A stretch of DNA of 64,000 nucleotides, taken from the NCBI RefSeq assembly GCF_021735925.1, contig NZ_WMEA01000001.1, positions 1,201,001-1,265,000 of the forward strand, given 5' to 3'. Source of the DNA: Loktanella sp. M215 (GTDB lineage: Bacteria; Pseudomonadota; Alphaproteobacteria; Rhodobacterales; Rhodobacteraceae). This document shows, piece after piece, positions 1 to 64,000 of this stretch. The translations under genes were made by a program, and so were the position numbers. The notes below the pieces were generated by a model, which did no database searches, had not been told where the DNA came from, and worked only from the letters and a program-made list of their open reading frames with translations. Within the stretch, counting starts at the first letter, position 1, and the number at the start of each line of letters is the position of its first letter.

Positions 1-129
1 CAGGATCAGGTCAATCCGGCGCCCGATGCGCAGGCCCCGCTGGCCAGCGGGCGGGCGCTGATCGACGACGCAAACAGGACACGGGCGACGCTCGATACGC
101 TCATGTCGCGATATGCACCGCCATCCTGA
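1..129 (+). CDS. C-terminal end of an unidentified protein (5' end outside window)
   Basis: An open frame enters the window in frame 1 and stops with TGA at 127-129, giving the last 42 residues of a protein that ends in RYAPPS. The codon choice matches the neighbouring flagellar genes. It lies about 200 bp upstream of flhA on the same strand, so it is probably part of the flagellar cluster, but the fragment is too short and shows no motif that identifies it. The 198-bp gap to flhA probably carries the flhA promoter; I see no confident sigma-factor match in it. Confidence 0.55.
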   Translation, partial: QDQVNPAPDAQAPLASGRALIDDANRTRATLDTLMSRYAPPS

Positions 130-327
130 CACGCATCTGCACGGTTTGGTAACGATTGAGGTCTAGCACGGACCGCAGCGACATCCCAATTGAGCGGGCA
201 GAATACCGATGCAGGGCAGAATGCCGGCAGACCACTATGGGCTCCCAACGTTACCGTATGCGTGTCCTCTGCGACGGATGGCAAATCCTCCGTCGCGGAC
301 GTTGTGCGGTTCAGGAAGGCATGACCG

Positions 328-2424
328 ATGCCCCGCTTGACAATGGCAAACGTGTTTCAGCCGACGATCCTGCTGGCGCTCGCATTGATGGCGATCATCG
401 TGATGATGATTCTGCCGATGCCGTCGTGGGTCCTCGACCTTGGCCTCGCGGCGTCCTTTGCCCTGGCGATCCTGATGTTCACGGTGACGCTCTTCATCGA
501 GCGGCCGCTGGATTTCTCTGCCTTTCCGACGGTTCTGCTGGCCTCGCTGATGCTGCGGCTGTCGCTGAACATATCCTCGACGAAGTTGATCATCGGGCAA
601 GGTCACACCGGCACAAATGCGGCCGGCGATGTCATCGAAGGCTTTGCCATGTTCGTCATGGGGGGCAATGTCCTGCTGGGTGTCGTGGTCTTCTGCGTGC
701 TGCTGATCGTGAATTTCGTGGTGATCAACAAGGGTGCCACCCGCATGGCAGAGGTCGACGCCCGCTTTGCCCTTGATGCGATGCCGGGCAAACAACTGGC
801 CATTGATGCCGACATGTCCGCCGGCGCCATCGATCACGCCGAGGCCAAGCTGCGGCGAGAGCGTGAGCAGGCCGAGACGACATTCTTCGGCTCGCTCGAC
901 GGGGCGTCGAAATTCGTCAAGGGCGACGCGGTCGCGGGTCTGCTGATCACCGGGCTGAATCTGGTGATGGGACTGATTGTCGGCGTCGCGATGAAGGGTA
1001 TGCCATTTGGGCAGGCCTTTGAAACATATGCCATTCTGACGGTCGGTGACGGGCTGGTCAGCCAGATTCCGGCTGTCGTGATTTCGATCGCATCGGCGTT
1101 GCTGCTGGCCCGGGGCGGCGCGATCGGGGCCACCGATCTGGCGCTGGTCGATCAGTTGGGGCGCCATCCCGCGGCACTGGCGACGGTCGGCGTGCTCATG
1201 GCGCTGTTTGCGCTCGTGCCCGGGATGCCCTTCGTGCCGTTCATGCTCGGCGCTTTCGTGTTGGGCGGCAGCGCTTTCCTGACCATGACATCCGCGCGCA
1301 AGCGGGCTGCGGCGGCAGCGCGACCCGCCTTGCCGGACAGGGTGGCCAAGGCAGAGCGGTCGCTGGGTGACATGCTGGACCTTGATGACATCCATGTCGA
1401 ATTCGCCCCCGACTTGGTTGACATGGTGCTGGACCCCGGAACGGGCCTTGATGCGCGGATCGCGAACATGCGCAATCATGTGGCGACGACATTCGGGGTT
1501 TTGCTGCCGGAAATCCGACTGACCGACAGTGCGGCGCTGCCGGCCGGGACCTATGTCGTGCATGTGCAAGGGGTCGAACAGGTGCGCGATCATCTGCAGG
1601 CGGACCGGATCCTTGCCCTGCTGCCCGATGGCGAGAGCACGGATCTGACCGGCGAGGATGTCGCGGAACCCGTTTACGGCGCACCGGCGCGCTGGATCGA
1701 CCGCGACCGGCAGGAAGACGCCTCCCTCTCTGGTCTGACCACGGTGCAACCGGCCGAGGTGCTGGCGACGCATCTTCTGGAAATCGTCAAACGCAATTTT
1801 CCAAGGCTGTTGACGCACAAGGCCCTGCGGCGACGTCTGGATGAAATGACGGACCTGACAGACAAGTCCCGCGCCGAGGCGAACCGCCGCCTTCTGGACG
1901 AATTGATGCCGGACAAGGTGCCGATGGACGTCCTGCTCAGCGTGTTGCGCCTGCTGCTGGAAGAGCGTGTGTCGATCCGCAACCTGCCCCTGATTCTCGA
2001 GTCCATTGCTGAGGCGCGGCAGGTGCAGCAGACCGTCGACGGCATCACCGAACACGTCCGCCAGCGCCTTGGCTTTCAGCTGGTGGCGGACGTGCGCCGG
2101 TCGGACGGCACCATTCCGTTGGTGCAACTTGCCCCCGAATGGGAAGACGCCTTTACGACCTACGAAATCAGGGCGGAACGGGGCAGCGCGGGGGGGGACG
2201 TGGCCCTGCCGCCGGACACTTTCAACAAGCTGGCCGACGGGATCGCGGCCAAGCTTAATCAGGCGGCAGCGCAGGGCACCTATGCCGCCGTGGTGACCAC
2301 GATCCGGCGCAGGCGGTTTCTGCGGACCGTCATGGCGGCCAAGGGCATCATGAACCCGGTCCTGTCGTTCGAGGAAATCGGAATCGAGGCGCGCCCGGCC
2401 CTTGTCGGACTGGTCGGCGCATGA
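328..2424 (+). CDS. flhA: FlhA, flagellar type III export gate protein
   Basis: FlhA forms the nonameric ring of the flagellar export gate in the inner membrane; its cytoplasmic domain receives chaperone-substrate complexes. The 698-residue product has the usual family length. The N-terminal half (about residues 10-320) carries a series of hydrophobic segments, interrupted by the conserved cytoplasmic loop with DARFALDAMPGKQLAIDAD, a FHIPEP family signature. The C-terminal half is soluble, with the conserved EVLATHLLEIVKRN region. Start 328 is chosen because AGGAAGG lies 8 bases upstream; ATG at 343 is an alternative. The stop overlaps the fliR start in an ATGA arrangement, so flhA-fliR-flhB are translationally coupled. 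Confidence 0.97.
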   Translation: MPRLTMANVFQPTILLALALMAIIVMMILPMPSWVLDLGLAASFALAILMFTVTLFIERPLDFSAFPTVLLASLMLRLSLNISSTKLIIGQGHTGTNAAGDVIEGFAMFVMGGNVLLGVVVFCVLLIVNFVVINKGATRMAEVDARFALDAMPGKQLAIDADMSAGAIDHAEAKLRREREQAETTFFGSLDGASKFVKGDAVAGLLITGLNLVMGLIVGVAMKGMPFGQAFETYAILTVGDGLVSQIPAVVISIASALLLARGGAIGATDLALVDQLGRHPAALATVGVLMALFALVPGMPFVPFMLGAFVLGGSAFLTMTSARKRAAAAARPALPDRVAKAERSLGDMLDLDDIHVEFAPDLVDMVLDPGTGLDARIANMRNHVATTFGVLLPEIRLTDSAALPAGTYVVHVQGVEQVRDHLQADRILALLPDGESTDLTGEDVAEPVYGAPARWIDRDRQEDASLSGLTTVQPAEVLATHLLEIVKRNFPRLLTHKALRRRLDEMTDLTDKSRAEANRRLLDELMPDKVPMDVLLSVLRLLLEERVSIRNLPLILESIAEARQVQQTVDGITEHVRQRLGFQLVADVRRSDGTIPLVQLAPEWEDAFTTYEIRAERGSAGGDVALPPDTFNKLADGIAAKLNQAAAQGTYAAVVTTIRRRRFLRTVMAAKGIMNPVLSFEEIGIEARPALVGLVGA

Positions 2425-3203
2425 TCCAGACTCTCGCCCAAGTGCTTGATGTCTCGCAACTCCTGCTCTGGTCTGGCTTTGTCGTCTTTGTCCGTGTCGG
2501 CGCCATGGTCTCCCTGCTTCCCGCGTTCGGAGAGCAGGTCGTACCCGCCAGGATACGGCTGGGGATCGCACTGGCCTTTACCGTTGTGGTGGTGCCGGCT
2601 GTCGATGCACAGATCGGGCCGGTTCCCCGCGACCTGATGGGGGCGCTGCCGCTGGTGCTGCCAGAGGTGCTGGCGGGCCTCTTTTTCGGGCTGTTGCTGC
2701 GGTTCTTCATCTTTGCGCTGCAGATCGCCGGTGCGATCGCGGCGCAATCGACGTCGCTGTCGCAGATTTTCGGAGGCAGCGCCGGGGCAGAGCCGCAGGC
2801 GGCGATCGGGCATGTCCTGACGACGGCTGCGCTGGCGCTGGCCGCGGTGTTGGGCCTGCATACCGCCTTTGCCGGCTACATGATCCAGACCTACGATCTT
2901 GTGCCGGTCGGCCTTTTGATCGGGGCCGATGTGGTGGCCGATCTTGGCCTGCGCGCCGTCAGCCATATCTTCGCCTTGGGGTTCACCCTTGCGGCGCCTT
3001 TCGTCATCGCCTCGCTGATCTATAACGTGACGATCGGGGTCATCAACCGCGCCATGCCGCAGCTGATGGTCAGCTTCGTGGGCGCCCCGGCCATCACGGC
3101 GGCCGGCCTTGTGCTGCTGATGATGTGCGCCCCGTTGATGCTCGACATCTGGATGCGCGCCTTCAGCGCCGTGATCATGGACCCGGGCGGCGCCATCCCA
3201 TGA
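2421..3203 (+). CDS. fliR: FliR, flagellar export apparatus membrane protein
   Basis: FliR is a core component of the FliPQR export channel. The 260-residue protein is almost entirely hydrophobic with about six membrane segments, as usual for FliR/SpaR proteins. The conserved family stretch around RVGAMVSLLPAFGEQVVPAR near the N-terminus is visible. It overlaps flhA by 4 bp (ATGA) and flhB by 4 bp, which marks a tightly coupled export operon. fliQ, a partner subunit, is found in the opposite-strand operon at 7893-8159; fliP is not in this window. Confidence 0.96.
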   Translation: MIQTLAQVLDVSQLLLWSGFVVFVRVGAMVSLLPAFGEQVVPARIRLGIALAFTVVVVPAVDAQIGPVPRDLMGALPLVLPEVLAGLFFGLLLRFFIFALQIAGAIAAQSTSLSQIFGGSAGAEPQAAIGHVLTTAALALAAVLGLHTAFAGYMIQTYDLVPVGLLIGADVVADLGLRAVSHIFALGFTLAAPFVIASLIYNVTIGVINRAMPQLMVSFVGAPAITAAGLVLLMMCAPLMLDIWMRAFSAVIMDPGGAIP

Positions 3204-4279
3204 GCGATGAAGACGACGACAAGCAATTCGAGCCTTCCCAGAAAAAGCTGGATGATGCGCGTAAAAAGGGTGAATTTCCCAAATCCACGGACCTGACCAC
3301 GGCAGCGGCCTACGGCGGTTTTCTGGTCGCGGTGGCCAGCGTGGGCTCCGGGTCGTTGATCGGCGCGGGAACGGTGCTGGAGGTTCTGCTGGACCAGGTC
3401 GACGATCTTTCGGTCCTCGCCTTAAGCGGGTCGGCACAGCCGGTCCTTGGCGGGTTGTTCTGGGCGGTGGCGGTGAAGATGCTGCCGTGGTTCGCGCTGC
3501 CGGCGGCGTTTGCGCTGCTGGCGATCGCGGCGCAACAGGCGTTCGTCATCGCGCCCTCGCGGATCGCGCCGAAAGTGTCGCGCATTTCCCCGATTGCGGG
3601 GGCCAAGAACAAGCTCGGGCGGCAGGGTCTTTTCGAATTCGGGAAAAGTCTGGTCAAGCTGATGATCTATGGCACCGTGACGGGGATCTATCTGTGGTCT
3701 GCCCGCGACCGCATGATGTCGGCGATGTCGCTGTCGCCTGGCATGGTGACGGTCGTGCTGGGCCAGATGATGATGACCCTCATGCTGATCGTCGTCGCCA
3801 TTGCCCTGACATTGGGCATCGTCGATCTGCTGTGGCAGCGCGCCGAACACGCGCGCAAGCACCGGATGTCGCGCAAGGAAATGATAGACGAAATGAAGGA
3901 GTCCGACGGCGATCCCGCCATGAAGCAGCAGCGCCGGCAGCGGGCCATCGATCTGGCGATGAACCAGATGCTGGCCGATGTGCCGCAGGCCAGCGTGGTC
4001 ATCGTGAACCCGACCCATTTCGCCGTTGCGCTGTCCTGGGGCGGGACCGCGGGGTCCGCGCCGGTCTGCGTGGCCAAGGGTGTCGACGACGTCGCCGCCC
4101 GGATCAGAGAGATTGCCACCGAAAGCGGCGTGCCGATCCATTCCGATCCGCCGACGGCGCGCGTCCTGCATGCCACGGTCGAGATCGGGCAGGAGATCGC
4201 GCCGGACCACTATCAGGCGGTTGCGGCGGCCATCCGCTTTGCCCAGGCCATGCGCGCCAAGGCGGCGCGGCGCCCATGA
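3200..4279 (+). CDS. flhB: FlhB, flagellar export switch protein
   Basis: FlhB controls the switch from rod/hook to filament export. The 359-residue product starts MSDEDDDKQFEPSQKKLDDA, a typical charged FlhB N-terminus with the family motif EPSQKKL. Four hydrophobic segments follow, then the cytoplasmic domain with the autocleavage motif NPTH (VIVNPTHFAVAL) about residue 270. The start at 3200 overlaps the fliR stop; a longer reading frame upstream is antiparalleled by fliR coding and is not used. The downstream gene begins within its stop codon (ATGA at 4276). Confidence 0.97.
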   Translation: MSDEDDDKQFEPSQKKLDDARKKGEFPKSTDLTTAAAYGGFLVAVASVGSGSLIGAGTVLEVLLDQVDDLSVLALSGSAQPVLGGLFWAVAVKMLPWFALPAAFALLAIAAQQAFVIAPSRIAPKVSRISPIAGAKNKLGRQGLFEFGKSLVKLMIYGTVTGIYLWSARDRMMSAMSLSPGMVTVVLGQMMMTLMLIVVAIALTLGIVDLLWQRAEHARKHRMSRKEMIDEMKESDGDPAMKQQRRQRAIDLAMNQMLADVPQASVVIVNPTHFAVALSWGGTAGSAPVCVAKGVDDVAARIREIATESGVPIHSDPPTARVLHATVEIGQEIAPDHYQAVAAAIRFAQAMRAKAARRP

Positions 4280-4668
4280 CCACAGGCAAGCTGTCCCAGT
4301 TGAACGACGTCACGGACGCGGTGTTTCTGGCCGAGCAGGCCAAGCTGGCCCGGATCACCCGGCGCGAGGCGGATCTGCGTCACCAGCTGGATACCTTGTT
4401 GCACGACCGGTCCGCCGTGGCCCACAGTGCGCGCAGCGCGGACGATGCGGCGCTGGCGGCGGGTGCGGATGTGCGCTGGCATCAGTGGATCGCGACCCGC
4501 CAGACGCGGTTGAATGCAGAGCTTTTACAGGTCATCGCGCTGAAGGGCCATCAGATGGACCGGGTCCGCAAGGCGCATGGCCGGACCGAGGCGCTGCGGC
4601 AGCTGACCCTGCGCACCAAGGCGAAGGATCTGCACCGCAAGGCCGCGCGGCAGGAGCGTGACGGCTGA
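4276..4668 (+). CDS. Small coiled-coil protein in the flagellar export operon (FliJ-like position)
   Basis: This 130-residue protein is rich in Ala, Arg, Leu and Gln with heptad-like spacing, so it is probably mostly alpha-helical coiled coil. It overlaps flhB by 4 bp and is the last gene of the flhA-fliR-flhB operon. Small coiled-coil proteins in this position are often FliJ-like export chaperones or general export factors, but I see no signature that proves this. It ends 3 bp before the stop codon of the convergent fliL gene. Confidence 0.75.
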   Translation: MTTGKLSQLNDVTDAVFLAEQAKLARITRREADLRHQLDTLLHDRSAVAHSARSADDAALAAGADVRWHQWIATRQTRLNAELLQVIALKGHQMDRVRKAHGRTEALRQLTLRTKAKDLHRKAARQERDG

Positions 4669-4671
4669 GCG

Positions 4672-5205
4672 TCAGACGTCCTGCCGTTTGATGTCGAGGA
4701 TCAGGATGTCCAGCGCGGCGTCCCCCATGATGTCGCGGGTGGTACGCAACAGGTCCTGCCGCAGGATCCGCATCTTGTCGGTCGCGGTGTAATTGCCGGA
4801 AAATCCGCCGATGTTGGAATGCTGGAACATGTCCTGCAACAGCCTGTCGCGCAGCCGCGGTTCCACGGCATAGACCTTGGCCGATCCGCCCAACGGGACT
4901 TCGACGCTGAGCATGATCGCCATCATGGCGACCAGATGATCCTGCTCCATCACGGGTACGACGAACTGGTTGGCGAGGGGCGCGAACTCGCTGCCTGCAA
5001 CGGCGGCGATGGGCGCAATTGCATCCGTCGCCGGAGCGTGGCCTTCGGTGGCGACAGGGTCTGCCGCCGGATCGCCACAGGGCGCGCCCGCGGCCAGATC
5101 ATGCCCCGCCTCTGGCGGGGGATCCGATTTCAGCATCAGCGCTGCGCCGACTCCGGATCCGGTGCCGACAAGCATCAGCAAGATTGGCAAAAGCAGTTTC
5201 TTCAT
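4672..5205 (-). CDS. fliL: FliL, flagellar basal body-associated protein
   Basis: FliL is a single-pass inner-membrane protein that surrounds the stator and supports motor torque. The 177-residue product has an N-terminal membrane segment (MKKLLLPILLMLVGTG), a Pro/Ala-rich periplasmic linker, and a C-terminal FliL domain with the family pattern around FVVPVMEQD and the terminal LDILILDIKRQDV. AGAGGT lies 8 bases upstream of the ATG. It is the last gene of the long minus-strand operon flgB-flgC-fliE-fliQ-flgF-flgG-flgA-flgH-fliL. Confidence 0.92.
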   Translation of the reverse strand: MKKLLLPILLMLVGTGSGVGAALMLKSDPPPEAGHDLAAGAPCGDPAADPVATEGHAPATDAIAPIAAVAGSEFAPLANQFVVPVMEQDHLVAMMAIMLSVEVPLGGSAKVYAVEPRLRDRLLQDMFQHSNIGGFSGNYTATDKMRILRQDLLRTTRDIMGDAALDILILDIKRQDV

Positions 5206-5222
5206 GGCGCACCTCTTTCAGG

Positions 5223-5966
5223 TCAGAACGGCAGGGCCGCTTCAAGGACCTGCTGGCCGTAGCGGGGTTGCTGCATGTCGGTGATCTGGCCACGTCCCCC
5301 GTAGGAAATCCGGGCCGACGCGATCTTGTCATACGTGATCTCGTTCTGGCGGGTGATATCCGCCGGGCGCACGAACCCCGACACGGTCAATTCGCGCAAT
5401 TCGAAATTCACCCGAACCTCCTGTTGCCCCTCAATGGCCAGAACGCCGTTCGGCAGCACGTCGGTGATGGTGGCGGCGACACGCAGCGTCAGCTTTTCGT
5501 TGCGCTTGACCGATCCGTCGCCCTGTGCGGTCGAATTCGAGTTCACGCCGACGGCACTGCCAAGGGATGCACCGTCCGGCAAGGCCTGGTCGATCTTTTG
5601 CGGCAGCCCGAAGAGGCTCGGCACGCCCATCGTCTGCGAGGCGGAGCGGGATCGGTCGGAGGAGTTCGAGATTTCGGCCTTGTCGTTGATTTCGATCACC
5701 ACCGTCAGGATGTCGCCCTGCTGCATCGCGCGGCGGTCGCCCAGCAGCGAGCCGCGGTCGCCGGTCCAGAGCGATGCTTGCGCGCCGGGGACGTGCGGTG
5801 CGGTTTCAAGGTTTTGCGGCAGCGCGTAATTCACCATGGCCAGGCGGTCCGGTGTCGCGCCGAGCGGCGTCAGCTCTGGCGGCTTGCCGACGGGCGCGCT
5901 GGAACAGGCCACGCTGAGCATGAAGGCCCCCAGAGCCCAGAGTTGGCGGATATCAGTGCGAGACAT
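5223..5966 (-). CDS. flgH: FlgH, flagellar L-ring lipoprotein
   Basis: FlgH builds the L-ring that lets the rod pass the outer membrane. The product starts MSRTDIRQLWALGAFML and has a lipobox (LSVAC) at about residue 23, so it is an outer-membrane lipoprotein. The FlgH domain includes SLWTGDRGSLLGDRRAMQQGD and ends with QPRYGQQVLEAALPF. I prefer the start at 5966 over 5978 because GGAG is better spaced from it. The start overlaps the end of flgA by 14 bp, fitting translational coupling. Confidence 0.94.
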   Translation of the reverse strand: MSRTDIRQLWALGAFMLSVACSSAPVGKPPELTPLGATPDRLAMVNYALPQNLETAPHVPGAQASLWTGDRGSLLGDRRAMQQGDILTVVIEINDKAEISNSSDRSRSASQTMGVPSLFGLPQKIDQALPDGASLGSAVGVNSNSTAQGDGSVKRNEKLTLRVAATITDVLPNGVLAIEGQQEVRVNFELRELTVSGFVRPADITRQNEITYDKIASARISYGGRGQITDMQQPRYGQQVLEAALPF

Positions 5967-6369
5967 GGGCTGCTCCATCCGCGCGGATCTGCGCGGTCAC
6001 GGTTGCTTTGGACGTCAGGTTCATGACGCGGATGATTTCGCCGACGCCGCCGCGCCCCAGGGCGCGTCCTTCGGTCGTGATGGTCAGGCCGCCGACATCG
6101 TAGATGATCGGGATGATCTGGTTGCGGTCGACAATGGCCGGAAATCCCACATCGGCCGGCATCACCGGGCGCCCGGCGTAAAGCGCTGTCAGCGCCTCCA
6201 TCCCGATCAGCAGCAAGGGGTCGTCGGTACCGCCGGGCACGTCGGTGGGCTGCACCAAAAGGTCATCCGGTCCGATCAGGGTCTGCGCCGGGATCGTGCG
6301 GGCGGCCACGATCGTATCGGCGGCTGCGGGACAGGCGATCATCGCTGCAAGCACGGTCAGGCGGATCAT
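5953..6369 (-). CDS. flgA: FlgA, P-ring assembly chaperone
   Basis: FlgA is a periplasmic chaperone for P-ring (FlgI) assembly. The 138-residue protein has a short signal peptide (MIRLTVLAAMIACPAAADT) followed by an SAF-type domain (TIPAQTLIGPDDL) and the C-terminal region VMNLTSKATVTAQI typical of FlgA. It is short compared with enteric FlgA, as is usual for alphaproteobacterial forms. It overlaps flgG by 4 bp (ATGA). flgI, its client, is not in this window. Confidence 0.92.
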   Translation of the reverse strand: MIRLTVLAAMIACPAAADTIVAARTIPAQTLIGPDDLLVQPTDVPGGTDDPLLLIGMEALTALYAGRPVMPADVGFPAIVDRNQIIPIIYDVGGLTITTEGRALGRGGVGEIIRVMNLTSKATVTAQIRADGAAHVSH

Positions 6370-7151
6370 CGGATCTGCACCATGGACCCCAGCATCTGAT
6401 CACTTGCGGTGATGACCTTGGAATTCAGCTCGTAGCCACGCTGTGCCTCGATCAGGTTGGAAACCTCCCTCACCGGATCGACAGAGCTGTCTTCGAGATA
6501 ACCCTGTCGCAACGTGCCCAGCCCGTCTTCGCCGGCGACACCGACGGCGGGCGGGCCAGAGGCACCCGATTCGAGAAAGAGGTTGGACCCGATCGCCTCC
6601 AGCCCCTTGGGATTGGTGAAATTCGCGAGGGTGATCTGGCCCAGCAGGGCCGGTTGCACGTTGCCCAGAAAATTCGCATAGACCTCGCCCTGCGCGTTGA
6701 TCGCGATCGACCGCGTATCGCCCGGTATCGTGATGTCCGGCACGACAGGGTAACCGTCCGCGGTCACCACCTGCCCGTCGCCGGTCATGTGCAATGCGCC
6801 GTCACGGGTATAGCCAGACGTCCCGTCCGGCAGCGTCACTTCGATATACCCCTGACCTTCGATCGCGACATCCAGATCGCCGCCCGTCGCGGCCAGAGAC
6901 CCCTGCGCCATGATCATGCTGACGGAACTGGCCCTGACGCCAAGGCCCAGCTGGATGCCGGTCGGCAGGATCGTCCCGCTGGACGAGCTGATCGTGCCGG
7001 GGCGGGCGACCTGCTGATAGTGCAGGTCGGCGAAATCGGCGCGGCGGGCGTTGTAGCCCGTGGTCGACATGTTCGCGAGGTTGTTCGAGATCACCTCGAC
7101 CCGCGTCTGTTGAGCGGTCATGCCTGCGGCGGCAATCTGAAGAGCACGCAT
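6366..7151 (-). CDS. flgG: FlgG, distal rod protein
   Basis: FlgG forms the distal rod of the flagellar axle. The 261-residue length is the family standard. The N-terminus carries the rod/hook signature with NNLANMSTTGYNARRADF, the centre has the D1 region with GQGYIEVTLPDGTSGYTRDG, and the C-terminus has the conserved NLIEAQRGYELNSKVITASD motif. It is followed by flgA with a 4-bp overlap and preceded by flgF, the proximal rod gene. Confidence 0.97.
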   Translation of the reverse strand: MRALQIAAAGMTAQQTRVEVISNNLANMSTTGYNARRADFADLHYQQVARPGTISSSSGTILPTGIQLGLGVRASSVSMIMAQGSLAATGGDLDVAIEGQGYIEVTLPDGTSGYTRDGALHMTGDGQVVTADGYPVVPDITIPGDTRSIAINAQGEVYANFLGNVQPALLGQITLANFTNPKGLEAIGSNLFLESGASGPPAVGVAGEDGLGTLRQGYLEDSSVDPVREVSNLIEAQRGYELNSKVITASDQMLGSMVQIR

Positions 7152-7172
7152 GGGGACAGTCCTTGAGTTGAA

Positions 7173-7889
7173 TTAGCGGCTGATCGCCTGGATGACACCG
7201 CGGATGCGGTTGTCTTCGGTTTCGAGAAAGCTCTGGCCCATTTCATAGGCGCGCTGCACCTCGATCATGCGGCTGACCTGCGCGATGGGATTGACGTTGC
7301 TGCCTTCGACGAAGCCCTGCAGCACCTGCGGCCGCGGGGCGGGGCCAAAGCCCGTTGCCGCCTCGAACAGGGTGCCGCCCTGGCGGCGCAGATCCAGCGG
7401 ATCGTTCGGCACGACGACGCCGATCTGGCCCACGGCGGTTCCGCCCGCGCTGATCGTGCCGTCCGCGGCGATCCCCACCGCGCCTGCACCCGTCGGCACG
7501 AAAACCGGCGCGCCGCCGGCGTCGAGGACGCGGTTGCCATCCATCGTCACCAACTCGCCCGCGGCGTTGGGCGTGAAGTTGCCGGCGCGGGTCAGGCGCT
7601 GCCCCTGCGGCGTGTCGATCAGGAAATATCCGTCGCCTTCGATTGCCACGTCGAATGCGCCACCCGTCTGGGCCAGCACCCCCTGCGTCTGGTCGGTCAG
7701 CTTGATACGGCCGGCGGCCATCGACAGCGAATCGTCGTCCGGGCCAAGGTCGGCCACGAATTCCGAGAACATCATGCCCTCGGCCTTGAAACCCGCCGTA
7801 TTGGCGTTGGCGATGTTGTTCGCCACCATCTGCAATTCGTTCATCAGGCCGGATTGCCGGGTCAGGGTGGCATAGATGGCGTTGTCCAT
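7173..7889 (-). CDS. flgF: FlgF, proximal rod protein
   Basis: FlgF is a proximal rod subunit. The 238-residue product has the N-terminal rod motif NNIANANTAGFKAEGMMF, the central IEGDGYFLIDTPQGQRLTRAG block and the C-terminal heptad motif RMIEVQRAYEMGQSFLETED. It lies between fliQ (3-bp gap) and flgG in one operon. It is closely related to flgG; assignment to FlgF rests on its shorter length, the MDNAIYATLTRQSGLM start and gene order. Confidence 0.94.
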   Translation of the reverse strand: MDNAIYATLTRQSGLMNELQMVANNIANANTAGFKAEGMMFSEFVADLGPDDDSLSMAAGRIKLTDQTQGVLAQTGGAFDVAIEGDGYFLIDTPQGQRLTRAGNFTPNAAGELVTMDGNRVLDAGGAPVFVPTGAGAVGIAADGTISAGGTAVGQIGVVVPNDPLDLRRQGGTLFEAATGFGPAPRPQVLQGFVEGSNVNPIAQVSRMIEVQRAYEMGQSFLETEDNRIRGVIQAISR

Positions 7890-7892
7890 GGA

Positions 7893-8159
7893 TCAGCCTC
7901 CGGCAATCAGGGGAATGAGGGTGGCCTGAAAGAAGCCCACCAAGGTTTCGGTCATGAAGGCCATCGAGATCCAGAAGACGCCGACGATCGCCGCCAGTTT
8001 CGGCACGAAAGTCAGGGTCATTTCTTGGATCGAGGTCAGGGCCTGGAACAGGCCGATGGCCAGACCGACCACCAAGGCAACCGTCAGGATCGGGATCGAG
8101 ATCTGGAACGCGATCCACAGCGCTTGACGCAGGGTGTCGTAGAAAACCGTCTCTTCCAC
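7893..8159 (-). CDS. fliQ: FliQ, flagellar export channel subunit
   Basis: FliQ is a small two-helix membrane protein of the FliPQR export gate. The 88-residue product has the standard length, two hydrophobic segments and the family stretch GLFQALTSIQEMTLTFVPKL. It is 3 bp from fliE upstream and 3 bp from flgF downstream, so it is expressed with the rod genes rather than with fliR and flhB on the other strand. Confidence 0.96.
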   Translation of the reverse strand: MEETVFYDTLRQALWIAFQISIPILTVALVVGLAIGLFQALTSIQEMTLTFVPKLAAIVGVFWISMAFMTETLVGFFQATLIPLIAGG

Positions 8160-8162
8160 GCG

Positions 8163-8444
8163 TCAGACCGGCATCCGCAGGATTTCCTGATAGGCCTCGA
8201 CCACCTTGTCACGCACGGTGACGGCGGTCTGGACGGCCAGTTCGGTCTGGGCCAGGGCCTGCACCAGGGTGTGCGGATCGCCGCCCTTGGTCATCGTGGC
8301 CATGGCGGCCTGTTCGCCCTGTTGCAGGGTCGACAGGAAATCCTGTGCCGCCCCCGCCACCGCGGCGCCGGCCGACGGCTGCGCCCGGGTTGCGGCCAGG
8401 CTGCTGGCGTAGTTCTGTGCGACAAGCACGTTGCGGATATCCAT
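8163..8444 (-). CDS. fliE: FliE, basal body adaptor between MS-ring and rod
   Basis: FliE joins the MS-ring to the proximal rod. The 93-residue product has the FliE C-terminal helix pattern with VQTAVTVRDKVVEAYQEILR, which ends in the conserved ILRMPV. It sits between flgC (18-bp gap) and fliQ (3-bp gap) in the rod operon, the usual partner order flgB-flgC-fliE. Confidence 0.94.
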   Translation of the reverse strand: MDIRNVLVAQNYASSLAATRAQPSAGAAVAGAAQDFLSTLQQGEQAAMATMTKGGDPHTLVQALAQTELAVQTAVTVRDKVVEAYQEILRMPV

Positions 8445-8462
8445 TCTGGTGTCCTTCGGGTG

Positions 8463-8849
8463 TTAGTTGCGCAACAGGTCGAGCAGGCCCTGTTTCATCT
8501 GGCGGATCTGGTCGAACATCTTGAGGTTCGCCTCGTAGCTGCGGTTCGCTTCACGGGCGTCGGCGATTTCCAGCAGCATGTTGACGTTCGATCCGTCATA
8601 GCGGCCGGTGGCATCGGCGAGCGGGTTCGACGGATCGTAGATGCTGGTCAGTGGCGATTGATCCAGCCGCATCGGCCCGACTGCGACCGCGCCGGAGGTG
8701 CCGCGCAGAACCTCGTCAAAAGAGACGGTCTTGCGCCGGTAACCGGGTGTTTCGGTGTTGGCGATATTCTCTGACACATGGCGCAGCCGGGTGGCCTGCG
8801 CCTTCATCCCGCTGGTGGCGACGGTCATGGCATCGGTGAAAACGGTCAT
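8463..8849 (-). CDS. flgC: FlgC, proximal rod protein
   Basis: FlgC is a proximal rod subunit. The 128-residue product has the family N-terminus with SENIANTETPGYRRKTVSF and the C-terminal NVNMLLEIADAREANRSYEA block. It follows flgB by 9 bp and precedes fliE by 18 bp, the standard gene order. Confidence 0.96.
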   Translation of the reverse strand: MTVFTDAMTVATSGMKAQATRLRHVSENIANTETPGYRRKTVSFDEVLRGTSGAVAVGPMRLDQSPLTSIYDPSNPLADATGRYDGSNVNMLLEIADAREANRSYEANLKMFDQIRQMKQGLLDLLRN

Positions 8850-8858
8850 GGCAAACTC

Positions 8859-9239
8859 CTATCGGCCAAGGCTGCTGCGCAGGACGGTCATGGTGTGGCG
8901 GTAGATCGCCAGCGCTTCCTTGTGCATGCCGCCGGCTGCGACCGACTGCATCAGCTCGTCTTCGAGAGAGACGGTGTTGCCATTGGGCGCGGCCTCTCCG
9001 CCGCTGTCGACGTGACGGACGGCATCGACGGTGGGCGAGGCGATCAGGTGTCCGGGGCGGGTCGCCTTCATCTGGATCGGTCCGGTCCGGTGCAGGGTCG
9101 CCGCAAAATCGGTCAGTTTCTCGGCGTGATACCCGGGCGTGTCGGCATTCGCGATGTTGCGCGCGATCTGGGCCTGTGCGTCGCCGGCGTACTGCGCCAT
9201 GGCGGCGGACGTGCGGAACAGGGCGAGTGATTGGAACAT
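8859..9239 (-). CDS. flgB: FlgB, proximal rod protein
   Basis: FlgB is the first proximal rod subunit. The 126-residue product shows ARNIANADTPGYHAEKLTDF near the N-terminus and ends with the helix IYRHTMTVLRSSLGR. GAGGGAG lies 7 bases before the ATG. It is the first gene of the nine-gene minus-strand basal body operon and is transcribed divergently from fliI across an 81-bp gap with a palindrome (9274-9291). Confidence 0.95.
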   Translation of the reverse strand: MFQSLALFRTSAAMAQYAGDAQAQIARNIANADTPGYHAEKLTDFAATLHRTGPIQMKATRPGHLIASPTVDAVRHVDSGGEAAPNGNTVSLEDELMQSVAAGGMHKEALAIYRHTMTVLRSSLGR

Positions 9240-9273
9240 CGGGGTTTCTCCCTCGGTGGCGATGCACGGATCA

Positions 9274-9291
9274 TTAAGGGGGATTCCTTAA
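9274..9291. promoter_or_regulatory. Palindrome in the flgB/fliI divergent promoter region
   Basis: TTAAGG and CCTTAA form a perfect 6-bp inverted repeat around a 6-base spacer. It is central in the 81-bp divergent region between flgB and fliI, so it is placed to control both operons. The TTAA half-sites recall CtrA boxes, which control flagellar genes in many Alphaproteobacteria, but the spacing of 10 between the two TTAA elements is not the canonical 7. Identity of the bound regulator is unknown. Confidence 0.4.
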
Positions 9292-9320
9292 AAGAAGGTG
9301 TGCTGCACAGGGACAGTTGT

Positions 9321-10664
9321 ATGAACACGACATTATTCGACCGCATGGCCGCCTTGGTGGCTGACGCAACAGGTGATTTTGCCATCGGGCGCATTCGGGC
9401 CGTGACGGGGTCCTCGATCACGATCGCGGGGCTGAACCGCGTCTTGCGGCAGGGCGACCGGGTCGCGGTCGTTGCGCGGGATGCCACCGTGCGGGCGGAT
9501 GTCGTCCGGCTGTCGGATGACATGGGCTATGCGCTGATCGACGGCCCGGCCGAAGGGATCGCGATCGGCGATCCGGTGCGCCTGCTGCACCGGGCGCGAT
9601 TCGCGCCCGACGACAGCTGGATGGGCCGGGTCATCGATCCGGACGGCAAGCCGCTGGACGGGCGCGCCCTGTTGCCCGGCGTGGTCGAGGCCGATCTGCA
9701 GCGCCCGCCGCCCCCCGCGCATCACCGCCGCCCCCTTGGCGAGCGGATGGAGACCGGTCTCGCCGTGATGAATACCCTTCTGCCTCTGGTCAGAGGGCAG
9801 CGAATCGGCCTTTTCGCGGGATCCGGCGTGGGCAAGTCGTCGCTGCTGGCCGATCTGGCGCGGGGTGTGCGCGCGGATGTCGTGGTCATCGCGCTGGTCG
9901 GCGAGCGGGGGCGCGAGGTGCGTCAGTTCACGGAAACCGTGCTGGGACCGGAGGGGATGCGCCGCACCATCGTCGTCGCAGCCACGTCCGACCGGGCACC
10001 ACAGGTCCGCCGCCGCTGCGCCTGGGCTGCGACCGCCGTCGCCGAACACTTTCGCGATCAGGGGTTGCAAGTGCTGTTGCTGGTCGATTCGGTCACGCGC
10101 TATTGTGAGGCGCACCGCGAGATCGCGGTCGTCGGGGGCGAGCAGGCGAATCTGCGCGGGTATCCCCCGTCGACCGCCGGTGCCATTGCGTCCCTGTGCG
10201 AACGGGCCGGCCCCGGTGTAGATACGGAAGGCCCTGACGGATCGGGCGACATCACCGCCGTCTACACGGTGCTGGTGGCGGGGTCCGACATGGATGAACC
10301 CGTGGCCGACATGCTGCGCGGCGTCCTCGACGGTCATATCGTGCTTGACCGCGCCATCGCGGAACGGGGCCGCTTTCCGGCGATCGACGTGCTGCGTTCT
10401 GTCTCGCGCGCCTTGCCCGACGCCGCCGACCGTGTCGAGAACGCGATGATCGGGGAAGCGCGGCGCCGCTTTTCGGCCTACGATCAGGCGGCGATGATGA
10501 TTCAGGCAGGTCTTTACGAATCCGGATCCGACCCGCAGATCGACGCCGCCATCGCCTGCCGCGATCCGCTGGAGCAATTTCTGACCATCAAGGACCGGCG
10601 CAACATCGCGGGCCATTTCGCGGCCCTCAAGCAGGCGTTGAGCCATGCGACGCAAGGGCGGTAG
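9321..10664 (+). CDS. fliI: FliI, flagellar export ATPase
   Basis: FliI is the cytoplasmic ATPase that energises flagellar protein export. The 447-residue product has the F1-beta-like fold: Walker A in GLFAGSGVGKSSLLADLARG about residue 165, the GERGREVRQF block, Walker B in VLLLVDSVTRYCEAHREIA, and the export-ATPase hallmark GYPPSTAGAIASLCERAGP. I chose ATG 9321 because the sequence MNTTLFDRMAALV matches a full-length N-terminus; an in-frame upstream extension reads back into flgB. It is convergent with the DUF1217 gene (18 bp between stops). Confidence 0.96.
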   Translation: MNTTLFDRMAALVADATGDFAIGRIRAVTGSSITIAGLNRVLRQGDRVAVVARDATVRADVVRLSDDMGYALIDGPAEGIAIGDPVRLLHRARFAPDDSWMGRVIDPDGKPLDGRALLPGVVEADLQRPPPPAHHRRPLGERMETGLAVMNTLLPLVRGQRIGLFAGSGVGKSSLLADLARGVRADVVVIALVGERGREVRQFTETVLGPEGMRRTIVVAATSDRAPQVRRRCAWAATAVAEHFRDQGLQVLLLVDSVTRYCEAHREIAVVGGEQANLRGYPPSTAGAIASLCERAGPGVDTEGPDGSGDITAVYTVLVAGSDMDEPVADMLRGVLDGHIVLDRAIAERGRFPAIDVLRSVSRALPDAADRVENAMIGEARRRFSAYDQAAMMIQAGLYESGSDPQIDAAIACRDPLEQFLTIKDRRNIAGHFAALKQALSHATQGR

Positions 10665-10682
10665 GGGGCCAGCGACGCCGCC

Positions 10683-11486
10683 CTATCTGCGATAGCCCGC
10701 GCTTTGCAAAAGGCTCAACGCGATGGACCCGGCGGATGTCTGCGCCGCTGCGGCCGCTTCTGACCGGATCAGGAACAGCCGTACCATTTTCGTCTGCTGG
10801 TCGGGGGCTGTAAGATCGCCGACCTTATCGGTGCCGAACACGCTTTGGGCGCGGGATTTGAAGGTGTCCAGCTGCTGGTCCAGGTCGATGCGGGCGATCG
10901 AACTGGGCAATCCGAGGGCGGTTTCGACAACGGCCCGCACGGGGGCGTTGCCCATGATGGCAAACCAGCGCGCGTTGTTGGACCCGTTGTTCGCCACGAT
11001 ATCGCTCAGACCGCTGGACAGGTTCAGGGCTGACCGCAGATCGTTGTCCTGTTCGCCGACCGCACGCTCGAACTGTTTCTTTTCGTAAAGTCCGGTGATC
11101 GTCTCGGCAAAGGCGGCCTGCCCGGTACGCGGCAGATCACCGGCACCGAAACCGAAGGCACTGGAAAACGCGGCATAGCGCTTGTCCGCAAGGCGGCTGG
11201 AAAGGGCCGTGCTGGATGTCGTGCCATCGGTGAGGATCTTCTTGATGAAGAATGTGTTGTTGATGTCGTCGTCCAGCCCGAAGGCCCCGAGGGCCACCTG
11301 CAAGACCTGCCGGTCGGCCATCAGGTCGTCCGCCGTGCGGATGCCGGCGATCTTTTCGCGGAACTGATCGGTTGCCCGCTTGACTGGCGCACTGTTGTTG
11401 AAGGTGTCCTGCTGCTTTGGCAGCGTGCGCTGCAGGAAACTCCACCCGGCGTAGCCGCCAAAGGGCAGGATGGGTTGAAAGCTCAT
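10683..11486 (-). CDS. DUF1217 family flagellar-cluster protein
   Basis: This 267-residue protein matches the DUF1217 pattern known from alphaproteobacterial flagellar clusters: a start with FQPILPFGGYAGWSFLQRTL, then helical repeats. Its function is not known. It overlaps flbT by 4 bp (ATGA at 11483-11486), so it is translated with the flaF-flbT regulatory pair. An upstream in-frame extension to 11540 would run into flbT and is less likely. It is convergent with fliI. Confidence 0.8.
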   Translation of the reverse strand: MSFQPILPFGGYAGWSFLQRTLPKQQDTFNNSAPVKRATDQFREKIAGIRTADDLMADRQVLQVALGAFGLDDDINNTFFIKKILTDGTTSSTALSSRLADKRYAAFSSAFGFGAGDLPRTGQAAFAETITGLYEKKQFERAVGEQDNDLRSALNLSSGLSDIVANNGSNNARWFAIMGNAPVRAVVETALGLPSSIARIDLDQQLDTFKSRAQSVFGTDKVGDLTAPDQQTKMVRLFLIRSEAAAAAQTSAGSIALSLLQSAGYRR

Positions 11487-11887
11487 GATGCCTGCGCGGC
11501 GATCAGCCTCTCCTCGTAGGGCAGCAAGGCACGCAGGCATTTCAGCGCCCTGTAGAAGTCGCCGCCTGTCACCGCCGCCAGCGCCGCGCAGAGTTGCAGA
11601 TGGCTGTCTTCGTCCATGAGTGCCTGGCGCAACTGGTCGATGCCACGTGTCAGCTGGTGGCGTGCGTCCTCTTCACTGGCGTCGCCGGACAGCACCAGCT
11701 GGGCAATGTAACAGACGCGGCGGACGGGCGTGTTCACTTCGTCCGGCCGAATGGCGTCACGCAGGCGCAGGATGTTCGCATTGGGCGTCAGGATCGACAA
11801 TTTGCTGCGGCGATCACCGTTTTCGATGACGGCACCGTTGACGAGCACACGCTCGCGCGGGTTCAGCTTCAGGACCAGACCGGACAT
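11483..11887 (-). CDS. flbT: FlbT, post-transcriptional regulator of flagellin
   Basis: FlbT proteins act on flagellin mRNA in Alphaproteobacteria (in Caulobacter FlbT binds the flagellin leader and promotes its decay). The 134-residue product has the family start MSGLVLKLNPRERVLVNGAVIENGDRR and the C-terminal alpha-helical region. The ATG overlaps the last base of flaF, and the stop overlaps the DUF1217 gene. Order flagellin-flaF-flbT is typical. Confidence 0.95.
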   Translation of the reverse strand: MSGLVLKLNPRERVLVNGAVIENGDRRSKLSILTPNANILRLRDAIRPDEVNTPVRRVCYIAQLVLSGDASEEDARHQLTRGIDQLRQALMDEDSHLQLCAALAAVTGGDFYRALKCLRALLPYEERLIAAQAS

Positions 11888-12249
11888 CAGCGTCTCTCGC
11901 TTGCGTTCAGACCGCGGATGATGGCGGTGTTGATATCAATAAGGGCCGAAAGGTCGGCCTCACCACGCAGGAATTTCCGGCTGTGCAGATCGGTGAACTC
12001 GGCGAGGTAGAAGATCTGCGCACGCAACGGGGTGGGCAGGGTGTTGCCGGAATCTGCGACGTCGATCGCCAAGGTCGACCACATCATGCGGTTGTCGTGA
12101 ACAGCTTTCGCAAGGGTCGGGAAATCGGATGATTTGTGCGCCAATCGCGCGGTGATCTGCGTGATCACGCGTGCTTCGATGGCACGGGGCGTCTGGATGG
12201 CGGGCCGGTCGGGGGCGTAGGCCTTTTGGGCTTTCAGAATGGCGTTCAC
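11887..12249 (-). CDS. flaF: FlaF, flagellin synthesis/export regulator
   Basis: FlaF is needed for flagellin production and export in Alphaproteobacteria and works opposite to FlbT. The 120-residue protein has the family pattern with an early Tyr (AQKAYA), the RAIEARVITQITARL helix and FPTLAKAVHDNRMMWSTLAIDVAD. It follows the flagellin gene by about 100 bp, with a strong hairpin between them, and abuts flbT. Confidence 0.95.
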   Translation of the reverse strand: MNAILKAQKAYAPDRPAIQTPRAIEARVITQITARLAHKSSDFPTLAKAVHDNRMMWSTLAIDVADSGNTLPTPLRAQIFYLAEFTDLHSRKFLRGEADLSALIDINTAIIRGLNASERR

Positions 12250-12315
12250 GTGATGTCCTTCCGGGACGAAGTGGAACGGAACGCGGTTTTACCGCGTGGA
12301 AAATCTTGCAAGCGT

Positions 12316-12343
12316 GGCCGGAGGCGGTTGTCCGCCTCCGGCC
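12316..12343 (-). terminator. Hairpin after the flagellin gene
   Basis: A perfect 12-bp GC-rich stem (GGCCGGAGGCGG / CCGCCTCCGGCC) with a 4-base loop lies 7 bp after the flagellin stop on the minus strand. Only a short T run follows. It probably terminates or stabilises the abundant flagellin mRNA and limits read-through to flaF-flbT. Confidence 0.7.
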
Positions 12344-12350
12344 GGTTGGT

Positions 12351-13616
12351 TTAGCGGAACAGCGACAGGATCGACTGCGGCGCCTGGTTGGCGATCGACA
12401 GCGACTGAACGCCCAGCTGCTGCTGCACCTGCAGGGCCTGCAGACGGGCAGAGGCTTCTTCCATGTTCGCATCCACCAGAGCGCCGATGCCGGACTTCAG
12501 GCTGTCGGACAGGGACGAGATGAAGTTGCTCTGGATTTCGATCCGGCCTTCGGCGGAACCGAAGGACGCGGCTGCGTCAATCGCCGTCTGTGCCAGGCTT
12601 TCGAAGGCGGCCAGCGCGGCCTTGGCACCGTCAAGGGTCGACACATCGACCTTGCTGAGCAGTTCGAGGCCACCGCCCGCTTTGCCGCCTGTCGTCGTCG
12701 TCACGGTCGGTGCCGTTGTCGCGGTCCCCGTGTTGTTGGTAAAGGTGATGACCGCACCGGTGCGGGCCACCGTGATCGCCACGTTGTCCTTCTTGGCCTG
12801 GAAGGCGAGGTTGGCTTCCATGGCTTTGGCGATGTCGGTGACCGTGTCGCCGTCGCGGGCGACATAGCTGATGTCCGCGCTCAGGCCGAACGATGCCCCC
12901 GACAGCTTGTAGCCGTCGCCGGCCAGCACTTTGTTGCCCACACGTGCAGCGGTCGCCGTATCGCCTGCGATGGTGATCGTGCCTGTCGAGCCCAGAGCGG
13001 CGGTCGCGGCCGTCGCCACCATCGCAGTGGCGGCAAGGTCGGTCCCCGTGCCGGCCGTGGCTGTTTGCAGCCCAAGATCCTGCTTGCCAGCCGTAATGGT
13101 CGAGGTCGACACAGACCCGTCCGACTTGCGGTCCAGCGACGAGGTGATCAACACGTCACCGCTGCCCTTGGCCTTGACGGTGGCGGCGGTATTGGCGCCG
13201 ACGGCCTTGTTATCCAGCAGGTTCAGGCCGTTCAGCTGGGCCGCGCCGGTGATGCTGCTGATCTGGTCACGCAGCGCGCTGAGGTCGGCCTGCAGCTTGT
13301 CGCCGTCGAAGTTTTCCTCGTTCGCGGCGATGACCTTGCTCTTGATGTCGTTCAGAAGGTCGGTGATCTTTTCCGCACCGTTGCGGGCGACCGACACGGT
13401 GGACTGCCCCAAGGACAGGCTTTCCGAGATGGCCTTGAAGCCTTTGACGTCGGATTCCATGACCTTGGAGATGGCCCAGACGGCGGAGTTGTCCTTGGCG
13501 CTGCCGACGGCCTTGCCGGTGGAAATCATCGACTGGGTCTTGCCCAGATCGCTGTTGATGGACTTCAGGGTTTGCAGCGCAACCATTGCGCCGTTGTTGG
13601 TCAGAATGCTGGACAT
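12351..13616 (-). CDS. fliC: Flagellin
   Basis: This is the filament protein, exported through the flagellar type III system. The 421-residue product has the conserved N-terminal D0/D1 helix (MSSILTNNGAMVALQTLKSI, followed by QSMISTGKAVGSAKDN) and C-terminal D1/D0 helix (QLGVQSLSIANQAPQSILSL, ending FR). The central region, about residues 130-330, is Thr/Ala-rich and variable, as expected for surface-exposed domains. AAAGGA lies upstream of the ATG. The 209-bp leader/promoter region upstream contains GTTAAC at 13781-13786, a possible CtrA-type half-site. Confidence 0.97.
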   Translation of the reverse strand: MSSILTNNGAMVALQTLKSINSDLGKTQSMISTGKAVGSAKDNSAVWAISKVMESDVKGFKAISESLSLGQSTVSVARNGAEKITDLLNDIKSKVIAANEENFDGDKLQADLSALRDQISSITGAAQLNGLNLLDNKAVGANTAATVKAKGSGDVLITSSLDRKSDGSVSTSTITAGKQDLGLQTATAGTGTDLAATAMVATAATAALGSTGTITIAGDTATAARVGNKVLAGDGYKLSGASFGLSADISYVARDGDTVTDIAKAMEANLAFQAKKDNVAITVARTGAVITFTNNTGTATTAPTVTTTTGGKAGGGLELLSKVDVSTLDGAKAALAAFESLAQTAIDAAASFGSAEGRIEIQSNFISSLSDSLKSGIGALVDANMEEASARLQALQVQQQLGVQSLSIANQAPQSILSLFR

Positions 13617-13780
13617 GTTTTTGATCCTTTCGCGACAGCGTTTTGCTGATCGCCATGTGGGAAAATCACCCCGGGTGCCGGGGCAGGGACACGTCGTTCT
13701 GACGCTTGTTTCCGCATCTTCGGCGGCAAGATCATCCGTTTTGGATGTGCTCTTGTTGCCTGTTTCACTCTCAACACCGG

Positions 13781-13786
13781 GTTAAC
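13781..13786. promoter_or_regulatory. Possible CtrA half-site upstream of flagellin
   Basis: GTTAAC lies in the 209-bp space between the flagellin start and the FlgN-like gene. CtrA motifs in Alphaproteobacteria contain TTAACC or TTAA-N7-TTAA, and CtrA often controls flagellar genes in Rhodobacteraceae. Only one half-site is clear, so this is a weak call. Confidence 0.25.
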
Positions 13787-13825
13787 GGCCGATCGGAAGT
13801 TTCGCGCAATTTGAATGATCTGCGA

Positions 13826-14167
13826 TCAGGCCTTGTGCTCGAGCGCGCCGGGACGACGGGCGACCGTCGTGCGATCGCCGTCGGCGGTATAGACGCTCAA
13901 CCCGTTGCGCACGGCGCGCAGCGCGCCAAGACGCGACTGCGCCGCAGCGACGCCGTCCCGTGCGGCCGCCAGCAGGGCCGCGTTGCGTTGCAGGTCCCGT
14001 GCGATCTGATCGATCAGCCGCGGGGGCTGTGGATGTGACAGCATATCGTCGATAAAGGCGCCCTTGCGCGCAGCGAGGTCGGGCAGGTCGGCCAGATCAC
14101 CCCGGCGCAGGGCCGCCCGCTCTTCGCCAAGAAGGGCGAGCAACGCGGTTTCGGCCGTCTTATGCAT
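13826..14167 (-). CDS. FlgN-like flagellar export chaperone (putative)
   Basis: This 113-residue, mostly helical protein (Ala/Arg/Leu-rich) overlaps the rod-binding protein gene by 8 bp. Its size, helical content and the position next to flgJ-like and flagellin genes fit FlgN, the chaperone for hook-filament junction proteins, which is often annotated here in Rhodobacteraceae. There is no strong sequence signature, so the role is an inference from context. Confidence 0.65.
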   Translation of the reverse strand: MHKTAETALLALLGEERAALRRGDLADLPDLAARKGAFIDDMLSHPQPPRLIDQIARDLQRNAALLAAARDGVAAAQSRLGALRAVRNGLSVYTADGDRTTVARRPGALEHKA

Positions 14168-14453
14168 GGGCGCGCGTTTTCATTGCGTTGAACAGTGATT
14201 CGGCCAGACCGATTCCGCCAGCCGCTACCATGTCTTCGGCTTGGGCATCGCGCAGAAACGACGCAAAGCTGTCCTCGCCTTCGCCGCCGCTGAAGGCACC
14301 GCGCGCGGCGTCGAATCCCGCAGATTTCAGCATTTCGGACAGAAAGGTTGCTTCCAGCTTCTGGGCCGCGGCCAGAAGCCGTGCGTCGTCCGTCAGGGGA
14401 AGCGGTCGGGCCTGCGGCGGCACGACGGCAGGCATCACGGGAATCGGTGTCAT
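14160..14453 (-). CDS. flgJ: FlgJ-type rod-binding protein (no muramidase domain)
   Basis: The 97-residue protein matches the N-terminal rod-binding domain of FlgJ: KLEATFLSEMLKSAGFDA followed by DSFASFLRDAQAEDMVAAGG. The C-terminal muramidase domain of enteric FlgJ is absent, which is normal in Alphaproteobacteria. It acts as a rod cap or scaffold in the periplasm. It is divergent from fliK across about 100 bp and overlaps the FlgN-like gene. Confidence 0.88.
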   Translation of the reverse strand: MTPIPVMPAVVPPQARPLPLTDDARLLAAAQKLEATFLSEMLKSAGFDAARGAFSGGEGEDSFASFLRDAQAEDMVAAGGIGLAESLFNAMKTRAHA

Positions 14454-14556
14454 CGGGACCTCTGATTTCGTTCTTTTTTCCGTTGTGCCTCAGAGCGGTG
14501 AAATTTTCGTAACCTTCTTGGGCGAAAAGGGGCTGTCCAGAACAGAAAGTCTCGCG

Positions 14557-15966
14557 ATGCAGACAGCGATCGTCATGCCATCCCTCCCCCGGCCGGATCA
14601 TCCGCCGACCGTGGAGCCGATTGTGCGGCCCGGTCCCGCCCAGTTGCCGCACGAGAGCTTCGAGACCGCACTCGCGAACCTGCAGAAGAAAGGCGGTGCA
14701 GCGCCACGTTTGCCTGCCCTGGCCGAAACCGAAACCGCCGAGATCGACAGCGACGCTCCCGAGGCTGGGGATGCGGACGAAGCGGTCGATCCTCCCGAGG
14801 CCGAGGTGACAGACACTCTCGTCGATCCGGTGATGGACGTGGCTTTTGTCGTGGTCGTGCCTGCACGGCCCGCAGCTGCGGTGGCGGCTCCGGTTGATGT
14901 GTCACGCGCCGTCACGCCGGGTCCCGCACCATTGATCGCGAATGCGCGCGATGCCGTGACGTCCCCTGTCCGCGACGGCGGGATTGTCGCGCATGCACAT
15001 CTCGAGGCTCCGCCAAGCGCGATTGCGCCACCCGTCGCACCGCAGATGCCGGCATCCGGTGTCGAAACGGCCCCGGTTGTCCCGGCGGCCGCCATGGGCA
15101 TTCCGGCGGTGGCGCGCCCGCCGATCACCGTGCCCGAGGACCGCACGCCTGCCGCCGCGACGGATCCGGCGCCGACGTCCAGCGTCGATGCGGGCTCTGT
15201 ATCGCGTGTTGCCATCAATGTGGCGCGCGGTGCAGTCATTGATCGAAGCGCCGCCACAAGTCACGCTGCCAAAGCTGACGACGGCCCGCGGAGCGACAGA
15301 TCGCGCGGGAGCAGCATCGGCCGCGCGGCACCTGTGGTCGCAAACGGTCCGGCGCCGATCGTTCCGCCGACGCCGCCATCCCTGCCGATCAGCAGCAGGC
15401 CCACCATCAGCGCGGTCGACCCGGCAGAGCCGATTGCGACACCCGGGGGCCTCGCGACGATTGCGGGGCCCGAGGCGGCGGTCCTGTCGGTCGCCTCTGC
15501 CGGTTCGCCGCTGGTGACGGCCCGGTCCGACATGGGATCTGCGCGGCCACAGACGCCTTTGCTGGCGCAGCATGTCGCGCAACAACTCTCCGTGGCTCTG
15601 CACAGGCAAGCGGGAGGAGCGACGGATATCGCGCTGGATCCGGTCGAACTGGGGCGCGTCCGCATGACGGTGACGGCCCACGATCAGACGATCACGATGG
15701 TCGTGGTGGCCGACCGGCCCGAAACTGCGGATCTGATGCGCCGCCACGTCGATGTCCTGCAACAGGAATTTCGGGGGCTGGGATATACCTCGGTCAATCT
15801 GACGTTCGAACGGGGTCAGGACAGACCGGCCACCCCGTCGCAGGACGGACCAAAGGCCGGGGGGGCCTACGCCGACACGGCCCCGGATGATGCGCCTTCA
15901 ACCACCGCCGCCACGGCCGGTGTCGCCCGTCGGGCGGCGGACGGCAGCCTTGATTTACGCCTTTAG
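14557..15966 (+). CDS. fliK: FliK, flagellar hook-length control protein
   Basis: The 469-residue product has the FliK layout: a long low-complexity Ala/Pro/Val-rich N-terminal part (about residues 1-330) and a conserved C-terminal domain with IALDPVELGRVRMTVTAHDQ, then TITMVVVADRPETADLMRRH. FliK measures hook length and triggers the FlhB switch. The start at 14557 (MQTAIV) is favoured because the upstream frame runs into the divergent flgJ gene; 14575 is an alternative. flgD follows 12 bp downstream. Confidence 0.9.
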   Translation: MQTAIVMPSLPRPDHPPTVEPIVRPGPAQLPHESFETALANLQKKGGAAPRLPALAETETAEIDSDAPEAGDADEAVDPPEAEVTDTLVDPVMDVAFVVVVPARPAAAVAAPVDVSRAVTPGPAPLIANARDAVTSPVRDGGIVAHAHLEAPPSAIAPPVAPQMPASGVETAPVVPAAAMGIPAVARPPITVPEDRTPAAATDPAPTSSVDAGSVSRVAINVARGAVIDRSAATSHAAKADDGPRSDRSRGSSIGRAAPVVANGPAPIVPPTPPSLPISSRPTISAVDPAEPIATPGGLATIAGPEAAVLSVASAGSPLVTARSDMGSARPQTPLLAQHVAQQLSVALHRQAGGATDIALDPVELGRVRMTVTAHDQTITMVVVADRPETADLMRRHVDVLQQEFRGLGYTSVNLTFERGQDRPATPSQDGPKAGGAYADTAPDDAPSTTAATAGVARRAADGSLDLRL

Positions 15967-15978
15967 GAAGGGTCCGAT

Positions 15979-16653
15979 ATGACAACGATCACACCAACGC
16001 AGACACAGACATCGCCCGTCACCGCCGCGAATGCGACAGCGATGACGGGGGGCAACAGCAACATCAGCGCCGACTTCGAGACGTTCCTGAAGATGCTGAC
16101 GGTCCAGATGCAGAATCAAGATCCGCTCAATCCGGTCGATTCGTCCGACTATGCGACCCAGCTCGCGACCTTCTCTGGCGTCGAGCAGCAGGTGCAGACG
16201 AACGATCTGCTGCGCGCCTTGACGGGACAGATGAACACCGGCGGGTTGATGCAGCTGGCCGGATGGGTCGGCATGGACGCGCGCGCGCCAGTACCGGCCT
16301 ATTTCGACGGGGCGCCGGTGACCGTGGTGCCGAATGTCCAGCGCGGGGCGGATGCGGCGCAGCTGGTCGTGCGCGACGCCGACGGGATCGAGATCCAGCG
16401 CCTGACCATCGCAACCGACAATGCGCCGGTCACATGGGCGGGGGTGACCACAGATGGTGCGCCCCTGCCGCGGGGATTCTATGCCTTTGACACGGTCAGC
16501 CTCGCCGCAGGAGAGGTCGTGGCCGAGGCGCCATCTGAAATCTACGCCCGCGTGACCGAGGTGCAGGTCACGGGTGGCGTGAATACGCTGATTCTGGCGG
16601 GTGGCAAAAGTGTGCCCGCATCCCAGGTCACGGCGGTGCGAGAGGCGTCCTAG
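15979..16653 (+). CDS. flgD: FlgD, hook cap/assembly protein
   Basis: FlgD is the scaffold for hook polymerisation. The 224-residue protein has the N-terminal FlgD motif DFETFLKMLTVQMQNQDPLN followed by PVDSSDYATQLATFSGVEQQ, then the Tudor/FnIII-like C-terminal part. AGGAAGG lies 8 bases before the ATG. It closes this flagellar segment; its stop overlaps the convergent ubiB stop by 4 bp. hook protein gene flgE is not in the window. Confidence 0.96.
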   Translation: MTTITPTQTQTSPVTAANATAMTGGNSNISADFETFLKMLTVQMQNQDPLNPVDSSDYATQLATFSGVEQQVQTNDLLRALTGQMNTGGLMQLAGWVGMDARAPVPAYFDGAPVTVVPNVQRGADAAQLVVRDADGIEIQRLTIATDNAPVTWAGVTTDGAPLPRGFYAFDTVSLAAGEVVAEAPSEIYARVTEVQVTGGVNTLILAGGKSVPASQVTAVREAS

Positions 16654-18179
16654 ACCAGCGCCTGCACGAACCAGGCGGCCCCCACGATCACGCCACCCAG
16701 CGCCATCCACGACAGCCGCGCGCGGCGGCGCTGCGGCCGGGGCGGCGGTGGCGGGTTGTTCAGGCGGATCAGCGCATCTTCTGCCAGCCGGGGCAGTTGC
16801 GGACCGAACCGCGCCAGTACCAGCGCTGCCTTGCGCAGGTCGTTCAGCAGGGCGCGGGGGCCGATGGATTTGCTGACATAGTCGGTCACGATGGGCTGTG
16901 CGACCTGCCAGATGTTCATGTGCGGGTCCATCGACCGCGCGACACCTTCGACCACGACCATGGTGCGTTGCAGCAGGATCAGCTCGGTGCGGGTCTCCAT
17001 CCCGAATCGCTCCGTCACCTCGAAGAGATAGGACAAAAGCCGTGCCATCGAGATGCGGCTGGCATCCATGCCAAAGATCGGCTCTCCGACCGCGCGCAGG
17101 GCGCGGGCGAATTCGTCGACGTCCTTGTGGGCGGGGACGTAGCCTGCCTCGAAATGAACCTCGGCAACCCGTTGATAATCCTTGCGGATAAAACCGAACA
17201 GGATCTCGGCGTAAACGCGACGGGTATATTCGTCGATCCGCCCCATGATGCCAAAGTCATAGGCGATGATGTCGCCGTTGGCCCCGATCTTGAGGTTGCC
17301 CTGATGCATGTCGCCGTGGAAATAGCCGTCGCGCAGGGCGTGCGACAGGAACAACTGCAGCACGCGCGCCGCCAGCACCCGTCGGTCTAGGCCAGCGGCG
17401 TCGATGGCGGCGTTGTCGCCGGCGCTGATCCCTTCGACCCAGTCCAGCGTCATCACGCGGCGGCCCGAGAGGTGCCAGCGGATGGACGGCACCTGGAACC
17501 CTTCGTCCTTCGCCGTATTCGCCGCGAATTCGGCGGCGGCAGAACTTTCCAGCCGCAGGTCCAACTCTCCCATCACCACGCCTTCAAAGTGGGTGATGAC
17601 CTCCATCGGGCGCAGGCGGCGGGACGAGGGCGACAGCACCTCGATCACCTTGGCCGCGAAATAGAAGGCGTCGATGTCGCGCCGGAACGCCCGTTCGATG
17701 CCGGGGCGCAGGATCTTGACGGCGACCGCCTCGCCGGTGTCGGCCAGATGCGCCTTGTGGACCTGCGCCAGCGAGGCGGCGGCAACGGGTTCGGAAAAGC
17801 TGGAAAAGATCTGGTCGACGGGCAGGCCCAGTTCGCGCTGCACCTCGGCCTTGGCCTCCGCGATCGGAAAGGGCGGCAGCTTGTCCTGCAGAACCCGCAA
17901 CTGCACCGCCATCTCGTCGCCCACCACGTCGGGCCGGGTGGACAGGACCTGCCCGAACTTGATGTAGGCGGGACCCAGCGCCGTCAGCGCGCGGGGCGCT
18001 GGCGGCACGGTGGGATCGCCCTTGTAACCGAGCCACTTGAACGGCCAGACCACGCCGCGCAGCACGGCCCGCAACAGCGGCGGCGCCTCGACCGCGTCCA
18101 TGATGACGGCCATGGCGCCGGTGCGTTCCAGCGTCGCACCGGTCCGGATCAGGCGGATGATATTGTGGGGTCCGCGCAC
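16650..18179 (-). CDS. ubiB: UbiB, ubiquinone biosynthesis kinase-like protein
   Basis: UbiB is an atypical (ABC1/ADCK/COQ8) kinase-like ATPase needed for ubiquinone synthesis at the membrane. The 509-residue protein has the KxGQ motif (IKFGQVLSTRPD), the Ala-rich loop AAASLAQVHKA, VAVKILRPG, and catalytic-type motifs HGDMHQGNLK and YDFGIMG. Two hydrophobic segments end the protein (MALGGVIVGAAWFVQAL). The start codon is GTG, directly after the ubiE stop, so ubiE-ubiB form one operon. Confidence 0.95.
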   Translation of the reverse strand: MRGPHNIIRLIRTGATLERTGAMAVIMDAVEAPPLLRAVLRGVVWPFKWLGYKGDPTVPPAPRALTALGPAYIKFGQVLSTRPDVVGDEMAVQLRVLQDKLPPFPIAEAKAEVQRELGLPVDQIFSSFSEPVAAASLAQVHKAHLADTGEAVAVKILRPGIERAFRRDIDAFYFAAKVIEVLSPSSRRLRPMEVITHFEGVVMGELDLRLESSAAAEFAANTAKDEGFQVPSIRWHLSGRRVMTLDWVEGISAGDNAAIDAAGLDRRVLAARVLQLFLSHALRDGYFHGDMHQGNLKIGANGDIIAYDFGIMGRIDEYTRRVYAEILFGFIRKDYQRVAEVHFEAGYVPAHKDVDEFARALRAVGEPIFGMDASRISMARLLSYLFEVTERFGMETRTELILLQRTMVVVEGVARSMDPHMNIWQVAQPIVTDYVSKSIGPRALLNDLRKAALVLARFGPQLPRLAEDALIRLNNPPPPPRPQRRRARLSWMALGGVIVGAAWFVQALV

Positions 18180-18929
18180 TTACAGCTTCCAGCCGGAGTG
18201 TAGTGCCGCCACGCCCATCGTCATGTTGCGGTACTTGGCATTGTCGAAGCCCGCCGCGCGCACCATGCCAAGGAAGGTGTCCTGATCGGGGAAATTCCGG
18301 ATCGATTCGACGAGGTATTGATAGCTGTCGCGGTCGTTCGCGATCAGCTGCCCCATGCGCGGGATCACGTTGAACGAATAGGCGTCGTAGGCCTTCTGCA
18401 TCAGGGGGTTGGGCAGCTGGCTGAACTCCAGCACCATCAGCCGGCCGCCGGGCCGCAGCACGCGGAAGGCCTCGTTCAGGGCCTCTTGCGGGCGGGTCAC
18501 GTTCCGGATGCCGAAGCTGATCGTATAGACGTCAAAGGTGTTGTCGGGGAACGGCAGCGCCATCGCGTCGCCCACGACCCAGTCCAGCTGGTCGTGCATC
18601 CGCTCTGCCTCGGCCCGCTTGCGGCCGGCGATCAGCATCGGTTCGGTCAAGTCCAGCACGGTGGCGTGGCCCGATCCCGCCCGTTTCAGAAAGCGGAACG
18701 CGATATCGCCGGTGCCGCCCGCCACATCCAGCAGCTTTTGCCCCGCGCGCGGCGCCAGCCAGTCCATCATCGCGTCTTTCCACAACCGGTGGACGCCGCC
18801 GGACATCACGTCGTTCATGATGTCGTATTTGCTGGCGACCGAGGAAAAGACGCCACGGACGCGGCCCGCCTTGTCCTCTTCCCGCACGGTCTCGAAGCCG
18901 AAGTGGGTGGTCTTGTCGCTGTCGGTCAT
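18180..18929 (-). CDS. ubiE: UbiE, demethylubiquinone/demethylmenaquinone C-methyltransferase
   Basis: UbiE is the SAM-dependent C-methyltransferase of ubiquinone biosynthesis. The 249-residue product has the family motifs [18 protein letters not shown], the SAM-binding [11 protein letters not shown], and [20 protein letters not shown], then the C-terminal [18 protein letters not shown] 18929 is the correct length; the longer frame upstream would overlap the divergent mutM gene. It is followed without gap by ubiB. Confidence 0.97.
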
Positions 18930-19011
18930 GGCTTGCGGTCCTGTCTGTGTCGCCCCAGATGTAGGGTGCCGCGACGGTCCTACAACGTCGCCACTGCCTA
19001 AGGAACACCCG

Positions 19012-19863
19012 ATGCCCGAATTGCCAGAGGTCGAGACAGTGCGTCGCGGGCTGGCCCCCGTGATGGAAGGGCAGCGGATCACGCGGGCCGAGGTCAACCG
19101 CCCCGACCTGCGCTGGCCCTTTCCCGACCGCATGGCCGACCGTTTGACGGGCGCGCTGATCGAACGGCTGCGGCGGCGGTCGAAGTATATTCTGGCCGAT
19201 CTGGATACGGGAGAGACGCTGCTGATCCACCTCGGCATGTCGGGGCGGATGCTGATTTCGGGCGCCATGCTGGGTGATTTCCACCACGATCACCCGGCAC
19301 CTGCCAAGCACGATCATGTTGTGCTGCACATGGGGCAGGGGGCGCGGATCACCTTCAACGATGCACGCCGCTTTGGCGCGATGGACCTCATGGGCACGCT
19401 GGACGCGGATGCGCACTGGCTGATGCGCGATCTGGGGCCGGAACCCTTTGCCAATGATTTCAACGAGGATTACCTTGTCGCGCGATTGCGCGGACGCAAT
19501 ACGCCGATCAAATCCGCCTTGCTGGACCAGCGGATCGTGGCGGGCCTTGGCAATATCTACGTCTGCGAGGTGCTGCACCGCGCCCGTATCCATCCCGCCC
19601 GCAAGGCCGGCCGCATTGCCGCCGCGCGTATCGCCGGGCTGGTCCCCCTGATCCGTCAGGTGCTGGATGAGGCCATCGCCGCCGGCGGATCCTCCTTGCG
19701 CGATTACAGGCAGGCCGATGGCGAACTGGGCTACTTTCAGCACGGATTCGCGGTCTACGGCCGCGAGGGTCAACCCTGCGTCACCCCCGGTTGCCCCGGC
19801 ACCATCGCGCGGATCGTGCAATCCGGGCGGTCGTCGTTCTTTTGCCCACAGTGTCAAAGATAG
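19012..19863 (+). CDS. mutM: MutM/Fpg, formamidopyrimidine-DNA glycosylase
   Basis: MutM excises 8-oxoguanine and other oxidised purines from DNA. The 283-residue protein starts [14 protein letters not shown] with the catalytic Pro2 and Glu3, and contains the beta-elimination region LGMSGRML, the [19 protein letters not shown] helix-two-turn-helix, and the C-terminal zinc finger with Cys pairs CVTPGC and FCPQC. It is divergent from ubiE over 82 bp. This is a protective function expected in a phototroph that lives in oxygen. Confidence 0.97.
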
Positions 19864-19924
19864 CTTGAACGCGGCCGCACTTTTGCGCATCACATGAGGT
19901 CTGACCAGTAAAACGGAGGGCCGC

Positions 19925-20701
19925 ATGGCCTACGAGACCATCATCGTCGACACCTCCGACGATATCGCCGTGATCCGGCTGAACCGGCCCGACGCCCTGA
20001 ATGCCCTGAACCAGAAGCTGCTGGGCGAGCTTTGCACGGCGCTGGAGGACGCGGATGCCTCCGACAAGGTGCGCTGCATCATCATGACCGGGTCCGAAAA
20101 GGCCTTTGCCGCCGGGGCCGATATCACGGAAATGGCCGACAAGACCTTTGTCGAGATGACGACGCAGGCGTTCTTTCAAGAACCCGCCCGCCGGATCGAG
20201 GCGATCCGCAAGCCGATCATCGCCGCCGTGTCCGGCTATGCGCTGGGCGGCGGGTGCGAGCTTGCGATGATGTGCGATTTCATCATCGCCTCCGACACCG
20301 CCAAGTTCGGCCAGCCCGAAATCAACCTGGGCGTCATCGCCGGCATGGGCGGCACGCAGCGGCTGGCCCGCTATGTCGGCAAGTCCAAGGCGATGGACAT
20401 GAACCTGACGGGCCGCTTCATGGACGCCGAAGAGGCGCTGGCCTCCGGCCTCGTCAGCCGCGTCGTCCCGGCCAAGAAGCTGATGGACGAGGCACAGGGG
20501 GCCGCGCAAAAGATCGCGGCCAAGTCGATGCTGGCGGCGATGGCGGCCAAGGACACGGTCAACCGCGCGTTCGAGACGACGCTGGCCGAGGGCCTGAATT
20601 ACGAACGCCGCAGCTTTTACGGCCTCTTCGCGACGCAGGACCAGAAAGAGGGCATGGCGGCCTTTCAGGAAAAGCGCGAAGCGCAGTTCCGCGACAAGTA
20701 A
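19925..20701 (+). CDS. Enoyl-CoA hydratase/isomerase family protein
   Basis: The 258-residue protein has the crotonase fold: [14 protein letters not shown], the oxyanion-hole region [31 protein letters not shown] with the conserved Glu, and [20 protein letters not shown] with the second catalytic Glu. These fit a short-chain enoyl-CoA hydratase (crotonase/FadB1x type) of fatty-acid beta-oxidation. GGAGGG precedes the ATG. It stands alone between mutM and rpsT, transcribed on the same strand. Confidence 0.93.
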
Positions 20702-20845
20702 CGCTTGCCTTTTGCGCGGGGCCGGTTTATCGGCCCTGCGACATGCGCGTGATGCCCGCTTTGGCAGATCAGTCCGGTAATGAACCCGGTGGGCCTCTCG
20801 GGCGCTGAGAATTATTGTATCGACCTGAACAAAAGGCCCAAAATC

Positions 20846-21109
20846 ATGGCAAACAGCCCCCAGTCCAAAAAACGCGCAAAGCAGAACGAAGCCCGCTTTG
20901 CCGTCAACAAGATGCGCCGCTCGCGCATCCGCACCTTCCTGCGCTCTGTCGAAGAGGCGATTGCCGCCGGCGACCAGACCGCCGCTGCCGCAGCCCTGAA
21001 GGCCGCACAGCCCGAATTGATGCGTGGCGTCAGCAAGGGTGTCGTCCACAAGAACACCGCAGCGCGCAAGATGTCGCGCCTGTCCAGCCGCGTCAAAGCG
21101 CTGGCCTGA
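20846..21109 (+). CDS. rpsT: 30S ribosomal protein S20
   Basis: S20 binds 16S rRNA early in 30S assembly. The 87-residue protein starts [20 protein letters not shown], then [19 protein letters not shown], and ends [18 protein letters not shown], the standard S20 pattern and length. An in-frame extension upstream to 20780 has no S20 similarity and is rejected. A strong terminator follows at 21154-21179. Confidence 0.98.
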
Positions 21110-21153
21110 CGCAGCGTCATTCGGTCCGCTGTTGCCGGATTGCACAGGTTCAA

Positions 21154-21180
21154 ACGCACCTTTCGGGGTGCGTTTTTTTA
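21154..21180 (+). terminator. Intrinsic terminator of rpsT
   Basis: AACGCACC and GGTGCGTT form an 8-bp stem with a short loop followed directly by a run of T residues. This is a classical rho-independent terminator, 45 bp after the rpsT stop. Confidence 0.9.
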
Positions 21181-21713
21181 TGCCCAACGTGCCTGTGAAG
21201 AAAGTTTTGTGACGTTTCAAAGACGTCAGAGATTCTTAATCCTCCGGACATGAGTCAAGCGCGTTGTTCGGTTGTGGCCGCCGCAAACCCCTTGCTAGAT
21301 TGCACCTGCGATTCACATCGTTCCGGGGGGGACATGGGGGATTGCGGTGCAGGCCAAGTGTGACGGGGTCGTGGAATGACCCGAACGTCACCGCCGTTTC
21401 AGACGCCGCGATCCATGCTGCCAGACTGTCAGGCCATGACGCGATCATGGTTTCACCGGTCGGCGTGACCGACCTGTGGCACAGCGTTTGCTGTCGCCCA
21501 TTGGCGTGTCCGTGATCCTCCTGCGTCCTGCTGCGATGCGCAGGTTCCGCTCCGGCGGAACCCCTGCGCAAGACGGTTTGGGGCCGCGTGTGATGCACCC
21601 TGTCCGGTCCGCTGCTGCGGTGGACCACGGCGGGGCGTGTCATGGAATGCAGCGTGAACGTGACGGGCTGAACGGGTCCGTGGGCAGGTTATTTGTATTG
21701 AAAGAAGAAAAAG
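21181..21713. other. Long non-coding stretch upstream of dnaA
   Basis: About 530 bp between the rpsT terminator and dnaA hold no convincing gene; the short open frames here have poor codon bias and no family features. The stretch contains an inverted repeat TGACGT-N7-ACGTCA at 21210-21228, two GATTC sites in its first part (GANTC is the CcrM methylation target) and an AT-richer leader just before dnaA. I do not see consensus DnaA boxes, so I do not call it an origin. It most likely holds dnaA control elements. Confidence 0.5.
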
Positions 21714-23078
21714 ATGAGCGATGACGTGTGGGGGCATGTACTGGCGGATCTGGAAAAGGAGATGAGCAAGGCCAAATTTCAAAGCTGGATTGCATCCTTA
21801 AGTTTTTCCGGCATCGAGAACCGGACCGCCCGGTTCGAGGTTCCGACGACCTTCATCGGCAATTACGTCGATCAGCATTTCAGCGACCAGATCGTCTATG
21901 GTTTCAACCGCGCGGGCAGCGCTGTCGAACGCCTGCGGTTCGAGGTCTGTGCCACCCGGCGTGAACCGACCATGCCGCAGCCGGTCGCCGCAACGGCGGC
22001 CAAGGCTGCAACCTCTGATTTCGGCGATCATCAGGACCCGCTGGGCCTGCCGATCGACCCCCAGCTGACCTTTGACACTTTCGTCGTGGGCAAGCCGAAC
22101 GAGCTGGCCCATGCCGCCGCCCGCCGCGTGGCCGAAGGCGGCCCGGTGACCTTCAACCCGCTGTTTCTGTATTCCGGCGTCGGTCTGGGCAAGACCCACC
22201 TGATGCACGCGATCGCCAACGAACTGGCCCGGCGCCAGCCCGAATTACGCGTGCTCTACATGTCTGCCGAACGGTTCATGTACCGCTTCATCACGTCGCT
22301 GCGCGAACGCAAGATGATGGAATTCAAGCACGCCCTGCGGTCCGTCGACATCCTGATGGTCGACGACGTGCAGTTCATGGGCGGCAAGGATTCCACGCAA
22401 GAGGAATTCTTTCACACCTTCAACGCGCTCGTCGATGCCCGCAAACAGGTCATCATTTCCGGCGACCGCGCACCGGGCGAGATCAAGGAGATGGAAGACC
22501 GCATGCGGTCCCGTCTGCAGTGCGGTCTGGTCGTGGACCTCCACCCCACCGATTTTGAACTGCGCCTTGGCGTCTTGCAGTCCAAGGTCGAGCGTCAGCA
22601 GGAAATCTATCCGGGGCTCAAGATCGCGCCGGGCGTGCTGGAATACCTCGCGCACAAGATCACCAGCAACGTCCGCGTGCTGGAAGGCGCGCTGGTCCGC
22701 CTCTTTGCCCACGCCAGTCTGGTCGGGCGCGACATCGACCTGGAACAGGCGCAGGACTGCCTGTCGGACATCCTGCGGGCCAATGACCGCAAGGTCAGCG
22801 TCGAGGAAATCCAGCGCAAGGTCAGCGAGTATTACAACATCCGCCTGTCCGACATGGTCGGCCCCAAGCGGGTCCGCAGCTTTGCCCGGCCCCGTCAGGT
22901 CGCGATGTTCCTGTCCAAGACCCTGACCAGCCGGTCGCTGCCTGACATCGGCCGCCGTTTCGGCAAGCGTGACCACACCACGGTCATGCACGGCGTCAAG
23001 CGGATCGAGGAGTTGCGCCAGACCGACAGCCAGATCGCCGACGATCTGGACATCCTGCGGCGCGCGCTGGAACAGTAA
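21714..23078 (+). CDS. dnaA: DnaA, chromosomal replication initiator
   Basis: DnaA is the AAA+ protein that binds DnaA boxes and opens oriC. The 454-residue product has domain I (residues 1-90, MSDDVWGHVLADLEKEMSKA), a short linker, the AAA+ domain with Walker A GVGLGKTHLMHAIANE and Walker B ILMVDDVQFMGGKD, and the C-terminal DNA-binding domain with VGPKRVRSFARPRQVAMFL and the signature DIGRRFGKRDHTTVMHGVKR. The leader is purine-rich (GAAAGAAGAAAAAG) before the ATG. dnaN follows after 104 bp. Confidence 0.98.
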   Translation: MSDDVWGHVLADLEKEMSKAKFQSWIASLSFSGIENRTARFEVPTTFIGNYVDQHFSDQIVYGFNRAGSAVERLRFEVCATRREPTMPQPVAATAAKAATSDFGDHQDPLGLPIDPQLTFDTFVVGKPNELAHAAARRVAEGGPVTFNPLFLYSGVGLGKTHLMHAIANELARRQPELRVLYMSAERFMYRFITSLRERKMMEFKHALRSVDILMVDDVQFMGGKDSTQEEFFHTFNALVDARKQVIISGDRAPGEIKEMEDRMRSRLQCGLVVDLHPTDFELRLGVLQSKVERQQEIYPGLKIAPGVLEYLAHKITSNVRVLEGALVRLFAHASLVGRDIDLEQAQDCLSDILRANDRKVSVEEIQRKVSEYYNIRLSDMVGPKRVRSFARPRQVAMFLSKTLTSRSLPDIGRRFGKRDHTTVMHGVKRIEELRQTDSQIADDLDILRRALEQ

Positions 23079-23182
23079 GCGCGCCACAGTCGGCGCAAAA
23101 ACGCCCGAAACATCTTGAGCATGGCGCAAAAAGCGGTAGCGTCGCGGTCCCGGACCTCGGGATCAACGGCGGAGCGAGACCT

Positions 23183-24301
23183 ATGAAATTCAGCATCGAA
23201 CGGGCCAGCCTTTTGAAGGCCGTGGCGCAGGCGCAATCGGTCGTGGAACGCCGCAACACGATCCCGATCCTGGCCAACGTGTTGATCGAGGCCGAGGGCG
23301 ACACGGTCCAGTTCCGCGCGACCGATCTGGATATCGAAGTCGTGGACCGCGCCCCCGCCAAGGTGGACCGCGCCGGCGCCACCACCGTCGCCGCCGTCAC
23401 GCTGAACGAGATCGTGCGCAAGCTGCCCGACGGATCCCTCGTCACCCTGACCGAAGACGGCGCCACCGGGCGGCTGACGATTCAGGCGGGCCGGTCGAAC
23501 TTCTCTCTCGCGACCTTGCCGCGCGAGGATTTCCCGGTCATGGCGACCTCTGACTACACCACCAATTTCAGCGCGCCCGCCCCGGTGCTGCGCCGCCTGT
23601 TCGACAAGGCGAAATTCGCGATCTCGACCGAAGAGACGCGGTATTACCTGAACGGCGTCTACATGCACGTGGCCGATGGCGACGGCGGACAGGTGCTGCG
23701 CTGCGTCGCGACCGACGGTCACCGTCTGGCCCGCATCGATGCGCCCCTGCCTGAAGGCGCGGCCGGCATGGCCGGCGTGATCGTGCCGCGCAAGACCGTG
23801 GGCGAATTGCGCAAGCTGCTGGACGACGACGAATTGCAGGTCGCCGTCAGCGTGTCGGAAACCAAGGTGCGCTTTGCCACGCCGGACATCACCCTGACGT
23901 CCAAGGTCATTGACGGGACGTTCCCCGACTACACGCGCGTCATCCCGCAGGGGAACACCCGCCGCATGGAAGTCGACGCCGCCGAATTCGCCCGCGCCGT
24001 GGACCGGGTCGCCACCGTCAGCAGCGAACGCAGCCGCGCGGTCAAGCTGCAACTGGACGAGGATCGCCTGATCCTTTCCGTGAACGCCCCCGATTCAGGC
24101 GCCGCCGAGGAAGAACTGGCCGTGGCCTATTCCGACGAGCGGCTGGAAATCGGCTTCAACGCGAAATACCTGCTGGAAATCGCAAGCCAGGTGGACCGCG
24201 AGAATGCGGTCTTCATGTTCAACGGCTCTGCCGACCCGACCCTGATGCGCGAAGGCAACGACATGTCCGCCGTCTATGTCGTCATGCCGATGCGGGTCTA
24301 G
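23183..24301 (+). CDS. dnaN: DnaN, DNA polymerase III beta sliding clamp
   Basis: DnaN is the ring-shaped processivity clamp for DNA polymerase III. The 372-residue product has the three-domain clamp layout, with MKFSIERASLLKAVAQAQSV at the start, the central FAISTEETRYYLNGVYMHV and CVATDGHRLA, and the terminal PTLMREGNDMSAVYVVMPMR. Length and gene order dnaA-dnaN-recF are the classical arrangement. Confidence 0.98.
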   Translation: MKFSIERASLLKAVAQAQSVVERRNTIPILANVLIEAEGDTVQFRATDLDIEVVDRAPAKVDRAGATTVAAVTLNEIVRKLPDGSLVTLTEDGATGRLTIQAGRSNFSLATLPREDFPVMATSDYTTNFSAPAPVLRRLFDKAKFAISTEETRYYLNGVYMHVADGDGGQVLRCVATDGHRLARIDAPLPEGAAGMAGVIVPRKTVGELRKLLDDDELQVAVSVSETKVRFATPDITLTSKVIDGTFPDYTRVIPQGNTRRMEVDAAEFARAVDRVATVSSERSRAVKLQLDEDRLILSVNAPDSGAAEEELAVAYSDERLEIGFNAKYLLEIASQVDRENAVFMFNGSADPTLMREGNDMSAVYVVMPMRV

Positions 24302-24325
24302 GATTTCGGTTTTTGACAAAACCGA

Positions 24326-24359
24326 GCCTCCGGCGGAAGTATTTTTGACCAGAAGAAGG
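24326..24359 (+). repeat. Dispersed intergenic repeat, copy upstream of recF
   Basis: The sequence GAGCCTCCGGCGG followed by AAGTATTTTTGACCAGAAGA lies between dnaN and recF. The core AGTATTTTNGACCAGAAGAAG recurs at 48340-48360 (upstream of bchZ) and, reversed, inside bchY (46731-46790); a degenerate copy follows dxs. The final AGAAGAAGG is positioned 12-20 bases upstream of the recF start, so the repeat may supply part of the ribosome-binding region. Confidence 0.75.
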
Positions 24360-24370
24360 GCGGACTCGCG

Positions 24371-25480
24371 ATGACCGGTCTGAAGGTCGCGCGGTTGCAA
24401 CTGTCGCATTTCCGGTCGCACCGGCGGGCCGAGGTCGTGGCCGACGGGCGGCCTATCGCCATTCACGGACCCAACGGTGCGGGCAAGACCAATCTGCTGG
24501 AAGCGGTGTCGCTGCTGTCGCCGGGGCGCGGGCTGCGGCGGGCGGGGGCAGAGGACCTCGTGCGCCGGCCAGAGGCGCTGGGCTGGAAGATCTTTGCCGA
24601 CGTCACCGCCGGACGGCAGACGGTCGAGATCGTCACCGGGGCCGAGGCGGGCCAGTCGCGCAGCGTGCAGGTCGACGGCAAGGCCACGACCCAGACGGCG
24701 CTGGCGGCGATTCTGCGCGTGCTGTGGCTGGTGCCGGCGATGGACCGGCTGTGGATCGAGGGGGCAGAAGGGCGGCGACGGTTTCTGGACCGCGCGACCC
24801 TGAGCTTCGTGCCGTCCCACGCCGAGGCGACGCTGCGCTATGACAAGGCGATGCGCGAACGCAATCGCCTGCTCAAGGACATGGTCCGCGACGCCCACTG
24901 GTATGCGGCCTTGGAGGGGCGCATGGCCGAGGCGGGCGCCGCGGTGCAGGCGAACCGCCGCACCGCCATCGCCGCCCTCATGGCGGCGCAGCAGGATGCG
25001 CAAACCGCCTTTCCCACCGCCGCCCTGACGCTGGTCGAAGGCAGCGCGGATGCGCAGGGTGTCGACGCCTTGCGCGCGGCCCTTGCCAACGGTCGCCCGC
25101 GCGATCTGGCGGCCGGGCGTACGCTGACGGGGCCGCATCGCAGCGATCTGGACGCGGTCTTTGCCGACAAGGGGGTGCATGCCCGCGACTGTTCCACCGG
25201 AGAGCAGAAGGCGCTGCTGATCAGCCTGATCCTGGCCAATGCGCGTGCGTTGATGGCCGAGACCGGGCAGCCACCGGTGCTGTTGCTGGACGAGGTGGCC
25301 GCCCATCTGGACACCGCCCGACGCGCGGCCCTTTATGACGAGGTCTGCGCGCTGGGTGCGCAGGCCTGGATGACCGGAACGGAGGTGCAGTTGTTCGATT
25401 CCCTTGGCGTGCGCGCCCAGTATCTGGCCGTGACCGACGGCCCTGACGGGTCTGTCGTGGTCGCAGGCGGGGCGGCATGA
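24371..25480 (+). CDS. recF: RecF, DNA repair ATPase
   Basis: RecF loads RecA at gaps with RecO and RecR. The 369-residue protein has Walker A GPNGAGKTNLLEAVSLLSPG, the ABC signature CSTGEQKALLISLILANA and Walker B VLLLDEVAAHLDTARR. It directly follows dnaN. The ribosome-binding region seems to be formed by the end of a dispersed repeat (AAGAAGGGCGGA). It overlaps the next gene by 4 bp, so the three genes recF, GNAT and LysE are cotranslated. Confidence 0.97.
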   Translation: MTGLKVARLQLSHFRSHRRAEVVADGRPIAIHGPNGAGKTNLLEAVSLLSPGRGLRRAGAEDLVRRPEALGWKIFADVTAGRQTVEIVTGAEAGQSRSVQVDGKATTQTALAAILRVLWLVPAMDRLWIEGAEGRRRFLDRATLSFVPSHAEATLRYDKAMRERNRLLKDMVRDAHWYAALEGRMAEAGAAVQANRRTAIAALMAAQQDAQTAFPTAALTLVEGSADAQGVDALRAALANGRPRDLAAGRTLTGPHRSDLDAVFADKGVHARDCSTGEQKALLISLILANARALMAETGQPPVLLLDEVAAHLDTARRAALYDEVCALGAQAWMTGTEVQLFDSLGVRAQYLAVTDGPDGSVVVAGGAA

Positions 25481-26007
25481 TGCGGATCGACGTGATCGCT
25501 GAACTGCAACTGACCGCCGCCGACGATGCCGCGATCGCGGCCCTGCTGCGCGAGGCCTTTGAGGAGGATTTCGGCGGACGGTCGTTCCACATGCAGCGGC
25601 ATCATGTGCGGATCGTGGCCCGGGACGCAGGCGCACTCGTCGGGCATATCGCCCTGCTGATGCGCGAGATCCGTCTAGACGACCGCCTGACGCCGGTAAT
25701 CGGCGTGGCCGAGGTCGCGACCCGTGCGGATCGCCGCGGGCAGGGCATCGCCGCGGCCATGCTGGCAGAGGCCATCGCGCAGGCGCGCGGGTCCATGGCC
25801 CGCTTCATGGTGCTGTTCGGCGACCGGCCGATCTATGCTGGCTACGGGTTTCGGCCCGCGACGAACCAGCTGACATGGTCGGCGCTGGACGACGTGCGCA
25901 GCACAGGAATCCGGACCGGGGTCGACGCAGGGCTGATGGTCCTGCCGCTGCGCGATGAGGTCTGGGACGATGCGGCGCCGGTCGATCTGGTGGGGCACGT
26001 CTTCTGA
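25477..26007 (+). CDS. GNAT family N-acetyltransferase
   Basis: The 176-residue protein has the GNAT fold, with the acetyl-CoA-binding loop in VATRADRRGQGIAAAMLAEA (the RxxGxG/A motif) and a following helix. The substrate is unknown. It overlaps recF by 4 bp and the next transporter gene by 1 bp, so it sits in an operon. The pairing with a LysE/RhtB exporter suggests small-molecule detoxification, but this is an inference. Confidence 0.88.
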   Translation: MMRIDVIAELQLTAADDAAIAALLREAFEEDFGGRSFHMQRHHVRIVARDAGALVGHIALLMREIRLDDRLTPVIGVAEVATRADRRGQGIAAAMLAEAIAQARGSMARFMVLFGDRPIYAGYGFRPATNQLTWSALDDVRSTGIRTGVDAGLMVLPLRDEVWDDAAPVDLVGHVF

Positions 26008-26627
26008 TGACGATCACGCTGACCGACATGGCGCTTTATGCGGCCGCCCTGTTTGCGCTGTTCCTGACGCCGGGGCCGGTCTGGGTGGCGCTGATCGCCC
26101 GCACCCTGTCCGGCGGCTTCAACGCGGCCTGGCCGCTGGCGCTGGGCGTCGTGGTGGGCGATGTGCTCTGGCCCTTGCTTGCGATCCTCGGCGTCACATG
26201 GATCGTGTCGGTCTACGCGGATTTCATGGTCGTGCTGCGCTGGGTCGCCAGCGTCACCTTCATCGTCATGGGTCTGCTCATCATCCGCAACGCGGGCCGC
26301 ACCATCGGGTCCGACAGTCGCCTGACACGTCCCGGCATGTGGGCCGGGTTTCTGGCGGGCGTGGCGGTGATCCTCGGCAATCCCAAGGCGATCCTGTTCT
26401 ACATGGGCGTTTTGCCGGGGTTCTTCGACCTGACCCGCCTGACATGGCCCGACATCGCGGCGATCTGCTGTCTGTCGCTGGTTGTGCCGCTGACGGGCAA
26501 CCTGATCCTTGCGTATTTCTTCGGACGCGCCCGGGCGCTGTTGCGCTCGCCCGAGGCGGTGCGTCGCACCAACCGCATCGCAGGCACCCTGCTGATCGCC
26601 GTCGGCTGCGTCATCCCCCTGATCTGA
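26007..26627 (+). CDS. LysE/RhtB family exporter
   Basis: The 206-residue protein has six hydrophobic segments and the LysE-family start with FLTPGPVWVALIARTLSGG and the NPKAILFYMGVLP motif. These exporters pump amino acids or similar small molecules out of the cell. It follows the GNAT gene with a 1-bp overlap. The substrate cannot be told from sequence. Confidence 0.92.
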   Translation: MTITLTDMALYAAALFALFLTPGPVWVALIARTLSGGFNAAWPLALGVVVGDVLWPLLAILGVTWIVSVYADFMVVLRWVASVTFIVMGLLIIRNAGRTIGSDSRLTRPGMWAGFLAGVAVILGNPKAILFYMGVLPGFFDLTRLTWPDIAAICCLSLVVPLTGNLILAYFFGRARALLRSPEAVRRTNRIAGTLLIAVGCVIPLI

Positions 26628-26708
26628 CCGCGGCGTCCGCCATTCAGATGACTAGGCCCACCGCCGCGGCCCCCTTAGACTGCAAGTCCAGAGACCGGAG
26701 GATCCCCG

Positions 26709-27482
26709 ATGTACCCGAAAACCGCCCTGCTTGTGTTCTGCCTGCTTTGCGGACCGGTGCAGGCGCAATCGCTTCTGTCAGGCGTCGACATAACCTCGCC
26801 CGCCATGACAGAGGCGACGATGACCCGGGACGAGGTCATGCAGGCCCTGTCGCAGGGCGCGGCGGACCTGACCGGCGCGCGGCTGAATGGTCTGGACCTG
26901 TCGGGCGTCGACTTTCAGGGCGCGACCCTGCGGCTGGCGCGGCTGAACAAGGCCGATCTGACGGGGGCGAACCTCGACGGTGCGACCCTTGACCAGGCCT
27001 GGCTGATGGAGGCGCGTCTGGACGACGCCAGCCTGCGCGGGGCGCATCTGTTTCAAGCCCAGCTGATCGGCGCATCGGCGCGGGGTGCGGATTTCACCGA
27101 TGCGCTGGCCTCCGGCAATTTTACCAAGGCCGATCTGACCGGCGCGCTGTTCACCGGGGCCGATCTGGGGGCGGAACTGGGGAATCAATCCATGGGTCTG
27201 ATGCGGGGTGATCTGACCGGCGCGATTGCGACAGGCGCCGATTTCACCGGCGCCCGGCTGGTGCGGACCGTGCTCAGCTTTGCGATCCTGACAGGCACTG
27301 ATTTCAGCGGCGCCGACCTGTCCACGGCGAACCTCGCCGGGGCCGATCTGACCGGCGCGCGCCTGACCGGTGCCGACATGACCGACACCGATGTGACCTC
27401 TGCCAAGCTGCGCGGGTTGGTGGATACGGACGCGTCCGTGCTGACCCCGGCGCTGAACCTGAACCGGGCGCTGCGCGACTAG
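26709..27482 (+). CDS. Exported pentapeptide-repeat protein
   Basis: The 257-residue protein has a signal peptide (MYPKTALLVFCLLCGPVQAQ) and then about 25 pentapeptide repeats of the form A(D/N)LTG, as in ADLTGARLNGLDLSGVDFQG. These fold into a right-handed quadrilateral beta-helix. It lies 99 bp upstream of gyrB. Qnr/MfpA pentapeptide proteins protect gyrase, but the signal peptide places this protein outside the cytoplasm, so a gyrase role is unlikely. Function unknown. Confidence 0.88.
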   Translation: MYPKTALLVFCLLCGPVQAQSLLSGVDITSPAMTEATMTRDEVMQALSQGAADLTGARLNGLDLSGVDFQGATLRLARLNKADLTGANLDGATLDQAWLMEARLDDASLRGAHLFQAQLIGASARGADFTDALASGNFTKADLTGALFTGADLGAELGNQSMGLMRGDLTGAIATGADFTGARLVRTVLSFAILTGTDFSGADLSTANLAGADLTGARLTGADMTDTDVTSAKLRGLVDTDASVLTPALNLNRALRD

Positions 27483-27524
27483 CGCGCCGCGCTGTGCGGG
27501 GCCACAAAATATGGTGCGTCAGGC

Positions 27525-27553
27525 GTGACATAGTCTGACAAAAAGCATATATT
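27525..27553 (+). promoter_or_regulatory. Sigma-70-type promoter of gyrB
   Basis: GTGACA (27525-27530) and TATATT (27548-27553) have the ideal 17-base spacing and lie 29 bp upstream of the gyrB ATG. This fits a housekeeping promoter. It is a motif match only. Confidence 0.6.
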
Positions 27554-27566
27554 TTGCGGGTAATAG

Positions 27567-29999
<2,433 letters not shown>

Positions 30000-30004
30000 C
30001 GGGC
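30000..30004. repeat. Target site duplication CGGGC, left copy
   Basis: CGGGC directly follows the gyrB stop codon and precedes the terminal TGTAGG of the mobile element; the same five bases follow the right-end CCTACA at 36901-36905. Five-base duplications are the hallmark of Tn7/Tn5053/Mu-type transposition. Confidence 0.8.
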
Positions 30005-30033
30005 TGTAGGATCGCGCATAATCGTGCGCGATA

Positions 30034-30070
30034 CCCAAAAGGTTGCGCGATTTTCCTAAAGGTTTGCGCG
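30034..30070 (+). repeat. Left-end transposase-binding-like repeats
   Basis: Two near-identical 16-mers, CCCAAAAGGTTGCGCG (30034-30049) and CCTAAAGGTTTGCGCG (30055-30070), lie 21 bases apart start to start, about one to two helical turns. A hairpin ATCGCGCA-N6-TGCGCGAT (30011-30032) is between them and the end. The same motif occurs in inverted orientation at the right end. Confidence 0.75.
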
Positions 30071-30074
30071 GGCA

Positions 30075-31328
30075 ATGCCGATACCTATGAGATACCTGAG
30101 CATCAGACGCGAGATCGAAGGCAGCCTGCCCACCGTGGCGGAACTCCTTCGCCAGAAAGGTGAGCACGATGCCCTCCGCGCTATGAGCCAGGCGGATATC
30201 GAGATCGAGGAAGTTGGCTACGACAACTGGAACGGTGGCACCGAGCTCTGGACTGTCTTCCTTCGCGTCCCGGTCAGCGTTTTCGTATCGTTCGAGGACC
30301 GCCGGGACGAGATCGCCGGGATCATCTCGAAGAACCTCAAGGTCGTCGCGGGCCAGGACAATGGATACTGGGTGAGCGCGGCGATCTCGCCGATGCGTGC
30401 GCCGCCGCCGGATCGGCGCCTACCGAACGGGAAGATCGGCGAACGGACGCGCGCGGCCATCCTCGATGAGATGCGTGCCAGGGAAACTGTCTGGCACGGT
30501 GCCTTAAATGAAATCGCTTTCCTCAGCCGCATCTTTAATCTGACCTCCCTACCTTCTCATGACAGCCGGTTCCAGAACGCCCAGCAGGACATCTGGCAGC
30601 ACTGCATCAACAACTTCGACTGGCCACAGGACTGGGTCTACAGTGACCCGCGCTTACGTCTCTATGCTGCCGATGAGGATATCTTCCTGACGTTCATCTG
30701 CGAGGTTCTTCATCCCATCGTTCGCAAAGACGACTTGGAGCAGGACGCGCTCGCCAGGGCGTTCAATGGTCACCTACGGGCTGACGGGTGGGAGCTCGTC
30801 GAGGATGCCATCATCGATGGACGGCCGGCTTATGTGCCGCAACTCAAGGTTCACGCCTTGGGTGGATCGGTCCAGCGCATCAAGGCCGTCGCGGCTACCT
30901 TGAACTCGGACACGCTCTACGAGGATTTACGGCGCCTTGAGCGTATCGGCGACAGCGAGCCAGGCGAGGCGATCGCCTTGGCCAAGGAAATCGTAGAGAG
31001 CTGCTGCAAGCTGATCTTGGATGATCGGAGGGTAGAATATTCAGAAAAGGCGGAGATCCCCGAACTGCTGAAGCTCCTCCGCAATGAGATCAAGATCATG
31101 ACGGACGGGATCGACGAGAGCGCCAGAGGCGCGAATGAAATTATAGGTATTTTGACCAGCTTGGGGAATATCGCTCACTCTCTCGCTCCGTTGCGGAATG
31201 CATACGGCAAGGGCCATGGTCGCGGGCGAGAATTCAAGGGGCTTCAACCACGCCATGCCCGCCTTGCGATTGGGGCCGCCAGCACTTTCGTCGATTTCGT
31301 ATTGGATCGTCACCTGTCCCAAAGGTAG
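30075..31328 (+). CDS. Putative abortive-infection protein (AbiJ-like, Abi C-terminal domain)
   Basis: The 417-residue protein has a C-terminal region with the pattern of the abortive-infection C-terminus family: KLILDDRRVEYSEKAEIPEL, GILTSLGNIAHSLAPLRN, YGKGHGRG and PRHARLAIGAASTFVDFVLD. The middle (about residues 150-260) with DSRFQNAQQDIWQHCINNFD resembles an AbiJ N-terminal domain family. These families are linked to phage defence. It lies immediately inside the left end of the transposon, a common place for defence cargo. The start at 30075 is uncertain; ATG 30087 is an alternative. No ribosome-binding site is obvious. Mechanism is unknown. Confidence 0.7.
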   Translation: MPIPMRYLSIRREIEGSLPTVAELLRQKGEHDALRAMSQADIEIEEVGYDNWNGGTELWTVFLRVPVSVFVSFEDRRDEIAGIISKNLKVVAGQDNGYWVSAAISPMRAPPPDRRLPNGKIGERTRAAILDEMRARETVWHGALNEIAFLSRIFNLTSLPSHDSRFQNAQQDIWQHCINNFDWPQDWVYSDPRLRLYAADEDIFLTFICEVLHPIVRKDDLEQDALARAFNGHLRADGWELVEDAIIDGRPAYVPQLKVHALGGSVQRIKAVAATLNSDTLYEDLRRLERIGDSEPGEAIALAKEIVESCCKLILDDRRVEYSEKAEIPELLKLLRNEIKIMTDGIDESARGANEIIGILTSLGNIAHSLAPLRNAYGKGHGRGREFKGLQPRHARLAIGAASTFVDFVLDRHLSQR

Positions 31329-31506
31329 ACCGGAGTAGTCAGATCAACGTCCGTCCTATCTCGTAGTGAAACTACGGTTTGCATGTTCGATCTTATTATA
31401 GAAAGGGCGGTAAGCCGACCTTCGCTGCGCTTTGCGGCGAGATCCGGTGTGCGGACAAAGCGCGCTTTCGCTGAGGTTGCTATACGGCTGCTATTGCAAA
31501 TAACTT

Positions 31507-33558
31507 TCAATGAGCGACCGCTGCCATAATCCATTTCGGTGGTGCTGTGTGTGCAGGACGAATGTCTTTTACAACTTCAGCATCATGCCGCCGCAGAATC
31601 CGTGTAAGAATGCCATATGTCACAGCAAAAGCGCCTGCTGCCTGCGTAGAATTGTCGAGGCCCTGCGTGAACAGCATTCTGATCAGGATGTCGCGGTGAA
31701 CGTCGTCGAGGTCAGCGAAGGAAATCTGAATGAGGGTCTCATCCTGATTCTCGACATAGGCTGCGATCTGACCGAGTTTCGGGATATCGATGCGAAGCCA
31801 GCGAAAGTTGTAGCCGACGTCTTGCAGGTTTGGCAGACGCAGACCGGCACCAGAGACCGACAGCCATTCAAGCCGCGCGGTAACGTTTTGGTTCGGGCGT
31901 GTGCCGATGAAGCAGGGGATGTCGACGGGAAAATGCTCTGCTTCGTCCTGTGACGGTGCGGTCACTGCGGCGACCTGAACCACCGACAGGATAATCATGG
32001 TGACGATCCCCCAAAACGTCAGGAGTGGCATCTGGTCCGCCGACAGCACGATACGGGTATTGTAACTTGCATTCGCGACGAACCCCAAAGCGGTGATGAT
32101 GATCAGCGCGAGGGGTGCATAGATCATCAGACGGTCAACTGTTTGGCCTTGGGCTGCGCGGCCCTTTGGCGTGACCTTGAAGGCATGACCATGCGGCCGG
32201 ATCAGTGTTGTCACGATGGTCGGCAGAATCCGTGGCGCCTGCAAGGCTGCGGGCACGGTCGCCGCGAGTGGAAAGAAGCTTTTCGGGTCGAGCAGCCGCA
32301 GCGCAAGCAGCGTCGCGATGAGAGTTGGCACCTGGTAGTCGATCAACTCGACCGTCGGCGTCATCGGCAGCGGCGACCAGCCAGTCCACAGACAGATCGC
32401 CGGCACCACGAGCGAGGTGATCGTCATCACCGGCTGGATCATCCAGTGCAGCGGAAGAAACAGGATTCGGTGGTGCAGCTTGAGGTTCGGCCCGAATGGT
32501 CCGTCGCGCAGATAGAGGATCTGGATCGCACCACGGGCCCAGCGGGCGCGCTGCACATACATTGCGCTCAAGGATTCAGGTGCCAGGCCGACCGCCAGAC
32601 GCTCGTTCAGATAGCGGGTGACAAACCCGTGGCGGAGCATCGCCAGGGTCAGCAGCATGTCTTCGGTGATCGACCCCGTCGGCAAGCCGCCGCCCACGGC
32701 CTCGATGGCGCTGCGGCGGGTGACGGAGTTCGATCCGCAACAAAAGGCCGCATCCCAGCCATCGCGCCCTTCCATGATGGACCCGAAGAACATGCGCTGA
32801 TCGTCCGGCATTGCCTTGCGCATGCCCAGATTGATCTGCATCGGGTCGGCATTGTAGAAGCTGTGGGGGATCTGCACGATGCCGACGCGTGGATCGTCGA
32901 ACAGCCCCATCGCCCGGTAGAGAAAATTCTGCTGCGGCACGAAGTCCGCGTCCAGCACCATGAAATAGGTGCCATCGGTCCGGGCGATCCCGGCATTGAT
33001 GTTCCCGGCTTTGGCATGGGCGTTGTTGTCACGGGTAAAGTAGTCGGCACCCTTTCGTGCGCAGTAGTCGCGCAGCCAGTCGCGCTTGCCGTCATCCAGC
33101 ACACAGACGCGCAACCGGTCGCGTGGCCAATCAAGGGCCAAGGCACCCAGAATGGTCTTCTCCAGCACGTCGAGGTCTTCGTTGTAGGTCGCGATGAACA
33201 CATCGACAGTGGGCAGCTCAGCGGGGGCGGCCGCGCGCAGGGCCGCTTCGCCTGCATCGGCCAGCGCGGAATTGTCGCGCCGCCGGCACAGGGTAGCGAA
33301 CAGCACTGCGGTGTCGAACCAGACCGCCATCTCGATCAGAAACAGCGTCCACGCGAACAGGGTCTCTCCGATCCCCGAGGCAGGCCCCGGGAGTGTCGCT
33401 GTCACGCGCCAGTAAAGGTAGCGCAAGAGCACCAGTGTCACCGCGGCGAGCAGAGTCCAGACCGCGCCTTTGCGGACCCCGGGTCCGCTGAGCCACTGAC
33501 GGGGAGCCAACAAACCCGCCGCCACGACCAATGTCAGCGGGATCAGATACAGCGGCAT
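31507..33558 (-). CDS. GT2 cellulose-synthase-like glucan synthase (BgsA-like)
   Basis: The 683-residue inner-membrane protein has two N-terminal membrane segments with RYLYWRVTATLP, the GT2 catalytic core with IATYNEDLDVL, VLDADFVPQ (the DxD metal site), TEDMLLT and QRARWARG (QxxRW), then several membrane segments and a C-terminal soluble domain (from about residue 565) that could be a regulatory PilZ-like or BgsA-like domain. It makes a beta-glucan from UDP-glucose and extrudes it. It follows the HlyD-like gene by 1 bp, as in the bgsBA operon of Sinorhizobium meliloti, which makes c-di-GMP-activated mixed-linkage beta-glucan. Cellulose is the alternative, but no bcsB, bcsC or bcsZ is present. 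Confidence 0.82.
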   Translation of the reverse strand: MPLYLIPLTLVVAAGLLAPRQWLSGPGVRKGAVWTLLAAVTLVLLRYLYWRVTATLPGPASGIGETLFAWTLFLIEMAVWFDTAVLFATLCRRRDNSALADAGEAALRAAAPAELPTVDVFIATYNEDLDVLEKTILGALALDWPRDRLRVCVLDDGKRDWLRDYCARKGADYFTRDNNAHAKAGNINAGIARTDGTYFMVLDADFVPQQNFLYRAMGLFDDPRVGIVQIPHSFYNADPMQINLGMRKAMPDDQRMFFGSIMEGRDGWDAAFCCGSNSVTRRSAIEAVGGGLPTGSITEDMLLTLAMLRHGFVTRYLNERLAVGLAPESLSAMYVQRARWARGAIQILYLRDGPFGPNLKLHHRILFLPLHWMIQPVMTITSLVVPAICLWTGWSPLPMTPTVELIDYQVPTLIATLLALRLLDPKSFFPLAATVPAALQAPRILPTIVTTLIRPHGHAFKVTPKGRAAQGQTVDRLMIYAPLALIIITALGFVANASYNTRIVLSADQMPLLTFWGIVTMIILSVVQVAAVTAPSQDEAEHFPVDIPCFIGTRPNQNVTARLEWLSVSGAGLRLPNLQDVGYNFRWLRIDIPKLGQIAAYVENQDETLIQISFADLDDVHRDILIRMLFTQGLDNSTQAAGAFAVTYGILTRILRRHDAEVVKDIRPAHTAPPKWIMAAVAH

Positions 33559-33559
33559 C

Positions 33560-34849
33560 TCAGTTGACCGTCGTCGGGCTGTCGGAATCCTCCAGTTTGG
33601 CCGTCATCACCGGCGCGAAACCAGCCATATCCCGCAACGAAGAGACGAGGTTCGACACGGCAGAGATCGACTTCATCGCGAAATGCACTTCGGCCGAACG
33701 GCCGACATCACAAAAGGATCGCGCCACGCCGGGCGCAGACACGTCCGCACCGCCGATGCCGACGATCACGCGCAATCCGTCGGGTGTTTCGATCCGCGGC
33801 TGCGCAGCCTGCATCTTGCGGTTCGGCCGTGCGCCGCTGCCGTAGACGGCATAGACCACAGCCTTGAAGCGATCCTTATCACCTTTCAGCTGCACAGAGA
33901 CGTCGTCGCCGGGCCGGATGCTCTGGGTGTAAGTCTCGCTGATCATGACCTCCAGAAACCGGCGCGAACAGTCGAGCACCTGGGCAATCTGTTCGCCAGA
34001 CGCGACGTTTGTTCCGACTTGGCCAGACACCTCCCAGATGATGCCATCGGCCACCGACTTTGGAGAGAACGTGTCGTTGCGCGCCTTCTCGAGTTCGAGG
34101 CCAGAAATCTCACCCTGCAGCGCCGCACGGCGGGTCTGCAGCGTCAGCAGCCGCGTATAAAGATCGGCGTCCCGCAGGGCGATCTCGTCCAGCCGGTAAT
34201 TCAACTGTTCCAGGCTGTTCGTCGCAAGATCGATGCTGTCTGTGGTCTGAAGATAATCGCGTTCGACCTCAAGGCGGTTGACCGTTGCCACCTCATGGGC
34301 GTGCCGCGCTTGGGCCGCGGCCAGATCCGCTTCGGCCGCCAAGACATCACGTTTCGTGACGCTGCCTTTCCCTTCCAACTGTGCAATCCGAAGGGCGGCA
34401 TCCTGCGTCCGGCTGACCTCTGCCGCGGCGACAGCCACGTCGGCCTGCGCTTCTTCCAGACGCGGACCAAACCAGATCGTCTTGGCGTTCACCTGATCCG
34501 AACGTCGCTTGATCAGATCGGCCTTCAGGTCCTGCATGCGTCGCCGCTGGGTTTCGATGCCCGAGATTTCGCCTGATGTGGTCGCGATCTCGCTTCTAAG
34601 CGAGCGCAGGTTCACGCTCTGGCTGCGGGCATCCTTGATGACTGCGATCGTATCTCCCGCCAGAATTGGTGCCGCCGCTCCCAGACTGGCTGTCATGATC
34701 GTGCCATCAAAAGGCGCATAGACAGAAACGAGCGGCGCGTTCACGACAGCCGCCGACGAGATGTGATTGGTCATCTGCGGCGCGATTGCCACGCCGGCTG
34801 CAGCAAGCAGAACGAGCGCTGCAGGCACCCTCAACATGGACATCTGCAT
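33560..34849 (-). CDS. HlyD-like periplasmic adaptor of the glucan synthase (BgsB-like)
   Basis: The 429-residue protein has an N-terminal membrane anchor (MLRVPAALVLLAAAGVAIAP), a biotinyl-lipoyl-like half motif (VYAPFDGTIMTASLG and GIIWEVSGQVGTNVASGEQI), a long coiled-coil hairpin (about residues 75-265) and a beta-barrel end. These are features of membrane fusion proteins. Together with the GT2 gene 1 bp downstream it forms a two-gene operon that resembles bgsB-bgsA. It would guide the polysaccharide across the periplasm. The promoter must lie in 34850-35026, where I see no clear motif. Confidence 0.82.
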   Translation of the reverse strand: MQMSMLRVPAALVLLAAAGVAIAPQMTNHISSAAVVNAPLVSVYAPFDGTIMTASLGAAAPILAGDTIAVIKDARSQSVNLRSLRSEIATTSGEISGIETQRRRMQDLKADLIKRRSDQVNAKTIWFGPRLEEAQADVAVAAAEVSRTQDAALRIAQLEGKGSVTKRDVLAAEADLAAAQARHAHEVATVNRLEVERDYLQTTDSIDLATNSLEQLNYRLDEIALRDADLYTRLLTLQTRRAALQGEISGLELEKARNDTFSPKSVADGIIWEVSGQVGTNVASGEQIAQVLDCSRRFLEVMISETYTQSIRPGDDVSVQLKGDKDRFKAVVYAVYGSGARPNRKMQAAQPRIETPDGLRVIVGIGGADVSAPGVARSFCDVGRSAEVHFAMKSISAVSNLVSSLRDMAGFAPVMTAKLEDSDSPTTVN

Positions 34850-35056
34850 CCTACAGTTCTTCCTGAAGAGGTATCATACGAGCACACGCAAGTGAGCGAC
34901 CGCGTCTTAAAGGATGTGTCTTCGTCCAGACCAGATACATAACCATAAACCCAACTCAACCCAGAAGTGTCGAAGGTCTGGATAATTGGCAAACATGGCG
35001 CAAATAAGGTTAACGGGATTTCAACTTGAGCTGCTGCCGGTTTCGTGGACACCGGG

Positions 35057-36014
35057 TTAGGTTTGCATAGCTCGGTCCTCGAACGCCATAGGGCTGAGAT
35101 AGCCCAGCTTCGAATGCCGTCGCCTCGGATTGTAAAAGCGCTCGATGTAGTCGAACACGTCGGCGCGTGCCGCGTCACGGGTGCGGTAGACCTTGCGGGC
35201 TGTCCGTTCGATCTTCAGCGACGAGAAGAAGCTCTCCATTGCTGAGTTGTCCCACACATTGCCTGCACGGCTCACCCGGCAAATGATGCCGTTGTCCAGC
35301 AGCAGGCGCTGAAACTGCTCACTGGTATATTGCGATCCTTGGTCTGAGTGATGGAGCAGCGCGTCAGCCTTTCCGCGCCGCCAGACGGCCATCCGCTGCC
35401 CGGCAGTGGTTTGCAGGTCATTCCGGTGGAATGACTGGCAAACCATGAGAGGGATCAGCGCATCCATGACCAGTGAAGCATCCCGTTCCGCCTTCATGGA
35501 CCAGCCGACGGTGAGCCATTGATGCGCCATTGGTTCAAGCACAATGGCGAACCCTGGAGAACAGGTCCAGCACGACCGCCACGTAGAGCCAGCCCTCTGC
35601 GGTCCAGATGTAGGTGAAGTCGGCAAGCCACTTCTGGTTCGGCCGGTCTGCTGTGAAGTCGCGGTCAAGGATGTTGTCGGCGATGACCGACCGCTCGCCG
35701 TCATCCTTCGGGTTCCCGCGGCGTTTGGGCCGCGCTCTCATTGCATTTAGCCGCATCAAGCGTTCGATCCGGTGCAGTCCACATGCGAGACCTTCTTCCA
35801 GAACGTCACGCCAGACCCGGCGGGCGCCATAGGTGCGATCGCTGGCCTTGAAGCTCTTGTCGATCGACTGGACGAGCTTTGCATCCTGAGCCGCGCGTTC
35901 GCTTATCGGCCTTCTGAGCCAGGCATGAAAGCCGGATCGGGAGACGCCCAGCACCGCGCACATCCAGCTGACCGGCCAAATGTGCCGATGCTTTGCCACG
36001 TAAGCGAACGTCAT
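35057..36014 (-). pseudogene. IS3-family orfB (integrase-like transposase), frameshifted
   Basis: The N-terminal part is in one frame (36014-35535, with the first catalytic Asp in NQKWLADFTYIWTAEGW) and breaks after VVLDLFSR. The rest, with HSDQGSQYTSEQFQRLLLDN (second Asp) and NSAMESFFSSLKIERTARK (Glu) up to YNPRRRHSKLGYLSPM, is in another frame. The junction carries an insertion near 35530-35560, and a second, in-frame insertion of about 60 bp at 35408-35444 is a quasi-palindrome. The transposase should be inactive. The start overlaps orfA by 4 bp. Confidence 0.82.
35408..35444. repeat. Quasi-palindrome inside the IS3 orfB
   Basis: GGTTTGCAGGTCATTCC and GGAATGACTGGCAAACC flank a 3-base centre and pair with two mismatches. 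The palindrome lies in an insertion of about 20 codons that interrupts the otherwise conserved stretch between VMDAL and MAVWRRGKAD. It may be a small mobile repeat or the trace of a secondary insertion. Confidence 0.5.
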
Positions 36015-36303
36015 GTCGCTTCCCGCGCGAAGTAAGCTGCCGCCTTTTTTAGGATGTCACGCTCCGCCTTGAGCTTGGCGACCTCTCTCTTCAGGGTCGC
36101 AATCTCGGCCAATTCTGCGCGTTGCAAGCCATTGCCGGGAAACGCCGCAACAGGCGCTCCCATCAATTCCCGCATCCAGCGACGCGAGCCACGCTCTCCG
36201 CAAGATCCAGGTCCCGGCACGCCTGAGCGACCGCAACGCCTCGCTCGGTCACCAGCCTTACCGCCTCGATCTTGAACTCGCGGCTAAACTTCCGTCTCGT
36301 CAT
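36011..36303 (-). pseudogene. IS3-family orfA, frameshifted
   Basis: The reading frame starts MTRRKFSREFKIEAVRLVTE, a typical OrfA helix-turn-helix N-terminus, but after AESV it runs to a stop. The expected continuation, RRWMRELMGAPVAAFPGNG and the leucine-zipper-like LKREVAKLKAERDILKKAAA, follows in a shifted frame. A 1-base change (net) near 36180-36195 explains this. Confidence 0.82.
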
Positions 36304-36366
36304 ATCCACTCTCCAGTTCAATGGTCACGATCTTATCTTCGTGTCCACAAAACCGGCAGCAGCTCA

Positions 36367-36631
36367 GGGCCTGCTTTTTGCGACCAAGGGCAGGCGAAGT
36401 TCGTTCGACGTCTGGCAAATTACCGAGGATTCCGTCGCGAGATTTCGCCGGGAATTCCAAGTCGTCTCGGATTTGGCAAAGGAAGGGCAGACTACGTCCA
36501 GAAAGCTTCTTGCCACGCTTGCGAGTCACGGAATCACATCGGTTGGGTCGCAGCCCGCCGGCAAGTCATCGCGCGGGCATTTGATCCGAACCGGTGACAT
36601 CGCCCAGCTGATGAGAGTTTTGCCAATCTAA
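36367..36631 (+). pseudogene. Truncated gene 3' fragment next to the IS3 element
   Basis: An open frame runs out of the right inverted repeat and ends with TAA at 36629-36631, giving about 87 residues (including SSFDVWQITEDSVARFRREF and the end RGHLIRTGDIAQLMRVLPI) of a protein whose 5' part is missing. It has no recognisable domain. Its position near the right end of the transposon is where transposition genes are often found, so it could be the remainder of a tni/tns-type gene, but this is unproven. Confidence 0.55.
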
Positions 36632-36776
36632 CCAAAGCCCGTCGTCGGGCGCTATCTACATGAAAGCCGCCAAGGGATGCCTTGGCGGCTTCTGGCTTTT
36701 CTACTGGCTGGACGCCGAGCCGGATTTCACGTAATAAAAATCAGGCAATTCGCTGGCTTCTGGCGGCGAGGTTGGT
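36632..36776. other. Non-coding stretch with a strong hairpin
   Basis: This stretch lies between the truncated gene and the right-end repeats and carries no gene. It holds a perfect 11-bp stem (AGCCGCCAAGG / CCTTGGCGGCT, 36665-36690) with a 4-base loop and a moderate T-rich tail (TTCTGGCTTTTCT). It may be the terminator of the truncated gene. Confidence 0.6.
36665..36690 (+). terminator. Intrinsic terminator-like hairpin after the truncated gene
   Basis: An 11-bp perfect GC-rich stem with a GATG loop is followed by TCTGGCTTTTCT. It lies 33 bp after the stop of the gene fragment on the same strand. Confidence 0.6.
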
Positions 36777-36836
36777 GCGCAAGACTATTCGCTAAACGCG
36801 CAAGACTTTGGGCGAATACCGCGCAGACCTTTGGGC
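36777..36836 (-). repeat. Right-end transposase-binding-like repeats
   Basis: On the minus strand three related motifs follow each other: CCCAAAGGTCTGCGCG (36820-36835), CCCAAAGTCTTGCGCG (36797-36812) and GCGAATAGTCTTGCGC (36777-36792). Their spacing is about 20-23 bases. They mirror the left-end repeats in inverted orientation. Confidence 0.75.
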
Positions 36837-36900
36837 GCAGCAAAGTGATTTTCATAAATGAAATCAATGAGGGGTGCGCGTGGTTACGTAGCAACCTACA

Positions 36901-36905
36901 CGGGC
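36901..36905. repeat. Target site duplication CGGGC, right copy
   Basis: CGGGC follows the terminal CCTACA and is identical to the five bases at 30000-30004. Joining the two flanks restores the gyrB stop codon followed by a hairpin (CTGCCG-TATC-CGGCAG). Confidence 0.8.
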
Positions 36906-36920
36906 TGCCGTATCCGGCAG
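36905..36920. terminator. Hairpin between gyrB and tRNA-Val, separated from gyrB by the transposon
   Basis: CTGCCG and CGGCAG form a 6-bp stem with a 4-base loop. Before the insertion it would have been 5 bp after the gyrB stop and about 43 bp after tRNA-Val on the other strand, so it could have served both convergent genes. It lacks a T-run, so termination is only a guess. Confidence 0.4.
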
Positions 36921-36962
36921 TCACCCAAAATCGAGACTGCCCCTCGCTGCGTCACTGGAAGA

Positions 36963-37038
36963 TGGTGGGTGGTGAGGGGCTCGAACCCCCGACATTTTCG
37001 GTGTAAACGAAACGCTCTACCAACTGAGCTAACCACCC
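36963..37038 (-). tRNA. tRNA-Val (anticodon TAC)
   Basis: The minus strand folds into a complete 76-base cloverleaf including an encoded CCA: acceptor stem GGGTGGT / ACCACCC, D-loop AGTTGGTA, anticodon stem TTTCG / CGAAA with loop TTTACAC (anticodon TAC, reads GTA/GTG valine codons), and T-loop TTCGAGC with stem GGGGG / CCCCT. It is the closest gene to the right end of the mobile element (62 bp). Confidence 0.97.
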
Positions 37039-37067
37039 GCAGGCGCCGATCTAGCGCCAAACGGGGG

Positions 37068-37643
37068 CTAGCGCAACTCCTCCATCCGCCCGCGCGACAG
37101 GTGAAACACGTTGCCCTGTCCGCCCTGCAGATCGGTCCAGGCGGCGGTGTCCAGACCCAGTGCCGCACAGCGCAGCATGCGGCTGACGATGCCGTGGCAG
37201 ACAACGACGGCGGGGCCGTCCAGATCATCGAGGAACGCCCGCGCCCGGGCTGTAACGGCTGCCAGCCCTTCGCCGGGGGCCCGCGCGTACAGGCTCAGAT
37301 CGCCGTCGGGGCCGGGGCGGGGGGCGTCCGGATCGGGGGGCGAAAGCTCCGCGCGGAGCCGCCCTTGCCAGTCGCCCACGTCGATCTCGCGCAGGCGGTC
37401 GTCGGTCCGGACCTCCACGGCGATTTCGGCCAGCGCCAGCCCCGCCGTCTCGACCGCCCGCATCAGCGGCGAGGTCCAGAAGCCGAACCCCGTCAGATCG
37501 CGCCCCTGCAACACCTGCCCCTGACGCCGGGCCTGATCGCGGCCAAGTTCTGTCAGCGGCGCGTTCAGATGCCCCTGCATCCGCCCCGCGCGGTTCCAGA
37601 CCGTCTCGCCGTGGCGCAGGATATAAAGGTCGGGATAGGCCAT
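37068..37643 (-). CDS. Histidine phosphatase family protein
   Basis: The 191-residue protein starts MAYPDLYILRHGETVWNRAG with the phosphoglycerate-mutase-like RHGE motif, continues with SPLMRAVETAGLALA and has the second catalytic His in VVVCHGIVSRML. These are the marks of the histidine phosphatase superfamily (branch 1). The substrate is not evident (phosphoglycerate mutase, phosphosugar or nucleotide phosphatase are possible). The start at 37643 gives the usual N-terminus. Confidence 0.88.
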   Translation of the reverse strand: MAYPDLYILRHGETVWNRAGRMQGHLNAPLTELGRDQARRQGQVLQGRDLTGFGFWTSPLMRAVETAGLALAEIAVEVRTDDRLREIDVGDWQGRLRAELSPPDPDAPRPGPDGDLSLYARAPGEGLAAVTARARAFLDDLDGPAVVVCHGIVSRMLRCAALGLDTAAWTDLQGGQGNVFHLSRGRMEELR

Positions 37644-37778
37644 GCGAACGCGTTCCTGCTGAAATTTGCGACATCCGGCAGGCCCTGACCCACCGCCGGG
37701 GCGAAAGCCACCCGCCCGCACTTGCGATCCCGCAAACCACATGCAGCATGGTCGATACACCCCAGACCGGAGATACCG

Positions 37779-38684
37779 ATGCACCGCCTGCCTGTCCACG
37801 CTGCCTGCACGATCCTGACCCTGTCGCTGGCCGGCCCGCTAAGCGCTCAGGACGCGACGCACCGCACCGCCATTATCTCGGCCTTTCCGCCGGAAATCGC
37901 GGCGCTGCAGGACGGGCTGACCGACACGGCGACGCAGACGCTGAACGGGGTCAGCTTCACGACCGGGCAACTGGCGGGTCAGCAGGTCGTGATGTTCATG
38001 TCCGGCGTCAGCATGGTGAATGCCGCCATGACGACGCAACTGGCCTTGGATCACTTCACCATCGACCGGATCCTGTTTTCCGGCATCGCCGGGGGGGTCG
38101 ATCCCGATCTGGCCATCGGTGACGTGGTGATTCCCGGCCAGTGGGGGCAATACCTGCAGGGCGTCGCCGCGCGCGACACTGACGGCGCCTTTGCCATGCC
38201 ACCCTGGATGACCAGCGCATTTCCCAATTTCGGCATGACCTTCACCGTTCCCTTCGGCGTCATGGCCGACGGGCTGAGCGAGCCAGACATGAGCTTCTGG
38301 TTCCCCGTCGATCCCGATCTGCTGACGCTGGCGCAGACCGTTGCCGCCGACGTCGCCCTGTCCGATTGCACGCCGGATCAGGCCTGCCTGACCAAGGCGC
38401 CCAAGATCGTGGTCGGCGGCAACGGCGTCTCGGGTCCGATGTTCGTCGACAACGCCGCCCTGCGGCAGCACGCCTTCGCCACCTTCGATGCACAGGTGCT
38501 GGACATGGAAAGCGCCGCCGTCGCACAGGTCGCCTTTGCCAACGGCACCCCCTTCATCGCCTTCCGGTCGCTGTCCGACCTCGCGGGCGGGGGCGAGGGG
38601 GCCAACGAGATGGGCACCTTCATGGCGCTGGCCGCCACGAATGCCGCCACCGTCATCCGGGCCGTTGTGGCAGCACTGGACTAG
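37779..38684 (+). CDS. Exported 5'-methylthioadenosine/S-adenosylhomocysteine nucleosidase-like protein
   Basis: The 301-residue protein has a clear signal peptide (MHRLPVHAACTILTLSLAGP, cleavage after LSAQ) and then a phosphorylase/nucleosidase superfamily (PNP_UDP_1) domain: AIISAFPPEIAALQDGL, SGIAGGVDPDLAIGDVVIP and the C-terminal LDMESAAVAQVAFANGTPFI. In MTA/SAH nucleosidases the ME pair and a Ser/Asp near the end bind the nucleoside. Those enzymes are normally cytoplasmic; an exported form is unusual and may scavenge nucleosides in the periplasm. GGAG lies upstream of the ATG. Confidence 0.85.
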   Translation: MHRLPVHAACTILTLSLAGPLSAQDATHRTAIISAFPPEIAALQDGLTDTATQTLNGVSFTTGQLAGQQVVMFMSGVSMVNAAMTTQLALDHFTIDRILFSGIAGGVDPDLAIGDVVIPGQWGQYLQGVAARDTDGAFAMPPWMTSAFPNFGMTFTVPFGVMADGLSEPDMSFWFPVDPDLLTLAQTVAADVALSDCTPDQACLTKAPKIVVGGNGVSGPMFVDNAALRQHAFATFDAQVLDMESAAVAQVAFANGTPFIAFRSLSDLAGGGEGANEMGTFMALAATNAATVIRAVVAALD

Positions 38685-38695
38685 GGCTGCCGCGT

Positions 38696-40093
38696 CTAGC
38701 GATAGTTGATGTCGACCCGGTCGAAGGCGCCTGCCGCGTGATCCTGACGGAACATCTTGTGATCCCGGTGCAGGCGCTTTGCGGCCTCCTTGGTCCAGCG
38801 CTGGATATCGGCCACGAACAGCTTGCGCGGGCTGGCAGCGGCAAGGATCGACGGTTCCACATCGTAATCGACCTGCCCCAGATCGTCTGACAGCGCATGG
38901 GCCTGTGCCAGTGCCGCCCCGCAAACGCGCGCATACTTGCGCCACGTCTTGTCCGACAGATCGTCCAGATCGATGTCATCGCGAAATGGTGCGCGTTCAC
39001 GGCTCATATAGCTGTCGCCGTCGATGGTGACGGCACCATAGAACACATCGCCATGCGCCAGCTGCACCTTCTGCCCGTGCGCGATCCGGTCCGCCCGGTC
39101 GCCCGCGTGAAACTCCGTCGGCGGCGTCAGCCCCTGCAGGGCAGAGGTCCGCGCCCGCTTGAACTCCACGATCATGTCGTCGGTCGCGTCCTGCGACGGC
39201 CCCTCCAGCAGCACGTAATAGCGCGGCAGCCCGAGAGACGCCGTCCCCTGACCGTGCCGCACGCAGACGTCCTTCACCTTCAGCTCGGGGCTGCGGTCCG
39301 GCACGTCCAGATCGTTGGCCTTGGCCAGATCATAGATCGCCTGCTGGAACTTTTCGATCTCGCCGCTGATCGGCTGCAATTCGTCGTCGGCCCGGAACCC
39401 CTTGCCGCTGGGCTTCAGGTAATCGCCCCAAAGCCAGTCCTTCCGGTCCTCCCAGGCCTGCGCAAACAGGCGGCGGATCACCTTGGGCGAATTGTCCTGC
39501 CGGTAGTTGTCGTTCTTCTCGGTCGCGTGGCGGGCGTAATCCTTCATCGCGCGCAGATAGCCTTTGACGAAATGCTTCACGATGCGCTTGCGCTGCCTTT
39601 TCTTCGCACCCGCGACCTGTTCCGCCGCGATCCAGAACCCCACGGCCCCGCGCTTGATGTCCCAGGTAAAGGGCGCATACAGCACCTCGTCGAAATCATT
39701 GACGCCAAAGATAGGCACGTTGTGCGCGTCGGGCATCACGCCGAAATTCTCGGGGTGGACGTCACCCAGCGCAAGCACCGTCGGCATCGCCGGATCCTCG
39801 CCCGCCATGTCGCGGTAGAACAGCAGGGCCGTGCCGCGAAAGAACTTGAAGACGTCCTTGGACAGGGTGTCGAACTTATCCCGCGTGCCGCTGGCCTGCT
39901 GCTCGATCCGGGTGGCGTGGTCTTCGCGCAGTGTCCTGCGGATGTGTTCGCGCCGCGCCTGACCGGTCAGCAGCACGGGCGGGATCAGCCGCTCGCCAGA
40001 CGACATGGCCTGCGACAGGGCTTCGAATTGCGCGACACGGGGTTCGGCCTTGCTGGCCCCGTCCGGCAGGCGGTTCTCGGTCGTCTTGGCCAT
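38696..40093 (-). CDS. DUF2252 family protein (kinase-like fold)
   Basis: The 465-residue protein has the DUF2252 motifs FRGTALLFYRDMAG, ALGDVHPENFGVM, FGVNDFDEVLYAPFTWDIKR and, near the end, QAHALSDD. The GDxHxxNFG and DFD elements resemble the catalytic loops of aminoglycoside-phosphotransferase-like kinases. The function is not established. It is convergent with the nucleosidase-like gene (11 bp apart) and downstream of crtC (34 bp) on the same strand. Confidence 0.88.
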   Translation of the reverse strand: MAKTTENRLPDGASKAEPRVAQFEALSQAMSSGERLIPPVLLTGQARREHIRRTLREDHATRIEQQASGTRDKFDTLSKDVFKFFRGTALLFYRDMAGEDPAMPTVLALGDVHPENFGVMPDAHNVPIFGVNDFDEVLYAPFTWDIKRGAVGFWIAAEQVAGAKKRQRKRIVKHFVKGYLRAMKDYARHATEKNDNYRQDNSPKVIRRLFAQAWEDRKDWLWGDYLKPSGKGFRADDELQPISGEIEKFQQAIYDLAKANDLDVPDRSPELKVKDVCVRHGQGTASLGLPRYYVLLEGPSQDATDDMIVEFKRARTSALQGLTPPTEFHAGDRADRIAHGQKVQLAHGDVFYGAVTIDGDSYMSRERAPFRDDIDLDDLSDKTWRKYARVCGAALAQAHALSDDLGQVDYDVEPSILAAASPRKLFVADIQRWTKEAAKRLHRDHKMFRQDHAAGAFDRVDINYR

Positions 40094-40127
40094 GCGCGCC
40101 CCCTTTGATCTGCAGCAGGGTCAAACG

Positions 40128-41153
40128 TCAGCCGTCCCTGCGCGGTTCCGACCAGCCGGGCCGTCGGGGCACGCGGAACGCCAGCATCGGCTTCAACAAG
40201 GGATTGCGGAACCGGGTCAGGTCCAGCGCCTCGTGCACGCCCGTCACCGTCTCGCCGTTCAGCTGCGTCCGCACGGCAGAGCGGCTGTAGAACGGCGCAT
40301 CCAGCATCCCCAGCACCTGTTGCGGCACCGTCCCCGGATCGGCCCGCGTCTCTCGTTTCACCTGCCACAGCGATCGCTTGAACGCGGTGCGCGGCGGTGC
40401 CTCCGCAGGCTGGGCGGACCCGTCGGGACCAAAGGCGATGGCGGTGTCGAACCGGCTGCCGTCGCGCCGCACCGCGTCGTAGAAACAGGTGGCCCCCGCC
40501 GCCGTCGGATACCGCCCCCAGGTCCAGAAATCGAAATCATCCTCCAGCGCGCGGGTGCCGAAGTTGGCGTCGAAATAGCCATGCCCCGACCACTGCCAGC
40601 CCTCCGCCTCCAGCGCCACGGTGATGTCGCTGATCGGCGAAAAGGGTCGCCAGACATGCCCGCCGTCCGCCGCCAGCGGCAGTTCCACCCCCGTGATCGC
40701 CCGCGGCGTCACCGTGATCGTGCCGCGCACGCGCGCGATCACCGGCGGGCCACTGACCTCGTCGATGGTGATGACCAGCGACTGCCCGTCCCAGTGCATC
40801 TGCGACGGGCCGACGCGCAGCGTGTCCCGCGTCGTCGACAGCGCCGCGCGGCCCCGGTCGGTCATCGTGAAGCGCCCGCCGGGGCCATAGGTCGCCACGT
40901 TGATGCAGCAATGGTTCGCCGGATCGCGCCGCCCTGACCACGCGTACCACGGGCTGAACACCGACCCGATGAACCCTATGACGGAAACGGCTTTTTGCCC
41001 GTCTTCGCTGATCCCGTCGACATACCACCACGCGTATCCGCCTGCCGGGACGTCAAGGTTGAAGCATGGTCGCTCAGCATCATCGCGACCGCATGCCGGG
41101 CGGAGAGTGTGGCCATCGGCACGCCCGCCCCCGGATGCGTCCCCCCGCCGCAC
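40128..41153 (-). CDS. crtC: CrtC, acyclic carotenoid 1,2-hydratase (hydroxyneurosporene synthase)
   Basis: CrtC adds water to neurosporene or spheroidene precursors in spheroidenone-type carotenoid synthesis. The protein has VPAGGYAWWYVDGISEDGQK, IGSVFSPWYAWSGRRDPANH and CCINVATYGPGGRFTMTDRG in order, the family pattern. No ATG is in frame upstream of this conserved block; the nearest usual start is GTG at 41151-41153, which gives 341 residues and about 178 bp of overlap with crtD. A shorter protein with a rare start is possible. It follows crtD in one operon. Confidence 0.88.
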   Translation of the reverse strand: MRRGDASGGGRADGHTLRPACGRDDAERPCFNLDVPAGGYAWWYVDGISEDGQKAVSVIGFIGSVFSPWYAWSGRRDPANHCCINVATYGPGGRFTMTDRGRAALSTTRDTLRVGPSQMHWDGQSLVITIDEVSGPPVIARVRGTITVTPRAITGVELPLAADGGHVWRPFSPISDITVALEAEGWQWSGHGYFDANFGTRALEDDFDFWTWGRYPTAAGATCFYDAVRRDGSRFDTAIAFGPDGSAQPAEAPPRTAFKRSLWQVKRETRADPGTVPQQVLGMLDAPFYSRSAVRTQLNGETVTGVHEALDLTRFRNPLLKPMLAFRVPRRPGWSEPRRDG

Positions 41154-42517
41154 AGATACAGACCCGTCACCGCCGTCCGTGCCGTCGGCCGCTGCAAGGC
41201 CGCCGTCAGCCCCTGCGGGGATCGCCCGTAAAGGGATCCTCTGCTGCCGGGAAACAGCCGGGCAAAGTCCCCCGGCCCGGTCAGTGTCACCGGGCCGGGG
41301 GAAAAGTGCAGGCCGAACTGCCGCAGGCGGTCGAACATCAGTGTCTGACATGAAAAATCCTCTGGTGTCGGGCGCTCGCCCAGCGGGGCGGCATTGCGAA
41401 TGATCTCGAACCGCTGCAGCGCGCCGGGGGCGGCGTCATGGTCCTGCGCACAGATGTAAAGCGTGGCGTCCTGCGGCACAGCGCCCGTGGCGATGGCGGC
41501 GAACTCCGCCTCTGCGTCGTCCGCGAAAAAGACCGTGTGATGCGCCAGCGGCACCCCCTCCGGCACGGCGGCAAAGCTCGCGACATGCGCCGACAGGCTG
41601 CGCGGCATCACCGCAGCCTCGGCCACGGCGGCCTTGGGCGCAGGTCCCAGCAGACCGGCCTGCAGCGCCGCCGGATCGCCATTGAACAGCACCATGTCGG
41701 CGGGCACGAACCCCGTCTCCGTATCCACGCCGCTGACCTTGCCGCCCTGCTTGACGATCCGCCGCACAGGTGTCGCGTAGCGAAACGTCGCGCCGAACCC
41801 TTCGGCCAGCCGCGACAGCGTCAAAGCCAGCGCATGCATCCCGCCATCCACCGTCCAGACGCCGCGCGCCTCCGCCTCCCAGATCAGGGACAGCAGGGCA
41901 GGGGAGGCGCCGGGACTGCCGCCGACATAGGTGGCATAGCGCGCAAAAAGCTGCGCCAGACGGGGCTCTCGGAACGACGACGCGACAAGCCCCGCCAGCG
42001 TCTTGTGCGGCGCCATGTCCAGCGCCAGCCGCGGCTGCCTGATCACCCGCCGGACCAGATCGGCCTGCGACGGTTGCGCGGCCTGCATCATCGGCACCTC
42101 GAAGGCCGCGAAAAGCCGCGCCGCCCGCGCGCTGAAGCGGCGAAAATCGTCGGCACTGCCATCACCGAAGACCTGCGCGATCCGCGCGGCGCTGTCGCCC
42201 GCATCGGCCATCAGGTCCAGCGTCGCGCCATCGGGCCAGTAATGCCGCGCCAACGTGTCCAGCGGGCGCAGCGTCAGATGATCCTCCGGCCGCAGGCCCA
42301 CATCTGCGAACAGTGCGTCGAAGACGGGCCGCAGTGTCAGCACCGTCGGCCCCGCATCGACCGGCCCGGCCTCCGTCGCCAGGGTCCGCATCTTGCCGCC
42401 GGGGGTGGCCTGCGCCTCGATCACCGTGACGGCACAGCCCGCGTGCGCCAACAGCATGGCCGCCGCCAGCCCGCCGATCCCGGCCCCCACGATCACAACC
42501 TTGGCCTGCGTCTCCAT
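40976..42517 (-). CDS. crtD: CrtD, methoxyneurosporene dehydrogenase
   Basis: CrtD inserts the 3,4-double bond in acyclic carotenoids. The 513-residue FAD enzyme has the dinucleotide-binding start VVIVGAGIGGLAAAMLLAHA, the following VIEAQATPGGKMRTL, and the CrtI-type C-terminal signature GLYLCGGGTHPGAGVPMA. GAAGGAGAGG precedes the ATG. It is divergent from crtE over a 105-bp region with two PpsR-type boxes and overlaps crtC. Confidence 0.95.
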   Translation of the reverse strand: METQAKVVIVGAGIGGLAAAMLLAHAGCAVTVIEAQATPGGKMRTLATEAGPVDAGPTVLTLRPVFDALFADVGLRPEDHLTLRPLDTLARHYWPDGATLDLMADAGDSAARIAQVFGDGSADDFRRFSARAARLFAAFEVPMMQAAQPSQADLVRRVIRQPRLALDMAPHKTLAGLVASSFREPRLAQLFARYATYVGGSPGASPALLSLIWEAEARGVWTVDGGMHALALTLSRLAEGFGATFRYATPVRRIVKQGGKVSGVDTETGFVPADMVLFNGDPAALQAGLLGPAPKAAVAEAAVMPRSLSAHVASFAAVPEGVPLAHHTVFFADDAEAEFAAIATGAVPQDATLYICAQDHDAAPGALQRFEIIRNAAPLGERPTPEDFSCQTLMFDRLRQFGLHFSPGPVTLTGPGDFARLFPGSRGSLYGRSPQGLTAALQRPTARTAVTGLYLCGGGTHPGAGVPMATLSARHAVAMMLSDHASTLTSRQADTRGGMSTGSAKTGKKPFPS

Positions 42518-42560
42518 CGCGCCTCTCCTTCAACCCGACTGTTGACTCGGAATCCAAATG

Positions 42561-42578
42561 TGTCCAGTCTAGTTTACA
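42561..42578. promoter_or_regulatory. PpsR/CrtJ box 1 between crtD and crtE
   Basis: TGTCCAGTCTAGTTTACA is a perfect TGT-N12-ACA motif, the consensus of the PpsR/CrtJ repressor that shuts photosynthesis genes under oxygen and light. It pairs with a second box 6 bp away. Confidence 0.8.
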
Positions 42579-42584
42579 TTGCGG

Positions 42585-42602
42585 TGTCTAATTTAGATTA
42601 CA
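42585..42602. promoter_or_regulatory. PpsR/CrtJ box 2 between crtD and crtE
   Basis: TGTCTAATTTAGATTACA is a second perfect TGT-N12-ACA motif and is strongly palindromic (CTAATTTAG centre). It lies 21 bp upstream of the crtE start. Tandem boxes allow cooperative repressor binding and could control both crtDC and crtEF. Confidence 0.85.
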
Positions 42603-42622
42603 GTTATCAAAGGATGTGGCCG

Positions 42623-43498
42623 ATGCGCCTGTCAGACCGGATCGACGCCGCCGTGGCCATGGCCATCCACTCCGGCCAGCGTGGCCCTGCGCCCTCTCGC
42701 CTGTCAGCTGCCTTGCACTACGCCGTCACACCCGGCGGCGCGCGCATCCGGCCCACGATCCTGCTGTCCGTCGCCATGGCCTGCGGCGACGACCGCCCGG
42801 CGCTGGCCGACGCGGCCGCCGCGGCGCTGGAGGTCATTCACTGCGCCAGCCTCGTCCACGACGACCTGCCCTGTTTCGACGACGCCGACACCCGCCGCGG
42901 CAAGCCCGCGCTGCACCGCGCCTTTTCCGAACCGCTGGCCGTTCTGACCGGCGACAGCCTGATCGTCATGGGCTTTCAGGTGCTGGCCCGCGCCGCTGCC
43001 CTTGCCCCCGACCGCGCCGTGGCGCTCATCGACGTGCTGGCCACCCGCACCGGCATGCCCTTTGGCATCTGCGCCGGGCAGGGGTGGGAATCCGAGGATC
43101 AGATCGACCTCGCCGCCTACCACCGGTCCAAGACCGGCGCGCTCTTCATCGCCGCGACCCAGATGGGCGCCATCGCCGCCGGTCAGGCTGGCGAACCCTG
43201 GGCCGAACTCGGTGACCGCATCGGAGAAGCCTTTCAAGTGGCCGACGACCTGCGCGACGCGCTGTGCGACGCAACCGAATTGGGCAAGCCCGCCGGTCAG
43301 GACGACCTGCACGGCCGCCCCAACGCCGTGGCGCGGCTTGGAATTCACGGCGCCGTCGCGCGCTTCGACGACATGCTGGCCGGTGCGATCTCCTCCATCC
43401 CCGCCTGCCCCGGCGAGGCGGCGCTTGCCCAGATGGTCCGCGCCTACGCCGACCGCCTCGTGCCTGCCGTGGCGCGCAGCGCCGTGCCGGGCGAATGA
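42623..43498 (+). CDS. crtE: CrtE, geranylgeranyl diphosphate synthase
   Basis: CrtE makes the C20 precursor of carotenoids and of the bacteriochlorophyll tail. The 291-residue prenyltransferase has the first Asp-rich motif HCASLVHDDLPCFDDADTRR and the second one at QVADDLRDALCD. AAAGGA lies 8 bases before ATG 42623; an earlier ATG at 42614 is part of that ribosome-binding site and is less likely. The stop overlaps the crtF start (ATGA). Confidence 0.95.
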   Translation: MRLSDRIDAAVAMAIHSGQRGPAPSRLSAALHYAVTPGGARIRPTILLSVAMACGDDRPALADAAAAALEVIHCASLVHDDLPCFDDADTRRGKPALHRAFSEPLAVLTGDSLIVMGFQVLARAAALAPDRAVALIDVLATRTGMPFGICAGQGWESEDQIDLAAYHRSKTGALFIAATQMGAIAAGQAGEPWAELGDRIGEAFQVADDLRDALCDATELGKPAGQDDLHGRPNAVARLGIHGAVARFDDMLAGAISSIPACPGEAALAQMVRAYADRLVPAVARSAVPGE

Positions 43499-44631
43499 CG
43501 GCGACCGCCGATCTGATGTCGCGCAGCCCGCGCCCCGGCCTGCGCCAACGCGTGTTGCGCCTGATCGCAGACCCCGCCTTTCAGGCCCGCGCCGCCCGGA
43601 TTCCTCTGTTGCGCCGCATCGTCAGATCCGAAGGCGAGGCGATGTTCGACCTCGTCGCAGGCTTCTGCCACAGCCAGGTCCTGCTCGCCCTCGTGCGCCT
43701 CGACTTGCCCGCGCAGCTGCTCGACTCACCTGCCGCGACCGCGACCCTCGCCGCCCGCAGCCGTATCCCGCTCGACCGGATGACGGTCCTGCTGAACGCC
43801 GCCGCCTCCCTCGGCCTGCTGCGCCGGTCGCGCGACCTGTGGTCCCTGACCACCCGCGGTGCGGCGCTCGCCGGCGTGCCCGGCCTGCAAGGCATGATCG
43901 CCCACCACGATGTCCTCTACCGCGACCTCACCGACCCGGTCGCCTTTTTCCGGGGCGAGGTCGAGACTGAACTCGCCGCCTTCTGGCCCTACGTTTTCGG
44001 CGCGGGTGGTGCGACCGATCCTGATGTCACCGCGACCTATTCCGCCCTGATGGCCGACAGCCAGCGCCTCGTCGCCGCCGACACGATCGCGGCCATCGAC
44101 TGGTCCGCCAGCCGCCGCGTCATGGACGTCGGCGGCGGGACCGGCGCCTTCCTGACAGCCCTCGGCACGGCGCAGCCGCATCTGCACCTGACGCTGTTCG
44201 ATCTGCCCGCCGTGGCCCCCGCCGCCACCGACCGATTCGCCGCCGATGGCCTCACGGACCGCAGCACCATCGTCACCGGATCGTTCCGCGACGATTCACT
44301 GCCCGCAGGCGCCGACACGATCACTCTCGTCCGCGTGCTCTATGACCACGCCGGCGATACGGTCCTGGCCCTGCTGCGCGCGGCCCACGCGGCATTGCCG
44401 CCGGGCGGTCGGCTGGTCATTTCCGAACCCATGACGGGCGGGTCCGCGCCTGCGCGCGCGGGCGACGCCTACTTCGCGCTCTACTGCATGGCGATGCGCA
44501 CCGGGCGCGCCCGTTCCGCTGCACAGATCACGGCCCTGCTGGGCCAGGCCGGCTTCACGCAAGCCGTCACCGCCCCGGCCCCGGCCCGCCCCTTCGTCAC
44601 CTCTGTTCTGACGACTGTAAGGCTAGATTGA
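43495..44631 (+). CDS. crtF: CrtF, hydroxyneurosporene O-methyltransferase
   Basis: CrtF methylates the 1-hydroxyl of acyclic carotenoids with SAM. The 378-residue protein has an N-terminal dimerisation/winged-helix part and the methyltransferase core with VMDVGGGTGAFLTALGTAQP, LFDLPAVAPAA and the class-typical LPPGGRLVISEPM. The start overlaps crtE by 4 bp. The last codons overlap the first PpsR-type box of the bchC promoter (44616-44633). Confidence 0.94.
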   Translation: MTATADLMSRSPRPGLRQRVLRLIADPAFQARAARIPLLRRIVRSEGEAMFDLVAGFCHSQVLLALVRLDLPAQLLDSPAATATLAARSRIPLDRMTVLLNAAASLGLLRRSRDLWSLTTRGAALAGVPGLQGMIAHHDVLYRDLTDPVAFFRGEVETELAAFWPYVFGAGGATDPDVTATYSALMADSQRLVAADTIAAIDWSASRRVMDVGGGTGAFLTALGTAQPHLHLTLFDLPAVAPAATDRFAADGLTDRSTIVTGSFRDDSLPAGADTITLVRVLYDHAGDTVLALLRAAHAALPPGGRLVISEPMTGGSAPARAGDAYFALYCMAMRTGRARSAAQITALLGQAGFTQAVTAPAPARPFVTSVLTTVRLD

Positions 44632-44633
44632 CA
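44616..44633. promoter_or_regulatory. PpsR/CrtJ box 1 upstream of bchC
   Basis: TGTAAGGCTAGATTGACA is a perfect TGT-N12-ACA motif that overlaps the crtF stop codon. It pairs with the box at 44641-44658, 7 bp away. Confidence 0.85.
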
Positions 44634-44640
44634 CATAAGG

Positions 44641-44658
44641 TGTCTAAATAGGTTGACA
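44641..44658. promoter_or_regulatory. PpsR/CrtJ box 2 upstream of bchC, overlapping the -35
   Basis: TGTCTAAATAGGTTGACA is a perfect TGT-N12-ACA motif. Its last six bases, TTGACA (44653-44658), are a consensus -35 element with TAAAGT (44675-44680) as -10 at 16-base spacing. A bound repressor would thus block the bchC promoter directly, as known for bchC of Rhodobacter. Confidence 0.85.
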
Positions 44659-44680
44659 CATTGGCGCGTCTCGCTAAAGT
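44653..44680 (+). promoter_or_regulatory. Sigma-70-type promoter of bchC
   Basis: TTGACA (44653-44658) and TAAAGT (44675-44680), 16 bases apart, lie 58 bp upstream of the bchC ATG. The -35 is inside the second PpsR-type box. Confidence 0.7.
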
Positions 44681-44737
44681 TGATGTTACCGGGACGCGAC
44701 ACATCGCACTCCACGTCCTCAGGAGGAGGATCGCACC

Positions 44738-45676
44738 ATGCACACGACAGCCGTCCTTCTGCAGGCTCCCGGTCAGCTGACGCTGGAACAGGTCGGCCTG
44801 CACGCCCCCGGCGCCGCCGATGTCGTCGTGCAGATCCGCCACTCCGGCATTTCGACCGGCACTGAAAAGCTCTTCTACACCGGCACGATGCCGCCGTTCC
44901 CCGGCATGGGCTTCCCGCTTGTCCCCGGCTACGAGGCCGCGGGCGAGGTGGTCGAGGCCGGTCCCGACGCCGACATCCCCGTCGGCACCCATGTCTTCGT
45001 CCCCGGGGCCAACTGCTACGACGGCGCCTTCGGCCTCTTCGGGGCCGCAGCACAGACCGTCACGACCGCCGCCTCCCGTGTGACGCGAATCGATCAGGGC
45101 CTGGGTGCCGCCGGCGCGCTTCTGGCGCTCGCCGCGACCGCCCGCCACGCGATGGCAGGCCCCGGCAAGGCCGTCCCCGACCTGATCGTCGGCCACGGCA
45201 CGCTCGGTCGCCTGCTGGCCCGCCTGACCGTCCTGTCCGGCGCACCCGCACCCACCGTCTGGGAAATCGACCCTGCGCGCCGCACAGGTGCTACGCATTA
45301 CCAAGTCATCGACCCCGCCACGGACCCGCGCCGCGACTACCAGTCGATCTACGACGTGTCCGGCCAATCCGCCCTGCTGCCCGACCTGATCGGGCGCCTC
45401 GCCCGCGGTGGAGAGATCGTGCTCGCCGGCTTCTACACCGAAGCACTCAGTTTCGCCTTCCCGCCCGCCTTCATGAAAGAAGCGCGCCTGCGCATCAGCG
45501 CCGAATGGCAACCCGCCGACATGATCGCCACCCGCGCGCTGGTGGAATCCGGCGACCTGATCCTTTCCGACCTCATCACCCACACTATGCCCGCGACGCA
45601 GGCGCCCGCCGCCTATCGCACCGCCTTTACCGACACATCCTGCCTTAAAATGATCCTCGATTGGAATGCCGCATGA
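44738..45676 (+). CDS. bchC: BchC, bacteriochlorophyllide a dehydrogenase
   Basis: BchC oxidises the 3-hydroxyethyl group late in bacteriochlorophyll a synthesis. The 312-residue protein is a medium-chain dehydrogenase-like enzyme with [37 protein letters not shown] and a nucleotide-binding region around [23 protein letters not shown] precedes the ATG by 9 bases. The stop overlaps the bchX start (ATGA). It begins the bchCXYZ-puf unit. Confidence 0.96.
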
Positions 45677-46674
45677 AAGACGAAGTCCCGAACCTGCGCG
45701 ACTACGACAAGGCCCTCCGCGAGGAGGCTGCGGCCCCCACACTCGAAGTCCCGCAGGGCGCCCCCACCTCCAAGACGCAGATCATCGCAATCTACGGCAA
45801 GGGCGGCATCGGCAAGTCCTTCACCCTCGCCAACCTCAGCCACATGATGGCCGAGATGGGCAAGCGCGTGCTGCTGATCGGCTGCGACCCCAAATCCGAC
45901 ACCACGTCCCTGCTCTTCGGCGGCAAGGCTTGCCCCACGATCATCGAGACCTCCTCCAAGAAAAAACTGGCCGGCGAAGAAGTCGCCATCGGCGATGTCT
46001 GCTTCAAACGCGGCGGCGTCTTTGCGATGGAACTCGGCGGGCCAGAGGTCGGTCGCGGCTGCGGCGGCCGCGGCATCATCCACGGGTTTGAGCTGCTGGA
46101 GAAGCTGGGCTTTCATGACTGGGACTTCGACTACGTCCTGCTCGATTTCCTCGGCGACGTGGTCTGCGGCGGCTTCGGCCTGCCGATCGCCCGCGACATG
46201 GCGCAAAAGGTCATCCTCGTCGCCTCCAACGACCTGCAATCCCTCTACGTCGCCAACAACGTCTGCTCTGCGGTGGAATACTTCCGCAAGATGGGCGGCA
46301 ACGTCGGCGTGGCAGGGCTGGTCATCAACAAGGACGACGGCACGGGCGAAGCGCAGGCCTTTGCCGCAGCGGTCAAGATCCCCGTCCTCGCCGCCATTCC
46401 GCAGAACGACGACCTGCGTAAGAAATCCGCGAACTACCAGATCGTCGGCACCCACGAATCGCAATGGGGTCCGATGTTCGAAGGTCTGGCCGAGGCCGTG
46501 GGCATCGCCCCGCCCGTCCGCCCGACACCACTGGATCAGGATGGTCTGCTGGGCCTTTTCGACGCCAAGGACACCGGCGGCGACTACAAACTTGTCCCGG
46601 CCACAGATCTGGACATGCGCGGCAAGCACGGCACACCGAAAGCGAGCCTGGAGGTCATCTACGATGACGCGTGA
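45673..46674 (+). CDS. bchX: BchX, chlorophyllide a reductase iron protein
   Basis: BchX is the NifH-like ATP-dependent reductase subunit of chlorophyllide a reductase (COR). The 333-residue protein has the P-loop [34 protein letters not shown], and Cys ligands for the 4Fe-4S cluster in KACPTII and [11 protein letters not shown]. It overlaps bchC by 4 bp and bchY by 11 bp. Confidence 0.97.
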
Positions 46675-48265
46675 AGGCTTCCACGTCAGCAAGGACACGG
46701 ACGGCACGGTGCTGGTCACCGCCTCCCCTGCTTCTTCTGGTGAAAAATACTTCGGGGGAGTCGCTTCAGCGACGGGGGCAGAGCCCCCAGCCACCGCCGG
46801 CCTCTGTTCCTCGAAATCCGAACTGGACTCCGCTGCCCGCGCTGCCGGCCAGTCCGATCTGTTGGACCAATTCGCGAAAGACTACCCCAAAGGCCCCCAC
46901 GACCAGCCGCAATCCATGTGCCCCGCCTTCGGGTCCCTGCGCGTCGGCCTGCGGATGAAGCGGGTGGCGACGGTGCTGTCCGGCTCGGCCTGCTGCGTCT
47001 ACGGCCTGACCTTCGTGTCGCATTTCTACGGCGCACGCCGCTCCGTCGGCTACGTGCCCTTCAATTCCGAATCCCTCGTCACCGGCAAGCTTTTCGAGGA
47101 TATCCGCGAAAGCGTTCACGAGATGGCGGACCCGGAACGCTATGACGCCATCGTGGTCACGAACCTCTGCGTGCCGACAGCCTCTGGCGTGCCGCTGCGG
47201 CTGTTGCCGAAGGAAATCAACGGCGTGCGGATCATCGGCATCGACGTGCCCGGCTTCGGCATCCCGACCCACGCCGAGGCGAAGGATGTCCTCGCCGGCG
47301 CCATGCTGAACTATGCCCGGACCGAGGCTGAGGCCGGCCCCGTCGCCCGCCCCGCCCGCGCCGCCGAGGACCGCCCAAGCGTTGCTTTGCTGGGCGAGAT
47401 GTTCCCCGCCGATCCGATGATGATCGGCGCGATGCTGGCCCCCATGGGCCTCGCCGCCGGACCCACGGTCCCGACCCGCGAATGGCGCGAGCTTTATGCC
47501 GCCCTCGACTGCGGCGTCGTGGCTGCAATCCATCCGTTCTATACCGCCGCAGTCCGCGAGTTTCAGGCCGCAGGCCGGACGGTCATAGGCTCCGCTCCCG
47601 TCGGCCATGACGGCACCGCCGCCTGGCTGGCCGCGATCGGCGACGCTTATAATGTCGCGCCGGCGCAGATCGCCGCCGCACAGAACGCCTTCCTGCCCGC
47701 GATCAAGGGCGCTCTGATGGGCGCGCAGGTCAAGGGGACGATCACCGTGTCCGGCTACGAAGGCTCCGAACTGCTGGTCGCCCGTCTTCTGATCGAAAGC
47801 GGTGCGCATGTGCCCTACGTCGGCACCGCCCTGCCCAGGACGCCTTGGTCCGCCGTCGATGCCGACTGGCTGCGGGCGAAGGGCGTGACGGTGAAATTCC
47901 GCGCGTCGCTGGAGGACGATCTGGCCGTCATGGAGGGTGTCCGTCCGGACCTCGCCATCGGCACGACGCCTGTCGTGCAGCGTGGCAAGGAGCTGGGGAT
48001 TCCGGCGCTTTATTTCACGAACCTGATCTCCGCCCGGCCCCTGATGGGACCTGCGGGTGCGGGCAGCCTGCAACAGGTCGTCACCGCCGCGATGGGGGGC
48101 AAGGGACGCATGGACAAGATGCGCGGCTTCTTCGAGGGCGTCGGGACTGGCGATACCGCCGGCATCTGGGAAGGGTCGCCCAATCTGCGGCCCGATTTCC
48201 GGGCGCAGCACCAGAAGAAGCTGGACAAGCAGGCGCGTGCGGCTGCGGCGGAGCAGATGATATGA
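46664..48265 (+). CDS. bchY: BchY, chlorophyllide a reductase subunit Y, with a repeat-derived N-terminal insertion
   Basis: BchY and BchZ form the catalytic NifDK-like part of COR. The 533-residue protein has the conserved block [40 protein letters not shown] and the Cys residues that bind the cluster. The N-terminus ([20 protein letters not shown]) is followed by about 25 residues with [19 protein letters not shown] that are encoded by a reverse copy of the dispersed repeat found upstream of recF and bchZ (46731-46790). The protein is longer than I expect for BchY. The frame is intact, so a functional enzyme is likely. It overlaps bchX by 11 bp. Confidence 0.95.
46731..46790 (-). repeat. 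Dispersed repeat inserted in frame in bchY
   Basis: CTTCTTCTGGTGAAAAATAC followed by TTCGGGG matches the reverse complement of the bchZ-upstream copy at 25 of 27 positions, and both copies have the linked GGGGCAGAGCCCC element. The centre has a palindrome GTCGCTTCAGCGAC. It is 60 bp, a multiple of three, and keeps the bchY frame open. Confidence 0.78.
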
Positions 48266-48317
48266 CCGTTGCACTGATTTTTGTGGGGGCGGCGGGCCCC
48301 GCCCGCCCACCCCTTTC

Positions 48318-48364
48318 GGGGCTCTGCCCCGGACCCCGAAGTATTTTCGACCAGAAGAAGGGGG
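48318..48364 (+). repeat. Dispersed intergenic repeat, copy upstream of bchZ
   Basis: GGGGCTCTGCCCCGGACCCC followed by GAAGTATTTTCGACCAGAAG and AAGGGGG fills most of the 106-bp bchY-bchZ gap. The final AAGAAGGGGG lies 7 bases upstream of the bchZ ATG in Shine-Dalgarno position. The copy is closely related to the one upstream of recF and the one within bchY. Confidence 0.78.
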
Positions 48365-48371
48365 TAACCCC

Positions 48372-49829
48372 ATGCTGGTGACAGATCATGACCGTGCCGG
48401 CGGGTATTGGGGGGCGGTCTATGCCTTCTGTGCCGTCAAGGGATTGCAGGTCGTCATCGACGGTCCTGTGGGATGCGAAAACCTGCCCGTGACCTCTGTG
48501 TTGCATTACACCGACGGGTTGCCGCCGCATGAATTGCCGATCGTGGTGACCGGTCTGGGCGAGACCGAGATGGGTGAGGGCACCGAGGCTGCGATGAAGC
48601 GGGCCTGGGATGTGCTGGACCCGGCGCTGCCCGCCGTCGTCGTGACAGGATCGATTGCCGAGATGATCGGTGGCGGGGTCACGCCGCAGGGCACGAACAT
48701 CCAGCGGTTCCTGCCGCGCACCATCGACGAGGATCAGTGGGAGTCCGCTGACCGCGCGATGACCTGGCTGTTCACCGAGTTCGGGCAGACCAAGGGGCGG
48801 ATGCCGCCGGAGAAGAAGCGTGAGGAGGGGGCAGCGCCCCGCGTCAACATTCTCGGGCCGATGTATGGCACGTTCAACATGCCATCGGATCTGCACGAGA
48901 TCCGGCGTCTGGTCGAGGGGATCGGCGCAGAGGTCAACATGGTCATGCCGCTGGGCGCCCATCTGGCCGAGATGCGCAATCTGGTGAATGCCGACGTCAA
49001 CGTCTGCATGTACCGCGAATTCGGGCGGGGCCTGTGCGAGGTGCTGGGCAAGCCCTATCTGCAGGCGCCCATCGGGATCGAGCAGACGACGCTGTTCCTG
49101 CGCAGCTTGGGTGAATTGCTCGGGCTGGACCCGGAGCCGTTCATCGAGAAAGAGAAGCATTCGACGCTGAAGCCGGTCTGGGACCTGTGGCGGTCGGTCA
49201 CGCAGGACTTCTTTGCGACCTGCGAATTCGCCGTCGTCGCGAACGAGACCTACACCCGCGGCATCCGCAAGTACCTTGAAGGCGATCTGGGCTTTCCCTG
49301 CGCCTTTGCCGTCGCCCGCACCCGCGGCAAGAAGACCAACAACGACGAGGTGCGTCACCTGATGCACACCAGGAAGCCGCTGATCGTCATGGGGTCGATC
49401 AACGAAAAGATGTACATGGCCGAGATGAAGGCAGGCTTCGGACCCGCGCCCGCCTTCATCCCCGCAAGTTTCCCCGGTGCCGCGATCCGCAGGCATACCG
49501 GCACGCCCTTCATGGGCTACGCCGGTGCGACCTACCTGCTGCAGGAGGTCTGCAACGGGTTGTTCGACGCGCTGTTCCACATCCTGCCGCTGGGCAGCGA
49601 AATGGACCGCGCAGAGGCCACGCCCACCAATCTGCGGCAACTGCCGTGGGATGCGGATGCGCAGGCCGCCCTTGACCGGATCGTGGCGACACACCCGATC
49701 CTGACCCGCATCTCTGCGGCGAAATCCCTGCGCGACGCCGCCGAAAAAGCGGCGCGCGATGCCGGATGCGACCGGGTGGCCCTCGCCACCGTCGCGACAC
49801 TCGAAACATCGACAGGAGGACGATCATGA
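48372..49829 (+). CDS. bchZ: BchZ, chlorophyllide a reductase subunit Z
   Basis: The 485-residue protein starts [20 protein letters not shown] and has the cluster-binding Cys in [20 protein letters not shown], then [20 protein letters not shown]. It pairs with BchY. The ribosome-binding site is provided by the end of a dispersed repeat. The stop overlaps the pufQ start (ATGA), the usual bchZ-pufQ link of Rhodobacteraceae. Confidence 0.97.
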
Positions 49830-50050
49830 GCGATTTCACCACCGACGCACCGATCCTGCGCCGCAACACGGCAGCACCCCGGCGCGAGTATTACGCCTAT
49901 TTCGCGCTGATCTTCGCAGCGACGATCCCGTTGTCCCTGCTGACCTGGGCGCTGAAGGCGGCCCGCCGGATGGAGCTGCCCGAGAAGGGCCCCATCGCCA
50001 GCGCGTGGTCCCAGGCCCGCATCATCACGCCGCACATCTTCAGCGCGTGA
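49826..50050 (+). CDS. pufQ: PufQ, bacteriochlorophyll-related membrane protein
   Basis: PufQ is a small membrane protein that supports bacteriochlorophyll formation or delivery in Rhodobacter. The 74-residue product has one membrane segment ([19 protein letters not shown]), a basic/acidic patch [10 protein letters not shown] and ends [11 protein letters not shown]. It overlaps bchZ by 4 bp. A 133-bp gap with hairpins separates it from pufB. Confidence 0.93.
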
Positions 50051-50104
50051 ACCCATTCCCCCGTCAAAGGGGGATACGATTTCGCCTGTCCCAACGGGCG
50101 GCGA

Positions 50105-50127
50105 AGACCAGGCGGGGGAGGAGCCCC
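50105..50127 (+). promoter_or_regulatory. GC-rich hairpin region between pufQ and pufB
   Basis: The pufQ-pufB gap contains CGGGGGAGGAGCCCCCG, a stem-loop with a 5-bp-plus GC stem, and further upstream CCCCCGTCAAAGGGGG. Hairpins in this place are known to be puf mRNA processing/stability elements in Rhodobacter. Confidence 0.5.
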
Positions 50128-50183
50128 CGTCAATACCCGGCCGCGGGGGGTGCGCGGTGTCAGTTCATATTTGGAGACAAAAG

Positions 50184-50339
50184 ATGGCTGATAGAAGTGA
50201 CCTGTCTTTCACGGGTCTGACGGACGAGCAGGCGCAGGAATTGCACTCGGTCTACATGAGCGGTTTCGCGATTTTCACGGCTGTGGCCGTGGTCGCTCAT
50301 ATCCTGACCTACATCAAACTGCCCTGGTTCAGCTGGTAA
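50184..50339 (+). CDS. pufB: PufB, light-harvesting 1 beta subunit
   Basis: The 51-residue LH1 beta polypeptide has the polar N-terminus with [20 protein letters not shown], one transmembrane helix with the bacteriochlorophyll-ligating His ([16 protein letters not shown]). GGAGA precedes the ATG. pufA follows by 15 bp. Confidence 0.97.
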
Positions 50340-50354
50340 GGAAGGAACAACACA

Positions 50355-50525
50355 ATGGCACAGTTCTACAAGATCTGGCTGGTTTTCGACCCGCGCCGCG
50401 TTTTCGTGGCACAGGGCGTCTTCCTGTTCCTTCTGGCGGTGATGATCCACCTTGTTCTGCTCTCGAACCCCGAGACGAACTGGTTCAACCGCGCCTTCGG
50501 CCCCGAAGTGGCGGCCGTCCAGTAA
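50355..50525 (+). CDS. pufA: PufA, light-harvesting 1 alpha subunit
   Basis: The 56-residue LH1 alpha polypeptide starts [20 protein letters not shown] and has one membrane helix with the ligating His in [20 protein letters not shown] precedes the ATG. A 140-bp intercistronic region with hairpins separates it from pufL. Confidence 0.97.
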
Positions 50526-50624
50526 CGCAGTTGCGTCACGCACCATTGCTGCGGGCGGGTGGGGAGCCCGGCCGCGGCAGACCAAGATAACAGGGACGAC
50601 AGACCGCCCGCAACCGGGGGGGCC

Positions 50625-50645
50625 GGACAGGGCCTCGGCCTGTCC
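50625..50645 (+). promoter_or_regulatory. pufA-pufL intercistronic hairpin
   Basis: GGACAGG and CCTGTCC form a 7-bp stem with a 7-base loop 21 bp upstream of pufL. A second GC-rich stem lies near 50550-50580. In Rhodobacter such hairpins shield the pufBA mRNA from 3' decay and give LH1 in excess over the reaction centre. Confidence 0.65.
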
Positions 50646-50665
50646 ATTGATGGAATGAGGGGAAG

Positions 50666-51499
50666 ATGGCACAGCTCAGCTTCGAGAGAAAATACCGGGT
50701 CCGCGGCGGGACGCTTGTCGGCGGCGATCTGTTCGACTTCTGGGTGGGGCCGTTCTACGTCGGCTTCTTCGGGGTCACGACGTTCTTTTTTGCCGTTCTC
50801 GGCACAATCCTGATCTTTTACGGCGCCAGTCAGGGTCCGACATGGAACCCCTGGCTGATCTCGATCGATCCGCCATCGTTGGAGGTGGGCCTTGGCGCCG
50901 CACCCCTGCTGGAAGGCGGTCTGTGGCAGATCATCACCATCTGCGCGATCGGCAGCTTCGTCAGCTGGATGATGCGAGAGGTCGAGATCTGTCGCAAGCT
51001 GGGCATCGGCTATCACGTGCCTTTCGCCTTTGGCGTCGCGATCTTTGCCTATGTGACGCTGGTCGTGATCCGGCCGGTCCTGATGGGGGCTTGGGGATAT
51101 GCATTTCCCTACGGCATCTTCAGTCACCTCGACTGGGTGAACAACACCGGCTACGCCTACGGCAACTTCCACTACAACCCCGCCCACATGATCGCGATCA
51201 GCTTCTTCTGGATCACGGCACTGGCGCTGGCGTTGCACGGATCGCTGATCCTGTCGGCGATGAACCCGGCGCGCAAGGGCGACGAGGTCAAGACGCCCGA
51301 CCACGAAGACACCTATTTCCGCGATCTGATCGGCTATTCGATCGGGCCGCTCGGCATTCACCGTCTGGGCCTGTTTCTGGCGCTGATGGCCGGGTTCTGG
51401 TCGGCGGTCTGCATCGTGATTTCCGGCACCATCTGGTTCCAGGAATGGATCGTCTGGTGGGACTGGTACTACGAGCTGCCCTGGTGGGTGAACCTGTAA
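50666..51499 (+). CDS. pufL: PufL, photosynthetic reaction centre L subunit
   Basis: The 277-residue protein has five membrane helices, starting [20 protein letters not shown] and with the conserved [19 protein letters not shown] (bacteriochlorophyll and pheophytin region) and the His ligands in [12 protein letters not shown] and PLGIHRLGL. It ends in [20 protein letters not shown] precedes the ATG. pufM follows by 13 bp. Confidence 0.98.
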
Positions 51500-51512
51500 G
51501 GAGGTATGGAAA

Positions 51513-52442
51513 ATGGCTGAATATCAAAACATCTTTACGCAGGTTCAGGTTCAGGGTCCCGTCGAATTGGGGGTCTCTGCCGATCCGACCACGAACTTCG
51601 AACGCACCAAAAAGGCGACCTTCTCGAAGCTTGCGGGCATCATCGGCAACGCGCAGGTCGGGCCGGTCCACCTTGGACCCTACGGGCTGGTCGCGGTCGT
51701 GGGCTTTGCCACGTGGTTCTTCATCATCGGGATGAGCTTCTGGGCGCAGTCGGCCTACAACCCCGCGATCTTCCTGCGGGATCTGGCGTGGCTCTCGCTC
51801 GATCCGCCAAGCCCGGAATACGGGTTGGGCTTTGCGCCGCTGGACGAAGGCGGCTGGTGGCTGATCGCCAGCTTCTTCTTCCTCGTCGGCTGCTGCAGCT
51901 GGTGGATCCGCACCTATACCCGCGCCACGGCGCTGGGCATGGGGCATCACGTCAGCTGGGCCTTCGCCTCTCTGCTGTGGCTAATCTTCGTCCTCGGCCT
52001 GATCCGGCCGATTTTGATGGGGTCGTGGTCAGAGGCTGTGCCCTACGGCATCTTCCCGCACCTCGACTGGACGAACCTGTTCTCGATCACCTACGGCAAC
52101 CTGTTCTACAACCCGTTCCATGCGCTCTCCATCGCGTTCCTCTACGGTTCGGCCCTGCTCTTCGCCATGCACGGCGGCACCATCCTGGCTGTCAGCCGCT
52201 TTGGTGGCGACCGAGAGCTCGAGCAGATCGTCGACCGCGGCACGGCCACAGAACGCGCCGCCCTGTTCTGGCGCTGGACCATGGGCTTTAACGCCACGAT
52301 GGAAGGCATCCACCGCTGGGCGTGGTGGTTCGCGGTGCTGACCCCGCTGTGTGGCGGTATCGGTATCCTGCTGACGGGCACGGTCGTCGACAACTGGTAT
52401 GCCTGGGCGCAGGTCCACGGCTATGCCCCGATCCTGAACTGA
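51513..52442 (+). CDS. pufM: PufM, photosynthetic reaction centre M subunit
   Basis: The 309-residue protein starts [16 protein letters not shown], has five membrane helices, the [20 protein letters not shown] block with a His ligand and [20 protein letters not shown] with an iron/quinone-site His. Together with PufL it forms the type II reaction centre core. pufX follows by 13 bp. Confidence 0.98.
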
Positions 52443-52455
52443 GGGAGAGACTGAC

Positions 52456-52692
52456 ATGTCCGACAAGACAAATATCCTCGGCGCCAGCGACAAGGCCCGC
52501 CTGACCGGCGACGTCACGCTGCTGATGCTGAAGGGCGCAGGCTACGCCGCCATCTTCGTGATCGGCCTGTGGCTGACGATCGCCGTGATCGCCTTCATCG
52601 GCCGCGCCCTGCCAGAGGAAAGCCGACAGCAGCCCGATCCGACGCCGCTGTCGTCACTTCAGATCCCTGCCGGACCGACAGTTCTGGTCTAA
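52456..52692 (+). CDS. pufX: PufX, reaction centre-LH1 ring subunit
   Basis: The 78-residue protein has a polar N-terminus and one transmembrane helix (GYAAIFVIGLWLTIAVIAFI) followed by GRALPEES, the PufX pattern of Rhodobacter species. PufX opens the LH1 ring for quinone exchange and dimerises the core complex in some species. It replaces the cytochrome gene pufC, which would be found here in many Roseobacter phototrophs. It lies 13 bp after pufM. Confidence 0.9.
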   Translation: MSDKTNILGASDKARLTGDVTLLMLKGAGYAAIFVIGLWLTIAVIAFIGRALPEESRQQPDPTPLSSLQIPAGPTVLV

Positions 52693-52893
52693 GGCGCGGG
52701 TTTGGGTTCGGCTGCGACGCGACGTTGCTGCCGGATCCTTCGCCGTCGGACCGCCTCTTCCCGGGGGTCCGTCATGGGGTGTCACGCTTCCCGGCAGACG
52801 CGCCCCGTTCCCTTCCTGTTGGCTACAGGGCTGGCGTCGCACAGGGCTGATCCCCTTTGCGACGCCATTTTCATTTTTGACCGGAGGCCTGCC

Positions 52894-54807
52894 ATGACCA
52901 AGACCCCTCATCTGGACCTTGTGACCGAGGCCGCAAGTTTGCGGCAGATGTCCGACGCAGCCTTGGCCGGTGTCGCGCGTGACGTCCGCAATCAGGTGAT
53001 CGAGTCCGTCAGTGTGACTGGCGGGCATCTGGGATCGTCACTGGGTGTGGTGGAACTGGCGGTCGCGATCCACGCGGTGTTCGACACGCCGCGTGACAAG
53101 CTGGTCTGGGACGTGGGTCACCAGTGCTATCCGCACAAGATCCTGACCGGCAGGCGGGACCGGATGCACACCCTGCGGCAAGAGGGCGGGTTGTCCGGCT
53201 TTACCAAGCGGTCGGAGAGCGTCTTCGATCCCTTCGGTGCGGCACATTCATCGACCTCGATTTCAGCGGCCCTCGGGTTCACCGTGGGGCGCGACATGGG
53301 GATGGATACCGGCGACGCGATTGCCGTGATCGGCGACGGCGCAATCAGTGCCGGCATGGCCTACGAGGCGATGAACAACGCGGGCGCCGAGGGGCGCCGC
53401 CTGTTCGTGATCCTGAACGACAACGAGATGTCGATTGCTCCCCCGGTGGGCGCGATGTCGAAATATCTCTCCGGCCTCTACGCCTCGCCTTTGGGCGAGA
53501 TGCACCGGATGGCCGAAGGGTTCGAGGCCGCCTTGCCCGGTCCGCTGCGCGATCACGCGCGCCGCGCGCGGCAGTTGGTGACGGGTGCGGCAAGCGGCGG
53601 GCAGGGGACGCTGTTCGAGAGCCTTGGCTTTTCCTATATCGGGCCCATCGACGGACATGATCTGAGCCAGCTTTTGCCGGTGCTGCGCACGGCGCGGACG
53701 CGGGCGACGGGGCCGGTGCTGATCCATGTCTGTACGGTCAAGGGCAAGGGCTATGCCCCCGCCGAGACGGCCGCCGACAAGGGCCACGGTGTGGGCAAGT
53801 TCAATCCCGCGACGGGCGTGCAGGCCAAGGGCAAGCCGGCGCCGAAAAGCTATACCCAGGTGTTCGGAGAGGCGCTGCTGGCCGAGGCCGAGCGCGACCC
53901 GAAGATCGTCGCGGTGACGGCGGCGATGCCGGGCGGCACCGGGGTCGACATACTGCAAAAGCGGTTTCCGAAGCGAGTGTTCGACGTCGGCATCGCCGAG
54001 CAGCATGGCGTGACCTTCGCCGCAGGCATGGCGGCCAGCGGTTTGCGCCCCTTTGCGGCGATCTATTCCACCTTCCTGCAGCGGGGTTACGATCAGATCG
54101 TCCATGACGTGGCCTTGCAGAACCTGCCCGTCCGCTTTGCCATCGACCGGGCGGGGCTGGTGGGACAGGACGGCGCGACCCATGCGGGGGCCTTCGATGT
54201 CGGCTTTCTGTGCGCCCTGCCGAATATGGTCGTCATGGCGGCGGGGGACGAGGCCGAGTTGCAGCATATGGTCCGCACCGCGGCGCAGCACGATGCGGGT
54301 CCGATCGCGTTCCGCTATCCGCGCGGGTCTGGCGAGGGCATGACGCTGCCCGAGCGCGGTCAGGTGATCGAGATCGGTAAGGGTCGCGTGCTGGTGCAGG
54401 GGTCCGACGTGGCGATCCTGTCCTTCGGGGCGCACTTGGGCGAATGCCGGAAGGCCTGTGCGCTGATGACGGCGCAGGGGGTGACGCCGACGCTGGCGGA
54501 TGCGCGCTTTGCCAAGCCGCTGGACCGCGATCTGATCCGGCAGCTGCTGCGCCACCACAAGGCGCTGATCTGCGTGGAGCAGGGATCGCGGGGCGGCTTC
54601 GGTGCGATGGTGCTGCACGATCTGGCGAACGACGGGTTGCTGGACGGGCGGTGTCAGGTGCGGACCATGACCCTGCCGGACCGGTTCATCGATCAGGCGG
54701 ACCCTGCGGCGATGTACGCCGAGGCCGGGCTGACGGCGGTGGATATCGCGGCGACTGCGCTGGAGGCGGCGGGGCTGCGGATGAAGCCGGTGATGGGGCT
54801 GGCCTGA
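52894..54807 (+). CDS. dxs: Dxs, 1-deoxy-D-xylulose-5-phosphate synthase
   Basis: Dxs joins pyruvate and glyceraldehyde 3-phosphate with thiamine diphosphate, the first step of isoprenoid (carotenoid, phytyl tail, quinone) synthesis. The 637-residue protein has [20 protein letters not shown], the TPP motif [19 protein letters not shown] and [27 protein letters not shown] precedes ATG 52894. A dxs after the puf operon is typical for Rhodobacter and links pigment and isoprenoid supply. The 200-bp gap to pufX has no gene. Confidence 0.97.
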
Positions 54808-54827
54808 ATTACATTACAGACTGCAAA

Positions 54828-54845
54828 TGTTTCGCATGCGAGACA
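54828..54845. promoter_or_regulatory. TGT-N12-ACA palindrome downstream of dxs
   Basis: TGTTTCGCATGCGAGACA matches the PpsR/CrtJ spacing TGT-N12-ACA and is nearly a perfect palindrome. It lies 21 bp after dxs and about 200 bp before the SPFH gene, in an AT-rich stretch with further TACAT/ATGTA inverted repeats. It is a single site and its centre (CGCATGCG) is unlike the other boxes, so it may bind another repressor. Confidence 0.4.
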
Positions 54846-54913
54846 TATTATGTAAAATGGAAGTCAGCCTAATCAACAGGTTAGGATAAGATGAAGGCCG
54901 CGTGCGCAGGGTG

Positions 54914-54938
54914 AGGGGGCGGAGCCTCCGGCGGGAGT
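54914..54938 (+). repeat. Degenerate dispersed repeat copy after dxs
   Basis: GGGGGCGGAGCCTCCGGCGG followed by GAGTATTTC shares the 5' half of the dispersed repeat (GAGCCTCCGGCGGAAGTATTT near recF) but loses the GACCAGAAGAAG end. Confidence 0.55.
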
Positions 54939-55040
54939 ATTTCCGGGAAAAAGCGAGGGCGGGCGAGGCGGTGCCGGTTTTCATTGCAACCGCAGCGAGG
55001 CGGCCTTAGCTGATCGGCAGCAATCCGAGGAGTGTCGGCG

Positions 55041-55934
55041 ATGGACCCGCAAATTCAACTGAGCGATTTTCTGGGACAGAACCTTGTCCTGCTGCTGCTG
55101 GCGCTGTTCATCATCGTCTGCGTCTTTGCGGGTGTGCGGATCGTGCCGCAGTCCGAGAAATACGTCGTCGAACGGCTGGGGCGCCTGCGCACGGTGCTGG
55201 GGCCGGGCATCAACTTTATCGTGCCGTTTCTGGACAAGGTGCGGCACAAGGTCAGTATTCTGGAGCGGCAGTTGCCGACCATGAAGCAGGACGCGATCAC
55301 CACCGACAACGTGCTGGTGCAGGTCGAGACGAGCGTATTTTATCGCATCATCGAGCCGGAGAAGACGGTTTACCGCATCCGCGACGTGGATGGTGCGATC
55401 TCGACCACCGTGGCGGGGATCGTGCGGTCCGAGGTGGGGCGCATGGAGCTGGATCAGGTGCAGTCGAACCGGTCGAGCGTGATCGCCGCGGTGCGCGATC
55501 AGCTGGCCGAGCAGGTCGATGACTGGGGGATTGAGGTGACGCGGGCCGAGATTCTGGATGTGAACCTTGATGCGGCGACGCGGGCGGCGATGCTGCAGCA
55601 GCTGAACGCCGAACGCGCGCGGCGCGCACAGGTGACCGAGGCCGAGGGCCGCAAGCGGTCGGTCGAGTTGCAGGCGGATGCGGATCTGTATTCCGCCGAG
55701 CAGGAGGCCAAGGCGCGGCGCGTGCTGGCCGATGCGGAAGCCTATGCCACGCAGGTCGTGGCGGTCGCGATTGCGGAAAACGGTCTGGAGGCGGCGCAGT
55801 ATCAGGTGGCGCTGAAGCAGGTCGAGGCGATTTCCAAGATTGCGCAGGGCGCGGGGCAACAGACCGTGATCCTGCCGGCGGACGCCGTCGAGGCCTTTGG
55901 CAATGCGTTCCGCATGTTGCGGGGCAAGCCGTGA
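55041..55934 (+). CDS. SPFH/band 7 (stomatin-like) membrane protein
   Basis: The 297-residue protein has an N-terminal membrane anchor (NLVLLLLALFIIVCVFAGV) and the stomatin/prohibitin domain with RIVPQSEKYVVERLGRLRTV, LPTMKQDAITTDNVLVQVET, then an Ala/Glu-rich coiled coil. It is of the QmcA/stomatin type that pairs with NfeD and organises membrane quality control. GAGGAG lies 8 bases upstream of ATG. nfeD overlaps by 4 bp. Confidence 0.93.
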   Translation: MDPQIQLSDFLGQNLVLLLLALFIIVCVFAGVRIVPQSEKYVVERLGRLRTVLGPGINFIVPFLDKVRHKVSILERQLPTMKQDAITTDNVLVQVETSVFYRIIEPEKTVYRIRDVDGAISTTVAGIVRSEVGRMELDQVQSNRSSVIAAVRDQLAEQVDDWGIEVTRAEILDVNLDAATRAAMLQQLNAERARRAQVTEAEGRKRSVELQADADLYSAEQEAKARRVLADAEAYATQVVAVAIAENGLEAAQYQVALKQVEAISKIAQGAGQQTVILPADAVEAFGNAFRMLRGKP

Positions 55935-56200
55935 TGCTGGCTTCGGTCTGGTGGGTCTGGCTGTCGGCGGCGCTGGCGCTGGCCACGCTGGAGGTGATCG
56001 TGCCCGGCTATATCTTTCTGGGATTCGCCGTGGGCGCGGCGGTTCTGGCGCTGATCCTGCTGATCGTGCCGATCGGGTCGCTGCCGCTGATCCTCGTGAT
56101 CTTTGCCGCGCTGTCGCTGGTGGCCTATCTGGCGATGCGCCGGGTCTTCGGGTTGCCGGGCGAAAAGCCGAAGGTCTGGGATCGCGATATCAATGACTGA
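55931..56200 (+). CDS. NfeD-like membrane protein
   Basis: The 89-residue protein has two or three hydrophobic segments (LASVWWVWLSAALALATLEV and GYIFLGFAVGAAVLALILLI) and ends GLPGEKPKVWDRDIND. It is the short NfeD-like partner of stomatin-type proteins, lacking the protease domain. It overlaps the SPFH gene by 4 bp and the next small gene by 8 bp. Confidence 0.85.
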   Translation: MMLASVWWVWLSAALALATLEVIVPGYIFLGFAVGAAVLALILLIVPIGSLPLILVIFAALSLVAYLAMRRVFGLPGEKPKVWDRDIND

Positions 56201-56666
56201 GCGGACGGAATTGGGCGGTATGCGCCTGATCCTGTTGTGCCTTGCGCCGATACTGGCGCTGTACCTCGTCTTCGTTGCGACGACACCGCTGCGCGAACAG
56301 GCGTCTGCTCTTTCAAATAAAATCGCGATCGAAATCATGACGGGCGACGCGTCAGGGCCGTCTGTTTTCCAAGACGGTACATTAAAGGCGTTCGCTAGAG
56401 TAAATGGTTGGCTGGAGAAGATATGGTTGATCCTGACGTTCGCGCTTGCTGCGGGTCTAGGCGCATGTCTTTCGCCGCACCTTTCGCCGCGATCCGTCGC
56501 CAATGGCCTGACGGCGGTCGGCATCGGGCTGATGCTGGGCTTGGAGAACATGCAAAGAATGTCTCTTTATGACGCGTCTGACTGGGTCCTGATGGCCGTT
56601 TGCCTTTCGGTCGCGGTGGCAGGCTACGGTGGCCGTCGCTGGTGGCACGGGCTACGTCGGACATAA
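56193..56666 (+). CDS. Hypothetical membrane protein, three segments
   Basis: The 157-residue product (start MTERTELGGMRLILLCLAPI; alternative ATG 56220) has three hydrophobic segments. I do not recognise the family. It follows the NfeD-like gene with an 8-bp overlap, so it may be cotranslated. Codon use is slightly more AT-rich than its neighbours. Confidence 0.55.
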   Translation: MTERTELGGMRLILLCLAPILALYLVFVATTPLREQASALSNKIAIEIMTGDASGPSVFQDGTLKAFARVNGWLEKIWLILTFALAAGLGACLSPHLSPRSVANGLTAVGIGLMLGLENMQRMSLYDASDWVLMAVCLSVAVAGYGGRRWWHGLRRT

Positions 56667-56700
56667 AAATGGCCCGGTGAACGAGGGGAACACCGGGCCA
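56664..56700 (-). terminator. Terminator on the minus strand
   Basis: TGGCCCGGTG and CACCGGGCCA form a perfect 10-bp stem with an 11-base loop. On the minus strand it is followed by TTTTTA, so it terminates transcripts from the small gene at 56779-56991. It also lies just after the hypothetical membrane gene on the plus strand. Confidence 0.8.
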
Positions 56701-56778
56701 GTCGGAAGGTCGCGCCATGTGGCAATCAACAAGGGACAGAGGCAGAGATTGCGGCAACAGGCCTTCGGGAACTGAAAC

Positions 56779-56991
56779 TCAGATGGAGGACAGCAGCGAC
56801 GCGCCGCTGTCGGACATGCGCAGGGCATGGCGGGCGAGACCGCTGCGCACACGCTCCATATCCATGGTGAGGGGACCGGCCACCATGCAGGGATAGCGGA
56901 AGGTGCGGCCGGACCGCTGGATGTCGACGCGGGCCTCGAAGGCACCGGCGGTGGCGTTGTAGCGAACGTCGCCAAGGTTGATCTGTGTCAT
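56779..56991 (-). CDS. Small hypothetical protein
   Basis: The 70-residue protein (start MTQINLGDVRYNATAGAFEA) has a predicted beta-strand-rich pattern with Arg and Val alternation (ARVDIQRSGRTFRYPCMVAG). GAGGAG lies before the ATG and an intrinsic terminator follows, so it is a real, independently expressed gene. I do not recognise the family. Confidence 0.7.
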   Translation of the reverse strand: MTQINLGDVRYNATAGAFEARVDIQRSGRTFRYPCMVAGPLTMDMERVRSGLARHALRMSDSGASLLSSI

Positions 56992-57095
56992 TCTGGTCGC
57001 TCCTCAATCATCTGCGGTCTGAGCCGCGTTATGCTGTATTGAGTGATAAACGGCACCAGTGGCGATTTAGTTCCGAGTCAAGCGAACTTTCTGGT

Positions 57096-57815
57096 TTACA
57101 TGCCGCGATTGTGAGCGATCGACGCAATCTGGTCCCGAATCGACAGGGCTGCGGCCCGGGGGTCGTCCGCCTGCCAGATGGGGCGGCCGACGACGAGGTG
57201 ATCGGCCCCGTCAAAGAGCGCCTGTGCCGGGGTTGCGACGCGTTTTTGATCGCCCAGGGCGGCGCCGTCGGGGCGCACGCCGGGGGTCACGATCAGGCGG
57301 CCGTTTGATTCGGGCAGGGCGCGGATCGCTGCGGCCTCTTGCGGAGAGGCGATGACGCCGTCGGCGCCAGCCTCGAAGGCGCGGGCGGCGCGTTCGGCCA
57401 CGAGGTCGGGGATGGCGCCGTCGCGCATCAGGGACGCGTCGAGGTCGGCGCGGTCCAGCGAGGTCAGGATCGTGACGGCCAGGATCTTCATGTCCGATCC
57501 GGCGGCGCCTTGCTTGGCGGCGCGCACGACATGGGGGTCGCCGTGGACCGTCAGGAAGTCGATGTCGAACTGGGTGAAGCCGCGCACCGCCGCCTCGACC
57601 GTGGCGCCGATGTCGAAGAGCTTCATGTCGAGGAAGATGCGCTTGCCGTGGTCATGCTTGAGCTCGTTCGCCAGGGCCAGCCCGCCGCCGGTCAGCATGC
57701 CGAGGCCGATCTTGTAGAAGGAGACGCTGTCGCCGAGGCGCGTGGCGAGGTCGAGGCCCGCGATCACGTTGGGCACGTCGAGGGCGACGATCAGGCGGTC
57801 ATCTGCGGGGGCCAT
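57096..57815 (-). CDS. pyrF: PyrF, orotidine 5'-phosphate decarboxylase
   Basis: PyrF makes UMP from OMP. The 239-residue protein has LIVALDVPNVIAGLDLATRL, the catalytic loop FLDMKLFDIGATVEAAVRG (Lys and Asp of the DxKxxDI motif), and the C-terminal VTPGVRPDGAALGDQKRVAT plus VVGRPIW. A 66-bp gap with a well placed GGAGGTGGGG motif separates it from the divergent TolB-like gene. Confidence 0.97.
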   Translation of the reverse strand: MAPADDRLIVALDVPNVIAGLDLATRLGDSVSFYKIGLGMLTGGGLALANELKHDHGKRIFLDMKLFDIGATVEAAVRGFTQFDIDFLTVHGDPHVVRAAKQGAAGSDMKILAVTILTSLDRADLDASLMRDGAIPDLVAERAARAFEAGADGVIASPQEAAAIRALPESNGRLIVTPGVRPDGAALGDQKRVATPAQALFDGADHLVVGRPIWQADDPRAAALSIRDQIASIAHNRGM

Positions 57816-57881
57816 GGGCTTTCCTTTCGCGGTTTGGACGGGTCTAGTCCGAAGCGGATGCGGTGGCAATCGGAGGTGGGG

Positions 57882-58700
57882 ATGCGCAGCAGTCTGGAGG
57901 TTTACGACATGGCGCGGGGCGAGTCGCGCGTGGTGTGGCAGACGGCGGATCTGATCGAGGCGCCGAACTGGCATCCGGAGGGGTGGCTGCTGGTGAACCG
58001 GGCGGGGCGGTTGTGCCGGGTGCCGCTGGACGGTGGGCCGGTGGTGGAGATCGACACCGGCTTTGCCGATGCCTGCAACAACGATCACGGATTCAGCGTT
58101 GACGGATCGTTCATCTATCTGTCGCACCATGTTGCGGGGTTGGCGACGTTGTACCGGTTGCCGGTGGCGGGCGGCGTGCCGGAACAGGTGGTGCCGGATG
58201 TGCCGTCCTATTGGCACGGCGTCGCGGCAGATGGCGAGATTGCGTATTGCGCGCGGCGTGGCGGGCGGTACGAGATTTGCGTGATGCAGGACAAGGAGGT
58301 GCAATTGACCGGTGTGACCGGTGAAGAGGGCCACAACGACGGGCCGGACTACAGTGCCGATGGGGCGTGGATCTGGTTCAATTCGGACCGGAGCGGGCAG
58401 GCGCAGATCTGGCGGATGCGACGGGACGGGTCGGACGTGCAGCGGATGGTGACGTCGGACACGGTGGACTGGTTTCCGCATCCCAGCCCGGACGGGGCGC
58501 ATGTGCTGTACCTGAGCTATCCGCAGGGGACGCTGTATCACCCGCGCGATCTGGATGTGGCGTTGCGGATCCTGCCGCAGGACGGGGGTGAAAGCCGGGA
58601 GGTTCTGAGGCTGTTCGGAGGGCAGGGGACGGTCAATGTGCCGTGCTGGGCGCCGGATGGCAGCGCCTTTGCCTATGTGCGCTATGCCGCGACGGATTGA
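57882..58700 (+). CDS. TolB-like beta-propeller protein
   Basis: The 272-residue protein has WD40-like/TolB repeats with blade motifs FSVDGSFIYLSHHVAG, YSADGAWIWFNSDRSGQAQI and PSPDGAHVLYLSYPQG, each with the SxDGxxI pattern. There is no signal peptide, so it is probably cytoplasmic, unlike TolB. The role is unknown (some relatives act on sugars or peptides). GGAGGTGGGG lies before ATG 57882. It is divergent from pyrF. Confidence 0.83.
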   Translation: MRSSLEVYDMARGESRVVWQTADLIEAPNWHPEGWLLVNRAGRLCRVPLDGGPVVEIDTGFADACNNDHGFSVDGSFIYLSHHVAGLATLYRLPVAGGVPEQVVPDVPSYWHGVAADGEIAYCARRGGRYEICVMQDKEVQLTGVTGEEGHNDGPDYSADGAWIWFNSDRSGQAQIWRMRRDGSDVQRMVTSDTVDWFPHPSPDGAHVLYLSYPQGTLYHPRDLDVALRILPQDGGESREVLRLFGGQGTVNVPCWAPDGSAFAYVRYAATD

Positions 58701-58770
58701 CCAAGGCGGTCCTTGGACCTAGGTCATTTGCAAAGGGTGCGCCCTGATCGTGATGACAAGGAGTTTCGTG

Positions 58771-59559
58771 GTGGCAGAGAAGACAGGCGGTTTCGCCTCT
58801 AACCCGTTTTTCATGATGGTGGGACTGGGCGCCGGTGTGGCCGCCGTGATTGCGCTGGCGATCGCCGTGACGCTGCCTTCGACCGGAGAGGCCGTTGGGC
58901 CCGGGCCGGTGGCCGAGGAAGTGTCCGCGGATACGCTGACCGAGGGTGCGGCAGAGGCGGAGGCGAATGCGGCCGCGGAACCTGCAGCCGAGGCCGAGGC
59001 ACAGACCGACCCGGAAGCCGAGATGACGCCGGTGGAAGAACCCGCGCTGGAGGAGCCGGCCGCGACTGACGCGGCTGCGACGGATGCGGCGCCTGCTACT
59101 GAGGGCGATGCGGCTGCGACGGATGCTGCACCTGCTGAGGGCGACGCGGCGGCGACGGAGACGGCGCCGCTCGATTCCTCTGCGGCGACGCAGGAGGCCA
59201 CCGATGGTGATGCTGTGGGTGATGCGGCGCCGGCACCGGATGCGGCGGTTGTCGAGCAGTCCGGCAATGCCGTGACGCCCGCCGAGACCAACAGCACCGT
59301 GACGCCGACCGGCGAGCGTGCCGATCCGGCGCCGGCGCCGGAGTCGTCGACCGATGCGGCAACGGCGGCGCCTGCGGCGGACGGGGCGATCGATCCCGAT
59401 GCCAGCACGACGACGGACAGCGGGCTGGTGATCGACCAGACCGTTGATCCCGACAACGGTGCGAAATCCGGACCCGATCCGGATGGCGGTGCGGCGCCGG
59501 TGTTCCCGACGCCGTCCGGCCCCGCGGGTGCCGATGGCAACTCTCTGACCACGAACTGA
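58771..59559 (+). CDS. Ala/Glu-rich single-pass membrane protein
   Basis: The 262-residue product has one N-terminal membrane segment (FFMMVGLGAGVAAVIALAIA) followed by about 210 residues of low-complexity Ala, Glu, Asp, Pro and Thr. I chose GTG 58771 because AAGGAG lies 7 bases upstream; GTG 58768 and 58750 are alternatives. The acidic periplasmic tail suggests an extended spacer. Function unknown. A terminator follows at 59577-59607. Confidence 0.7.
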   Translation: MAEKTGGFASNPFFMMVGLGAGVAAVIALAIAVTLPSTGEAVGPGPVAEEVSADTLTEGAAEAEANAAAEPAAEAEAQTDPEAEMTPVEEPALEEPAATDAAATDAAPATEGDAAATDAAPAEGDAAATETAPLDSSAATQEATDGDAVGDAAPAPDAAVVEQSGNAVTPAETNSTVTPTGERADPAPAPESSTDAATAAPAADGAIDPDASTTTDSGLVIDQTVDPDNGAKSGPDPDGGAAPVFPTPSGPAGADGNSLTTN

Positions 59560-59576
59560 GCCAGTTTCATGGCGAC

Positions 59577-59607
59577 AAAAGGCGCGTCCCGGCGGGGCGC
59601 GCCTTTT
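59577..59607 (+). terminator. Intrinsic terminator before clpB
   Basis: AAAAGGCGCG and CGCGCCTTTT form a 10-bp inverted repeat with an 11-base loop and a T-tail. It ends the Ala/Glu-rich gene and isolates clpB. Confidence 0.85.
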
Positions 59608-59640
59608 GCATGTCCGCTGCCGATTTCGAGGTGTGGGATA

Positions 59641-59669
59641 CTTGCAACAGGGGGGTGGCGCTCCCATCT
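59641..59669 (+). promoter_or_regulatory. RpoH (heat-shock) promoter of clpB
   Basis: CTTGCAA (59641-59647) and CTCCCATCT (59661-59669), with 13 bases between, match the sigma-32 pattern CTTGNNN-N11-15-CCCATNT of Proteobacteria. It lies about 80 bp upstream of clpB. Confidence 0.75.
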
Positions 59670-59747
59670 TTTTCATAGGGCCCGAGCCGGGGCGTGCCGC
59701 GACGCGGGCGCAGCCATTCTTCGGGTGCTTTGCAGGAGAGAGACGAC

Positions 59748-62357
<2,610 letters not shown>

Positions 62358-62364
62358 GGCGTGA

Positions 62365-62389
62365 GGGCGGGGGAAACCCCGCCCTTTTT
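62365..62389 (+). terminator. Intrinsic terminator of clpB
   Basis: GGGCGGGG and CCCCGCCC form an 8-bp stem with a 4-base loop followed by TTTTT, 8 bp after the clpB stop. Confidence 0.92.
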
Positions 62390-62460
62390 CTTTGGCGTGA
62401 AAAAGCGATGGGCTGACGCACATCAATGTACCGCGCCGGGCGATGTGCCATCGTCCGGGT

Positions 62461-63723
62461 ATGACGCCGAAACTCTGGACCACCTTGCAGACCTATGACC
62501 GCCACCAGTTCGCCCGCGATGCCATCGCGGGCGTGACGGTGGCGATGGTCGCCCTGCCGCTGAGCATCGCGATCGCCGTCGCCTCTGGCGCGCCACCGTC
62601 GACGGGGCTGATCACGGCGATCGTCGGTGGGTTCCTGATATCCTTGCTGGGCGGCAGCCGGGTGCAGATCGGCGGGCCGACGGGGGCGTTCATCGTTGTC
62701 GTCTTTGGCGTGATCGCACAGCACGGCTATGACGGGCTGGTGATTGCGACGCTGATGGCGGGGGCGATCATGGTTGCGGCGGGGTTAGTGCGCGCCGGCA
62801 GCCTTGTGGCCTATGTGCCAGAGCCGGTGGTCAACGGGTTCACCATCGGCATCGCGATCATCATCGGGACAAGCCAGTTGAAGGACCTGTTCGGCCTGAC
62901 CACGGGGCCTGTCCCGGCGGAGTTCGTCGGCAAGCTGGAGGCGCTGTGGGCCGCGCGGGCGAGTTTCAACGCGGCGGCGCTGGGGATCGGGCTGGGGACG
63001 ATGGTGCTGATCGTGGGTCTGCGCCGGATGGCGCCGCGGTTTCCGGGCCTGATCGTGGCGGTGGGGCTGGGGTCGGCGGTCGTGGCGCTGGGCGGTTTGT
63101 CGGTCGATACGCTTTTCGGGCGGTTCGGGGCCTTGCCGTCGACGCTGCCCTGGCCGGCGATCCCCGACATCTCCTACGCGCGCGTGGTCGAACTGCTGCC
63201 AAGCGCGCTGGTGATCGCATTCCTCGCCAGTATTGAGTCGCTGCTGTCGGCCATGGTGGCGGACCGGATGATGGGGGGGCATCACCGGCCCAACGCCGAG
63301 ATTCTCGCGCAGGGGTTTGCCAACATCGGTGCGGCCCTGTTCGGCGGCCTGCCGGCGACGGGGGCCATCGCGCGGACAGCGACGAATGTGAATGCGGGCG
63401 GGCGGACTCCGGTCGCGGGGCTGGTGCATGCGGTCACGATCTTTGGCGTGATGCTGCTGGCGGCGCCGGTGGCGGGCTATCTTGCGATGCCGGCGCTGGC
63501 CGCGCTGCTGCTGATCACCGCCTGGAACATGAGTGAGCCGCACAAGTGGCGCGGCTATATGGGCGCGCGGCGGTCTGACCGGGCGCTGTTGCTGCTGACC
63601 GTGGTGCTGACCGTGTTTGCCGACCTGACCGTGGCCATCGGCGTGGGCGTGGCGCTGGGTCTGGCCCTGCGTCTGCAGCGGCGGCATGCGGAGCCCGAGG
63701 CTTGGGAGACGCCGGAGCGTTAA
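62461..63723 (+). CDS. SulP family anion transporter without STAS domain
   Basis: The 420-residue membrane protein has the SulP core: DAIAGVTVAMVALPLSIAIA, the QIGGPTGAFIVVVFGVIAQH motif and the conserved ESLLSAMVADRMMGGHHRPN, then about ten membrane segments. The C-terminal STAS domain of typical SulP proteins is absent; the protein ends shortly after the last helix. Substrate (sulfate, bicarbonate or another anion) is unknown. ATG 62461 has no clear ribosome-binding site; ATG 62443 is an alternative. Confidence 0.88.
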   Translation: MTPKLWTTLQTYDRHQFARDAIAGVTVAMVALPLSIAIAVASGAPPSTGLITAIVGGFLISLLGGSRVQIGGPTGAFIVVVFGVIAQHGYDGLVIATLMAGAIMVAAGLVRAGSLVAYVPEPVVNGFTIGIAIIIGTSQLKDLFGLTTGPVPAEFVGKLEALWAARASFNAAALGIGLGTMVLIVGLRRMAPRFPGLIVAVGLGSAVVALGGLSVDTLFGRFGALPSTLPWPAIPDISYARVVELLPSALVIAFLASIESLLSAMVADRMMGGHHRPNAEILAQGFANIGAALFGGLPATGAIARTATNVNAGGRTPVAGLVHAVTIFGVMLLAAPVAGYLAMPALAALLLITAWNMSEPHKWRGYMGARRSDRALLLLTVVLTVFADLTVAIGVGVALGLALRLQRRHAEPEAWETPER

Positions 63724-63757
63724 GAAAAAGGCCCCGGCAGATCGTTCTGCCGGGGCC
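63724..63757. terminator. Bidirectional-type terminator hairpin
   Basis: GGCCCCGGCAG and CTGCCGGGGCC form a perfect 11-bp stem with a 6-base loop. On the minus strand it is followed by CTTTTTCTT, which gives a good terminator for the fasciclin gene; on the plus strand it lies 6 bp after the SulP stop. Confidence 0.85.
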
Positions 63758-63778
63758 GATGTCTTAGAAGGAACAGGC

Positions 63779-64000
63779 TTATTCGGCGGGGGGCATGATG
63801 ACGGCGTCGATCACGTGGATCACGCCGTTCGAGGCGGCGATGTCCGGCGTCGTCACCGTGGCGTCGTTCACCATGACGGTGTCGCCCACCATGAAGGTCA
63901 CGTCCTGACCTTCGACCGTGGTCGCGGTCATGCCGTCGGTCAGGTCGGCAGCCATGACGGCACCCGGCACGACGTGATAGGTCAGGATGGCGGCCAGCTG
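63779..64000 (-). CDS. Fasciclin (FAS1) domain protein, C-terminal part (5' end outside window)
   Basis: The last 73 residues of a protein on the minus strand read [19 protein letters not shown], then [15 protein letters not shown] and end with [16 protein letters not shown]. This is the H2 half of a FAS1/fasciclin domain (LTYHVVPG and GVIHVIDxVLLP motifs). Bacterial FAS1 proteins are usually secreted and adhesive. The start is outside the window, so a signal peptide cannot be judged. Confidence 0.9.

Follow-up and report, generated by a model that had tools for sequence, protein, structure and literature searches.

A Tn7-like element directly downstream of gyrB in Rhodobacteraceae, very probably the relic of a transposon with the gyrB 3' end as its attachment site

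The window, that is the whole stretch of 64,000 nucleotides analysed here, contains a real Tn7-like transposon whose site is chosen by nearness to a conserved gene, gyrB. We are confident that the copy in the window is a non-autonomous relic of a Rhodobacteraceae Tn7-like transposon and that the attachment site of this transposon is the 3' end of gyrB. As far as the literature searched shows, the kind of transposon is known and gyrB is new as its attachment site.

The features of the element and its surroundings are listed in Table 1. The original prediction had described TGTAGG and CCTACA ends, a perfect CGGGC duplication outside both and 16-mers in inverted orientation at the two ends, all of which were confirmed by reading the sequence and by a shuffle test. 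Allowing up to three mismatches, CCCAAAGGTTTGCGCG matched the window five times against 0.97 expected, a count reached by none of 100 shuffles, and four of the five matches sit at the ends of the element. The variant word CCCATAAGTTTGCGCG had only three matches in the window, the same count being reached by three shuffles. The four predicted 16-mers correspond to the boxes at 30034-30049 and 30055-30070 on the plus strand and at 36797-36812 and 36820-36835 on the minus strand. A position-weight scan revealed further boxes absent from the prediction, CGCATAATCGTGCGCG at 30015-30030 and CGAATAGTCTTGCGCA at 36776-36791 (minus strand), and gave three boxes for each end, spaced by 19 and 21 bp on the left and by 21 and 23 bp on the right. 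TGT...ACA ends with several repeated boxes per end are characteristic of Tn7-like elements. The left-end layout resembles that of most of the 24 loci found with the left-end pattern described below. The right ends of relatives show an extra terminal box, then a gap and then three boxes, and by eye positions 36875-36890 of the window occupy the place of this terminal box. When the flanks were joined they gave TTTCTGACGGGCTGCCGTATCCGGCAGTCACCC with a short hairpin, in agreement with the predicted gyrB stop codon followed by a hairpin. The left end (up to three mismatches) occurs once in its own genome, as does the right-end stretch, besides a 28-base partial match within that same stretch. The G+C content of the element, 0.595, is lower than that of the remaining window, 0.655.

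Table 1. Coordinates of the transposon, its cargo and the flanking genes in the window
Feature	Position	Strand	Remarks
gyrB	27582-29999	+	Pfam gyrase B domains; stop TGA at 29997-29999; left intact by the insertion
Target-site duplication, left copy	30000-30004		CGGGC; starts straight after the gyrB stop; sequence read
Transposon element	30005-36900		begins TGTAGG (30005-30010), ends CCTACA (36895-36900); sequence read
Left transposon end	30005-30070	+	TGTAGG terminus and three 16-bp boxes: 30015-30030, 30034-30049, 30055-30070
AbiJ_NTD3 + Abi_C protein, 417 aa, cargo	30075-31328	+	Pfam 5.8e-54 and 3.1e-21; PADLOC AbiJ 1.5e-9
GT2 glycosyltransferase, bacterial cellulose synthase-like, cargo	31507-33558	-	NCBIfam CelA 6.6e-122, under its cut-off
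HlyD-type membrane-fusion protein, cargo	33560-34849	-	Pfam HlyD_3 4.5e-15
IS3-family insertion sequence	35027-36366	-	26-bp inverted ends; at the breakpoint where tns genes are missing
tniQ/tnsD C-terminal remnant	36367-36631	+	42% identity over 83 aa, E 1e-21, to P. onchidii TnsD
Right transposon end	36776-36900	-	boxes 36776-36791, 36797-36812, 36820-36835, gap, degenerate terminal box ~36875-36890, CCTACA terminus
Target-site duplication, right copy	36901-36905		CGGGC; sequence read
tRNA-Val (tac)	36963-37038	-	bystander; 57 bp beyond the right duplication

The decayed state of the window copy had not been noticed in the original prediction. From the set of TnsA, TnsB, TnsC and TniQ/TnsD by which a Tn7-like transposon is recognised, this copy keeps only the C-terminus of TnsD. 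The remnant corresponds to positions 505-588 of the TnsD profile (E 5.8e-32) and has no match in Pfam, NCBIfam or PADLOC. A working tns operon elsewhere in the genome was rejected, since no tnsB match was found in the window genome and the TnsD profile hit the remnant only. The genome contains the adjoining IS3-family element eight times in full length, all at 100% (rounded), the window copy included. Similarity to the Mameliella and Roseovarius elements on the right begins at 36365, the edge of the IS lying at 36366. A 3-bp duplication was seen at three of the eight IS copies checked and was absent at the window copy; because four of the seven other copies lack one as well, its absence is weak evidence of an IS-mediated deletion. 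Judged from the sequence, tnsA, tnsB, tnsC and most of tnsD were probably lost through a deletion ending at the IS3 element. The missing tnsB would also fit a miniature element, devoid of tns genes from the outset, that merely picked up cargo. The C-terminus of TnsD, still in place by the right end and matching that of intact elements, refutes such an origin, to which we give hardly any credence.

Relatives that still possess tnsA, tnsB, tnsC and tnsD occur in Pseudooceanicola onchidii, Primorskyibacter flagellatus CGMCC 1.12664, Roseovarius spongiae and Mameliella sp. MMSF_3455. They have the same two ends, and their left end lies 5 bp past the stop codon of gyrB. The search proposed with the original prediction, for elements with the same ends at the same place carrying tnsABC and tniQ/tnsD, was thereby successful, and the full set of TnsA, TnsB, TnsC and TniQ/TnsD lies within the element in these relatives. 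In P. onchidii XY-99 (G239) the complete element spans 27.7 kb and reads gyrB stop, GGCCT, TGTAGG ... CCTACA, GGCCT, with the tns genes near the right end and reading toward it. They encode a TnsA-like nuclease (NCBIfam 6.9e-10, Pfam 8.3e-4) and a DDE-type transposase, TnsB (IS481 model 7.1e-8, Mu-transpos_C 7.5e-4), both scoring below the curated cut-offs, together with a TniB-type ATPase, TnsC (3e-15, above cut-off), and a 599-aa TniQ protein (5.6e-9, above cut-off) with a helix-turn-helix domain (8.5e-9) near its C-terminus. The TnsD proteins of the relatives measure 583-612 aa. In alignments of four elements, D257, D339 and E375 of TnsB and D97 and E111-x-K113 of TnsA were invariant, residues that we take to be catalytic. 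The TnsB of Leisingera, which contains one stop, was left out of the alignment, and the tns genes in the gyrB-linked element of Leisingera aquimarina are degraded.

A TnsB search of 27 genomes gave any match in 13 and a strong one in five, with none in the window genome or in the genus member G001. The TnsD profile matched five of 394 family genomes. Four of these (G000, G239, G345 and G405) are matched at gyrB with TGTAGG at stop+5, no clear right end being found in G345 and G405, and the fifth, G120, holds degenerate tns genes beside tRNA-Lys and another TGTAGG behind its gyrB. Among 385 genomes of the class, the profile (E up to 1e-20) matched the window genome only. No TnsD was detected in 72,556 plasmid records (E up to 1e-10), no left-end pattern in viral_contigs, and no related locus in a search with the TnsD remnant as query.

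The original prediction had called the element Tn7/Tn5053-like. The assignment to Tn7-like elements stands; that to Tn5053 was abandoned because the relatives carry tnsA and the site is gyrB. A transposon of the Tn5053/Tn402 type, with tniABQ but no tnsA and moving by co-integrates, would account for the TGT/ACA ends, the 5-bp duplication and the match of the relatives' TnsC to Pfam TniB. It is nevertheless highly improbable: neither an absence of TnsA nor insertion into a res site was found, the relatives encoding a TnsA-like nuclease in which D and ExK are conserved (family scores below cut-off) and the site being a chromosomal gene tail as opposed to the resolvase site described for Tn5053 in the sections of PMC11406308 covered here. 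The best PDB sequence matches of the P. onchidii proteins were Tn6677 TnsB (1.6e-22) and Vibrio cholerae TnsC (8.4e-13), with weak TniQ matches. This nearness of TnsB and TnsC, among solved structures, to the type I-F3 CAST Tn6677 would suit selection of the site through a CRISPR guide, known from certain CAST elements, whereas the lack of CRISPR-like arrays of repeated 20-mers in the six stretches scanned, the length of TnsD and the position of its helix-turn-helix in P. onchidii argue against it, and we regard guide-directed insertion as very unlikely.

A left-end pattern devoid of any gyrB sequence was used to locate further elements in genome_contigs. It found 24 loci, 19 of them exactly 5 bp past the gyrB stop and one at 4 bp, and the predicted insertion 5 bp from the stop codon of a conserved gene is thus a recurrent position. 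Two more loci are linked to gyrB, L045 as the second of two tandem elements behind it and L037 as a right end, its left end having been lost, about 5 kb from a gyrB 3' end; L038 and L050 showed no gyrB. Tn7-like elements typically insert next to a conserved gene at a constant position. Across the family, exact TGTAGG stands at gyrB stop+5 in 35 of 394 Rhodobacteraceae genomes, nearly all of different genera, where chance would give a fixed hexamer in about 0.1. A pattern made of the gyrB tail, N5 and TGTAGG (up to three mismatches) matched 96 of the 394 genomes and its reversed control none. Over all 98 matches, hexamers with 0/1/2/3 mismatches numbered 35/18/14/31, compared with a ratio of 1:18:135:540 in random sequence, and 16/9/7/31 among the matches with a perfect gyrB part. 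At least one box follows the hexamer in 9/12 exact TGTAGG loci (those retrieved from the 35 genomes) versus 2/18 other gyrB ends. The 28-base left-end pattern, again with up to three mismatches, was present in seven of 394 family genomes (control 0), G239 being one of them.

Both ends were read in seven elements. Perfect duplications were seen in five of them (G000, G239, G444, G452 and G050, the last with CGGTT on both sides), and imperfect ones in P. flagellatus (G458; GTGTA/GTGTG) and in the first Leisingera element, where TCGGT is followed by only CGGT before the next end. A 5-bp target-site duplication is again as in Tn7-like transposons. The five bases after the gyrB stop vary between most insertions, and the insertion place is therefore not read from them. 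In the complete elements read, the left-type end faces gyrB; since the gyrB-side end of G437 resembles a right end, orientation relative to gyrB may not be strict. In the gyrB tail of 22 carriers, the first and second codon positions are for the most part invariant, which protein conservation alone would also yield. The tandem elements behind gyrB in Leisingera and a second TGTAGG directly after the duplication in Mameliella suggest that the site has been reused. Genomes with the predicted empty site (gyrB stop, CGGGC, hairpin, tRNA) did not turn up: in the genus of the window the exact empty site was not found and the downstream flank sits elsewhere in relatives, and a comparison of the joined flanks of P. 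onchidii with 22 genomes of its genus, its own among them, gave no exact empty site either, the gyrB half matching in 21 and the downstream half in P. onchidii only. The downstream flank is not conserved behind gyrB in relatives. The lack of an exact empty site counts against the gyrB reading, and so do the two imperfect duplications, the TnsA and TnsB scores below cut-off, the tRNA-Lys location in G120 and the two pattern loci showing no gyrB.

Two attachment sites, gyrB or tRNA-Val, had been considered originally, and only gyrB is upheld by the recurrent ends at stop+5. In the eight other genus genomes, the 1.5 kb that follow gyrB contain no tRNA gene, and tRNA-Val is therefore considered a bystander. 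The tRNA-Val stretch matches elsewhere in these genomes, with the neighbouring gene in six, as the tRNA alone in G007 and as a weak match only in G008. Behind gyrB, G001 carries different cargo but shares the left end at stop+5, G002 has TGTAGG at that position with no boxes, and G004 and G005 have TGTCGG at stop+5 followed by an end-like inverted repeat that could be a decayed end or a terminator; nothing similar was found in G003, G006, G007 and G008. That tRNA-Val is the attachment site, as for tRNA-targeting TnsD elements, and gyrB the bystander can practically be dismissed and is refuted as a general rule by the 20/24 pattern-found ends 4-5 bp from the gyrB stop, to which the gyrB downstream regions of the genus and the P. 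onchidii right flank (in the sequence read a hairpin and, by eye, a coding gene) are to be added, against the 57 bp between right duplication and tRNA-Val in the window, the degenerate cousin adjoining tRNA-Lys in G120 and the frequent use of tRNA genes as Tn7-like sites given in the sections covered of PMC11406308.

Cargo is located between the gyrB-side end and the tns genes and often comprises defence genes. The cargo survey covered 80 of 164 called ORFs, hand-chosen and mostly longer ones, plus the three window cargo genes, leaving out tns genes and likely antisense frames. By its domains, the AbiJ_NTD3/Abi_C gene of the window is probably an abortive-infection defence gene. It recurs, whole or in part, near the left end at gyrB in four other genomes, namely Mameliella (87% DNA identity over 1275 bases), Roseivivax halodurans (91% over 830 bases including the gyrB end, reaching near the contig end), a MAG (L047; 85% over 330 bases) and Poseidonocella (tail only, 83% over 264 bases). 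The glycosyltransferase/HlyD pair is carried by G002 at 73% identity in another place, and the other seven genus members gave no match or short or weak ones.

By analogy with TnsD of Tn7 on glmS, a TniQ/TnsD-type protein of the intact relatives would bind conserved coding sequence of gyrB shortly before the stop codon. Once bound, it would recruit the TnsC ATPase and the cut-and-paste transposase TnsA+TnsB, which would join the ends to a 5-bp stagger beginning right after the gyrB stop. In such a reaction gyrB would be kept whole and 5 bp of any sequence would be duplicated. The window copy, its own tns genes gone through the proposed IS3-bordered deletion and both ends intact, could therefore be mobilised at most in trans.

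It also seems likely that the gyrB 3' end serves throughout the Rhodobacteraceae as an attTn7-type site and that the TnsD proteins using it form a gyrB-reading branch whose evolution was separate from that of the parE-reading TniQ of I-F3 CASTs. With insertions recurring there, tandem stacking among them, the site would act as a permanent gateway for defence cargo, and the differences between species in the region downstream of gyrB would be explained. A Tn7-like site where a universal essential gene ends would offer a predictable place to seek transposon cargo, here often defence genes, in an abundant marine family. Together with the parE-targeting CASTs, the gyrB site would provide a natural pair of topoisomerase-gene readers for testing how TniQ/TnsD changes its target, and the intact elements with their short defined ends are candidate site-specific insertion tools.

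In the literature searched, which took in few subscription papers, no report of a gyrB attachment site was found. The sections covered of PMC11406308 contain no mention of gyrB, the word 'gyr' is absent from the covered main texts of PMC10293859 and PMC8649781, the covered part of PMC3478194 has no gyrB, and that of PMC12452197 uses gyrB as a phylogenetic marker.

Compared with known systems, the elements share a TniB-type ATPase, TniQ and a 5-bp duplication with Tn5053/Tn402, and differ from it by tnsA in the relatives and by a chromosomal gene-tail target as opposed to res sites. With Tn7 they have in common the TGT/ACA ends with repeat arrays and a 5-bp duplication, the set of TnsA, TnsB, TnsC and TniQ/TnsD (in relatives of the window copy) and insertion just downstream of an essential gene that is left intact. 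In Tn7, tnsA adjoins its end, whereas in the present elements the tnsABCD genes are directed at the far end and tnsD comes last or last but one; the window copy, in addition, is without tns genes, and the site is gyrB instead of glmS. At attTn7, TnsD of Tn7 binds the end of the glmS coding region, according to the part of PMC2918618 covered. Tn7-like sites named in the sections covered of PMC11406308 include glmS, yhiN, comM, tRNA genes and parE, the latter being read by TniQ in the type I-F3 CAST Tn7017 (EasCAST). From Tn7017 the present elements differ in their target gene and in that no CRISPR-like array was found in the six stretches. The likeness to Tn7017 lies in the TnsB and TnsC of the relatives, which are nearest to I-F3 machinery in the PDB, and in a TniQ-family protein that directs insertion beside parE, a paralogue of gyrB.

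Transposon ends standing back to back were found behind gyrB in two genomes: CCTACA-GTTTT-TGTAGG in Mameliella (L095 near 18516-18566) and, in Leisingera aquimarina, a CCTACA-CGGT-TGTAGG junction at which two elements or ends abut. A gyrB site that is already occupied can therefore apparently be hit again. In G437 (L172), right-end-like transposon sequence lay immediately 3' of gyrB, with a gap containing TTGATTTCATT; this arrangement resembles that of an element which has been turned round or has lost part of its length. Within the genus of the window, G002 (L026 near 1636) showed gyrB followed by 5 bp and TGTAGG without the boxes, and a reductase-like reading frame was read by eye downstream; this TGTAGG was probably left behind by an element that has since disappeared. 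In G004 (L010) and G005 (L011), TGTCGG, 5 bp past the gyrB stop, opens an inverted repeat similar to the terminal hairpin of the transposon, which could be a decayed transposon end or a gyrB terminator.

Defence genes were numerous among the cargo past the gyrB-side end (L024:3061-4768; L036:1988-8714; L034; L093). The 83 cargo proteins surveyed included type I restriction systems, YgjP-like metallopeptidases (four), AbiJ_NTD3 (two, one of them the window's own) and a single HamA. The IS3-family element (window 35027-36366) has eight full-length copies in its genome at 100% (rounded) identity, which suggests recent expansion there.

The Pseudooceanicola onchidii ORF listed below matched no known Pfam or NCBIfam family. 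Counterparts were found in Primorskyibacter flagellatus (83%), G405 (39%) and, weakly, G139 (26%), and the protein is possibly an accessory transposition factor. Finally, end-like boxes were read by eye near the tns pieces of a degenerate cousin in G120, a few bases beyond a tRNA-Lys gene, suggesting that the attachment site switched within this lineage.

Features of the transposon relatives
Feature	Location	Strand	Remark
139-aa ORF	L033:10600-11019	-	overlaps the tnsD end in P. onchidii
Degenerate cousin	G120:C1 about 36800-45040 (L121, L122)		tnsB, tnsC and tnsD pieces
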